From positions 1 to 39,176 of the forward strand of contig VXTR01000002.1 of the NCBI GenBank assembly GCA_009837355.1: a stretch of DNA of 39,176 bases. Reading direction: 5' to 3'. The translations under genes and the position numbers were made by a program. Below are positions 1 to 39,176 of this stretch, piece by piece. Below the pieces are notes generated by a model, which had not been told where the DNA came from, made no database searches, and worked only from the letters and a program-made list of their open reading frames with translations. This DNA comes from Chloroflexota bacterium. Its GTDB lineage: Bacteria; Chloroflexota; Dehalococcoidia; Lucifugimonadales; UBA3495. Position 1 is the first letter of the stretch. The number at the start of each line of letters is the position of its first letter.

Positions 1-570
1 ATGGACCCTGCAATCACCGCTATTTCCGCTTGACATCAAAGACAGTTGCTTCTCCTTGATGCCCAACTGCTGAGCCTGAGCCCTTAGTTGCCCCTCGCGC
101 GCATCTGCGTTTGCTATCAAGTTGGTGAGTTCCTGACTATTTACATTACGGGCAAGGCCCTTTCGCAGGAACGTACGTTTGCTTCGGTTTTCTTCCACTT
201 GAACGTTCAAGGTCCGAATGGCTCTCTCTACTGGATCTATGCTGGGGTCTAGCATCCAGATGCACATTGAGCACGACTCAAGAATATTTCTTAAACAAGT
301 CCAGGGCGAAAATGAGAGGATAGACTCTGCGAGTGACCGGTCAAGCACCAAAGCGTAATCACATGCCACCACAAGAGCGCGTGACCCTTTGTCGTAGGCT
401 TCTTGAAGCACCGAAGGGTCTGCAAATCGAAGTAGCTCACCTGATGCCACGGCGTTTGCCGATGGAATGCCTCTGTACCTGTCCATTGCTGCATTGGATT
501 CCTGTGCCAAGGAGGCTAACGACTCTGATGCCTTGTGAATCTCTCGCCAGAGTTCGGTTTCCGATCTCAT
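1..570 (-). CDS. Unknown protein, partial (runs off the window start)
   Basis: An open frame on the minus strand starts at an ATG at 568-570 and has no stop before the window edge, giving 190 residues of an incomplete protein. A purine-rich GGGGAG lies about 6 bases before the ATG. It begins 18 bp after the stop of the ribbon-helix-helix gene, so the two are probably co-transcribed. The sequence is soluble and mostly alpha-helical, with an Arg/Glu/Gln-rich segment near the end of what is visible. A stretch around residues 75-115, reading LRNILESCSMCIWMLDP, recalls uncharacterised helical proteins of the 'RaalEaa..wwLldP' kind, but I cannot name a family. Function is unknown. It could be an effector or partner controlled by the upstream regulator. 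Confidence 0.7.
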   Translation of the reverse strand, partial: MRSETELWREIHKASESLASLAQESNAAMDRYRGIPSANAVASGELLRFADPSVLQEAYDKGSRALVVACDYALVLDRSLAESILSFSPWTCLRNILESCSMCIWMLDPSIDPVERAIRTLNVQVEENRSKRTFLRKGLARNVNSQELTNLIANADAREGQLRAQAQQLGIKEKQLSLMSSGNSGDCRVH

Positions 571-588
571 CCAACTCCCCTATCCTCT

Positions 589-792
589 TTAGCTGCCTTC
601 GTTCTGGCGGGAGCGCAGCCGTTGTCGGCGCTGCTCCCGGCGCAGTTCCCGGTCTTCCATGTACAGGCGGAGGGCCTCGCGCACCAACTCACTCATGTCG
701 CGTCCCTCTTCCTCCTTCACCCGCTGCACCTCCTGGTACATCTCCGGGGGCAGCGAAAAGGTGATGGTCCTGGAAATCCTGCGTGGGGGCAT
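589..792 (-). CDS. Ribbon-helix-helix (CopG/Arc-type) DNA-binding protein
   Basis: This is a 67-residue protein. The basic N-terminal strand RRISRTITFSLPPEM (residues 4-18) is followed by two helices (YQEVQRVKEEEG and SELVREALRLYMED), the classic ribbon-helix-helix layout; the strand residues enter the DNA major groove in a dimer. The C-terminus is strongly basic. Members of this family usually repress their own operon and are often the antitoxin of a toxin-antitoxin pair. Here the next gene in the same direction (1-570) is an unknown protein rather than a recognisable toxin, so an antitoxin role is only a possibility. A near-consensus promoter lies just upstream, and the 10-mer ATAGTAAGAC overlapping its -10 region is shared with the probable ribbon-helix-helix gene at the right end of the window. 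Confidence 0.88.
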   Translation of the reverse strand: MPPRRISRTITFSLPPEMYQEVQRVKEEEGRDMSELVREALRLYMEDRELRREQRRQRLRSRQNEGS

Positions 793-832
793 GGTCTCTG
801 CCTGACCTGCTGCGGTATTGTCTTGTCTTACT

Positions 833-861
833 ATTATCCTTCATCTTCACCCCGCCGTCAA
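833..861 (-). promoter_or_regulatory. Sigma70-like promoter of the ribbon-helix-helix gene
   Basis: On the minus strand TTGACG (856-861) and GATAAT (833-838) are separated by exactly 17 bp, each matching consensus at 5 of 6 positions. The 10-mer ATAGTAAGAC (825-834) overlaps the end of the -10 box and the expected start site. It also occurs at 39098-39107 beside another putative promoter, which suggests an operator. Confidence 0.65.
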
Positions 862-914
862 TTGCGCCCGGTCAGTCAGCGCGGCGTTCCAACCCCTTAC
901 ACGGACCCGCATCG

Positions 915-1370
915 CTAGGTGATCAGCCACCAGGCCACCAGGACGGTGAGCGCCAGCAAGACCACCAGCACGGCGACGGCGATGCCTAGCCGGGCAACCC
1001 AGCGCCTGGCTCTTTGGTGGCCGTTCTGTTCCCGCACCAACACTTCTTCCAGCTTGCGGTACTCGTCTAAGGCGGTGTCCGTCTCCGCCCGGGCCCGGTC
1101 TCGCTCCTGCTCCAACCGGTCCGCCTCCTCGGCCAGTTCCCCCACCGTCCGCTCCAGTCGTTCCACTCTGGCCCTGGACTGGCGCAGCAGCTCCCGGTCG
1201 CTGGGGTAACGGGGTCCGGGCAGCTTCACGTACACCCGCCGGCCTTCTCTTCCTACCTCCACCTCGCCCTTGCGGATCATCCGGTCCAGGGTCGATAGCG
1301 ATACCTCCAACTCCCGCGCCGCCTCCCCCTTGTCCACCCAGTGGACGTCGTCTTTGACCTTATCTGACAT
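915..1370 (-). CDS. HTH / coiled-coil / C-terminal membrane-anchored protein
   Basis: A protein of 151 residues from the ATG at 1370, which has GAGGTG well placed upstream; a GTG three codons earlier is a weaker alternative. Residues about 8-45 form an excisionase/MerR-like winged helix (VDKGEAARELEVSLSTLDRM, then a GRRVYVK wing). Residues about 58-120 are a heptad-rich, charged coiled coil. The last 25 residues are one hydrophobic segment (ARLGIAVAVLVVLLALTVLV), which predicts a tail anchor in the membrane. A DNA-binding domain tethered to the membrane through a coiled coil would suit tethering of element DNA or membrane-coupled regulation. That role is inference. Two TTGCA-type palindromes lie upstream at 1406-1469. 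No partner gene is obvious. Confidence 0.85.
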   Translation of the reverse strand: MSDKVKDDVHWVDKGEAARELEVSLSTLDRMIRKGEVEVGREGRRVYVKLPGPRYPSDRELLRQSRARVERLERTVGELAEEADRLEQERDRARAETDTALDEYRKLEEVLVREQNGHQRARRWVARLGIAVAVLVVLLALTVLVAWWLIT

Positions 1371-1616
1371 GTAAATCACCTCGTAAACGGCGATGCGTCA
1401 GGCGATTGCACTCTTGCCAAAATCACCCTCGTTGTTTTAGCGCCGTTTCTCACACTTGCAAGAATGCAATTATTGATTGGTCAAGGGGCATTGCAGCCCG
1501 TTTCGTACCTGAAACCAGGGGACAATGATACGTCGCGGCCTCCCGGCCAACCTCTGAAATCACCCCCGGAGGACAGTTTGCGCCCCCGGACAACAGAGCG
1601 GGTAGAAGATACCGTA
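1371..1616. other. Intergenic stretch between convergently ordered minus-strand genes
   Basis: Apart from the palindromes at 1406-1469 I see no gene here. Two similar G-rich strings (TCCGGGGGCG and TCCGGGGGTG on the minus strand, near 1560-1590) follow the stop of the large winged-helix gene. No clear hairpin terminator with a T-tract is visible. Confidence 0.4.
1406..1469. promoter_or_regulatory. Two TTGCA-N4-TGCAA palindromes (putative operator)
   Basis: A perfect inverted repeat TTGCA-agaa-TGCAA is at 1456-1469, and an imperfect copy TTGCA-ctct-TGCCA is at 1406-1419. Both lie within 100 bp upstream of the membrane-anchored HTH gene that starts at 1370. The same architecture occurs before the paralogous HTH/coiled-coil genes at 5672 and 38727, so it is a good candidate for a shared operator. 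Confidence 0.5.
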
Positions 1617-3329
1617 TCAGCATGTTTGCTGTGTCTCCCGCTGATGCATTCGGCGGCGCAGTTTGTCCCACTCGTATGCCCCCAACTCGCACAGCGCCAG
1701 CGGCGCACGTTCCGGTTCCCACAGGGGACGCCAGGACCGGCCCAGCAGCCCCCTATAGGACAGAAGCTCCCTACTGGACACCAGGATGGGCAGCGTCATC
1801 GCCGGCATCCGGGACGCGGTGCTGGCGTAGGTCTCCGCCACCTCCTCGGTGTCCACCACGAACAGCGTGGTCGGGAAGGGCGGCTGGTCATCCCGGGGCG
1901 CGTCGGAGCGGTAGTAGCGGATGTAGGGTCGCAGACGGGCGGCCACTCCCCTGGGGTGGCGGGCGCGCAGCTCGTGCTCGAGGTAGAAGGGCACGTGCAG
2001 GGCGTTGACCAGCAGGTGTCCCACGGCGTCGGGCGCGATGGCGTCCTCGCCCCGGTTGAAGGCCCGGTCGGAGCGGGCGGTGGGTATGGACCATTGCAGC
2101 TCGCTGGCGTCTTCAGTCCTCGCTTCGGCGGCAAGCTCCGACAGGAACCAGGTGATGCCGTCGGCGTGGCCGGTCTGGCGCTGCCAGGTGAGGATGCGGT
2201 GTCCCAGGGGGCGGGGCTGTCCGTGATTGTCGGCGGCTTCCTCCGTGCTCCATGCGGCCATGGTGGTGGATAGCTGGGCCCGGTCCCGGCGGGTGATGTA
2301 CCCGATGCCCCGGTCGGACAGGGTGTAGCGCACGTCGCTCCGCCTACCGTGCTGTTCCACCAGGCCCCAGGTCTGCGTCAGGCTGCGGGTCATCTGGCTG
2401 ACCCTTCCGTCGGAGACGCCCAGCCAGCGGGCCAGGTGCTCCCGGGGTATCATGGGATGGTCGGTGATCAGGTCCAGGGCGCGTTTTGCCGCAGGGCTTA
2501 TGCCGAAGGCCGGGGCAGCGTTGACCATCCGTTCCGGGTCGGGCAGGGACGCCCGCTTGCGCTCCGGCGCCTCCGGGTGAAACCGTCCGCCGGGTTCGGC
2601 CTGGGAGACCACCTGCTCCAGGGTGCGGTACATCCTGCCAATCACCCAGTTGGATGAAATCCAGGTCAGGCGGTCCCACTCTTCCAGGGTCTCCCGGCGC
2701 TCGACGCCCACGAAATAATCCCGGAGATCCGCGTTGAGGCAGAACTCGTCGGTGAGCCGCTGCTCCCAGGGGCTGGGAACCAGCACCAGCACCACGGAGG
2801 GACGGCGGGCGTAGTGGTACTCGGCGATGGCCCGCAGCCGGTCGTAGAGGGAGCGGCGCCGCAGCGCCAGTCCCTGGCGCACCACGCCGAAACTGCGGCC
2901 ATTGTGAAGGGTGATCACCGCGTCGAAACGGCCCCGGCGCTGGAACTCCACCTGGGTTTCCAGGCCGTCCACGCCCGGGGACAGCGTTGCCGCCAGGCGG
3001 TATACGGAAGCAACCGCGTCCATCCGGCGTATGAGCAATGCCAGCCACTGCCGGGACGCGGGATAGGTCCGCACGAAGTCCGATGGCGCGTCGTAGCCGA
3101 GGACATCGGCGGCCTCGGCGACGCCGTTCTTCGTGAGGTAGTAGCGGTGGCTGGAGGGCAGGTGGGCCGTGCCGTGGCTCACCCGCTGCGCCAGGCCGTC
3201 TCTCAGCAGTGCGGACAGGGCGCGGTGCACCGTCGCCAGCGGTTCGCCCAGGACCAGGGCCAGTTCCCCCGCGTCGATGAATGACAGCCGGGCCAAGGCG
3301 TCCAGGATGCGCTCTCGTGAGAAGGCCAT
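1617..3329 (-). CDS. Double winged-helix protein, replication-relaxation-like
   Basis: The frame is open further upstream, but the protein-like sequence begins at the ATG at 3327-3329 (MAFSRERIL), preceded by GGAGG; the reading before it is a shadow of a broken HTH gene. The resulting protein has 570 residues. An N-terminal winged helix (about 2-80) has a recognition helix followed by SSHRYYLTKNG. A central alpha/beta part follows (GRSFGVVRQGLALRR, SVVLVLVPSPWE). A second winged helix lies near residues 275-350 (IPREHLARWLGVSDGRVSQM, then RYTLSDRGI). The layout recalls the replication-relaxation family of plasmids and integrative elements, which is thought to act on element DNA during transfer or replication. 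The match is by pattern only. It points to a mobile-element context for the left flank. Confidence 0.75.
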   Translation of the reverse strand: MAFSRERILDALARLSFIDAGELALVLGEPLATVHRALSALLRDGLAQRVSHGTAHLPSSHRYYLTKNGVAEAADVLGYDAPSDFVRTYPASRQWLALLIRRMDAVASVYRLAATLSPGVDGLETQVEFQRRGRFDAVITLHNGRSFGVVRQGLALRRRSLYDRLRAIAEYHYARRPSVVLVLVPSPWEQRLTDEFCLNADLRDYFVGVERRETLEEWDRLTWISSNWVIGRMYRTLEQVVSQAEPGGRFHPEAPERKRASLPDPERMVNAAPAFGISPAAKRALDLITDHPMIPREHLARWLGVSDGRVSQMTRSLTQTWGLVEQHGRRSDVRYTLSDRGIGYITRRDRAQLSTTMAAWSTEEAADNHGQPRPLGHRILTWQRQTGHADGITWFLSELAAEARTEDASELQWSIPTARSDRAFNRGEDAIAPDAVGHLLVNALHVPFYLEHELRARHPRGVAARLRPYIRYYRSDAPRDDQPPFPTTLFVVDTEEVAETYASTASRMPAMTLPILVSSRELLSYRGLLGRSWRPLWEPERAPLALCELGAYEWDKLRRRMHQRETQQTC

Positions 3330-3391
3330 GCCTCCAGCGTAACAGCCGGAAGTCGTCGCCGTCAGTGGGCAACTGTCAGTACCGACTCGGC

Positions 3392-3738
3392 TCACAGGAA
3401 CCCCAACGTGTCCTCCTGGGTCGCCGCCAGTGGCCTGGCACCGGCGGCTCGCCGCTGTACCCGGCGGATGGCGGTCACGGCCCACTCCGCCACCGCGGCG
3501 GCGCCGGGGTGGTCGCTCACGGCTTTGATCACCGCTCAGGGCAGGGACCGGCCCAGGTGTCCCCGTTCCAGGAAGCGCCACAGGAGTGGCGGGGCACGCC
3601 GAAATGCTGGGCGGCCTGGGGCCTGCCGTGCCATAGGGCGTATGTCCGCACGTGGTCGCGGATGGCGTCGTTGAGGGTCGGTCCGTCTGCGGCGGCGTGC
3701 TCGGTCGGCGCCGGCGGTTCCGGCTGTTTGGTTGGCAT
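3392..3738 (-). pseudogene. Broken HTH gene (frameshift plus in-frame TGA)
   Basis: A good start (ATG at 3738, AGGAGG seven bases upstream) opens a frame reading NDAIRDHVRTYALWHGRPQAA and then QHFGVPRHS. The recognition helix continues only in another frame (LWRFLERGHLGRSLP), so one base has been lost near 3583-3588. That second frame then meets a TGA at about 3536 and continues sensibly (AVIKAVSDHPGAAAVAEWAV... ending GFL) to a stop at 3392. If TGA was originally CGA the junction reads SLPRAVIKAV. The HTH resembles the one in the genes at 5672 and 38727 (AAxxLGVxxRxL). This looks like a recently decayed DNA-binding protein of about 115 residues. Two close sequencing errors could give the same picture. 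Confidence 0.65.
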
Positions 3739-3798
3739 TGGCGTTCCTCCTTGAGCGCGGTTCAACATTCCATTGTCCAGGAGAAATCATTCGCTCGG

Positions 3799-3830
3799 AA
3801 TGCCTTGTAAGGAATGGTATTGCAAGCAAT
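3799..3830. promoter_or_regulatory. Palindromic sites upstream of the broken HTH gene
   Basis: AATGCCTTGTAAGGAATG at 3799-3816 contains the near-palindrome CCTTRTAAGG, and a near-identical copy (AATGCCTTATAAGGGATG) is at 38998-39015. Immediately after it ATTGC-AA-GCAAT at 3819-3830 is a perfect inverted repeat. Both sit in the gap between divergently oriented genes (3738 minus, 3933 plus). They are plausible operators; the evidence is symmetry and recurrence only. Confidence 0.35.
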
Positions 3831-3932
3831 TTTGTGGTATGTACGGGGACGTGAGAAGATCGCATCCTGAGCGTCTTTGGCAACGCCTCGCAAACAAGGA
3901 GTGCTTGGTTTAGGAAGTGGAGCTAACAGAAT

Positions 3933-4439
3933 ATGTCCAGACGTAAACGCGCAAGCAAGCAGAGCCAAGCTGTGTGCTCCGAAATATACGATGAAATAGC
4001 CAAAGCTCGGCAGGACCGAGATTTGTCGAACATAGTCTTCGCTTTTCCAAGGGTGATGACCGCCGGAAAGTGGCAAGATTCAGGAGCATCGGTGGTTGCC
4101 GCGATAATCAAAAGACGGAAGATGCCCCAATCCTACGGCGAACCTCGCGCGTTCACCATCACCTTGGACGGCGTGGCAGCAGTAGAAGTGCCGGTGGACC
4201 ATGAGTGGATGAAGAAGTTCCGAGACAAGGGGTGCTTGACGGTCTACAAATTCAAGCCTGACGCCAGGGTGAAAGTCCCTGGAGACATTGCAGATGCCTT
4301 GGACTCGCATACCGTCGCCATCGTGGACATACCGGCATTCCACTTGGGAATGACATGGAACTGGCCGGCAATAGAAGCGCTCCAGGCGACGGCGAAGAGA
4401 GTTGGCGAGGAACGGGCGAAGCAGCGGATAGCGGGTTGA
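3933..4439 (+). CDS. Unknown 168-residue protein
   Basis: A complete frame begins at an ATG with GGAG about a dozen bases upstream. The protein starts with a basic tail (MSRRKRASKQSQ). It then shows mixed alpha/beta character, with strands such as AFTITLDGVAAVEVPVD and a C-terminal helix rich in Ala, Arg and Glu. Composition and codon use look genuine. There is no signal peptide, membrane segment or metal motif, and I do not recognise the family. It lies alone in the left flank, 151 bp before the zinc-ribbon gene in the same direction. Confidence 0.7.
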   Translation: MSRRKRASKQSQAVCSEIYDEIAKARQDRDLSNIVFAFPRVMTAGKWQDSGASVVAAIIKRRKMPQSYGEPRAFTITLDGVAAVEVPVDHEWMKKFRDKGCLTVYKFKPDARVKVPGDIADALDSHTVAIVDIPAFHLGMTWNWPAIEALQATAKRVGEERAKQRIAG

Positions 4440-4590
4440 ATCGGCGCTGCCATCCACCGGTTGGGTCCTGTCAAGACGTATGAATTGAAAAGCGGGACCT
4501 GGGTTAGACCGGCGTACCCTGTCCCCTTGCTTTTTCCGGGCATGTCCTGAAACTGGGAAAGGGTCCGTTCAGGTCAAGGGGGTTCCGGCG

Positions 4591-5139
4591 ATGGCGCTAA
4601 AACCTTGCTCCTATTGTGGTGAGGATGTCGAAGAGGGCACCACAGTATGCCCACATTGCCATACGTTCGGGCCATTTGAGCGTTCGGTACCGGAGGCACC
4701 AGACGATGCTCTCTCGGAGTCGTCGGTCGATCACGATTCTCATGTAGGAAAAGCTAGAGGAGGATGGTTCAAAGGTCTGCTTAAGGAGGTGGGCTGCCAA
4801 TATGCCGTCGGCTGCGGCGGCTTCCTCGCCGCAATATTGATTGGGATCGTTATCGCACTTATTGCCTCCATGTGTGGCGACGGCAGGTCGGGGAAAATCG
4901 ACTGTCAAGAACTTCACGATTGGGCGATGGAACCCGCGGATTGGGAAGATACGGACACCGGACAGCTGCTCGATGGATTTCGGATTCTTGAAATCATCCC
5001 CGACCCGGACGCGAATACTACCGCTGAGCATGGGATATTCTGCCAAGCCGTAGCACAGACGACTGAAGGGAAGTACTTGATCTGGTACGAGTTAGAGGAC
5101 GATGGCACGGTCTCCATTATTACAGAGCCGTCGCCTTGA
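4591..5139 (+). CDS. Zinc-ribbon single-pass membrane protein
   Basis: A protein of 182 residues; AAGGGGG lies eight bases before the ATG. Residues 6-23 form a four-cysteine zinc ribbon (CSYC, ten residues, CPHC). A Gly-rich hydrophobic segment at about 72-95 (GCGGFLAAILIGIVIALIAS) is one transmembrane helix. The C-terminal half is acidic and probably lies outside the membrane (DWEDTDTGQLLDGFRILEI, YLIWYELEDDGTVSI), resembling small beta-rich sensor domains. The zinc ribbon would face the cytoplasm. Similar zinc-ribbon membrane proteins are widespread and mostly uncharacterised. Nothing nearby reveals its role. Confidence 0.78.
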   Translation: MALKPCSYCGEDVEEGTTVCPHCHTFGPFERSVPEAPDDALSESSVDHDSHVGKARGGWFKGLLKEVGCQYAVGCGGFLAAILIGIVIALIASMCGDGRSGKIDCQELHDWAMEPADWEDTDTGQLLDGFRILEIIPDPDANTTAEHGIFCQAVAQTTEGKYLIWYELEDDGTVSIITEPSP

Positions 5140-5519
5140 CGGGGCCTCTTACCTTACAGGCGGCGTAAGCCGGGTGCGCTTGATGCCCGCACGGGGCCGA
5201 CCAGGGCCATAATGTAGTCAACAACATCATAGAGGCAGGATTAACATCATTTGCGGATGCTTGCTCAAGAAATGCGTTCACCACGTCGATTCGCTCCTGT
5301 CGGTGACGAACCAGGGACGCACAAGCCGTCTCGGTCATCAACGCCGTCCCGATGGACATCCCGCCCGTGATGGTACTGGGCTTTTGGTGCGCCTGCCGGC
5401 GGCTTTGACAAGACCGGAGCGGCGGTCCGGCGGCACCCTATTGGAAACCCCTGACGTGTCAGACTACAATCATCGCTGGCGGTTTCCCGCAGTGGGTGCC
5501 CTGAAAGGAGAAATGAAAA
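5140..5519. other. Gap without a convincing gene
   Basis: A minus-strand frame at 5120-5359 reads partly protein-like (RHRQERIDVVNAFLEQASAND) and could be a remnant. It lacks a ribosome-binding site and overlaps the end of the zinc-ribbon gene. Nothing else in this stretch looks functional until the repeats and promoter that precede position 5672. Confidence 0.4.
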
Positions 5520-5521
5520 GA

Positions 5522-5656
5522 TTGCAGAATACAATCCCAGGTCATTTCCCACGGGGATCGGGGTCTATTTGGCGGCAGCGAGGAGATTTCCGGCCAGTGA
5601 ATTTACTGCGCCTCTATAATCACGATATTGCAGGGATTGCAGTGCGAAGATTGCAG
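5522..5656 (+). promoter_or_regulatory. Promoter with TATAAT and TTGCAG operator repeats
   Basis: A perfect -10 box TATAAT is at 5615-5620, 50 bases before the start codon, without a good -35 box at the usual distance. TTGCAG occurs three times just downstream (5628, 5637, 5651), across the expected start site, and an imperfect palindrome TTGCA-GAAT-ACAA lies upstream at 5522-5534. This resembles the operators at 1456 and 38745 and fits repression by a factor common to this gene family. Confidence 0.5.
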
Positions 5657-5671
5657 TTCTGAGCGGCGGTT

Positions 5672-5869
5672 ATGACCGTGAAAGACCACGATGATCCCGC
5701 CCTGGAGTGGGACCTAGAACCCGAAGTTGAGCCACAGGCTCCCCTATCGGACGACGCCCTATTGGACCTGCTGGACGCCCTGGTGGAGGAACGGGGCCGG
5801 GTGCCCGCCGCGCAGGTGCTGGGGGTGAACTTCCGCCCCCTGGTCCTCTGCTGCGATACCGGGAGGTAA
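5672..5869 (+). CDS. N-terminal half of a frameshifted HTH/coiled-coil protein
   Basis: This 65-residue frame holds an acidic leader and an HTH (ALLDLLDALVEERGRVPAAQ, then VLGVNFRPLVLCCDTGR) and ends at TAA. It aligns well with the start of the intact gene at 37876-38727 (LLALLRDVVADHGKVKAAET, then LGVSFRTLSRADDTGR). In that gene the next residues are LTPRLADALESH. Their counterpart here, VTRRMRRALAEF, continues in the -1 frame and opens the next entry. A single-base change near 5860-5866 therefore splits one gene. The break lies in a GGGAGG run that itself looks like a ribosome-binding site. This could be a true frameshift mutation, a programmed shift or a sequencing error. Confidence 0.55.
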   Translation: MTVKDHDDPALEWDLEPEVEPQAPLSDDALLDLLDALVEERGRVPAAQVLGVNFRPLVLCCDTGR

Positions 5870-5877
5870 CCCGGCGA

Positions 5878-6570
5878 ATGCGGCGGGCGCTGGCAGAGTT
5901 CCGGGAACAAGGCGGTGACGGCCGTGGTGAAACGGAGCTTACCGATGGCGACGGTCCACCGGACGGCGAAGTGGCGGCCCTGTGTCAGTGGGTGGCTGAA
6001 CTGGAGGAGGAAAACGCCGCCCTGCGGGAGTTGACGGATGACCAGGCGCGACAGTTGGAGCTACTTACCCGCAGGCTTGCCGCGCTGGAAGACAGCCGCC
6101 AGTCGGGAGATGCTGCCGAAGTTGTCGGCGTTGACGCTGACGCCGATGATGCGCATGGCCATGACCGGACCGACGGCGTGGATCAGGATTGGAGACCGCC
6201 CCGGCGCCGACCCGGAATGGCCGATGCCGGGGTGGTTACCCTGGAGGAGCAGCCCGACGAGGAGTTCGCCTTCGGCCTGGCGGCGCCTTTGGTTGCCGAA
6301 TGGCGCAGGTTGCGGACAGACGGCAGGCAAGGCGCCAGCCGCGTTGACCGGGCGCAGGCCGCCGTGCGCCGGTGGGAGCTGGAGGCCGCAATGATTGGCG
6401 AGTACCGCCTGACATTGCCGCCGGATACCTACCCCTTGGATGACGCGCACCGTGCCGATCACGTCCGCTGGCGGCGGGATGCCCTGGCGGAAGCCCAGGG
6501 GGACCTGCGACGAGCGAAGCTCGCCAGGTTGCTGCGGCGGGTCATTACGCTGGGCCTGTGGCGAGACTAG
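5878..6570 (+). CDS. C-terminal half of the frameshifted HTH/coiled-coil protein
   Basis: A 230-residue frame begins at an ATG 11 bases after the GGGAGG run. It carries a coiled coil at about 35-75 (ELEEENAALRELTDDQARQL, then LLTRRLAALED), a low-complexity acidic linker, and a conserved C-terminal domain (GEYRLTLPPDTYPLDDAHR, ending LLRRVITLGLWRD). The end matches that of the paralogue at 37876-38727 (EQHELTLPPARR, ending LRRFLTFGIWRK), so the two genes are homologous over their whole length. On its own this half lacks the HTH but keeps the oligomerisation and C-terminal parts. It might be made by reinitiation after the upstream TAA. The family is unknown to me; the role is probably DNA binding by analogy with the paralogue. 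Confidence 0.7.
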   Translation: MRRALAEFREQGGDGRGETELTDGDGPPDGEVAALCQWVAELEEENAALRELTDDQARQLELLTRRLAALEDSRQSGDAAEVVGVDADADDAHGHDRTDGVDQDWRPPRRRPGMADAGVVTLEEQPDEEFAFGLAAPLVAEWRRLRTDGRQGASRVDRAQAAVRRWELEAAMIGEYRLTLPPDTYPLDDAHRADHVRWRRDALAEAQGDLRRAKLARLLRRVITLGLWRD

Positions 6571-6658
6571 GAAGGCTATGCTCGACTGTGAAGAGCAGCG
6601 TATCTGCTGAACAATTTTGAACACAAGCGTTCCCATGCCGCAGAATATGCCGCAAGAC

Positions 6659-6667
6659 TGCTAAAAT
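6659..6667 (+). promoter_or_regulatory. Extended -10 promoter of hsdM
   Basis: TGC-TAAAAT at 6659-6667 fits an extended -10 element (TGN followed by five of six TATAAT bases) and lies 57 bases before the hsdM start. No good -35 is seen at 17 bp, which is usual for extended -10 promoters. Confidence 0.4.
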
Positions 6668-6723
6668 GTGAGGTAAATGGCAACCTCTGAATTTTCCGGT
6701 GTTGCCGTGTGGGTGTCGAAAAC

Positions 6724-8844
6724 ATGAACCACAGTGAGATTGTCAACTTCATTTGGGGAGTGGCGAACCTGATTCGGGACACCTTCAAGAGGGGGAAGTA
6801 CCAGGACGTTATCCTGCCGCTCACCGTGCTCCGACGGCTGGACTGCGTGCTCGGTCCCACCAAAGAGGATGTGCTCCAGCGTCAGGCCGAGCTCCGTGGC
6901 AGGGGGTTGGAGGATTTGCATAGCCAACTCTGCCTGGCTTCCGGGTTCGCCTTCTACAATACTTCCCGGTACGACTTCTCCCTGCTGCTGGCCGACGCCC
7001 CTAACGTTGCCGCCAATTTGAGGAACTACATCGCAGGTTTCAGCCAGAACATGCGGGAGGTACTGGAAAGGTTCGACTTCGACAACACCATCAGCAAGCT
7101 TGACGAGGCGGGCCTACTCTTCCAGGTACTGGAGAGATTCGGGAATGTGGACCTTCATCCCGACCACATTGACAACGCTACGATGGGCACAATTTTCGAG
7201 GAGCTGATCCGCCGGTTCAACGAGGCGCTGAACGAGAATCCAGGTGAGCACTTCACTCCCCGGGATGTGGTACACCTCATGGTTGGCCTCATGCTCGCCG
7301 GCGATGAAGACAGAATCGGCGGCAGCGGTGTGGTGCGGACCGTCTATGATCCCTGCTGCGGCTCCGGTGGAATGCTGACCATCGCCAAGGAGCGCATCAA
7401 CGTCGGCCACCTGGATAGCGGCAATCTACTGACTGGTCCGGTGAATCAAGATGCCGAGATTCACCTCTTCGGGCAGGAAGTGAATCCAGAGACTTGGGCG
7501 GTTTCCAAATCGGACCTGTATATGAAAGACCCAACAGGCAGGGACGCCGACAGCATCGTTTTCGGAACCACTCTTTCCAACGACCGGCACGCGGCCAGAA
7601 CCTTCGACTATCTGATTGCCAATCCGCCTTATGGGAAGGATTGGAAGCGGGACGAAAGCTCGGTTCGCGCTGAACATAGTCGGGGCGCAGCCGGCAGATT
7701 TGGGCCGGGCCTCCCGCGCATCAGCGATGGTCAGCTTCTGTTCCTGCTGCATATGCTGGCGAAAGCCAAAGACCCGGAGGAAGGCGGTTCGCGCATCGCC
7801 ATCATTATGAACGGGTCGCCTTTGTTTACCGGGGACGCGGCCAGCGGCGAGAGTGAGATACGGCGCTACGTCTTCGAGAACGACCTGCTTGAAGCCCTGA
7901 TCGCCCTACCCGAGCAACTCTTCTACAACACCGGCATTGCCACCTATGTTTGGCTCCTCACAAACCGGAAAACCCCGGAACGCAAGGGCAAGGTGCAGCT
8001 CATCGACGCTTCCGAATTCTGGACTCCGATGCCTCGAAGCCTGGGCGACAAGCGTCGGCAGGTTCCTCCAGAAAAAGTCCGGGACATTCTGCAAATCCTT
8101 GACGCCTGCCGGGACGGGGAAATCCGCCGCGTTGCCAAAGACAGTGGGAGAGAAGATACCGTTGTGAGCCGCATCTTCCCCACAGTCCACTTCGGATTCC
8201 GAAAGATTACAGTGGAACGCCCGCTACGGCTCAACTTCCAGGCAACTCCCGAGCGCATCGCGCGGCTCGAAAACGAAAGGGGGTTCCAAGCACTGGCCAA
8301 GTCCAGGAAGCAGGGATATGCGGCGAATCAGGAAGAGGACCGGGGACGCCGGCTACAGGAGTCGCTCCGAAAGATGCTGAATGCCTTGCCTGAGACTGTG
8401 GTAAAGGACCGGAAGGACTTTGAAGAAATCCTTGACGACGCATTGAAGCGCGCTGAGATAAAGCTATCTGCTCCCGTTCGCAAAGCGGTCCTCAACGCTT
8501 TGGCGGAGCGTGACGAAACAGCAGCCATTTGCACCGACAAGGAGGGCAAACCGGAGCCGGACCCGGAACTGCGGGATACTGAACGTGTGCCCTTGGCCTT
8601 GGATGTGAACACCTTCTTCGAGCGAGAAGTCAAACCCCACGTGCCGGATGCCTGGATTGATGATTCCAAGAGAGACGCCAGGGACGGAGAGGTTGGGATA
8701 GTCGGGTACGAAATCAATTTCAACCGCTACTTCTACCGGTATTCCCCGCCCCGTCCACTGGAGGACATAGAGGCGGACATACAGGGTATTGAAACGGACA
8801 TCGTTCGAATGCTGGGGGAGATTACGGCGTCAGTATCCGCTTGA
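6724..8844 (+). CDS. hsdM: Type I restriction-modification methyltransferase subunit HsdM
   Basis: This is the modification subunit of a type I system, which transfers methyl from S-adenosylmethionine to adenine N6 in the site recognised by HsdS. The protein has 706 residues from the ATG at 6724; a GTG five codons earlier is possible. An N-terminal helical domain starts NHSEIVNFIWGVANLIRD. The SAM-binding motif DPCCGSGG is at about 209-216 and the catalytic NPPY at 300-303. A long charged C-terminal extension makes it larger than the common ~500-residue HsdM, as in the larger subfamily. A perfect terminator follows, so it seems to be transcribed separately from hsdS and hsdR further on in the same direction. 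Four accessory genes separate it from hsdS. Confidence 0.96.
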   Translation: MNHSEIVNFIWGVANLIRDTFKRGKYQDVILPLTVLRRLDCVLGPTKEDVLQRQAELRGRGLEDLHSQLCLASGFAFYNTSRYDFSLLLADAPNVAANLRNYIAGFSQNMREVLERFDFDNTISKLDEAGLLFQVLERFGNVDLHPDHIDNATMGTIFEELIRRFNEALNENPGEHFTPRDVVHLMVGLMLAGDEDRIGGSGVVRTVYDPCCGSGGMLTIAKERINVGHLDSGNLLTGPVNQDAEIHLFGQEVNPETWAVSKSDLYMKDPTGRDADSIVFGTTLSNDRHAARTFDYLIANPPYGKDWKRDESSVRAEHSRGAAGRFGPGLPRISDGQLLFLLHMLAKAKDPEEGGSRIAIIMNGSPLFTGDAASGESEIRRYVFENDLLEALIALPEQLFYNTGIATYVWLLTNRKTPERKGKVQLIDASEFWTPMPRSLGDKRRQVPPEKVRDILQILDACRDGEIRRVAKDSGREDTVVSRIFPTVHFGFRKITVERPLRLNFQATPERIARLENERGFQALAKSRKQGYAANQEEDRGRRLQESLRKMLNALPETVVKDRKDFEEILDDALKRAEIKLSAPVRKAVLNALAERDETAAICTDKEGKPEPDPELRDTERVPLALDVNTFFEREVKPHVPDAWIDDSKRDARDGEVGIVGYEINFNRYFYRYSPPRPLEDIEADIQGIETDIVRMLGEITASVSA

Positions 8845-8873
8845 TGGATTGGCCGTTCGCTGATTATTAAAAC

Positions 8874-8908
8874 AGGTCGGCAAACTTGAATGCTTTGCCG
8901 ACCTTTTT
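8874..8908 (+). terminator. Intrinsic terminator after hsdM
   Basis: Stem AGGTCGGCAAA (8874-8884) pairs perfectly with TTTGCCGACCT (8894-8904) around a nine-base loop and runs into five Ts. It ends the hsdM transcript 30 bp after its stop. Confidence 0.9.
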
Positions 8909-8934
8909 ACAAACTCATTGCGTTCTTGTAAAAT
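8906..8934 (+). promoter_or_regulatory. Near-consensus promoter for the AbiE-TIR-hsdS unit
   Basis: TTTACA (8906-8911) and TAAAAT (8929-8934) are 17 bp apart, each five of six to consensus. It begins inside the T-tract of the hsdM terminator and lies 42 bases before abiEi. It should drive abiEi, abiEii, the membrane/TIR pair and probably hsdS onwards. Confidence 0.65.
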
Positions 8935-8975
8935 GGCTATGAGGCAATCCCGATCACCGACAGGATTGACACGCA

Positions 8976-9578
8976 ATGGCCGTCGAACTTACCCAGGACA
9001 TCCTTCACGAAGCCGGCATCGGCAATTTCTTCCGGCCCAGCCAACTGGAGCCGCTGGGGATACCCTACCACCGGCTCAGGCAACTTGAGGCGGATGAAAC
9101 CGTCGAGCGAATAGGCTGGGGCCTCTATCGCTTGGCGGAAGCTGAACCCACGGAACGTTACTCGATTGCCTCCGTGTGCGCCCGGGTCCCCAACGCCATA
9201 GTCTGCCTGGTATCGGCGCTCCAGGTGCATGAGATTGGCACCCACATGCCCCGCCAAGTCTGGATTGCCATTCCGCACAAGGCAAAAGCCCCCGTGCTCA
9301 AGGGAATAGGAGTCCGCTTGGTTCGCTTCAGCGCCGCCGCCTTGACCTATGGCGTACAGGAAACCAGCTTTGAGGATGTGCCAGCTCGCATTACATCTCC
9401 GGCTCGCACGATAGTTGACTGTTTCCGGTTCCAACGCCTGGTCGGGCGAGAAGCAGCGGTGGAGGCGCTTCGTGAGGCTATTGATGGCAGAAAGGTCACG
9501 ACCGCCGGGCTAATGCGTACTCTTGAGGTTCTGCCCTCGCGCCGTCTCAGTGCCATTATGGAAGCCGGGGTGCTATGA
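8976..9578 (+). CDS. abiEi: AbiEi-type antitoxin (transcriptional repressor)
   Basis: The 200-residue protein begins with a winged-helix domain (RPSQLEPLGIPYHRLRQLEA, then GWGLYRLAE), followed by the AbiEi C-terminal domain (SIASVCARVPNAIVCLVSAL, then RTIVDCFRFQRLVGREAAVE). In the type IV AbiE system this protein represses the operon and counteracts the nucleotidyltransferase toxin without stable binding to it. Its stop overlaps the next start as ATGA, the usual arrangement for this pair. Its own promoter lies immediately upstream, so autorepression there would also set the level of the downstream TIR and hsdS genes; that consequence is inference. Confidence 0.92.
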   Translation: MAVELTQDILHEAGIGNFFRPSQLEPLGIPYHRLRQLEADETVERIGWGLYRLAEAEPTERYSIASVCARVPNAIVCLVSALQVHEIGTHMPRQVWIAIPHKAKAPVLKGIGVRLVRFSAAALTYGVQETSFEDVPARITSPARTIVDCFRFQRLVGREAAVEALREAIDGRKVTTAGLMRTLEVLPSRRLSAIMEAGVL

Positions 9579-10519
9579 CAACCAACATCGCCGCTTCGAT
9601 CAGAGCACGGTTGCTCAACAGGGCCAGAACCGAAGGGACAGAGTTCCAGCTCTTTCTGGACCGTTACGCTTGCGAGCGGTTCCTCTACCGTCTGGGGGAG
9701 TCGGAGGTCCGGGACCGGTGCATCCTGAAGGGTGCGAGCCTGCTGGCGTTATGGATGGACGAACCCTATCGGTCAACGCGGGACATTGACCTGTTGACTT
9801 TAGGAGACAACGACGAGGAAACCGTTCGCTACGTAATGGGGACCATCTGCAACGTTTCCTGCCCTGAAGACGGAATGGCTCTCGACGTCGGCACCTTGAA
9901 GATTTCAGCGATTCGGGATGGCCAGCGGTATGGCGGGCAGCGCGCTACCATCATTGCTTTTCTGGGGAACGCCAAGTGCAACGTACAGGTGGACTTTGGC
10001 TTTGGCGATGTGGTGATACCCGGACCGGAAGAAGCCCAGTTGCCTGTCCTTATAGGTGGCCTTCCGGCGCCTTTTCTGCTCACCTACCCCCAGGCATCTT
10101 CCATTGCTGAGAAGTTCGAGGCAATGGTCCAGTTGGGTGCAAGCAACAGCCGGATGAAGGACTTCTACGACCTATGGGCTTTGTCCGAAACCTTCGGCTT
10201 TGACGGTCCCGAGTTGCAGGAGGCGGTTGCGCGGTGCTTTGACCGGCGCGGCACACCCTGGGGAGCTGAGTTACCTGAAGCGCTTACGCCCGCGTTTTAC
10301 TCAAACCCGCAACGGCAGAATTACTGGACGACATATGGACTTCAGGGCGGGCTGCTGCGTCTCCCACCCAGCGCATTCGAGGACATCGGTAGCCGTATCC
10401 AGTCCTTCCTGGGGCCTGTTCGGGACAGTATCCTGGCGGGCGAGCCGTTTGACCTGCACTGGCCTGCGGGCGGGCCTTGGGCAGCCGACTATCCGTTGGG
10501 GGTGCCAGGTGAAGAATAA
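9575..10519 (+). CDS. abiEii: AbiEii-type nucleotidyltransferase toxin
   Basis: The protein has 314 residues. The nucleotidyltransferase core reads KGASLLALW (52-60) and then RSTRDIDLL (66-73), with metal-binding Asp70 and Asp72. The second family signature, AEKFEAMVQLGASNSRMKDF followed by YDLW, is in the middle. Characterised AbiEii-family toxins transfer nucleotides, for example to tRNA acceptor ends, and stop growth when the antitoxin falls, which aborts phage infection. All key residues seem intact. It overlaps abiEi by four bases and the next gene by about 11, which indicates translational coupling in one unit. Confidence 0.94.
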   Translation: MTTNIAASIRARLLNRARTEGTEFQLFLDRYACERFLYRLGESEVRDRCILKGASLLALWMDEPYRSTRDIDLLTLGDNDEETVRYVMGTICNVSCPEDGMALDVGTLKISAIRDGQRYGGQRATIIAFLGNAKCNVQVDFGFGDVVIPGPEEAQLPVLIGGLPAPFLLTYPQASSIAEKFEAMVQLGASNSRMKDFYDLWALSETFGFDGPELQEAVARCFDRRGTPWGAELPEALTPAFYSNPQRQNYWTTYGLQGGLLRLPPSAFEDIGSRIQSFLGPVRDSILAGEPFDLHWPAGGPWAADYPLGVPGEE

Positions 10520-10982
10520 TCCGCGCCTCAACGAAGAGTCCTCCGCAGTTCAGACCCACCTGACCATCATGCAGGGCGTGATAAACCGGATGGCGGAGAA
10601 CAGCCGTTCCTGCAAGGTGTGGTGCGTTACCCTCGTGGCCGCTACCCTGGTGCTGGTGGCCCGGACCGCGGAGCCGCAGCACGCCCTGATAGCACTGGTT
10701 CCAACCCTGCTGTTCCTGTTCTTGGACTCCTACTACCTGGCGCTGGAACGGGCGTTCATCAGATCCCAAAACGCCTTCGTCGGAAGGCTGCACCAGAGCG
10801 AACTGGAGTCCGCCGACCTTTACAGGGTAGTCCCGTCAGGCATGGGATTGCCTTTGATTATGCGGTGTCTGCTGGGTTCGGTGTCGATATGGCCGTTCTA
10901 CCTACTGGTAACCGTAACGATACTGCTAACTTGGCTGCTCATTATTCCCTCTGACACGCCACTGACAAAAGGAGGCCTGTGA
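10509..10982 (+). CDS. Three-helix membrane protein paired with the TIR-like gene
   Basis: The likely start is the GTG at 10509-10511, inside the end of abiEii, preceded by a GGGGG run. It gives 157 residues. A soluble N-terminal helix (about 1-34) is followed by three hydrophobic segments (CVTLVAATLVLVA; ALIALVPTLLFLFLDSYYLA; PFYLLVTVTILLTWLLII). A short loop with QSELESADLYRV separates the second and third. The TIR-like gene starts two bases after its stop, so the two act together in all likelihood. Membrane protein plus TIR-like protein is a pattern of defence systems in which one part senses or signals and the other kills, by depleting NAD or breaching the membrane. Which partner does which is not visible here. 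Confidence 0.8.
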   Translation: MKNNPRLNEESSAVQTHLTIMQGVINRMAENSRSCKVWCVTLVAATLVLVARTAEPQHALIALVPTLLFLFLDSYYLALERAFIRSQNAFVGRLHQSELESADLYRVVPSGMGLPLIMRCLLGSVSIWPFYLLVTVTILLTWLLIIPSDTPLTKGGL

Positions 10983-10984
10983 CG

Positions 10985-11560
10985 ATGTCCGATGTCCCCA
11001 GGCACAAGGTATTCATCAGCTACTACCACGCGGACGACCAAGAATACAAAGACCGGCTCGTTCAGGCGTTGGACAGCAAGTTCGTTGACAAGTCCGTCAG
11101 CCAGGGAGATATTCACGATGAAGGTCTCCCTCTGGATGAAATACGCCGGAGAATCCGCGATGACCACATCGCGGACGCCACCGTCACCATTGTCCTGATT
11201 GGCCGCTGTACCTGGCAGCGCAAACACGTGGATTGGGAGGTTTCGGCCAGTCTAATTGACCGACGGAACAACCCTAGATGCGGCCTTCTTGGTTTGCTAT
11301 TGCCCACACACCCGGACTATCGCAAGCGGTCTAGCGACCGCAATCCTCGCCTGATCCCGCCTCGGCTGGCGAGAAACATCGATGGCGACAACCCCTTTGC
11401 CGTCATTTACGACTGGCCCAGGAATGGACTGTCCAGGAAAATCCTCCCGAAAATCCACACGGCGTTTCAGCGAAGAAACAGAACCCCCTGGCCGGATGAC
11501 GGTCTTCACCTTTTCCGAGACAACCGATCCGGCGATTGTCGCCGGGGTTGGCAGAACTAG
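10985..11560 (+). CDS. TIR-like (DUF1863/ThsB-type) protein
   Basis: The start is the ATG at 10985, nine bases after GGAGG. The 191-residue protein opens with the TIR-like signature HKVFISYYHADDQEYKDRL (about 6-24). A strand/loop follows (DATVTIVLIGRCTWQRKHVD, then WEVSASLI), as in DUF1863 or MTH538-type domains. ThsB of the Thoeris system belongs to this fold and makes a cyclic ADP-ribose signal from NAD. No ThsA gene is present here. The partner is the three-helix membrane protein just upstream, so a signal acting on that protein, or NAD breakdown near the membrane, are both possible. It lies 16 bp before hsdS. Confidence 0.88.
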   Translation: MSDVPRHKVFISYYHADDQEYKDRLVQALDSKFVDKSVSQGDIHDEGLPLDEIRRRIRDDHIADATVTIVLIGRCTWQRKHVDWEVSASLIDRRNNPRCGLLGLLLPTHPDYRKRSSDRNPRLIPPRLARNIDGDNPFAVIYDWPRNGLSRKILPKIHTAFQRRNRTPWPDDGLHLFRDNRSGDCRRGWQN

Positions 11561-11576
11561 GCAAGAGCAAGTTGAC

Positions 11577-12947
11577 ATGGCGACGTTGAACGCAAAATAC
11601 CAGCCCTACCCAGCCTACAAGTCCTCCGGCATTGAGTGGCTTGGGGATATTCCGGCGCATTGGGAAGTGCGTCGCCTCAAGACGTTGGCAACCGTACAAC
11701 TCAGCAATGTGGATAAGAAATCGGAGGAAGGCCAAGCCGTTGTTGGCCTGTGCAACTACGTGGACGTATATTACAACGAGCGAATCAGATCTGATGTCGA
11801 TTTTATGGTCGCCACTGCAAGCGAAGACCAGATTCGTCGCTTCTCCCTTCATAAGGGTGATGTCCTCGTTACGAAGGACTCAGAGTCTTGGACTGACATC
11901 GCTGTCTCGGCAGTGGTTTCAGAAAACTTCCCAGATGTCCTTTGTGGCTACCATCTTGCCCACATTAGGCCCGGTGGCCACTGCGATGGGGCCTTTCTTA
12001 GCCGAGCGTTCTCTGCCACTGGCCCGGGGAACCAGTACGAGACTGCCGCGAACGGAATAACCCGTTTCGGCCTGACTGGAGATGCTATCCGAGAGGGAGT
12101 GTTCCCTGTCCCACCCCTCAAGGAACAGCGCGCCATCGCTGATTTCCTGGACCGGGAGACGGCCCGGATTGATGCGCTGGTTGCCAAGAAGGAACGGCTG
12201 ATTGAACTGCTCCAGGAAAAGCGCACGGCCCTCATCACCCGCGCCGTCACCAGGGGCCTCGACCCTGATGTGCCGATGAAGGACTCCGGCGTCGAGTGGC
12301 TGGGGGAGATTCCGGCACACTGGGAAGTTAAGCGGTTGAAGCACTTGGTTGGGAAGGTTGGAAGCGGAAAGACTCCGAAAGGCGGCGCGGAGCGATACGT
12401 CGATGATGGAGTGATGCTGCTTCGCAGTCAGAACGTGCACTTCGGCGGGTTGCGGCTTACCGACGTCGCGTACATTGACGGTGATACTGATGATGAGATG
12501 GCCGGTAGCCGCGTATTGGAAGGTGACGTACTACTGAACATTACAGGGGCATCGCTAGGCCGAAGCTGCGTTGCTAAACTCAGCGGCAAAGATGCCAATG
12601 TGAACCAACACGTCTGCATTATCCGCCCTAATCAGCAGCAGGATGAACCGAAATTCTTGGCCTACTCAATAGAGTCTCGGCCGTTGCAGGATCAGATATT
12701 CAACAACGAGAACGGTGTCTCCCGTGATGCGCTGAATTTCGAGCAAATTGGAGATCTTGTGTTCGCTAGGCCCTCGAAAAATGAACAACAAGCTATTGCC
12801 GCTTCCCTGGAGCGGGAAACAGCGAAGCTTGATTCCCTCGTCGCCAAAATCCGGGAAGCCATCGAGCGTTTGAGAGAGCTACGGAGCGCCCTCATTTCTG
12901 CCGCTGTCACCGGTCGGATTGACGTTAGAGAGGAGGCAGAAGCGTGA
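11577..12947 (+). CDS. hsdS: Type I restriction-modification specificity subunit HsdS
   Basis: The ATG at 11577 follows the TIR gene by 16 bp and gives 456 residues. The protein is an internal duplication, as usual for HsdS. Each half has a target-recognition domain that begins with near-identical strings (SGIEWLGDIPAHWEVRRLK and SGVEWLGEIPAHWEVKRLK), followed by a conserved helix (EQRAIADFLDRETARIDALV and EQQAIAASLERETAKLDSLV). The two recognition domains differ in sequence, so the site is bipartite and asymmetric. HsdS positions HsdM and HsdR on the DNA. Its end overlaps the HEPN-like gene by four bases (GTGA), which indicates coupling. Confidence 0.95.
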   Translation: MATLNAKYQPYPAYKSSGIEWLGDIPAHWEVRRLKTLATVQLSNVDKKSEEGQAVVGLCNYVDVYYNERIRSDVDFMVATASEDQIRRFSLHKGDVLVTKDSESWTDIAVSAVVSENFPDVLCGYHLAHIRPGGHCDGAFLSRAFSATGPGNQYETAANGITRFGLTGDAIREGVFPVPPLKEQRAIADFLDRETARIDALVAKKERLIELLQEKRTALITRAVTRGLDPDVPMKDSGVEWLGEIPAHWEVKRLKHLVGKVGSGKTPKGGAERYVDDGVMLLRSQNVHFGGLRLTDVAYIDGDTDDEMAGSRVLEGDVLLNITGASLGRSCVAKLSGKDANVNQHVCIIRPNQQQDEPKFLAYSIESRPLQDQIFNNENGVSRDALNFEQIGDLVFARPSKNEQQAIAASLERETAKLDSLVAKIREAIERLRELRSALISAAVTGRIDVREEAEA

Positions 12948-13834
12948 AAGAATGTATCGTAAACGTCTTTACCTACGGTGATGGGGAATGCATTCACTCT
13001 TTTGGATGGGCAACCTACACAGTGGAGGGTTCGTACCGAGAGCTTACGGCTTTTCTGCAATCCAAGGTAGAAGCCGACTCCAAAATCGCGAAACTAATGG
13101 ACTTCCCGGAACCAGTGAAGAGGTCAGATTTTGACTTCGCGTTGCGACTGGGCGCTCTGGACCGCGTTGCGCCTCAAGTTGTGGAGATAGTCGGCGACTC
13201 AATCTACTGCCTTACGCACGTAATTGACGGCAAGCCAAGAGCTGAAGGTGTTTCCCATGCTCAACCTCACGAGGCTGTGCCTGACTACCTCAGACTCTAT
13301 TGGACGACCTCCGGGTTCGATTTTGGTCAGTTAATTGACGACGACTTCATGGATGCAATCATGGTCCTGTGGACAAACCAGAAGTATGTCTCCGCTCTCA
13401 AGCTGCTTTTCATCATGATTGATACACTGGGATTCGTTGAATTTGGCTCCGTAAACGATTGCTTTGTTCGATGGCTCAACAGATTCTGTGACTTGGATTC
13501 ATTAGGCGTCTCATCGAACGAGCTTTGGGAGCTTAGAAATTCCTTGCTTCATATGACCAACCTTGATTCTCGCAAAGTCCATAGCGGCAAAGTCAAGAGA
13601 TTATTGCCTGTGACGACTGCTCAGCAGAACGATATTCCAATTGACATGGATGGTTTCAAAAATCTGCACATGACACGGCTGTTTGGATCCGTGATTCCAG
13701 CAGGGATCGTCAAGTGGGTAAGCACCTTCGACGGAAACCAGGGCAAGTTTCTTGATTTCTTGCAAAAGTACGACACGGTTATTTCCGATTCTCGAACCAG
13801 CGTAGCACACAGACCGGGAGCATCTGAAGGCTAA
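12944..13834 (+). CDS. HEPN-like unknown protein between hsdS and hsdR
   Basis: It starts at GTG overlapping the hsdS stop, with GAGGAGG upstream inside hsdS, and has 296 residues. The C-terminal half is helical and contains LWELRNSLLHM, where Arg198 and His203 form an R-X4-H motif typical of HEPN ribonuclease domains. The N-terminal half is mixed (VNVFTYGDGECIHSFGWATY). Genes of this kind placed between restriction genes are often safety or abortive modules. RloC and PrrC cut tRNA when restriction is blocked, but they carry ATPase domains that this protein lacks. An RNase role is therefore a hypothesis from one motif and position. It precedes hsdR by 75 bp in the same direction. Confidence 0.75.
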   Translation: MKECIVNVFTYGDGECIHSFGWATYTVEGSYRELTAFLQSKVEADSKIAKLMDFPEPVKRSDFDFALRLGALDRVAPQVVEIVGDSIYCLTHVIDGKPRAEGVSHAQPHEAVPDYLRLYWTTSGFDFGQLIDDDFMDAIMVLWTNQKYVSALKLLFIMIDTLGFVEFGSVNDCFVRWLNRFCDLDSLGVSSNELWELRNSLLHMTNLDSRKVHSGKVKRLLPVTTAQQNDIPIDMDGFKNLHMTRLFGSVIPAGIVKWVSTFDGNQGKFLDFLQKYDTVISDSRTSVAHRPGASEG

Positions 13835-13909
13835 ACCATAAATCAAACGGATTGCCAATTTGGTCACGCTGAATATGTCGCGGCTGCATACTATCGAGAA
13901 GGAGGCACG

Positions 13910-16900
13910 ATGCAAGTAGAAGTTTCGGAAAAGGCCTTTGAAAACGCAATCGAAGCCTGTCTTGTCCATAGCGATGAAAGGTTGATTGGGGATGAACGGG
14001 TCCCCTATTTGGACCCAACGCCCGGCGGTTATCGGAAGCGGACATCCGACGACTATGACCGCGCTTTGTGTCTAATCCCGGAGGACGTGCTGGACTTTGT
14101 GCTGGTGACGCAGCCCCAGGAGTGGCGGCGGCTTTCCCAGCATCACGGCTCCGCCGTGAGGGAACAGTTCCTCAAGCGCCTGGCCTCCGAGATAGCCCGC
14201 CGGGGCGCTCTGGACGTGCTGCGCCACGGTATCCGGGACATGGGCTGCCGGTTTCGGCTGGCCTACTTCCGACCGTCCAGCGGCCTGAACGAAGAAACCC
14301 GGCGGCTCCACCGGGGCAATGTCTTCTCGGTGGTGCGGCAGCTCCACTACAGCGAGGGCAACAACCAGAGCTTGGACCTGGCCCTTTTCCTCAACGGCAT
14401 CCCAATCTTCACGGCGGAGCTCAAGAATCCTCTCACGGGGCAAACGGTGGAAGACGCCATCCGCCAGTACCGGACGGACCGGGACCCGCGTGAGCCGCTG
14501 CTCTCCTACCGGCGTTGCTTGGCCCACTTCGCCGTTGACCCCGATCTGGTCTATGTCACTACCCAACTGGCCGGGCCGCAGACCCGGTTCCTGCCCTTCA
14601 ACCGAGGCAAGTTTGGCGGCGCCGGCAACCCGCCCGTTCCGCCAACGCAGCACGGCTACGCCACCGCCTACCTCTGGGAAGAGACCTGGACGCGGGACAG
14701 CGTGCTGGACTTGGTGCGCCAGTTCATCCACGAGGTTGAGGAGGAGGACGACCGGGGCCGGAAGACGGGCAAGCGATACCTGATTTTCCCCCGCTACCAG
14801 CAACTGGACTGTGTACGACGGTTGGTGAGCGACGCCCGGCAGCGCGGAACGGGGCAACGCTACCTGGTGCAGCACTCGGCGGGAAGCGGCAAGACCTTCA
14901 CCATCGCCTGGCTGGCCCATCAACTGTCCACTCTTCACGATGCGGAGGACCGCCGGGTATTCGACTCCATCGTGATCATTTCCGACCGCCGGGTGCTGGA
15001 CCGCCAGCTCCAAGCGGCCATGCGACAGTTCGAGCAGACTCTGGGCGTCGTGGAGAACGTGGACACTACCTCCAGGCAGCTCAAGGAGGCATTGGAGTCC
15101 GGCAAGACCATTATAGTCACCACGCTCCAGAAGTTCCCAGTCATTGCCCAGGAAATCGGCGAGTTGCCAGGCCAACGATACGCCCTGATAGTAGATGAGG
15201 CCCATTCCTCGCAGTCCGGCGAGGGAACCCAGGGGCCGAGAGACGTGCTTGCCGTGCCGTCCCTGGAAGTGGCCGAAAGGGAGGATGCCGACGTCCCCGC
15301 GCCGGAGGACGAAGACTTGGACAACGCGGCGTTGGCGCAAATGGCGAGGCGGCAGCAACCGGCCAACGTTTCCACCTTTGCCTTCACCGCCACCCCGAAA
15401 TCGAAGACGCTGGAGCTTTTCGGCGCCCGACGGCCCGACGGCTCTTTCGCGCCCTTCCACCTTTACAGTATGCGCCAGGCCATCGAGGAAGGGTTCATCC
15501 TGGACGTATTGGAAAGTTACACCACTTTCAAGGCTTATTGGCGATTGCTCAAGACCATTGAGGACGACCCGCGCTACGACAAGTCCAAAGCCTCTTACCT
15601 GCTCCGGTCCTTCGTGGACCTGCACCCGCATGCCATAGACCAAAAGGTCCGAATCATGGTCGAGCACTTCACCGGCAAGTCCCAGAGCGAAATAGGCGGC
15701 CGGGCAAAGGCGATGATTGTGACGCGCTCGCGCCTGCACGCCGTCCGCTACAAGCTGGCTGTTGATCGGCGCCTGACCGAGCTTGGCAACCCGTTCAAGT
15801 CGCTGGTGGCCTTCTCCGGTACAGTGCATGACAGCGGCCAGTCCTATACGGAAGCCGGCATGAACAGCATACCGGAGGCCCAGACCGCTAAGACGTTTGA
15901 ATCTCCTGAATACCGGATACTGATTGTCGCCAACAAGTTCCAGACCGGGTTTGACCAGCCTCTGCTGCAAACCATGTACGTGGACAAGAAGCTGGGCGGT
16001 GTCAACGCGGTGCAGACCCTCTCCCGGCTGAACCGGACACACTCCGACAAGCCCGGCGCCATGGTCATCGACTTCGCCAACGAGTCTGACGACATCCAGG
16101 CCGCCTTCCAACCATATTATGAAACGACAATCTTGTCGGAGGCGACCGACCCCAACCTGCTGTATGAGGTTCAGACGAGGCTGAAGACTTACCCGGTCTT
16201 CACCGATGAGGATGTGGATGCCTTTGCCGGAGTGTTCTTCGGCGCCGGTTCAACTCAGGCTCAGCTTTATGCCGCGCTGGCTCCGTCCGTCCAACGCTTT
16301 TCCGAGCTTCAGGAAGATGAGCGGCAGGATTTCCGGGGTCAGGTAACGGACTATGTGCGTCTGTATTCCTTCTTGGCCCAGGTGATTACCTTCCTTGACG
16401 CTGACCTTGAGAGGCTCTACGTGTTCGCTCGGCACCTCCGACGGTTGCTCAGGGTTGACCGCGAAGAATTGCCGCTTGAAATCCAGCAGAACATCGACAT
16501 GGAGTCTTACCGAGTCCAGCAGACTGCCAGCGGGAAAGTTGCGCTGGAACGGAAGGGAGACAAACTAGACCCGGTACGGACCAAGGAACCAGGACAAAGA
16601 ACACCGGAAGAGTTGGAAGCCCTCTCACGCATCATTGCTGATCTCAACGAGCGTTTCGGTATCGAGTTGGGTCCCGAACACCGCATAACCCTGGGCAGAA
16701 TGATGGAACGCTTGGAGGAGGACGCTGCCTTGGAGACCGCCACGAAGGTCAACACGCTGGAGAACGTTCGGATTACCTTTGACCACAAGGTGGAGCAGGT
16801 CATCCAGGAAATCATCGACCTGAATTTCGACCTTTACAAGCGGATAACCGACGACCCTGCATTCGGGGAGGTAGTGAAGAACCACTTGTTCGACCAGTAT

Positions 16901-16960
16901 TTGCTTGGGCGTGGCACCTCATTGTCTGGCAAGAGCGGCGTGGGCTATGAAGCGCTTTAG
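13910..16960 (+). CDS. hsdR: Type I restriction endonuclease subunit HsdR
   Basis: A protein of 1016 residues, with AAGGAGG before the ATG. The N-terminal nuclease domain contains FLNGIPIFTAELKNP (about 160-175), where the E-L-K fits the PD-(D/E)XK site. The SF2 motor follows: Walker A SAGSGKT at about 323-330, DEAH (VDEAHSSQSG) near 429, TFAFTATPKSK as motif III, and TLSRLNRT as motif VI. The C-terminal helical part should dock on the M2S core. The protein translocates DNA with ATP and cuts at a distance from unmethylated sites. No motif is missing, so the system should restrict. A short gap with no feature separates it from the next gene. Confidence 0.96.
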   Translation: MQVEVSEKAFENAIEACLVHSDERLIGDERVPYLDPTPGGYRKRTSDDYDRALCLIPEDVLDFVLVTQPQEWRRLSQHHGSAVREQFLKRLASEIARRGALDVLRHGIRDMGCRFRLAYFRPSSGLNEETRRLHRGNVFSVVRQLHYSEGNNQSLDLALFLNGIPIFTAELKNPLTGQTVEDAIRQYRTDRDPREPLLSYRRCLAHFAVDPDLVYVTTQLAGPQTRFLPFNRGKFGGAGNPPVPPTQHGYATAYLWEETWTRDSVLDLVRQFIHEVEEEDDRGRKTGKRYLIFPRYQQLDCVRRLVSDARQRGTGQRYLVQHSAGSGKTFTIAWLAHQLSTLHDAEDRRVFDSIVIISDRRVLDRQLQAAMRQFEQTLGVVENVDTTSRQLKEALESGKTIIVTTLQKFPVIAQEIGELPGQRYALIVDEAHSSQSGEGTQGPRDVLAVPSLEVAEREDADVPAPEDEDLDNAALAQMARRQQPANVSTFAFTATPKSKTLELFGARRPDGSFAPFHLYSMRQAIEEGFILDVLESYTTFKAYWRLLKTIEDDPRYDKSKASYLLRSFVDLHPHAIDQKVRIMVEHFTGKSQSEIGGRAKAMIVTRSRLHAVRYKLAVDRRLTELGNPFKSLVAFSGTVHDSGQSYTEAGMNSIPEAQTAKTFESPEYRILIVANKFQTGFDQPLLQTMYVDKKLGGVNAVQTLSRLNRTHSDKPGAMVIDFANESDDIQAAFQPYYETTILSEATDPNLLYEVQTRLKTYPVFTDEDVDAFAGVFFGAGSTQAQLYAALAPSVQRFSELQEDERQDFRGQVTDYVRLYSFLAQVITFLDADLERLYVFARHLRRLLRVDREELPLEIQQNIDMESYRVQQTASGKVALERKGDKLDPVRTKEPGQRTPEELEALSRIIADLNERFGIELGPEHRITLGRMMERLEEDAALETATKVNTLENVRITFDHKVEQVIQEIIDLNFDLYKRITDDPAFGEVVKNHLFDQYLLGRGTSLSGKSGVGYEAL

Positions 16961-17278
16961 CACCATTCAATCGGATACCCTATCGAAATTCGAACAGGCT
17001 CGCTATCCGAGTGACTATCTACTCGGGAGTAGCTTCAGTGGGCCCTTGGCCTTTCGATGATGAAAACGAGAGGAGTTGGCCGGTTCGGCCCGGACCCTGG
17101 GGCGATTTCTCCCTATGTTGGAAGAACCATTCAGCGCTCGGAGGAGTCATTTTCAGGCGTGCCAACACTCGCTCGCCCTGTCTCAGACCGGAGATGACAG
17201 AAATCAGAGTGTCCACCCCTAGTCCAATGGGTTGTCATGCCGTGGAAATTGACATACCTTACCCATCTGGTGACCACC

Positions 17279-17713
17279 ATGGAAAGAAAAAGCACGTGCC
17301 GCCGCAGCCTGCTGGTCTTAGCCGCCATGATAGCCGCTATGCCGATGTTGTTGGATATCGGGTGTCGCGAACCTGTAACAATTGAAGTTCCAGCTCCCCG
17401 GCCGGTAGTAGAACTATACCAGTGGTTGCTTGACGACAAGACCCTCAATGAGTCCCGCTCTAAGCTTCGGGAAGAAAATCGGGAAGTGCACAGCTTCTTT
17501 GGCCCTATCACGGAAATAGATGGGAGCACGGTTAGGTTTCGCATTGAAGATAGACCGCTCCAACGAGACACGAGGCTCGACTGCGAGTTTTCCAGCGAGC
17601 GATCTATATTATCGTTGGATGCCGGCCAAACGGTGACTTTGTATGGATTCTTGAAAGAAGTGAGCAGGGTCGTGAAATTCAACAAGTGCGGATTCTATGA
17701 CAACAACCGATAG
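17279..17713 (+). CDS. Exported OB-fold-like (tRNA_anti-like) protein
   Basis: From the ATG at 17279 it has 144 residues; an upstream start at 17237 is possible. The N-terminus is a signal peptide with a basic start (MERKSTCRRS), a hydrophobic core (LLVLAAMIAAMPMLL) and a cysteine in DIGC that might be a poorly matched lipobox. The mature part reads VHSFFGPITEIDGSTVRFRI and later LDAGQTVTLYGFLKEVSRVV, ending in KCGFY. This is the strand pattern and final Cys typical of tRNA_anti-like exported proteins of unknown role. It follows hsdR but seems unrelated to restriction. The ribosome-binding site is weak. Confidence 0.65.
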   Translation: MERKSTCRRSLLVLAAMIAAMPMLLDIGCREPVTIEVPAPRPVVELYQWLLDDKTLNESRSKLREENREVHSFFGPITEIDGSTVRFRIEDRPLQRDTRLDCEFSSERSILSLDAGQTVTLYGFLKEVSRVVKFNKCGFYDNNR

Positions 17714-17998
17714 CAAAGCTGCCCAAACCACAAAAGCAGAGACGGGTTGAGAATTTCGCCGAGCAGGCCGGACTTTGCACAGCCCTAAGTCACTCAAACA
17801 CCCCTTTTGTTCATCTATCACTGGTTAAACCGATCCCTGATATAGGCCTACAGCCCCATCCACATCTCAAAGATGGTACTGCCTACCGTCAAGTCAAGCC
17901 CACCAAATTGGACAAAATCAAGAACCTTCACGCTGAGGTTCGCTCTGGAGCTTTAGCTGCGCTCTAGCCCGGAGCATTGGCGAAACCCGGTAACCGTC
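17714..17998. other. Gap with a possible coding remnant
   Basis: A plus-strand frame is open from 17701 to a TAG at 17967 and reads protein-like near its end (YRQVKPTKLDKIKNLHAEVR). It contains no ATG, GTG or TTG, and it stops 31 bp before the shared terminator. It may be the tail of a deleted gene. Confidence 0.35.
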
Positions 17999-18037
17999 AT
18001 CAAGGCCCTGCCGTTTCGGCAGGGCCTTGATTTTGTC
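17999..18037. terminator. Bidirectional hairpin terminator at the end of the minus-strand operon
   Basis: A stem of about 15 bp (ATCAAGGCCCTGCCG pairing with CGGCAGGGCCTTGAT) closes a three-base loop, with a T-rich GATTTTGT tail on the plus side. The sequence is symmetric, so it can serve transcripts from both sides. It lies 33 bp beyond the stop of the last minus-strand gene. Confidence 0.85.
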
Positions 18038-18069
18038 TAATCGCCCTTATTGGAGGGAGTTACAGAACC

Positions 18070-18327
18070 TCAGGGACAGACCGACCCGTCCAAGGTGGTG
18101 ATCGCCCAGTAACGAGAGGCGGTCAGGACGCAGGCGATCTCCACTACCTCCAGGAGCACAGTGTCCGAGTTCAAGCTTTCGTTGATATGCCGGCTGACTG
18201 GGTTCTCTAGTACTCGGTATCCATCAACTTCTCGCCACCAACGGGTCTGGGAACTCCCGAACGGGCCCAACCTGGCGATAGGCGGTACCATTCTCGAAGG
18301 CATGAACTCGTTATTGATTGCAGCCAC
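18070..18327 (-). CDS. Small unknown protein, last gene of the minus-strand operon
   Basis: A frame of 85 residues starts at GTG 15 bp after the DUF499 stop and ends 33 bp before the terminator. The position argues that it is translated. It reads like protein: a Trp/Arg-rich middle (SSQTRWWREVDGYRVLENPV), then a hydrophobic helix (TVLLEVVEIACVLTASRYWA). No clear ribosome-binding site is seen and I do not know the family. It may be a small accessory subunit of the defence operon, or only the decayed end of a longer gene. Confidence 0.5.
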   Translation of the reverse strand: MAAINNEFMPSRMVPPIARLGPFGSSQTRWWREVDGYRVLENPVSRHINESLNSDTVLLEVVEIACVLTASRYWAITTLDGSVCP

Positions 18328-18342
18328 GAATTGGCTACATGG

Positions 18343-21300
18343 CTACTGCAACTTCAGATCCTCGGACACCTCGGCCAGCAGAGAATTGATAGCCTCCACG
18401 ATCGAAGGACTCGGGGGATTTTCCCCTCCAAGTTCGATTTGGATGTTGAATCTGAGCTGATGTCCTACGGCAGCCATTGCAATGCCCGGTATTTTGTCAG
18501 CCAAGTCCTGAACTCCGTTGGCTTCCAAAGTTGCTTCGGCAGTGATTGTCCCCAATCGATCTGGGGCATACTGTCCCCCTCGGCTATCCAGAATTCCCGA
18601 GCCTGTTGCTGCCTGAACGACTACATGCTGGGCGTTGGCAAAGTCGCACGGCCATGGCTGGCTATCGGGGGCGAGTTCAATCCACCTGGTGTTAATGCCC
18701 GAATTGATCGCTGACTGAACGACGACCCACGGCAAGGGCTTCCCTCGTTGCGCGGACAATGCAGTGACGATTGCAAAAACATTAGCCCTACCACCTTTCC
18801 AAGCGTTGGGGATCGCGGCTTCGGTCAGTTCTGTCACGGCAACCGGCGCCGGCGGCGCGTTCAAGGTGGCACTAGAATTGAGAATTCCTGTAGGCACGGT
18901 TTCACCAAATATGGACGCGGGACCGTTTGTCAACCATACCAATCCTCGCTCCACGGCATCTGCAATCGCCTCCTCGACGGCCCGCGAGTCGCATTTGGGA
19001 ATGAACGCGGTGTCTTCATACCCTTCTTTGGGTACTACAACCGAGTGGCCACCTGCAAAATAGCTGATAACGTCTTGGACAGTGATTTCATCCGTAGGCC
19101 ACAGACCTGGAAGACTTTCGGGGCCAAGCAGGGCAGGGTCAATATCGCTGAGAGTGGCCGACTCAGGAAGAAAGACCTCGAGGGCCGGGTCTCTCAAAAC
19201 TTGTTCTTCGATAGCAGTGCGCCAGACGGTCTTCACCGTCCGGTCTGGACGCATCAATTGGCCGACCCAAATCCCTTCTCGAATTCCCTGGGCGACGGTA
19301 TCCAATATCTCCTTCTGGTGTAGCATCTTGGGCAGTTTCGCAAACTGAGCAAATGAGCCTACTAAGTCCTTGACCTGTCGAGAATCTTCCCCGTCTCGCC
19401 ACAAATCATAGGGGCCGCCCGGCAACATAGCCTCCGAACTGATGGAGGTTTCCTGTATCCGAGAGCGGCGGTCGGCCTTGATCGTAAGGAACAGCGGATC
19501 ATTGTCCACGGCGATCCTGAACGCCTGGATTTCGTTGCTTTCATTGACGGTCACGACAACCGAGTAGGCTTGACTAACGGCATCGGCGATTCGCCTTTCA
19601 GCGGAGGCAGTTTCGTTGACAAGCATCTGTTCACGGATTGGGTCAATCGGTTGACCCTTCAGGAGTTCTCTCACTTCCAACCAACCCAGATGTTCCCTGA
19701 CCCGATCCCTTGCTAAATCCAAGCCGTCCCGGGATGGAACAGCCAGGACGATGGCGTTGCGATTTACTCTGGGCCGATCTGGGGCCGTGGTCTCGTTGAT
19801 GAAGCGGCGAGCTTCTGCGCTTGGTTTGCCGGATTCGGAAGCTGCGTTTGGACCTAGGACAGCGTAATGGAAGTCTCCGTCGTCGGAAATGTCGCGGGGC
19901 CGGTCTGGGAGGTTGTGTACCCTTGCACCGGCAGCAGAGGCCCCGCTGGTCAGAGACCGATGTCTCCTGATGTGTTCCAACAGTTCTGTTTCCACGCGTC
20001 CGGGCAGCACCCGGTTCACGCAGGCGTCGTCGTGCATCTGGCGCAGGTTCGGGCGATTACCCAGCCGCCACGACTTGGGCAGACCCCTAGCCCCATCCTG
20101 TGATGTTTCTGCCGTCCCTATTTCCACTTCGTCCAAGAACCAAGACAGCTCTGTCCAGCGATGCAGTGACCTTTCCAGTTCTATCTTGTCCGGTTTGGTC
20201 GGCGCTACCAGCATCATCAGCTCTTGGGTTTGGGTCTTTTGGCCAATTGGCTGGGAACCCAGAAACACGGAGACCACCGCCTGCTCCACTTCTCTGTGCT
20301 GTAGCCCGGTCATTTCAGACTGGACAGTACGGGCCTTGGCAAGCTCTCCTTCCAAAATTGGGCGCCATTCCTGGTGAGAACCTGTGCCGGTATCCACACT
20401 GGCGAAGGACGCCAATTCGTTGGCAGACTCGGAAAGGTCGCTCCTGCCAGGTTCGTTCAGGAACACATTTGATCCGATCAGCGGGCTGGTGTCCCATTTT
20501 TCAGAATCCCGCAACGCCATGGCAAAGGTACGCAAGATTCCCCGGGTCCGCTGGAACCCATCGAGTTGAGTCCATCGAGTATAAAAGGCTTCCGTGAGGT
20601 CGGGGTGAAAGGGGTAACTTCCCAGGAATCGCTCTTCGGCAGAAGGACGGGCCTTTTGAGTTTGCTCGTCCAATAGGGCGATGTTCCCCACCACGGAAGT
20701 TACGTGAGGGCGGAAGACGCTGGGGTCCCGAATTGAATCGGGCTTGAAAAAACGGCGCCGGAGCACCTCCGCTACGTCGTCCTTGCTAACGGGACTGATA
20801 TCTTCCTCCGTTTGCCGCCCGAACACCTCCGACACTTCCCGGTAAATTTGGTTGCCCAAGTCGTCGTGCTTTCTGGGGTCCGACGCCAGAAGGGAGGCGA
20901 CCATGGAGCAGCGAGCCACCTTTACTACCGCTTGGGTGAGGTACTGGAAGAAATTCACCAGTCCTCCCCGTGTGCCTGGCGATACCTCGACCTGTCCGCG
21001 AAGGTACATCAGCGCCTCGTCCAACAGCACCAGGGTAGAAAGCCCCTCCTCTTGAGGCTTGGACAGCAACTCCACGAGCAACGGCTCTGCCGGCGGTGTC
21101 TCCCGTTCCTCGTCATTGCCATCAGCATGGATGAGCCGTAGGCCATCCGCCCCGGCCAATTGGTAGGCGAGGACACTCCAAGGGTGTTTCAGCATCCTGA
21201 GGGCACCGTCAGGTCCCGGGGTCTCGATGCCCTTCTCCAAGTCGATTTTGTCGAAGCACAGCGCAGCCACACGGGCCCTGGGAGGCTTGAAACCAATGTG

Positions 21301-21663
21301 GGCCTCAAACTCCCGGACGGCAGGAAGGTCCGGGAGGGTTTCCGGTGCATGGGCCAGGTGCCAAAGAGTAACGAGGGAGTGGGTCTTGCCACCGCCGTAG
21401 TTCACCGAAATCTTCCGGTATGCCTTGTCGGTCCGTCCAGCCAGGCGCAGGCAAACATCCTTGACCAGTTCCCGGAGGTTGTACGTGGGATAGGTGAGGG
21501 CGAAGAACTCCGCTGGATCTTCGTAGACAGGCCGGAGGCCCTTCTGCATCACCACGTCGTACAGGTCAGCGGCGAATATGGACAAAGATAGCTCGCCAGT
21601 CTTGAGGTCGTCCCGCAGTTCTACCACCTCGTGCCAGGGTTTCAATGCAGTTCTCTGTGCCAT
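18343..21663 (-). CDS. DUF499 ATPase (anti-phage associated)
   Basis: A protein of 1106 residues. The N-terminal AAA-type ATPase has Walker A GGGKTHSL at 90-97 and Walker B LVLLDEALMYL at 211-221. A large helical region follows, with a C-terminal part of alpha/beta repeats. DUF499 proteins accompany DUF1156 methyltransferases and helicases in defence loci (helicase-methylase-ATPase type, related to DISARM); their exact activity is not established. Here it is the last large gene of the operon and starts 11 bp after the TOPRIM-like gene. The motifs are intact, so it should hydrolyse ATP. The family name comes from recognition of the N-terminal pattern and neighbourhood. Confidence 0.9.
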   Translation of the reverse strand: MAQRTALKPWHEVVELRDDLKTGELSLSIFAADLYDVVMQKGLRPVYEDPAEFFALTYPTYNLRELVKDVCLRLAGRTDKAYRKISVNYGGGKTHSLVTLWHLAHAPETLPDLPAVREFEAHIGFKPPRARVAALCFDKIDLEKGIETPGPDGALRMLKHPWSVLAYQLAGADGLRLIHADGNDEERETPPAEPLLVELLSKPQEEGLSTLVLLDEALMYLRGQVEVSPGTRGGLVNFFQYLTQAVVKVARCSMVASLLASDPRKHDDLGNQIYREVSEVFGRQTEEDISPVSKDDVAEVLRRRFFKPDSIRDPSVFRPHVTSVVGNIALLDEQTQKARPSAEERFLGSYPFHPDLTEAFYTRWTQLDGFQRTRGILRTFAMALRDSEKWDTSPLIGSNVFLNEPGRSDLSESANELASFASVDTGTGSHQEWRPILEGELAKARTVQSEMTGLQHREVEQAVVSVFLGSQPIGQKTQTQELMMLVAPTKPDKIELERSLHRWTELSWFLDEVEIGTAETSQDGARGLPKSWRLGNRPNLRQMHDDACVNRVLPGRVETELLEHIRRHRSLTSGASAAGARVHNLPDRPRDISDDGDFHYAVLGPNAASESGKPSAEARRFINETTAPDRPRVNRNAIVLAVPSRDGLDLARDRVREHLGWLEVRELLKGQPIDPIREQMLVNETASAERRIADAVSQAYSVVVTVNESNEIQAFRIAVDNDPLFLTIKADRRSRIQETSISSEAMLPGGPYDLWRDGEDSRQVKDLVGSFAQFAKLPKMLHQKEILDTVAQGIREGIWVGQLMRPDRTVKTVWRTAIEEQVLRDPALEVFLPESATLSDIDPALLGPESLPGLWPTDEITVQDVISYFAGGHSVVVPKEGYEDTAFIPKCDSRAVEEAIADAVERGLVWLTNGPASIFGETVPTGILNSSATLNAPPAPVAVTELTEAAIPNAWKGGRANVFAIVTALSAQRGKPLPWVVVQSAINSGINTRWIELAPDSQPWPCDFANAQHVVVQAATGSGILDSRGGQYAPDRLGTITAEATLEANGVQDLADKIPGIAMAAVGHQLRFNIQIELGGENPPSPSIVEAINSLLAEVSEDLKLQ

Positions 21664-21674
21664 GATGACCTCAC

Positions 21675-22283
21675 TTAAGTTGCTTGAACGGCGGACGCTA
21701 GCCGCTGGGCCAGGGCGTCAAAGTCCTCCGGGCATTTCTGGCGGATGGCGGGAACCCGTCGGGCTGCTTCTTCCCCCAAAACTTGCCAAATCCTTCGAGA
21801 TTCCTCTGAATTCAGGCCCCGTCGACTGTATTCGGTAGCGTTAACCAAGCCGCGCCGGACGGCCAGCGGCTCGAAGTACTGTTCCTTAACCTGGACTTCC
21901 GCCCTTACGTCCGTCCACCGCCATTCGCGGGGAAGAGTCAATCCGGCCAGCGCCCAGGTCTCAACTTCTTCCCAAGCGTTTTCGGCGAAAAAAACGCACC
22001 TGCTCTGGAACTCCGCTTCAATCCGGTCAAGCCTCTGCCGCCGTCCCAAAGCGCCGTCGCGGTCAACGCACAGTATGAAGATGTCAGTCATCCCCTGTTG
22101 GTCGTTGACAATTGCCGCCAGTTTGTCGGTTTTGACAGCTTCGTCAATGCCACCGAGCAATGGATCTTGACAGACTACGACCTGCGGGTTGGGCGCTCCG
22201 AGGCGCCTGAAGAGCCGGGAAATTAGCGGTTTAAGGATGTATTGGTCCTTACGGAAGTCCTCGGGAATGACCAATATGTTCAT
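21675..22283 (-). CDS. TOPRIM-like protein, partner of the ATPase upstream
   Basis: A protein of 202 residues, overlapping the upstream ATPase gene by four bases (ATGA). Strand 1 gives NILVIPED with Glu8, and strand 3 gives IFILCVDRDG with Asp74 and Asp76. Together these form the acidic triad of TOPRIM nucleases (E, then DxD). The rest is helical and charged, with no membrane or HTH part. Two-gene pairs of RecF/OLD-like ATPase plus TOPRIM protein act in abortive defence: RloA-RloB, AbiL and PARIS (where the TOPRIM protein is a nuclease released on triggering), and OLD or Gabija when fused. The family number is not certain (DUF4276/RloB-like is my best guess). Confidence 0.75.
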   Translation of the reverse strand: MNILVIPEDFRKDQYILKPLISRLFRRLGAPNPQVVVCQDPLLGGIDEAVKTDKLAAIVNDQQGMTDIFILCVDRDGALGRRQRLDRIEAEFQSRCVFFAENAWEEVETWALAGLTLPREWRWTDVRAEVQVKEQYFEPLAVRRGLVNATEYSRRGLNSEESRRIWQVLGEEAARRVPAIRQKCPEDFDALAQRLASAVQAT

Positions 22284-23560
22284 TCGAGCACCCCCTGCTC
22301 CCAGTCATCCTCATCGTCATCCAAGTGGTCGGAGTCAGAGTCCCCTTCGGAGAACTTCATCGCAGTTTCAAACCAACCACTGGTGAGAAGCCGTTCCAAG
22401 CCCTTGGCTTCGCGCAACTCCCGAAGATTGAATAGCCCTGCTATCGGACGAATGACGCTGTCGGCCCAGTACTGGTCGCGGTAAACGACAGAGGTGTTCT
22501 CGAAAGCCGTATCGCTCATCCATGCCAGCAGGGCCGGCGAGTGAGTAGTAGTGACGACCTGGATATTACCCTCAGCGGTTTGCTGCTCAATAAGGTCGAG
22601 GAGCAGCCACAGCCGGTTGGGATGGATGCCGTTGTCTATCTCCTCGAAGAAGTAGAGGCCGCCTTCGTTGGGACCGAGCAGCGCCGCCAAGATGCCCAGG
22701 AAGCGCAGGGTGCCGTCGGAGGCGCTGTAGGCCGATACCTTGCGTCCGTTGCGTTCCACGATGTGGAGATGCACCCGCCCGCTGGGGTCGCGGGGAAAGT
22801 CGAAGTCCTTAACGTCCATGGGAGTGAGTTCCTGCAGCCAGGACATCAGATTGCGCCCGCGCTGGGGGTCGGCGCAGATTGCTTCTAGGACTGATGGCAA
22901 GTTCTCGCCGCTGTCGCCCAGCATGGATGCGCCGGTTATGGATGGTTCCCGCATTCGTTCTGGCATAAATTCCAAGTATCTGATCTTGCCGAGGACGTTG
23001 TTGAATTCTCGCCTGGCGTTTAGGTTTCGCCACGAATATGTAGTCGAAAGTTGGGCCAGGGCCGGTTGAGAGCGACTAAGCTCAATCCAGCTTTTGCCGG
23101 TGTCGTCTGCGGGCAGTTTGAGGAGGGAATCGTGGGATTCAACAGTCTTATAGACCAACTCCAAGCCGACCCTTAGTTCCTCGTCCATCAGGCGGAACCC
23201 GTCGGGGCTGTCCGGCGCGAACGCGACCTTGATTGAATATGATGTCTTTGTCTCCACCGAGTCCAGTTCGACCCCAAGGGAGAACCAGAATGGCACACCG
23301 GGAGAGGCCGGGCACATTCGAAGTATTTCGTTGGGTGCCCCTCTGATTCCCGCCCATTCCCTTTGTCCACCTGGCCCGTACCTCCCGCCGAGAATCTCCG
23401 CCAGCGTGTAGCCCCGGCCAATGCCGTGGAGGAAGCGGAAAGCGTCGCGGATGTTGCTCTTGCCACTGGCGTTGGCGCCCACGATCACGGTGAAGGGGCC
23501 TACCTTCAGCGTCTCGTCGGCGAAGTTCTTGAAATTGACCATGCGAACTGACGTAATCAT
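22280..23560 (-). CDS. RecF/OLD-like AAA ATPase
   Basis: A protein of 426 residues that starts in a four-base overlap with the methyltransferase stop. The N-terminus ITSVRMVNFKNFADETLKVG, followed by Walker A GANASGKS (28-35), is the pattern of AAA15/OLD/RecF-type ATPases. The C-terminal lobe has a Walker B/signature stretch GGLYFFEEIDNGIHPNRL (about residue 300) and the H-loop VTTTHSP (about 338). These proteins dimerise on ATP around an SMC-like head. The overlap and the adjoining TOPRIM gene make a pair with it. In PARIS the ATPase detects phage anti-restriction proteins and sets free the TOPRIM nuclease; by analogy this pair could watch over the methylase, which is inference. Confidence 0.9.
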   Translation of the reverse strand: MITSVRMVNFKNFADETLKVGPFTVIVGANASGKSNIRDAFRFLHGIGRGYTLAEILGGRYGPGGQREWAGIRGAPNEILRMCPASPGVPFWFSLGVELDSVETKTSYSIKVAFAPDSPDGFRLMDEELRVGLELVYKTVESHDSLLKLPADDTGKSWIELSRSQPALAQLSTTYSWRNLNARREFNNVLGKIRYLEFMPERMREPSITGASMLGDSGENLPSVLEAICADPQRGRNLMSWLQELTPMDVKDFDFPRDPSGRVHLHIVERNGRKVSAYSASDGTLRFLGILAALLGPNEGGLYFFEEIDNGIHPNRLWLLLDLIEQQTAEGNIQVVTTTHSPALLAWMSDTAFENTSVVYRDQYWADSVIRPIAGLFNLRELREAKGLERLLTSGWFETAMKFSEGDSDSDHLDDDEDDWEQGVLE

Positions 23561-26500
23561 GGCGCTTCTCCCAACCGGGGTTGCCGATAGCGCGGCGCGC
23601 GCACGTCGCCGTGGGCCGCGGCGTGGTTGCTTAGGGCCTCCAGGACGGCGCGTTCGTCGGAGCCTGCCGGGGCTAGTTCGATGAGGGCCTGCAACAGTTG
23701 GTGGAAGAGGGCGTTGCGCTGGAGTCCCCGGCTGTCCAAATATTCATTCACCCTGGCCTGGTCGCCGGCCCGCCACAGTTGCATCAGCTTGTGCGCCTGG
23801 TCAATGAGGGGCGCCGGCCGCCCGCCCGGCCCTTCCAACCCCAGGCTGCGTGCCTGGCGGCGCTGCCAGGGCTTGAGCTTGACCTTGGCACCGCTCCCAC
23901 CTTCGCCGTTGTCATCACCTTCATCATCCTCCAGGGCATGGTCGTCAAGGCTGTCGGCAGCCGCGCGGTTCTTGGACTGTAGCAGGAGGTCATATTGGTT
24001 CGCCAACGCCGAGTCAGAGAGATTGCAGGAAAGAGCATAGAGGATGCAGCCGCCTACTGGCGCATCTTCTATCCCAAAGTCGTTGCGGTGCAGCAGGTAG
24101 TAAGTGGTCACGTCGTCCAAACCGGTGACGGCCTCCTCGCCGCCTCGGGTCAGTACCCGGCCCACCACAAAGTCCACTACCATCCGCCGGACCTCACGCA
24201 GGAACTCGGAGACGGCCATAATCTCGCCGGGAGCGTTGGCCTTACGGACCGCCGGGTATTTGCTGAAAGCTTCGAGAGCGGGACCGGTGGCGGCCCAAAC
24301 GAAGTCCGGGCCTCGGATCCCTGCATCCCAGAAGTCCCGCAGCTTCTGGGTGATATTATCCCGCATCTCATTGAGGACGTCGTTATCCCACCCTGGCCGG
24401 ACAGGTGGCCGCTTCCTACAGACCAACCAGACAGATGAAGCTAGGGCTGATGACCCGATTGCCCGGTTGCGGTTGCCCATTTCCGTCTGGATGGGCCAGG
24501 AACCGTCAACGACGAATCCGGACCGGATCAGCGCGGCAACCAACGTCTCCCAAGCGTCGGGCTGCTTGTTGGCAAACACCACGACGAGCCTTCCATCGGA
24601 CCGCAACGCGGAGTGACAAGCCTGAAACGCCCGCGCCATGCCGTCCTCGTAGCTTTGTTTCGACAGTTCCTTATCGCCCCCGAACCTGCTGGCGTCGTCA
24701 ATCAGCTCACCGTCGCCGGTATCATGGTTCCACTTGGGGCCCAGCGGATTCTGAAAGGCGTTGTCCATATCGTGGGAAAAACCGTGGGTGGTCCGCCGGA
24801 GCCATACGTGGAAAAAGTCCATACAATCGGAATATGGGATGGCGTCATAGTAGGGTGGGTCGGTGACTATGGCATCGTACTGCCCTGCGGATTTGACGGC
24901 GCCTTCGCTTTGTACGCTGGTCGCACACGCTGATTGAGCGGATTGAAGGGCGTGGCCGCTAAAGCGAGAAACCCATTCAAGGGCGCCGAGAAAGTTGCCG
25001 GATGTGTCCGACAGTGGGTTTACTTCGGCATAATCCCAGACGATAGGAAGCGCAAAACGTGCAAAGGTGTTTCTAATTATCTCGCCGGTGTTGTGCCAAG
25101 AACAAATAGCACTGGAATAGTCGGCCATACGATCGTTTGTCAGTACAAGATAGGCGGCCAGTGCTTCCCGCCATTCCCCCGGGTAGTCAGCAAGTTCTCT
25201 AGGTAATTGGCGCAACGCTTCTACAAACACGCCCAACGCCAGCAATTGCCGGTTGGTAAACAGCTTCCGCCAGGTGTCGAACCCGTAGCCGTCAACCGAA
25301 AAGGCGCGAGACGCCCCAACACCTGCCTTGGGAGTAGGCTCCTCGGGCAACCCGAAGGGGATGTCATCATAGAGGGCTTGCAACCGCTCCTCGCCCACCA
25401 GCGCGGCATTAATTTCGTGGTCCGTTGGCAAGCGGTATTCCTTTCCTTTTGGGCCGTCTACCACCACGGTGGTCATCACCGCGCCCAAGCGCCCGGCCTG
25501 CCCTTCCAGGCGAATATCGCCCATGGTCATAATGACGCCACAGCAAGGGCAGGTTGCGCCGGTGCGGGACATGGTGCCGACCCCGATGCGCTTATCATGC
25601 TCCCGCCGCTGCGCCGTGTTGCCGCCGTTTTGAGGCACATTGGGCTGCACGCCGAAGATTACCCCGGTCCGGTCTGCGTCCGGCTCCATAGTCAGCAGAA
25701 CGCGCTTGGTGTCCTTCTTGCACAACCAACGAGTTTTAAGCAGTGGCAGCGTAGCCCGGCATTGCTTGCAGGTCACAGTCCGGGCCCACAGGTAGGCCAC
25801 GGTGGGTTTAGCTACCCAACGAAGGTTGTCGGAGTCCTTCAGGTAAACGGCGTTGAACTCCTCGTTGAGGGGGTCAAGCTGGGCGACGCCGTTTTCATCC
25901 AGGTCGAGGAGACACAAGGAGCGCTGCTCTTCTTCTCCGGTAGGAGTCAGATGTTGATACTCGGCATAGGTAGGATAATAGGAAGCCAACTCCTTGCGGG
26001 CGCGGGCCAACACCCACCGACCCCAGGCGCGAACGTGCCATGCCAAGTCCGCCTGGTCTAAGGAATCGTCCTGGGACAGGTCGCCCAGTTGTACTCCCTC
26101 GCCCTTGCCGTGGCCCATTCGTTCCAAGAAGATCCGCAGCCTGGCCCCCTTGAAGCCCTTGGCTTTCAAGAAGGCTTCCATGAACTCCCGGTCAGCCAGG
26201 GCAAACTCCGGCAGAGGGCGGGTCTGGCCCGCCAGCTTCTGCGGGTATTCCAGGGTGCATTTCAGGATGAACCAGGCCACCGGGTTGATGTCCATGGCAG
26301 TGGCTTCGCAGCCCAGGCGCATGGCCTCCAGGGGTATGGCGCCGCCGCCAGCAAACGGATCAAGCACCTTGGGGGCGCGGCCACCGTAGGCGCTGCGGAT
26401 TTCCTTGCGGAACCATTCTAGGTCCGAACCGTTCTCCCTACCCCAGTGGAGGATGCCCCCTTCGGTCTCTTCCTTCACCCTCTCGACCACCCGGCCATTG

Positions 26501-26757
26501 ACCCGCTTGCGTTCGACCTTCTCTGTAACCCGGCCCGCCATGCGCAGCAAGATGTCTCTGCGTTTGTCGGCATCGCCCGGATCCGGCAGTAGCGTGGCTA
26601 TCAGCGCAGCCCGCGACGCCGCCAGCGGTCTCCGTGCCGGCCAGATGTGCAAGGTGGAAATATGCCCATGCCGCACGTTCTTCTCATGCACGGAATCCAA
26701 TGAAACCTGTTTGAGGGGGAATGCCACTTCGATTAGGCGCTTGTCGTTCCAGTTCAT
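23557..26757 (-). CDS. DUF1156 adenine/cytosine DNA methyltransferase (anti-phage associated)
   Basis: A protein of 1066 residues. The N-terminal DUF1156 signature KRLIEVAFPLKQVSLDSVHE and HGHISTLHIWPARRPLAASR (1-50) precedes the SAM motif DPFAGGGAIPLEA (133-145). The catalytic motif TDPPYYD follows near 632-638. Between them is an insertion with cysteine pairs (CKQC near 330-335, CPCC near 400) that look zinc-binding. DPPY fits an amino-methyltransferase (N6A or N4C). In HMA/DISARM-like loci such enzymes mark host DNA so that the helicase/ATPase machinery attacks only unmarked DNA. It begins about 60 bp after the Argonaute gene, the widest gap in the operon. Confidence 0.93.
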   Translation of the reverse strand: MNWNDKRLIEVAFPLKQVSLDSVHEKNVRHGHISTLHIWPARRPLAASRAALIATLLPDPGDADKRRDILLRMAGRVTEKVERKRVNGRVVERVKEETEGGILHWGRENGSDLEWFRKEIRSAYGGRAPKVLDPFAGGGAIPLEAMRLGCEATAMDINPVAWFILKCTLEYPQKLAGQTRPLPEFALADREFMEAFLKAKGFKGARLRIFLERMGHGKGEGVQLGDLSQDDSLDQADLAWHVRAWGRWVLARARKELASYYPTYAEYQHLTPTGEEEQRSLCLLDLDENGVAQLDPLNEEFNAVYLKDSDNLRWVAKPTVAYLWARTVTCKQCRATLPLLKTRWLCKKDTKRVLLTMEPDADRTGVIFGVQPNVPQNGGNTAQRREHDKRIGVGTMSRTGATCPCCGVIMTMGDIRLEGQAGRLGAVMTTVVVDGPKGKEYRLPTDHEINAALVGEERLQALYDDIPFGLPEEPTPKAGVGASRAFSVDGYGFDTWRKLFTNRQLLALGVFVEALRQLPRELADYPGEWREALAAYLVLTNDRMADYSSAICSWHNTGEIIRNTFARFALPIVWDYAEVNPLSDTSGNFLGALEWVSRFSGHALQSAQSACATSVQSEGAVKSAGQYDAIVTDPPYYDAIPYSDCMDFFHVWLRRTTHGFSHDMDNAFQNPLGPKWNHDTGDGELIDDASRFGGDKELSKQSYEDGMARAFQACHSALRSDGRLVVVFANKQPDAWETLVAALIRSGFVVDGSWPIQTEMGNRNRAIGSSALASSVWLVCRKRPPVRPGWDNDVLNEMRDNITQKLRDFWDAGIRGPDFVWAATGPALEAFSKYPAVRKANAPGEIMAVSEFLREVRRMVVDFVVGRVLTRGGEEAVTGLDDVTTYYLLHRNDFGIEDAPVGGCILYALSCNLSDSALANQYDLLLQSKNRAAADSLDDHALEDDEGDDNGEGGSGAKVKLKPWQRRQARSLGLEGPGGRPAPLIDQAHKLMQLWRAGDQARVNEYLDSRGLQRNALFHQLLQALIELAPAGSDERAVLEALSNHAAAHGDVRAPRYRQPRLGEAP

Positions 26758-26817
26758 GGCTCAACCATATTCTTTAGCTGACAGGGTCCCCAATTCATCC
26801 TTGGTTGCGGCTAAGGA

Positions 26818-28323
26818 TCAGATATAAAACTTGAACGTGGGCCGCCGCTCGGTAACCGTAGGGTTGCTCACCAGAATCTCGCCGACTGCATCCGAGAACT
26901 TCACCGTTACCGGCTGGGAATCACCGGAGTTGCAGGCGTTGTAATTGAGTTTAGTCAGTCCCAAAATGTCGCTGGCTACCTCAACGAGGTTTGCGTCTCC
27001 GTGTTGAATGTCAATTTGTAATGGAGCTGGCGTTTCCCATCCGTCATAGGTCCCGAGTCGCTGTTTGAAACCCGAAGCAAACAAGTATCCTTGTGTCGGA
27101 GAATGTTGCCACAAAGTTCCCCTTAGAACTGGCCAGCTCTTATCAGGCCGATAGAGACGTGGACCTTCCCGCCTAGGGCGAACACGGATTCCCACGACCT
27201 TTAGACCGTTGGGTGCCGCCGAGCGGTACCCCTCAAACTCTTCCTCGCTGATGCTGGATCGGGAGTGCAGAAAGACTTCAGTCAATTCTTTGCCGTGCAA
27301 ACGCTCGTAGGTTTCGAGAGCGCCCTTGAGCAAATCGTGGGCAGCTTGGCCAGTGAGTCGGAATTGCCATTCTTCGGGAGAATACCACGGTCCATAGTTG
27401 CCCAAAAACACTATACCGTCTCCATCGTCTAGGAACATCTGAGCAGCGCAGGCCGCTGTATTCGTGCCACTTTGATCATTGACACGCCGGAACGCAAGAC
27501 CGATGTAGCACACGCCACTTCTGGCTGTAGCCAGCCTCCACGGCTTGCCGCCTCCCTTATAATACAACGTGCTCCCAAGATTCCACATTCGATTGGACAT
27601 AGGGGTCAGAGGACGTAAGCCGAATTGGTTGTCGTCATTAAGCCTCAGTGTCGATTCGCGTATGATTTGAATCGGCGCATCGTAAGCCATGGCACGAGCC
27701 TTGATTTGCCTGCGAAAATCAAGAGAAAAGTCGTACTGTTCGCGGTCGTATGCTGAGAACATCTCAAGCTGCCCTCGCCTCCGTGACTTGATGCGGTCCC
27801 TAGAAACCACTTCCCCTGTGCGATCAGCCACACGAGACCTAATGCGGCAGGTATCGTGGACCTGATCAGGAACCACGCACACGATAACTCCCATGCGCTC
27901 ATCTAGTTTCTGGAAGTCTTGAAAGGGCGAGAGATATCGATTTACAACTGAATATACCCTTTCGTAAGCATCGTGTCGACGAGCCTCTTCACTCAGCGAA
28001 TTGGCATCCAGCTCGTGCGTCCAGACTGGGGTGGCTCGCCACTCGCTGGCAAAGGCCACTTGAAACCCAGGGTAGGGAGGCCAGAGTTGCTGACGGCCGT
28101 TTGGCGCGTCGGTCCAAGCGGCGGACATAGCTTGAGACCACTCCAAAAACAAGTCCAAACCCTTGGCCGTAGCGACAACGCCGTAAGACAGAGCCGCAGG
28201 ATGGCCGGGCGAGTCTGCGTCGCATGGACCGAACAGCGACAGACCATCACGCGGATCTGGGATATGCTGCCCATATCTGAATTCCAGAGCTGGCTCATCA
28301 AAAGTTTTCAGGTCATAGGACAT
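26818..28323 (-). CDS. Short prokaryotic Argonaute (MID-PIWI), SPARTA subunit
   Basis: The ATG at 28323 gives 501 residues; a GTG four codons earlier (28335) is an alternative, so the gene starts 5-17 bp after TIR-APAZ. The length fits a short pAgo, which has only MID and PIWI domains. The PIWI start reads GVCYIGLAFRR, where catalytic Argonautes have Asp in place of that Ala, so slicer activity is not expected, as in other short pAgos. It also has LRPLTPMSNRMWNLGSTLYY before it and FLHSRSSISEEEFEG as a later strand/helix. In SPARTA, guide-loaded pAgo bound to invader nucleic acid activates the partner TIR to destroy NAD and abort infection. The pair is complete here. Confidence 0.9.
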   Translation of the reverse strand: MSYDLKTFDEPALEFRYGQHIPDPRDGLSLFGPCDADSPGHPAALSYGVVATAKGLDLFLEWSQAMSAAWTDAPNGRQQLWPPYPGFQVAFASEWRATPVWTHELDANSLSEEARRHDAYERVYSVVNRYLSPFQDFQKLDERMGVIVCVVPDQVHDTCRIRSRVADRTGEVVSRDRIKSRRRGQLEMFSAYDREQYDFSLDFRRQIKARAMAYDAPIQIIRESTLRLNDDNQFGLRPLTPMSNRMWNLGSTLYYKGGGKPWRLATARSGVCYIGLAFRRVNDQSGTNTAACAAQMFLDDGDGIVFLGNYGPWYSPEEWQFRLTGQAAHDLLKGALETYERLHGKELTEVFLHSRSSISEEEFEGYRSAAPNGLKVVGIRVRPRREGPRLYRPDKSWPVLRGTLWQHSPTQGYLFASGFKQRLGTYDGWETPAPLQIDIQHGDANLVEVASDILGLTKLNYNACNSGDSQPVTVKFSDAVGEILVSNPTVTERRPTFKFYI

Positions 28324-28340
28324 AATGGATTTCACCCGTG

Positions 28341-29684
28341 TTACCCTTCCGCCTCGTTCAATTCTTCGCCATCTTCATGCCAAAGGGGATGGGTTTTATC
28401 TGGTATGGCCACTAGTTCATCACGGATTCGAATGGGAGCGTTGAGAGTAATTGGCCATGCGTTGATGATCAATTGCTGGTCCCCATGAGGCCCAACACGA
28501 ATCTTCATGTCCTCATCGGCAAGCAGTTGAGCAATACCGAGCGTTCGCGCGGACCATTCTTTGTTGAACCAAAATCTACAGAGGTGCTTACGCCGTGACG
28601 TTGTCTTTTGCTCACTTAGCGGAACTCCCTTAGTATCCGTAAAGTAGATGCGATTTCGGAGAAATAAGACGAACGGGTCAGTATGGTCTTGAAGCACCGA
28701 AAACGATGGGCTCAAGTGGTATCGGTAAACCTCACCGCCATCCTTGGTAGGAAACTTGCGTTCTCCAAGTCCCAAGAACCGCCGGCTCGTTCCGTCAGAC
28801 AATCTGAAGGAGACAGTATTGTTTCGGAGCAGGCCATGTGGTAAATACCACTGCCTTTTGTCTGCCCGGTAGACCATTCCTTTGGATTTGAGCGCTTGGT
28901 CCATGCAGCCATGCAATAGGCTGACTATCAGATCCCGTGTCTTGATTCCGTGAATTGATGAAGACTTTCGCCAGTCGATTAGATCGACGAGTTGAAAACC
29001 GTAACGGTCGCTCAACTCAGCTGGAGGATCGTGAAAAGCGAGAAATTGAGAGGTGGAGGGCATTCTCGATGCCCATGCCCTCCGGACTGCCCACGCGTCT
29101 TTTGCCGAGAGGTCAGATATTGGTCGATACTGTCGGATAAATCGAGGCACCAACTCAACCTCGAAGCAGTTGCTGATTAGTTGTTCAGGTTCATTGTGCA
29201 CAGCCGCCCCTTGGACCATGGAGCGAACCGCCAGAAGAGGTCCGTTTGGTAATGTCCTAGGTGCGTTGATAGATTCCAGTTTGGCCAAAAGCGAAGCCAA
29301 GCCTTCATGCCAACTTGGGGTAAATGGGATGTAAGTGATTGGCTGATAATTCCACGTAATTTCGTCGGGTGTAAGGCCTTCCACATTCAGGGGGATTACG
29401 AAGTCATTGATTCCGAGTTTGTTCCCTATCGCCCTGCCCTTCAGCCATTCTCCCTGTGGATTAGGCTTCTGCATCGACGCTCGGGAAAGAAGCGCAATCA
29501 TGCGAAAGGTTCGTTCATCAATGGCCTTGTCAATGTCATTGGGCCAGTTCTCCCCGCCCAGCAGCTTCAGGCGGTCATACCATACGGCGTATCCCTCTGC
29601 GGCAAGGCGACGCGCGAGCCAATCGGATAAGAACGATTGCTCGGTCGCGTAACTGATGAAGAGATGGTCACGTTTTGGCGTCAT
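28341..29684 (-). CDS. TIR-APAZ protein, SPARTA effector subunit
   Basis: The ATG at 29684 is preferred (447 residues); TTG at 29705, closer to GAGGAA, is possible. The N-terminal TIR domain (about 1-140) begins KRDHLFISYATEQSFLSDWL and contains YDRLKLLGGENWPNDIDKAI, where a Glu in the loop/helix is expected to catalyse NAD cleavage. The rest is the APAZ region (about 150-447), the PAZ/N-like part that binds the Argonaute in a heterodimer (SRMPSTSQFLAFHDPPAELS and FWFNKEWSARTLGIAQLLAD among its strands). The partner lies directly downstream. In SPARTA, guide-target binding makes heterodimers assemble into NADase tetramers. Embedding between helicase and methylase genes is unusual. Confidence 0.92.
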   Translation of the reverse strand: MTPKRDHLFISYATEQSFLSDWLARRLAAEGYAVWYDRLKLLGGENWPNDIDKAIDERTFRMIALLSRASMQKPNPQGEWLKGRAIGNKLGINDFVIPLNVEGLTPDEITWNYQPITYIPFTPSWHEGLASLLAKLESINAPRTLPNGPLLAVRSMVQGAAVHNEPEQLISNCFEVELVPRFIRQYRPISDLSAKDAWAVRRAWASRMPSTSQFLAFHDPPAELSDRYGFQLVDLIDWRKSSSIHGIKTRDLIVSLLHGCMDQALKSKGMVYRADKRQWYLPHGLLRNNTVSFRLSDGTSRRFLGLGERKFPTKDGGEVYRYHLSPSFSVLQDHTDPFVLFLRNRIYFTDTKGVPLSEQKTTSRRKHLCRFWFNKEWSARTLGIAQLLADEDMKIRVGPHGDQQLIINAWPITLNAPIRIRDELVAIPDKTHPLWHEDGEELNEAEG

Positions 29685-29717
29685 ATCGTTGGCTCGACTG
29701 ACCAAAGTTCCTCTAGA

Positions 29718-32700
29718 TCACTCTGCGAAATCTAGAAGCTGTGATTCGCTTAAAGTGTACGCTCTGGATTCCTGTGTCTTGGCCAGCAACTTACCGAAGG
29801 GGTCTCGCACCCGCACCAGTCGGGGGTGGGGTGTGGCGCAGTCGAATACTACGTAGAGCCAGTATGTGTCGCGATTGTTGCACGCGCTAGCCCATTCGTT
29901 ATCTTGCAAATGTACTCCACCTCTCCCTCGGCGCCCTTTGACCTCAATTGCCAGCTTTTCCGAGGATCTGCCCGTAGCCCGCGGGCGCCTGGACAGTAGG
30001 TCGAATCCGGGCCAATTGTTCAACCCTGCGCGGCGGGCGAGTTCCGGGCGCGAAACGTCCGTAACTTGGGCGTTGACACTCTCCTCGTATGCGGTCGCTA
30101 CCCGGACAGCAATAGCCTCCACGTCGGCCTCGTACTGCTCCGTCTCCTCCGGATCCTGGGATGGAACAACGAGGGCATGGATGAGGAATTCTACTTCGCC
30201 CGGCCTTACGTTATCGGCTTCAGCCCGAATCCCATCTAGACGATTAGCGCGGGCTGCCGATAACCCCCGCTGGCGCTGTCTTACCCGGTCAAGCTCTCCG
30301 GCCGCCCGGTGGTCTCCGGTCTGAACCCTCTCGTTAAGGCGGATGCGGGCCGCGGCCAATTCAGCCGCCTGGTAATCGAAGCCGCGCGCCACGAACCCCA
30401 AGCGTTCATCTAGGCTACTGATGAGCCGTTGCCGCTGGGTCTGCGCCATACTGCCGGCCACATCTTGGGCGAACCCCTGGGCTTCCTGCATCAAGGTCCG
30501 GGCGGTATGAGCCAAAGGCTCGGAGCCGGGGGAGAAATCGACAGCGCCCTTGAGGAGAAGCAAGTGTTCGACCGGCGCCTCGTTCACAGAGCCGTCCCCA
30601 TTCTGGCGCAGGCCGACCAGCCTTGATTCAAGCAACCGGGACTCGGAGGCGGCTACCTCGGGCGAATGGGCAAGAGAAGGCGTTTCTGAGGCTGTCGGGC
30701 GCTCCAACGGCCCCACGACCGAGACCAGGGCTATATGAAACAGGTAAGGCTGATTGGCGTATGGGTCAATGAAGACCGAGCCTCTTAATCCTTCGTTCCC
30801 GAAACGTCCGACCACTGAGGCAGAGAGTCTGTCGAATACCTCTTCCCCCGGGTACATCCACACAGCGTCGGAGGCCTGTACTGGGCGGTAGACCGTCAGC
30901 CGGCCACGCTCCCCTTGCTGACGGGATTCTAGGGCGGGCAGCAACGGGTCCAAAGCCCTGCGTTCCGTAGGAACGAGCCGGAAGGTCGAGTCCAGGTCGC
31001 CATCAATCCTCAAGTCGAGAAGTGAAACAGACTTCTCTACGAAGCTGCGGACGTATCCGGGAAGCAACCGGCGGTACACTTCTTGGTCCACCGAATCTCT
31101 GACCCTGTCGAGTTCCCTGACCACATCTCCGCCCGGCCCGAACAGGCTACGCTCCCTCTCCTCAATGGCACGAACTTGGCCTTCAGTAAGGGTACCTTCC
31201 AACCGAGCAACTGCCTGGCTGGACTCCCCTTCGGTTAAGGTCTGTTCGATGTAGTCTTTGATGGACACGCCCTCGAAAAGGCGACCAATGACATCAAAGA
31301 CTTTCCCGGACTGGAGTTGACGGCGAATGGCCTCAAGCTTATCCAGCAACGTCTTGAGGACTAGCCCCTCACGGGTGGCTCCGGCGACTAGGTTTACTAT
31401 CACCACCGGGTTGTGAGCCTGCCCGTAGCGGTGGATGCGGCCCATTCTCTGTTCGAGACGGGCTGGGTTCCAGGGTATGTCAAAGTTGACCATTAGCCAG
31501 CAAAACTGGAGATTGATCCCCTCGCCCGCAGCATCGGTGGCCACCAGATATCTTGCCCCCTGTTCCGCTTCCGGCCTGCGAAAGAACTCAACCTGCCGTT
31601 CCCTTTCCTGGTAGGGCATCCCCCCGTGTATCGTGGCAATCTGGCCAGTGAATCCGAGGCCCTCAAGTCTATGGACCAAGAAATCGGCGGTGTCACGGTG
31701 CTCCGTGAATATGATGAACTTTTCGCCGGAATACTCAGGCTCCTCCAGCACCTCCCGTAATTTCTCAAACTTGGACTCTTCACGACTGTCGAAGAGACTC
31801 CGCGCCTTGTCCAGCAGGCTGTCCACTTTGATACGCTCTGCTTCCAGTTCAGCCAGGCTATGCGCTACCACGCCACCCAGTACTTGTTCCTCAAACTCCT
31901 CCAGGCGGTCGGAATCGTCTTCGCCCGCAGTCTGTTCCTCTGCTGTGGTTGTTTCAAATGCGTCATCAGTGCCGTGAAGCCGCTGTTGCTGGCGGGAGAG
32001 TTCCTCTTCGGGTAACCTTCCATCCCGAATACGCTCGATCATGTCCTCAAGTTTTTCGACGCGGCGCTGGAAAGACCGCATCAGCGCATAGGTGGAGCTG
32101 GCCAGTCGCCGCTGGAACACGCTCATGGCCAGTCTGGCCGCTGACCGATTTAACACGCGGGCCCGGTTGTAGTAACTTCGGATGTAGTCCGTCGTGGCGT
32201 CGTACAGTTCCTGCTCGCTTCCCGCACCTTGAGTCAATGCGTAACTCAGGGTATCGCATTGCCTTGTGGGGAAAAGTGCCGAACCGTCGAAATGGACAAG
32301 CTCCTCTTTGGTACGACGGATGAAGTGCCGTCGCCTTGCCTCGGTAGGGAACTGTTCGAATGCTTCATAGGTAGGCAGCGTCTCTGGTAGCAGCAGTCGC
32401 CACAGGTAGTAATAGGGAAAGTCTTTTCCCATGTGCGGTGTGGCAGTAAGCAAGAGGAGATGTTGCGCCGACCAAGGAAGCACCCACTGTGCACCGTCGG
32501 CGCCCGCTCCTGCTATGGCTTCCGCCAGCCGGTAACGCTCAGTTCTACGGACCCTGAAGTCGGGCAGGCGGTCAGCCGAGAGCTTGTGGGCTTCATCGAA
32601 CACGACCAAATCGTATGGCTCGGTTGCCGTATCGGCGAGATGAGCAAACATACGTTCATCGGCTAGGGTGTCCACGCTGACGATGACAAGATCACTCTCG

Positions 32701-33344
32701 GGCGTCTCGAACGGGTTGGTGGTTCTTGCATCTGAGCCGGTGACCACCCGGAACCGCAAGCGAAACAAGGTACGCATTTCCCGTTCCCAGTTGCCCACCA
32801 AGCCAGCTGGGGGAACGATGAGGACGCGGCGGATGAGACGCCGGGCCAGCATCTCACGGACATATAGACCGGTCATGATTGTCTTGCCCGCACCAGCATC
32901 GTCGGCAAGGAGGAACCGTAAGGGGGACTGTTGAAGCATGTGCTCATAAACAGCCAACCTCTGGTGAGGCAAGGGATCGATGAAGGAAGTTTCGCTGGCA
33001 AAAGCAGGATTGAAGAGGTGCCCGTAGGCGAGCCGGTGGGCCTCGGCCACGGCTGAAACTACCTCCGGGGACGCAGAAAAATCTAGGCCGGGGTACGTGC
33101 CAACGTAGGGAATGGAGGTTGGTTCTTCGATGCTGTCTTCCCGCAACGAGAGTTCCAGATCAACGATCCGCTGCCATGCCAAGTTGTTAGGTCGGGACTG
33201 ACCGTTCTCCCAGCGATTCACGGATGCGTAGGAAACGCCGATTAGACTGGCAAGCTGCGTTTGAGTCAGACCGGCAATGCCCCTGACTTCCTTGACACGT
33301 TGGCCATAGTCGGGTGGAACGGAATTTGGAGTAACGGACGGCAT
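29718..33344 (-). CDS. XRE-HTH / SNF2 helicase / DUF3883 fusion protein
   Basis: First gene of the minus-strand operon, 1208 residues. Residues 12-60 are an XRE helix-turn-helix (KEVRGIAGLTQTQLASLIGV, then SYASVNRWENGQ). A SNF2/RapA-type motor follows, with Walker A DDAGAGKT (148-155), DEAH at 250-253 and LLLLTATPHMGK. Its second RecA lobe has IIFTEHRDTADFL and QRMGRIHRYGQ (about 630-640). A long charged coiled region comes next. The C-terminus matches DUF3883: WPGFDLLSRR, then KLAIEVKGRRG and DNEWASACNNRDTYWLYVVF (about 1110-1155), in which E-V-K recalls a PD-(D/E)XK core. The motor fits the helicase of HMA/DISARM-like systems. The fused HTH could repress its own operon or load the motor at a set site. 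Confidence 0.93.
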   Translation of the reverse strand: MPSVTPNSVPPDYGQRVKEVRGIAGLTQTQLASLIGVSYASVNRWENGQSRPNNLAWQRIVDLELSLREDSIEEPTSIPYVGTYPGLDFSASPEVVSAVAEAHRLAYGHLFNPAFASETSFIDPLPHQRLAVYEHMLQQSPLRFLLADDAGAGKTIMTGLYVREMLARRLIRRVLIVPPAGLVGNWEREMRTLFRLRFRVVTGSDARTTNPFETPESDLVIVSVDTLADERMFAHLADTATEPYDLVVFDEAHKLSADRLPDFRVRRTERYRLAEAIAGAGADGAQWVLPWSAQHLLLLTATPHMGKDFPYYYLWRLLLPETLPTYEAFEQFPTEARRRHFIRRTKEELVHFDGSALFPTRQCDTLSYALTQGAGSEQELYDATTDYIRSYYNRARVLNRSAARLAMSVFQRRLASSTYALMRSFQRRVEKLEDMIERIRDGRLPEEELSRQQQRLHGTDDAFETTTAEEQTAGEDDSDRLEEFEEQVLGGVVAHSLAELEAERIKVDSLLDKARSLFDSREESKFEKLREVLEEPEYSGEKFIIFTEHRDTADFLVHRLEGLGFTGQIATIHGGMPYQERERQVEFFRRPEAEQGARYLVATDAAGEGINLQFCWLMVNFDIPWNPARLEQRMGRIHRYGQAHNPVVIVNLVAGATREGLVLKTLLDKLEAIRRQLQSGKVFDVIGRLFEGVSIKDYIEQTLTEGESSQAVARLEGTLTEGQVRAIEERERSLFGPGGDVVRELDRVRDSVDQEVYRRLLPGYVRSFVEKSVSLLDLRIDGDLDSTFRLVPTERRALDPLLPALESRQQGERGRLTVYRPVQASDAVWMYPGEEVFDRLSASVVGRFGNEGLRGSVFIDPYANQPYLFHIALVSVVGPLERPTASETPSLAHSPEVAASESRLLESRLVGLRQNGDGSVNEAPVEHLLLLKGAVDFSPGSEPLAHTARTLMQEAQGFAQDVAGSMAQTQRQRLISSLDERLGFVARGFDYQAAELAAARIRLNERVQTGDHRAAGELDRVRQRQRGLSAARANRLDGIRAEADNVRPGEVEFLIHALVVPSQDPEETEQYEADVEAIAVRVATAYEESVNAQVTDVSRPELARRAGLNNWPGFDLLSRRPRATGRSSEKLAIEVKGRRGRGGVHLQDNEWASACNNRDTYWLYVVFDCATPHPRLVRVRDPFGKLLAKTQESRAYTLSESQLLDFAE

Positions 33345-33373
33345 CGGTCAGCCCCTGCAAGTCGCTCTCCACT

Positions 33374-33402
33374 AGCATACATCTGGGTTGTGTGGTTGTC
33401 AA
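33374..33402 (-). promoter_or_regulatory. Promoter of the helicase-SPARTA-methylase operon
   Basis: On the minus strand a perfect TTGACA (33397-33402) and TATGCT (33374-33379) are 17 bp apart, 30 bp before the helicase start. The partial palindrome at 33410-33423 is directly upstream, where an autoregulatory HTH could bind. Confidence 0.65.
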
Positions 33403-33426
33403 ATGTCGTATAACATATGCTATGTC
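33403..33426. promoter_or_regulatory. Putative operator in the divergent gap
   Basis: ATAACATATGCTAT (33410-33423) is a palindrome with one mismatch pair around CATATG, and ATGTC occurs on both sides of it, 19 bp apart. It lies between the helicase promoter and the start of the CBASS pair. The XRE domain of the helicase is the obvious candidate to bind it; this is inference. Confidence 0.4.
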
Positions 33427-33469
33427 CGCCTGAATACAGGATATCCCAAAATATATTGAGCCACACCTC

Positions 33470-34501
33470 ATGGACCGACCAGAGTCACAGAACCCTCGCC
33501 GCAGGTCAGAAGGCGTCCTGACGACGCGCCGCCAGCCGGTGCAGTGGGCGGGCGACCTACCGTTCCGGATCCTGTCCCTGGACGGTGGGGGCATCAAGGG
33601 CATCTTTCCGGCGGCGGTCCTTGCTGGCCTGGAGAGGGAGCACCTGGAGGGCAGGAGTGTCGGCGACTATTTCGACCTGATTGCAGGCACTTCAACGGGC
33701 GGGATCCTTGCCCTAGGCTTGGGAGCGGGAATGACCGCCGACGAAATCCTGCGGATGTACCTGGAGGAGGGCCGACGGGTATTTCCCTCGAAGGAAAGGG
33801 GGTTAGCCGGCAGAGCCAGGAAACTATTTTTCGCCCAGTATGACCGCAACGCGTTGGACGAACTGCTGAAACAACGGCTGGGCGAGAAAACGCTAGGGGA
33901 ATCCAAGTATCGCCTGCTGATTCCATCGACGGAGGGGCGCAATGGCGAGGTCTGGGTCTTCAAGACTCCACACCACCCCGATTACAGGCTTGACGGCGAT
34001 ACGCCCATGAGTTCGGTGGCGTCGGCCACGTCCGCCGCGCCGACCTACTTCACGCCCTTCGAGCAAGGGGGTTACACCTACCTCGACGGCGGCGTGTGGG
34101 CCAACAACCCCACGATGGCAGCCCTGGTGGAGGCCCTTTCCTGCTTCGCTATACGTCGGGAAGAGGTGAGAATTCTCAGCATCGGATGCGGCGAGAACCC
34201 GTTTCAGATTACCGAAGGGCAGGCCAGGAGGTCCGGCATGGTGCACTGGCGCGGTATCATTGCTGTCGCCATGCACCTGCAGTCGGTCACGGCGGTGAAC
34301 CAGGCGGGGCTGCTGATTGGCAGAGACCGGGTGATCAGGCTCGACCGTCCCGACGGCAGAGAAACCATCGACCTGGACGACTGGGTAATGGCGAAGGACC
34401 TTCTGCCCGGGGAAGCCGGTGAGGTCGTCCGCAGCAACGCCAGCCTGCTGGTGGATACCTTTCTAACCGAGCCGGCGGCTCCCTTCACGCCGCTGGCATG
34501 A
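33470..34501 (+). CDS. capV: CBASS patatin-like phospholipase effector (CapV-type)
   Basis: A protein of 343 residues. The patatin fold is complete: oxyanion motif DGGGIKGIF at 38-46, nucleophile elbow GTSTGG with Ser75, and catalytic Asp206 in YLDGGVWANNP. A Pro/Arg-rich N-terminal leader of about 30 residues precedes it. In CBASS a cyclic nucleotide made on infection binds this effector, which then degrades membrane phospholipids and kills the cell. The CD-NTase gene follows 18 bp later, which confirms the role. The start at 33470 has only a weak ribosome-binding site. It is transcribed divergently from the helicase operon. Confidence 0.92.
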   Translation: MDRPESQNPRRRSEGVLTTRRQPVQWAGDLPFRILSLDGGGIKGIFPAAVLAGLEREHLEGRSVGDYFDLIAGTSTGGILALGLGAGMTADEILRMYLEEGRRVFPSKERGLAGRARKLFFAQYDRNALDELLKQRLGEKTLGESKYRLLIPSTEGRNGEVWVFKTPHHPDYRLDGDTPMSSVASATSAAPTYFTPFEQGGYTYLDGGVWANNPTMAALVEALSCFAIRREEVRILSIGCGENPFQITEGQARRSGMVHWRGIIAVAMHLQSVTAVNQAGLLIGRDRVIRLDRPDGRETIDLDDWVMAKDLLPGEAGEVVRSNASLLVDTFLTEPAAPFTPLA

Positions 34502-34519
34502 CCTACGGGAGACCACAGC

Positions 34520-35419
34520 ATGACCAAGAACAACCGCCCGTTCCGGGAGTTTCTCCGGTACGAGGTCAACCTGAACCAGGACCGGCTGCACCGGCTGCAA
34601 GTGAGCGTCCGGGACGTGAACCGCCACCTGAAGGGCAACCTGCCGGGCTACCAGAGAATCGACCGGCAGGGTTCCTACGGTCTGGACACCCTGGTCAAGC
34701 CGGTGAACGAGAATGACGAATACGACGCCGACATCCAAGTGGTGATAAACCCCAATCCCAACTGGAAGGCCAGGGACTACCTGAACGCGCTTTGCGAAAC
34801 TCTATCCCGGGAGTACAACTTCGCCGACAAAATTGAAATGGGCAATCGCTGCGTCACGCTGAACTACGCCGGGGACTTTCACCTCGACGTGGTTCCCCGC
34901 GTAACCAGGCAGGGAGGACACTTCATCTGCAACTGGGAGAAGGACTGCTTCGAGGAAACGGACGGCACTGGATACCGCAATTGGTTCTCGGAAAAGAGCC
35001 GGATTACAAGGGTGAACCTGAAACGGGCGGTCAGGTTGCTGAAGTACGTCAGGGACCGCCAGCACAACTACGTCGCCAAGTCCATTCTGCTGACCACCCT
35101 GGCTGGGAATGCCATCAATTCTTCCGACCGTGGCACGGAAGCGGTGCGGACGGTGGCGAACACCTTGACGACGGTGTTGACCAGGATGGACGGCTACCTG
35201 CAACGGCATCCAATAATGCCCGAAATCAAGAACCCCGCTATGTTGTCAGAGGATTTCAACCGGCACTGGAACCAGGACAGGTACGACTATTTCAGGGAGA
35301 GAGTTCATTCCCACGCCCAAATTGCTCAGCAAGCCCTGGCCTCGCCGTCCATCGAAGACTCCATAAGATTATGGCGGCGGCTGCTCGGCAACAACTTCGG
35401 GAGAGGCAGGATCGGGTAG
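34520..35419 (+). CDS. CBASS cGAS/DncV-like nucleotidyltransferase (CD-NTase)
   Basis: A protein of 299 residues; GGGAGA stands before the start. The nucleotidyltransferase core is complete: the G-S helix turn IDRQGSYGLDTLV (GS at 51-52), the metal pair YDADIQVV (Asp69, Asp71), and a third Asp123 in FHLDVVPR. A helical C-terminal domain ends in a basic tail. Such enzymes make cyclic di- or trinucleotides when phage is sensed and activate the patatin encoded just upstream. No Cap2/Cap3 or HORMA/TRIP13 genes are near, so this is the minimal two-gene (type I) form. The CD-NTase clade cannot be told by eye. Confidence 0.94.
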   Translation: MTKNNRPFREFLRYEVNLNQDRLHRLQVSVRDVNRHLKGNLPGYQRIDRQGSYGLDTLVKPVNENDEYDADIQVVINPNPNWKARDYLNALCETLSREYNFADKIEMGNRCVTLNYAGDFHLDVVPRVTRQGGHFICNWEKDCFEETDGTGYRNWFSEKSRITRVNLKRAVRLLKYVRDRQHNYVAKSILLTTLAGNAINSSDRGTEAVRTVANTLTTVLTRMDGYLQRHPIMPEIKNPAMLSEDFNRHWNQDRYDYFRERVHSHAQIAQQALASPSIEDSIRLWRRLLGNNFGRGRIG

Positions 35420-35673
35420 CTCCGACCGGGACTTTGGTGATGAACACTCCCGTGTTCTGAGGCCGCGAAAGGTTTGCGCTACGAAGCTAACGCGCCAATC
35501 GCCGGATATCGAGCCCAGGCAAGGCCATATAATTGGAAAGTCGGAGGCCGCTGCCGCTCAGCAACAGCCTCCCAATGCACATCGATCTGACACCCCCTCT
35601 TTGACCGGCCCAACAGTACCCCTCCGCGCTTGTGTCCGGTAGGCAGAAGGCTTCCAGCTCGTCCGCCGTTGCG
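35420..35673. other. Gap between convergent genes
   Basis: The plus-strand CBASS pair and the minus-strand triple-XRE gene end towards each other here. I see no convincing hairpin terminator or gene. Confidence 0.4.
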
Positions 35674-36690
35674 CTAAAGGCCTTGCGACGCCGGTTTCAG
35701 TAGGGCGTAGGAGCCAGGCTCCCGCACCAAGTGGTTGACGAACACCCGGCCGTGGCCGTCGTAGCCGGTGGTGTAGGCGTACTCTACCTGGGCGCCCCAA
35801 GGCACCCGACCGCCGACGCGCATGGTGCCGTCCCCGACCTTGCCACCGCTGCCCGGCCCGCCGGCCCCGCGTATCACCATGCCCTGGCGCTCACCCTTCT
35901 TCCAGGCCAGCACCTTCACCTCCGCCGGCATCACCCGTTCCGCCGGCGACGGCGCGAACAGCACCCCGTGCAGCCGCGTCAGCACGTCCCCCGACGGGGT
36001 GCGCCGGCCGGACATGATGCCGGAGAGGAAACCCTTGCTGATGCCGGCCCGCCGGGCCACCTCGTTCTGGCTGATGCCGTGGGCGTCCATGCGCTCCCAC
36101 AAAGCGTGGGGGTCCACGACGGAGCGCTTTGCGGGTTTCACTTTCATGGGACCGCCCAGGGCCGACTCCAGCCGGGCCTGGACCGCCGGGCTCATCCGGT
36201 TGCGGCCCCGGGACACGTCGGTCAGGTGCCTGGAGGATATCCCCACCCGCTGGGCCAGTTGGTTGATGCTCAGGCCCAGCTCCCGGGCTCGCTCTCTTAC
36301 GTAGGTGCTCTCGCTGCGGATGACGTCGATGCGGCGGTAGACGACGCCCTGGCCGGGCACGTATCCCAGCACGGCCCTGACCTTCTCCTGCATGGCCGGG
36401 GTCCAGGGCCGTCTTCCGGTGGAGAACTCGGAGAGGTAGCGGTTGGAGATGCCCATCCGCTGGGCCAGTTGCTTCATGGTGAGGCCGCTCTTGCGGGCGG
36501 CGGCGCGGAGTTCGGTCTCAGGCTTGCCGTTCGCGGTAGCGGGTTGGTTGTTACCGGTAAGGGTTGCGTTGGCGCTGTCATTGCCGTTGCCGTTGGCGGG
36601 TTGGGCCGACGCGCTGGTTGTAGCGTTGGCGACGTCGGTAGTGTTGCCGGCGGTGGGTTGGATCGTTGGGTTGGTGGTAGCGGTGGACAT
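35674..36690 (-). CDS. Protein with three XRE helix-turn-helix domains
   Basis: A protein of 338 residues, with GGAGG eight bases before the ATG. A low-complexity Thr/Asn/Ala-rich N-terminal leader (about 1-55) precedes three XRE domains in tandem: one near 58-105 (MKQLAQRMGISNRYLSEFST), one near 135-180 (INQLAQRVGISSRHLTDVSR), and one near 200-245 (QNEVARRAGISKGFLSGIMS). The C-terminal 90 residues are beta-rich and Gly-rich (GAQVEYAYTTGYDGHGRVFV). Three HTHs in one chain would recognise a long, repeated site. The role is probably regulation of the element; no family name is known to me. A hairpin-rich leader lies upstream. Confidence 0.88.
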   Translation of the reverse strand: MSTATTNPTIQPTAGNTTDVANATTSASAQPANGNGNDSANATLTGNNQPATANGKPETELRAAARKSGLTMKQLAQRMGISNRYLSEFSTGRRPWTPAMQEKVRAVLGYVPGQGVVYRRIDVIRSESTYVRERARELGLSINQLAQRVGISSRHLTDVSRGRNRMSPAVQARLESALGGPMKVKPAKRSVVDPHALWERMDAHGISQNEVARRAGISKGFLSGIMSGRRTPSGDVLTRLHGVLFAPSPAERVMPAEVKVLAWKKGERQGMVIRGAGGPGSGGKVGDGTMRVGGRVPWGAQVEYAYTTGYDGHGRVFVNHLVREPGSYALLKPASQGL

Positions 36691-36713
36691 GTTGAAGCCT
36701 CCGTGAAATGCAA

Positions 36714-36750
36714 AAACGGGGCCGGCCCGTGGAGAGGGCCGGCCCCGTTT
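36714..36750 (-). terminator. Terminator/attenuator in the leader of the triple-XRE gene
   Basis: A perfect 15-bp stem (AAACGGGGCCGGCCC at 36714-36728 with its complement at 36736-36750) closes a seven-base loop and, on the minus strand, runs into GTTTTTG. It lies only 24 bp upstream of the triple-XRE start codon, so it could act as an attenuator or as the end of an upstream transcript. Confidence 0.7.
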
Positions 36751-36783
36751 GGCGTTGGGATGGGTTGTGGGTAGATGTCAGTG

Positions 36784-36821
36784 GCGGGTCACGCCGTGGT
36801 GATGGCTACGGCGTGACCCGC
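36784..36821 (-). promoter_or_regulatory. Second leader hairpin
   Basis: GCGGGTCACGCCGT (36784-36797) and ACGGCGTGACCCGC (36808-36821) form a perfect 14-bp stem with a ten-base loop. It has no T-tract. It stands between the tiny reading frame at 36827-36841 and the terminator at 36714-36750, as expected for a structured leader. Confidence 0.5.
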
Positions 36822-36826
36822 GAAGT

Positions 36827-36841
36827 TCAGGTTGCGGACAT
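36827..36841 (-). other. Four-codon minigene with a strong ribosome-binding site
   Basis: ATG TCC GCA ACC TGA follows a perfect AGGAGG at six bases' distance. A peptide of four residues (MSAT) just before two hairpins may be a leader peptide for attenuation. It may also be the start of a small protein truncated by a frameshift (an adjoining frame reads NLNFAGHAVAITTA). Confidence 0.3.
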
Positions 36842-37875
36842 GGGTTGCCTCCTGGAGTTGTCGTGGTGGTGGGAGTTGCGGTAGCCGCCGGGGGCTGACG
36901 CCGGGAACCGGCGGCGTGATGACGCTCCGGGCGTTGCGTTGTCGCGGGCGTTGACCGGCTGGCAGCCCGGCGCGGGCACACGGCAAACGCGGCGAGCGCC
37001 GAGCGGACAGTCGTCGCCCCAGGACGGGCCTTAGCCCGGCGCGGGGGCAAGAGAATGGGGAAGGGGAAGAAAAAGCGCGGTCCCGCCTCGGGCCGATGCC
37101 GTAGAGGGGCATGGGCGGCCGGGGAACCGCGAAGAGGCGCGTGGCCGTCCCGTGCGTTGCACCAGGGGCGGAGAAGGCCAGCGAGAGAGGGGCGCAGCCG
37201 GGCGGGGATGTAACGCGCTTCAGCGCGGAGGCCGGAGCTGGCTAACGCTATGAGTGAGGATAGGCAGGGCTACGCGGTCAGCGCAGCAGTGTGAGCACCC
37301 GGTTTGGCAACCACGCCCAGCCGGAGCGTTATAGACCTGCGGGGCCGCTATGCCTGGGACAGCAGCCACGCCGCAGACATGAGGAAGCGACCGGATGGCG
37401 ATGCCCGTTCCAGCCGCAGCGTGAGGGGGGTGAGCGCAACGTCTAGTGCGCTGGGCGAGTCAGACCGCAGGGTTCGGGCCCTGGGCTGCCGTGTCGGTTC
37501 CGGCGTTCACCTCCCGGACGCTGTCGGCGATGCTGACGACGGGTGCCAGCCTGGTGTGGTGCACCGCATTGACGTGGTCGCCGGAGGAGCAGGGCTCGAC
37601 CCCGGTTCCGCATCACGCCGCGGGCGGGCGCTTATCCCAGGTAGTCCGCCGCCGGGAGAGCAGGGCTCGATCCCTTGGCAACAAACCGGGTCGGGGATGG
37701 ACCCTCCAGTTTTCTGGGCCGGAAACACTGGAAAAAGCCAGACAACGCAGTCAATTATTCACCCCCGTCCCCGTCCTGGGAACCCCTAAACCTCCTCTCT
37801 TGCACCCTCCCGCGCCAATCGTTTACCGCCGTCCCGCAGAATTCGAATGGCCGTTCCGGTGCCGTCTCCGGCGCC
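36842..37875. other. Long GC-rich stretch without a convincing gene
   Basis: Open frames here are in competing phases, rich in Arg/Pro/Ser, and lack ribosome-binding sites, so I call none. A pair of similar strings (GAGCAGGGCTCGA at 37587-37599 and 37658-37670, within a wider match of about 23 bases) lies 71 bp apart. The region may hold a structured RNA, an origin or an att site. I cannot support any of these from sequence alone. Confidence 0.4.
37587..37670. repeat. Imperfect direct repeat pair, 71 bp period
   Basis: GCCGGAGGAGCAGGGCTCGA and GCCGGGAGAGCAGGGCTCGA start 71 bp apart and share an exact 13-base core. The core resembles a tRNA T-arm superficially, but no cloverleaf can be drawn around it. 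Confidence 0.4.
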
Positions 37876-38727
37876 CTACTTCCGCCAGATGCCAAAGGTG
37901 AGAAAACGCCGCAGCTTGAGCATCTTGCGGTCGACCGTCACGTCGTACAGCATCTCGTTCCGCCGATTGACCTCCTGGCGCCGGTCGCCCCAGTCCCAGG
38001 ACCGCCTCGCCGGGGGCAGGGTGAGCTCGTGCTGCTCGATCAGCTCGACCTCCAGCTCCAGGCGCCGCTCCCGGGCGTTGAGGATGTCCATGGCGTCGGT
38101 AGCGGCAGCGAAGGCGTCCCGGGCCTGGCGCCATTTCACGATCACCGCCGTGGCGGCGTCGCCGTATACCAGCTCCTCGCCGGGCTCCGCCTCGTCCGTA
38201 ACCAGGTCGGGATAAACCCGCCGGGGCCGCTGGACCACGGGATTTGCCGCTGCGCCCGGCTGGGCCGATGGCGAATTCGCCGAGCCTGCCGCCGGTGTTC
38301 CGGCCTGTCCGCCTCCCGCTGCGCTTGAAACCACACCCGATGCTCCCGCCGCTTCCAGCGTCGCCAGTCGCCTTTCCGCCCGCTCCCACGCCTGCGCCTG
38401 CTCCTCCCTGAATTCCTCCAACCCATCCACCAGCGCCGCCTCCAACCGCGCCACCCGGTCCGCCAGCTCGCACAAACGCTTGCGCTGCTGCGCCGCCGCT
38501 GTCCCAACGCCCTGGACCAGGTGGCTTTCCAGCGCGTCGGCTAAGCGCGGGGTCAACCGGCCCGTGTCATCGGCCCGGGACAGGGTGCGGAAGCTGACGC
38601 CCAGGGTCTCCGCCGCCTTCACCTTGCCGTGATCGGCCACCACGTCCCGCAGCAGCGCTAGGAGCCGCACCTCCCGCAGGCTCTCGACGCTCCGGCTGCT
38701 GGAGGAATACTGTTCCGCTCCGTCCAT
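37876..38727 (-). CDS. HTH / coiled-coil protein, intact paralogue of the 5672-6570 gene
   Basis: The frame is open further upstream, but the ATG at 38727 has GGAGG eight bases before it and starts the conserved part (283 residues). An HTH lies near 20-65 (LLALLRDVVADHGKVKAAET, then LGVSFRTLSRADDTGR). A coiled coil follows (about 80-125), then an Ala/Gly/Pro linker (130-160). The C-terminal helical domain contains ERRLELEVELIEQHELTLPP and ends LRRFLTFGIWRK. The whole layout matches the frameshifted gene near the left end. Family unknown to me. The upstream TTGCA palindromes and the HTH suggest that it represses itself and its relatives. Confidence 0.85.
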   Translation of the reverse strand: MDGAEQYSSSSRSVESLREVRLLALLRDVVADHGKVKAAETLGVSFRTLSRADDTGRLTPRLADALESHLVQGVGTAAAQQRKRLCELADRVARLEAALVDGLEEFREEQAQAWERAERRLATLEAAGASGVVSSAAGGGQAGTPAAGSANSPSAQPGAAANPVVQRPRRVYPDLVTDEAEPGEELVYGDAATAVIVKWRQARDAFAAATDAMDILNARERRLELEVELIEQHELTLPPARRSWDWGDRRQEVNRRNEMLYDVTVDRKMLKLRRFLTFGIWRK

Positions 38728-38744
38728 GCTCTGGACCTCCCTGA

Positions 38745-38814
38745 TTGCACTTCTGCAACTCGGCAACGGGGCGATGTCAACCGACACCCGATTTTCCCGA
38801 TTGCCTTTCTGCAA
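38745..38814. promoter_or_regulatory. Operator/promoter of the HTH/coiled-coil gene
   Basis: TTGCA-CTTC-TGCAA (38745-38758, perfect arms) and TTGCC-TTTC-TGCAA (38801-38814, one mismatch) lie 56 bp apart upstream of 38727. A perfect minus-strand TTGACA at 38775-38780 lies between them, so a bound dimer or a loop could block the promoter. No good -10 box is seen 17 bp on. Confidence 0.5.
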
Positions 38815-38997
38815 TTGCCACGCACGGGACTGTCCGGCGGCGCTGGAAGCTGCCCTGGAACCAAAGTGTTCGCCGAAACCGTCCGATAGGGGGTGATTGC
38901 CCCTGATTCTAGGTTCAACCGGACGGCGATTGACTTTTTGCAACCGGCTCCAAATCCCTGTACACGGGTATGACACCACACCCGCCCCCGCAAAACC

Positions 38998-39015
38998 AAT
39001 GCCTTATAAGGGATG
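38998..39015. promoter_or_regulatory. Copy of the CCTTRTAAGG site
   Basis: AATGCCTTATAAGGGATG differs at two of 18 positions from the site at 3799-3816. It lies in the divergent gap between the genes at 38727 (minus) and 39127 (plus). Confidence 0.3.
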
Positions 39016-39067
39016 ACTCGCGAGACACCGTCCTGCCCTCTGCCGCCGGTTTGGGGGCATGAGCGAG

Positions 39068-39107
39068 TTGACAAGGTGGCGACGGTAGCCCAATATCATA
39101 GTAAGAC
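39068..39107 (+). promoter_or_regulatory. Promoter and shared 10-mer before the last gene
   Basis: TTGACA at 39068-39073 is perfect. CAATAT at 17 bp or TATCAT at 20 bp could be the -10 box. ATAGTAAGAC (39098-39107) overlaps the end of TATCAT exactly as it overlaps the -10 box of the ribbon-helix-helix gene at 792, which favours TATCAT despite the long spacer. Confidence 0.45.
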
Positions 39108-39126
39108 TGGATAACAAGGAAGCATC

Positions 39127-39176
39127 ATGCCCAGAACAACCAAGACCATCACCTTGTATCTTGGCATTGGCGTGTA
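39127..39176 (+). CDS. Start of a probable ribbon-helix-helix gene (cut by the window end)
   Basis: Only 16 codons are visible. AAGGAAG precedes the ATG. MPRTTKTITLYLG resembles the N-terminal strand of the protein at 589-792 (MPPRRISRTITFSLP), and the promoter shares a 10-mer with that gene. The ribbon-helix-helix reading is therefore likely but rests on few residues. Confidence 0.5.
   Translation, partial: MPRTTKTITLYLGIGV

Follow-up and report, generated by a model that had tools for sequence, protein, structure and literature searches.

SmpO of staphylococcal conjugative plasmids is an RHH protein and a relaxosome accessory factor that was shown to bind oriT. Its sites, ossA and ossB in the pWBG749-family oriTs, are private, co-diverge with the protein and are switched by a single residue (PMC8136818). 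KfrA of the IncP and IncU plasmids is an HTH/coiled-coil autoregulator (PMC7783346, PMC8124265). The window compared with these systems is the whole contig C52, 39,176 nucleotides of a 3.25-Mb, 89-contig genome, and the regulator under consideration is P0001, a member of an orphan family. Phage repressors, Cro and CII offer a third comparison, as their immunity-specific operators insulate related elements from each other.

Like the putatively DNA-binding proteins of the P0001 family, SmpO is a small DNA-binding protein of conjugative elements whose sites co-diverge with it. The sites are paired at near-fixed spacing, specificity appears to be set by few residues, and copies of the sites are found on non-conjugative DNA. 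However, SmpO is an RHH protein, whereas the P0001 family combines an HTH with a coiled coil and has three sites reaching the start codon. With KfrA, the family shares the N-terminal HTH, the alpha-helical coiled-coil tail, the conjugative replicons and the repeated sites in its own promoter. The layout differs in that KfrA of RA3 has five 9-bp repeats around the -10, whereas the palindromes of the P0001 family are spaced at 56 and ~129 bp, with a type IV secretion system (T4SS) operon on the other side. The likeness to phage repressors, Cro and CII lies in the element-specific operators and a weak fold resemblance of the HTH, but the best Foldseek E-value is 0.28 and the setting of P0001 is conjugative.

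A structural model of P0001 (3 sequences, mean pLDDT 63) showed, with fair confidence, a helical domain at the N terminus that contains an HTH, the recognition helix spanning residues 46-55. A coiled coil follows at 77-130, then a disordered linker and finally two helices at the C terminus; model quality was low outside residues 11-130. An N-terminal HTH with a coiled-coil tail is the arrangement of a KfrA-type protein. At the thresholds used, P0001 had no match in Pfam (0 families at E<=0.01), PHROGs, NCBIfam or PADLOC. The Pfam result applies to the RHH domain, to the XRE/Cro/CI-type HTH_3 and HTH_31 domains and to the KfrA profile (KfrA_N). When the model was compared with the PDB by Foldseek, no structure was found at E<=0.001, the best rows being lambda CII, Cro and XRE folds, and a search of the PDB by sequence yielded a single weak match, to a coiled coil (E 0.011).

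The sequence and domain tests place P0001 in neither the SmpO nor the KfrA group. Searches of a partial literature collection found nothing published on the P0001 family, and it is a previously unnamed and undescribed regulator family of Chloroflexota conjugative elements. P0001-type proteins are probably autoregulators of integrative-conjugative elements that are specific to their element, every one of them having its private operators. The inverted repeat TTGCA...TGCAA is one dialect of the changing control-site code of these regulators.

Copies of the TTGCA operator in the window and the genome

An earlier note on this DNA had proposed that a TTGCA-N4-TGCAA operator is shared by three HTH/coiled-coil genes, at 1370, 5672 and 38727, as one cross-regulating set. 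The four full copies that it listed, at 1406 (1 mismatch), 1456 (exact), 38745 (exact) and 38801 (1 mismatch), were all recovered, and they are promoter-region sites of HTH/coiled-coil genes, as had been claimed. With at most one mismatch, TTGCANNNNTGCAA has five copies in the window against a shuffle mean of 1.16, and 0 of 100 shuffles reached five. The fifth copy, at 28903 (1 mismatch), lies inside gene 28341-29705 and is probably due to chance. The partial copy reported near 5522 was located one base earlier, and the TTGCAG repeats were present (Table 1). Beyond the list of the earlier note, a third copy was found for the 38727 gene, 216 bp upstream of its start. The spacing of the sites is 56 bp for the pair 38745/38801 and 50 bp for 1406/1456.

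Exact copies of the motif are confined to these promoters. In the 3.25-Mb genome they occur at three places, C52:1456, C52:38745 and C58:35570, and all three lie upstream of the genes in question or of a paralogue, the one on C58 encoding a protein with 84% identity to the 38727 protein. A genome-wide abundance of the exact motif is therefore ruled out. The one-mismatch form, in contrast, is common and unenriched, with 52 places in the whole genome against 58 for the reversed control; the TTGCA motif is therefore special by its position and not by its abundance. The window holds five of the 52 places, where 0.63 would be expected (Poisson P 0.0005).

Of the three genes, two are related. P0001 and the 5672 gene belong to one family and are the two TTGCA-dialect copies of the window; the 5672 gene is frameshifted in this assembly, which corrects the earlier note. 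A single family for all three genes was ruled out, as P0002, the product of the 1370 gene, has HTH_17-like hits and is no relative. The HTH/coiled-coil genes of the window may cross-regulate each other, and the two flanks that carry them may belong to one element. Downstream of P0001, a non-coding stretch at 37550-37750 is conserved in C14, C32, C36, C58, L013 and L014. An Rfam search of the window, L013, L014, L016 and L017, which covered this stretch, found no family.

Table 1. Positions of genes and sites in the window
Feature	Position	Strand	Remarks
CopG/RHH-like gene	589..792	-	Downstream of P0002; a serine recombinase follows the relative in L205, with none in the window
P0002, excisionase/HTH_17-like	915..1370	-	Coiled coil, C-terminal hydrophobic segment; probable further target
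Proximal site, P0002 promoter region	1406..1419	.	TTGCACTCTTGCCA (1 mismatch)
Distal site, P0002 promoter region	1456..1469	.	TTGCAAGAATGCAA (exact)
Second conserved palindrome, P0002 promoter regions	1473..1484	.	TTGACC-type; perfect TTGACCGGTCAA in L135, L143
Replic_Relax/MarR-like protein	1617..3335	-	Upstream of P0002; 92% identity to P0002 neighbour in L205
Partial operator upstream of 5672 gene	5521..5535	.	ATTGCAGAATACAAT; similar in C87 paralogue
Three TTGCAG direct repeats upstream of 5672 gene	5628..5656	+	At 5628, 5637, 5651; counterpart in L010
Second P0001-family member	5672..6570	+	Frameshift-split (5672-5869 + 5878-6570)
Protein with three XRE-type HTH domains	35674..36690	-	Downstream of P0001; relatives on C58, C32, C36, C49
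P0001, orphan-family regulator	37876..38727	-	N-terminal HTH, coiled coil, disordered linker, two C-terminal helices
Proximal operator	38745..38758	.	TTGCACTTCTGCAA (exact); adjoins P0001 start
Middle operator	38801..38814	.	TTGCCTTTCTGCAA (1 mismatch); 56 bp from proximal
Distal operator	38930..38943	.	TTGCAAAAAGTCAA on gene strand (2 mismatches); directly behind GTGTACA box
Conserved box upstream of P0001	38959..38974	-	GTCATACCCGTGTACA

The promoter of the P0002 gene

The HTH_17-like and excisionase-like matches of P0002 were below the cut-off. Among the 21 homologues with at least 50% identity and upstream DNA, some of them partial matches and most of them close relatives, 16 keep the TTGCA site with at most one mismatch, 12 of these exactly; below 50% identity, 0 of 6 do so. 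This conservation suggests that the 1370 gene, which carries the same dialect, is probably a further target and would be switched by a P0001-type protein. The chances that TTGCA-type family proteins do act on the P0002 promoter appear about even.

The possibility was considered that the TTGCA copies of the 1370 gene are a conserved core promoter maintained by common descent and unrelated to the P0001 family. This explanation is not the favored one but a serious contender. The lack of genome-wide enrichment of one-mismatch copies and the close relationship of most homologues are consistent with it, as is the position of TTGCAA, which precedes by 16 bp a TAAAAC that persists even after loss of the site; however, what the 16 homologues keep is an inverted repeat, and a second site with at most two mismatches, in some cases overlapping the first, is present in 15 of the 21. 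Furthermore, P0002 and the P0001 family were found in an identical set of 10 genomes (49 and 50 searched, respectively), a co-occurrence that argues only weakly for a link because both lie on mobile DNA. Linkage of the 1370-type gene to the TTGCA-type 5672 gene also recurs across contigs. On four besides that of the window (G010:C71, G043:C49, G064:C94 and G000:C87, the last with a remote relative of P0002) a P0002-type gene lies 5-8 kb (4-8 kb if the window is counted in) from a 5672-type gene and points away from it, as in the window, and the two types of gene therefore seem to form a module. The setting of the 38727 gene is separate from this module.

In L205, the genes that follow P0002 on its strand are a 382-aa frame, one for an RHH protein and one for a serine recombinase, an order of genes that suggests an excision/integration module. 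The second palindrome of the P0002 promoter regions is possibly for another regulator.

The P0001 family and its conjugative neighbourhood

A search with alignment A1 found the P0001 family in 10 of the 50 genomes from the same taxonomic family, among which a single genome had as many as 15 matches, in 36 of 393 genomes of the class and, at a stricter E-value, in 27 of 250 genomes of the order. The class search scored the best 6 candidates per genome and the order search the best 10, and the copy numbers are thus lower bounds. The genome of the window has eight loci. The named relatives are two Chloroflexota MAGs, and no relative of P0001 was found in the viral_contigs, plasmids and phages collections. 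Upstream DNA was compared for 137 distinct members, 101 from an old set and 36 from a new one, after exclusion of identical proteins and of members that began beyond position 17 of the model in the old set or beyond position 40 in the new one. The 6 members with less than 230 nt upstream were omitted from the motif counts, which left 131 upstream regions. Tandem pairs of family genes are present in L105 (G346:C93) and L068 (G186:C153), and the G346 pair differs in both the HTH and the upstream sites. Four contig ends of the genome of the window (L017 1-52, L021 2-53, the C58 end and the C32 end) carry the same 46-52 bp sequence, as if a common repeat had broken the assembly there.

The upstream regions of the 137 members tend to share a layout in which a GTGTACA box is closely followed by one site, with another two sites elsewhere. 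Of 98 members, 67 have the box in the 400 bp upstream, where 1.5 were expected and the shuffle maximum was 5. The exact sequence GTCATN4GTGTACA has six copies in the genome of the window, five upstream of family members and the sixth inside an open reading frame (C83:29826), which was taken as chance; in this genome the box is nearly private to the P0001 family. In many members a palindrome lies ~15-28 bp past the box and reappears in two copies close to the start codon. When 82 members (70% non-redundancy) were analyzed, the commonest spacing of the repeated sites was 56 bp (14 members), followed by 57 bp (6), and shuffles gave no peak.

In the proposed mechanism, the N-terminal HTH of P0001, dimerised through the coiled coil, would read a 5-bp half-site in an inverted repeat. 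The three operators, one right behind the GTGTACA box and two, 56 bp apart, adjoining the start codon, would give the protein control of its own promoter. In complete elements, a P0001-type protein may also control the divergent T4SS (conjugation) operon, and the control of both its own gene and this operon would presumably be repression.

The suspicion in the earlier note that the regulators belong to a mobile element gained support for the P0001 family, which is tied to conjugative elements. The first T4SS gene lies divergently upstream in 49 of 137 members (44 of the 122 with at least 900 nt upstream). In C14, L201, L202, L203 and L206, a secreted-protein-like gene, a VirB6-like gene and a T4SS pilin gene are divergent from the family gene, and this side continues with PrgI-like, VirB4/TraC and coupling protein genes. 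On the other side, several of these loci have a CHC2/Toprim primase, Rad52, SSB and a DUF6094 methyltransferase. Serine recombinases lie near the family gene in such loci, and L200/L201 have a serine recombinase together with a coupling protein. The linkage to T4SS and integrase genes that would be expected of an ICE regulator is therefore present in the family; it is absent for the window copy, and no T4SS genes adjoin the family copies in the window and on C58.

Alternatively, the array could serve as an origin of transfer, with the protein bound at its element-specific sites as an accessory factor of the relaxosome and autoregulation secondary; SmpO and TraM are factors of this kind. Solo copies such as that of the window would then be oriT mimics that let the defence island be mobilised. 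This alternative is considered unlikely. In L201, L202, L203, L206 and C14 the array has the T4SS operon on one side and the DNA-processing genes on the other, and the coupling protein has a TraG-D_C match, but a protein scan that covered part of the genes revealed no oriT, relaxase or nic site, and two of the sites are right at the start codon, as operators would be. The SmpO sites are likewise paired, 65-67 bp apart, and co-diverge with the protein (PMC8136818); the domain, RHH in SmpO and HTH in P0001, is different. A near-perfect palindrome of ~40 bp beside the array in C14, L013 and L014 would suit an origin of transfer, but it is degraded in L004, L005 and L039. This palindrome (GGGGTGAC...GTCACCCC core) was seen between the GTGTACA box and the T4SS operon in L006, L013 and L014, and in the window, where it is degraded at ~39000-39045, one arm is left.

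Operator dialects and the recognition helix

The sequence of the site varies by member: TTGCA in C52 and C58, GGACA in C14, L014 and L039, TCGCG in L076, TTCCC in L028, L074 and L099, and GTTCC in L101 and L102. When six closely related upstream regions were aligned, the boxes were found to switch type at the same three positions while their surroundings are kept. L004, for example, has 31-40% identity to the GGACA group in the boxes and 71-73% in the flanks. Different members of the family would read different half-sites, these and others, because the recognition helix varies at its start in step with the operators, and as a consequence co-resident elements may interfere little with each other. 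Allowing one mismatch, the C14 operator occurs five times in its own genome: three times at its own regulator, once as the distal site of C58 and once inside an open reading frame (C38:45563), the last taken as chance.

To relate the protein to the site, HTH classes were defined on residues 45-48, the class rules being chosen after inspection of the old set. At 70% non-redundancy, the motif of the class was present in 15/21 class members versus 5/60 others for TTGCA, 3/5 versus 1/76 for TTCCC, 8/16 versus 7/65 for GGACA and 9/19 versus 7/62 for G/CTGCA; 54 of the 81 non-redundant members have no exact match to the four motifs. For the hold-out, the rule was written first and named L159-L165, L167 and regions to be fetched, while the scoring took all new members in L159-L199, including L168, which matched. 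The own-class motif was found in 7 of 19 classed members against 4 of 57 for the other-class motifs (P 0.004); 14 of 33 new upstream regions fell in no class, and the TTGCA class scored only 1 of 4. A strict four-residue code was also tried and does not hold. The class rule is loose, with the exceptions L104, L105, L159, L165, L178 and L192, among which L159 (DHRT) has TTGCA, and L165 and L104 (SYRT) have GGACA.

Columns of the protein alignment were also ranked, unsupervised, by their information on operator type (27 labelled of 81). Residue 47 came first (z 7.9), followed by 36, 45, 46, 148 and 51. Four of these six (47, 45, 46 and 51) lie at the start of the modelled recognition helix, a clustering that is as should be for a protein predicted to read the site directly. 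Shared ancestry alone, with an HTH that does not directly read the site, is an improbable explanation of the association: in a Mantel test site similarity also tracked the rest of the protein (partial r 0.36, on 46-bp distal windows that mix flanks with operators, the motif and column tests being run afterwards), but the sites switch while the rest of the upstream region is conserved, the association persists when members are made non-redundant at 50% protein identity (P 0.0008 to 0.01) and the columns that tell most about the site fall in the recognition helix rather than spread across the protein.

The array of C58 (L016; 35755-35768, 35570-35583) is mixed, with a C14-type distal site, GGACAGTTGTCC, and two proximal sites of its own TTGCA type. 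On the basis of this array, copies without secretion genes, such as those of the present defence island, might be satellites that respond to resident conjugative elements or make use of them, which we regard as rather doubtful. If true, the defence island could be switched or mobilised with the conjugative element of the cell. Independently of the satellite reading, the P0001 family offers, in the 131 upstream regions compared, a natural series of operator and recognition-helix variants. It can be used to test how an HTH protein and its operators shift specificity together and how cross-talk among several related mobile elements of a genome is avoided or put to use, and it gives a handle on the possible wiring of defence-island cargo to conjugation control.

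The defence cargo identified by PADLOC extends over 6709-35419 of the window. It comprises a type I restriction-modification system (6709-16960) with AbiE inside it (8976-10519), HmaC (18343-21663), HmaB (23557-26757), HmaA (29718-33344) and a CBASS-like phospholipase and cyclase pair (33470-35419).

Follow-up and report, generated by a model that had tools for sequence, protein, structure and literature searches.

An XRE helix-turn-helix domain in the defence helicase-nuclease HmaA and a conserved candidate operator at its promoter

The control of BREX-like and other costly defence operons is, to our knowledge, poorly known. A 39,176-nucleotide stretch of contig VXTR01000002.1 from a Chloroflexota bacterium (the window) raises this question within a single gene: hmaA (29718-33344, minus strand) encodes a helix-turn-helix (HTH) domain, a SNF2 helicase motor and a DUF3883 domain, and a palindrome lies in front of its start codon. 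Does the defence enzyme itself regulate the operon that encodes it? The computational comparison of relatives presented here indicates that HmaA very probably binds the palindrome at its own promoter through its XRE domain and controls its own operon.

Domain composition of HmaA and its operon

The product of hmaA is a protein of 1208 residues in a single intact frame, assigned from the open reading frame, Pfam and PADLOC (HmaA, PDLC00659, 4e-162, the match covering profile positions from 69 onwards only). An earlier note made from the DNA letters had described the gene as a three-part fusion, and Pfam agrees, with HTH_3, SNF2-rel_dom/Helicase_C and NOV_C all above their cut-offs in the same frame. 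The XRE domain (residues ~12-66; 33147-33311, minus strand), delimited by HTH_3, dN/dS and AlphaFold2 helices, carries the recognition helix SYASVNRW, at which conservation within the domain peaks; HTH_3 matches residues 18-60 with 36.1 bits (cut-off 23; 6.5e-9). It is followed by a predicted flexible linker (residues ~70-83; 33096-33137, minus strand) with pLDDT <50 and low conservation, and in the AlphaFold2 model the HTH is tethered through this low-confidence, probably disordered segment. Next come the SNF2/SF2 motor (residues ~88-690; 31275-33083, minus strand), recognized by SNF2-rel_dom, Helicase_C and the PADLOC HmaA profile, and a RapA-like middle region (residues ~744-1064; 30153-31115, minus strand; VIA-align Z 11.4 to RapA 695-968).

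The start codon was scrutinized, the earlier note having allowed for a better-supported start past the HTH. ATG 33344 is the sole ATG, GTG or TTG up to codon 42, and it is upheld by a Shine-Dalgarno-like AGGGG (33352-33356, minus strand, 7 nt 5' of the ATG) and a TTGACA-17-TATGCT promoter in front of it. With no candidate before codon 42 and the HTH under purifying selection, a start downstream of the HTH is ruled out. Compared with those of L008, the closest relative, the HTH codons of the window gene have a dN of 0.13 and a dS of 1.96 (dN/dS ~0.07), so the HTH is both translated and selected; residues 1-11 show no purifying selection in the same comparison (dN 0.71, dS 0.67).

The C-terminal NOV_C/DUF3883 domain (residues 1066-1208; 29721-30149, minus strand) is predicted to be a PD-(D/E)XK nuclease by Pfam (residues 1112-1172, 47.5 bits against a cut-off of 22.1), fold match and invariant motifs. 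The model of residues 690-1208 (pLDDT 86) matches archaeal Hjc Holliday-junction resolvases over 108 residues at 2.4 Å (VIA-align Z 10.9) as well as a chain of SPARDA complexes that bears a nuclease (Z 10.6), and a sequence search with the C-terminal profile against the PDB gave chance matches only. The GFD (D1115) and EVKG (E1134, K1136) motifs are invariant across a 68-sequence alignment, and the E-V-K strand, residues 1134-1136, falls within the PD-(D/E)XK fold in the structure-based check. Fold and motif thus support a nuclease assignment of predicted activity. The earlier note had offered a nuclease or a modification reader; the former stands, and the latter is disfavoured because the domain has a nuclease fold and its catalytic D/E/K residues are invariant. 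This part of HmaA was already known, since DUF3883 fused to SNF2 and adjoining DUF499 had in 2013 been named as a novel restriction-endonuclease domain (PMC3710099); the helicase-DUF3883 fusion is therefore not new.

HmaA is the first of seven tightly packed minus-strand genes, with a largest gap of ~60 bp and two junctions that overlap by 4 bp. Downstream of it lie the TIR-APAZ subunit of a SPARTA pair (28341-29705; PADLOC 1.5e-66, TIR_2, SPARTA structures 4e-17) and a short prokaryotic Argonaute with MID-PIWI (26818-28335; PADLOC pAgo_I 6e-165, full-length match to SPARTA pAgo structures at 9e-92), which adjoin each other (26818-29705) between hmaA and hmaB. They are followed by hmaB, a DUF1156 DNA methyltransferase (23557-26757; PADLOC HmaB 1.1e-120, Pfam DUF1156), an OLD/AbiEii-type ABC ATPase (22280-23560; AAA_21 5e-32), its 202-residue partner with no family match (21675-22283), which is paired with the ATPase in relatives too, and hmaC, a DUF499 AAA+ ATPase (18343-21663; PADLOC HmaC 9.8e-71), all on the minus strand. 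The ATPase-partner pair recurs between hmaB and hmaC in five relatives (L022, L024, L038, L071 and L079).

The Hma system of PADLOC has been re-described as the Type-1 DUF499-centred BREX-related (BR) system (PMC8565338, PMC12839542). As in that system, a SNF2/DEAD helicase, a DUF1156 methyltransferase and a DUF499 ATPase share one operon, and the helicase has a SNF2 core, a RapA-like middle and a C-terminal PD-(D/E)XK domain, the last recognized here by fold and by residues D1115, E1134 and K1136. Judged by sequence, the window protein is HmaA, the helicase-nuclease of a Hma or Type-1 BREX-related operon. BR helicases begin with a TUDOR domain in Types 1 and 3 and with an HKD nuclease in Type 2 (PMC12839542). 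The Pfam scan of HmaA found no HKD nuclease, and PglZ, the mark of Type-3 BR and BREX, does not occur among the operon proteins in Pfam or PADLOC searches. Unlike the Type-1 BR system, the locus carries an XRE domain instead of TUDOR together with a conserved candidate operator, and a SPARTA pair separates hmaA from hmaB. Neither XRE nor an operator nor autoregulation is mentioned in the text of PMC12839542. The two inserted genes each match SPARTA members already known, but SPARTA is usually a free-standing pair, whereas here it lies within a Hma operon downstream of an operator-bearing promoter.

A conserved palindrome and its association with the XRE domain

The palindrome noted earlier at 33410-33423 is confirmed there and extends to 33407-33426 (core 33409-33424), where CGTATAACATATGCTATGTC forms a candidate operator and a putative site for the XRE domain, as judged from a position weight matrix (PWM), a genome search and relatives. 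In the upstream regions of XRE-bearing genes it can be recognized by eye. Palindromic expectation-maximization on 67 upstream regions yielded the consensus TATA(G/A)CANNTG(C/T)TATA, with a log-likelihood gain of 440 against 39-43 for three shuffled sets. By a weight matrix scored mostly on its own training loci, the consensus palindrome is found within 300 bp upstream of 58 of 69 XRE-HmaA genes, compared with 11 above threshold among 4,340 other 300-bp windows taken from these loci. Scores of 17-23 were also obtained for five loci that had effectively played no part in training: L073 and L078 were absent from the set, and in L014, L038 and L084 the site had been truncated or lay beyond the training stretch. 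The loci that combine XRE-HmaA with the operator span more than a dozen bacterial phyla. A conserved operator in front of XRE-HmaA genes appears new.

The window copy scores 22.2 and no other site reaches 7 in the window; across the whole 3.25-Mb genome it is the single site at up to one mismatch. These counts bear on the idea that XRE serves to target the enzyme, in which case it would guide the helicase-nuclease to specific sites in invading DNA and the promoter site would be a by-product. The fusion of the domain to a DNA motor and a nuclease, with no separate regulator gene, would suit such a role. We nevertheless regard it as highly improbable: relatives retain the preferred site at the promoter of the gene itself, in many cases with a constant spacing to the -35 element, the host genome has no second copy, and general defence would call for a site commoner in phage DNA than one of 16 bp would be.

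The presence of the XRE domain and of the operator are closely associated. Among 124 tabulated loci, 53 of those with XRE have the site and 12 do not, against 2 with and 57 without among those lacking XRE (Fisher 1e-20, ancestry ignored). TUDOR-type genes have no operator save for one weak match, and the operator is nearly always gone where XRE has been lost; L143 is an exception without XRE, with a weak score of 9.7. In L026 (9780-10010; L092 is identical) a natural deletion has kept the operator and removed the -35 element, the start codon and most of the HTH, leaving the helicase frame intact. Both archaeal members (L054, L056) lack XRE and operator alike, which would fit a domain that acts on bacterial promoters. 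One of the 12 XRE-bearing loci without a clear site is L013, where operator, promoter and a broken XRE copy (7987-8193) stand 1.9 kb upstream of an intact XRE-hmaA; this arrangement suggests a duplication plus an insertion at the promoter.

The identity of the recognition helix follows the same trend. The operator accompanies the usual helix, S(F/Y)xx(V/I/L)NR, in 54 of 58 XRE-bearing loci, compared with 4 of 11, all weak, for other helices (p 8e-5, ancestry ignored). A different helix, SPITISR, is carried by L059 and may prefer TTTAGCA-type sites. A group of close relatives shows the trend on a small scale: where the helix is retained (L040, L050) the site is too, and where the helix has changed (L047, L048, L051) the site is missing. 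Tree-based independent pairs point in the same direction with almost no contradictions, although the 4 usable pairs stay below significance. A look for alternative palindromes at 15 loci with an altered helix or without the site gave no pattern, with long perfect ones in L086 and L062 only. Taken across phyla, the occurrence of the palindrome before XRE-HmaA genes and its near absence where XRE is missing strongly support the earlier proposal that HmaA would bind at this palindrome.

Promoter geometry and the sign of control

The hmaA operon promoter, TTGACA-17-TATGCT (33374-33402, minus strand), matches 10 of 12 consensus positions, for which 0.2 occurrences are expected per 1-kb region, and it is among the two best promoter matches within 18000-36900. 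The palindrome centre lies 14 nt upstream of the -35 element in the window, which is the commonest spacing in relatives. In 23 of the 58 loci, that of the window among them, a good -35 element begins 10-17 nt downstream of the palindrome centre with a peak at 14, compared with 5.6% of random spans. In about nine other loci the -35 element stands 16-26 nt upstream of the centre, which puts the right half of the palindrome at or near the -10 element. Between -35 and -10 (33380-33396 in the window), many relatives also carry an element of the form ~CACGCGA; the window version, ACCACACAACC, is degenerate.

These two geometries make autoregulation by negative feedback likelier than activation. As judged from the sequences, the nine loci with the -35 element upstream of the palindrome favour repression, and the palindrome upstream of -35, the largest promoter class, would allow either repression or activation. 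In the mechanism that we propose, two HmaA molecules would bind TATA(G/A)CANNTG(C/T)TATA at the operon promoter through their XRE domains, and bound HmaA would set operon expression by feedback. We infer that the feedback is more likely negative than positive; it would then hold down the amounts of the toxic nuclease and of the abortive-infection cargo (SPARTA in the window).

The opposite sign can be built on the same operator. XRE-HmaA could act as an autoactivator or a two-stage switch of the kind known from C proteins, recruiting RNA polymerase when bound upstream of -35 and, in the two-stage version, repressing at high level through a weaker site in the spacer. The near-fixed spacing just 5' of -35 in 23 of 58 loci and the conserved spacer element would both be accommodated, and C proteins, which regulate restriction-modification operons, belong to the XRE family (PMC3978073) and have operators near -35; the HmaA HTH is a weak match to one of them, C.AhdI. 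C proteins are small and separate, whereas the domain here lies within the effector. Activation is rather unlikely in our judgement, given the nine loci whose palindrome reaches the -10 element and a spacer element that forms no clear operator half-site.

The best precedent for autoregulation of HmaA comes, by analogy, from M.SsoII, a restriction-modification methyltransferase whose N-terminal region of ~70 residues binds an inverted-repeat site at its own promoter and competes with RNA polymerase, resulting in negative feedback (PMC3978073). In both cases a defence enzyme is joined by a flexible linker to an N-terminal HTH, own-promoter binding in HmaA being suggested by comparison of relatives. 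M.SsoII is a C5 methyltransferase of a Type II restriction-modification system, whereas the fusion partner here is the SNF2 helicase-nuclease of a BREX-related system, with no C5 methyltransferase; HmaA may thus work like M.SsoII-type autoregulators, though it is no member of that family. The earlier note had gone further, with engagement of phage DNA removing the repressor and inducing the operon. HmaA would then be sensor, effector and switch at once: idle HmaA would repress, loading on foreign DNA would vacate the operator, and infection would induce the operon with its abortive-infection cargo. Release of this kind would parallel the M.SsoII precedent, and we consider the full scheme possible but doubtful. 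Under the feedback reading as such, regulator and effector appear to be one protein, which has a sequence-specific candidate operator across more than a dozen phyla, and the operator motif offers a simple genomic marker for locating such loci.

The XRE-bearing clade and its cargo genes

The three-part fusion for which the earlier note suggested a search characterizes a large clade: among the 80 relatives nearest in genome_contigs, XRE is present in frame in 68, a figure that is not the XRE frequency among all HmaA proteins because these relatives, many of them from metagenome bins, were picked by similarity to the window protein. Most other HmaA proteins of the window's phylum have a TUDOR-like N-terminus. 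In a FastTree tree of 129 helicase cores, 65 XRE-bearing proteins cluster with 17 that lack XRE or have a degraded one, and 46 TUDOR-type proteins stand apart (support 98-100). TUDOR-like N-termini are confined to this other clade and to L142, the sister of the XRE-bearing group. The simplest history suggested by the sequences is one replacement of TUDOR by XRE followed by several losses, and XRE in place of the usual TUDOR across a large HmaA clade appears new. No separate intact XRE gene turned up upstream in the fusion-less relatives; broken remnants are seen in L013 and L026 only. The cultivated strains Moorella stamsii (L031) and Desulfofundulus thermobenzoicus (L028) encode close relatives. 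A Chloroflexota group (L136-L141) has an apparently decayed XRE domain and no operator.

The position of XRE where TUDOR would be (PMC12839542), ahead of a RapA-like middle region, raises the alternative that the N-terminal domain chiefly autoinhibits or docks the ATPase, in the manner of TUDOR or the RapA N-terminus, with DNA binding secondary. We hold this to be improbable: the linker is predicted at very low confidence, as for a flexible tether, conservation centres on the recognition helix and tracks the operator, and the helicase is intact in relatives that lost XRE.

The gap between hmaA and hmaB ranges from 23 bp to 8 kb in relatives, and the genes found there match OLD-type ATPases, AbiJ, AbiEii, Schlafen, CBASS (Cap15, SMODS), SIR2, GmrSD and TIR. 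Lying downstream of the XRE-bearing gene, these cargo genes may share its control, and one fused switch may govern many effectors, since the abortive-infection genes in this slot vary. A related SPARTA pair occupies the same slot in L009, and L033 and L039 contain pAgo-like sequence. Auxiliary nucleases and OLD modules near BREX and BR systems have been catalogued (PMC12839542), in a text that makes no mention of PIWI or Argonaute.

On the other side of the candidate operator, a CBASS pair of patatin phospholipase and CD-NTase (33470-35419; Pfam, PADLOC) is transcribed divergently from hmaA. The two share a 125-bp intergenic gap in which the operator lies ~44 bp from the CBASS start codon, and it could affect both the hmaA and the CBASS operons. 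Farther along, 35674-36690 encodes a 338-residue protein in which three distinct segments resemble XRE domains (HigA-, TrbA- and HipB-type matches).
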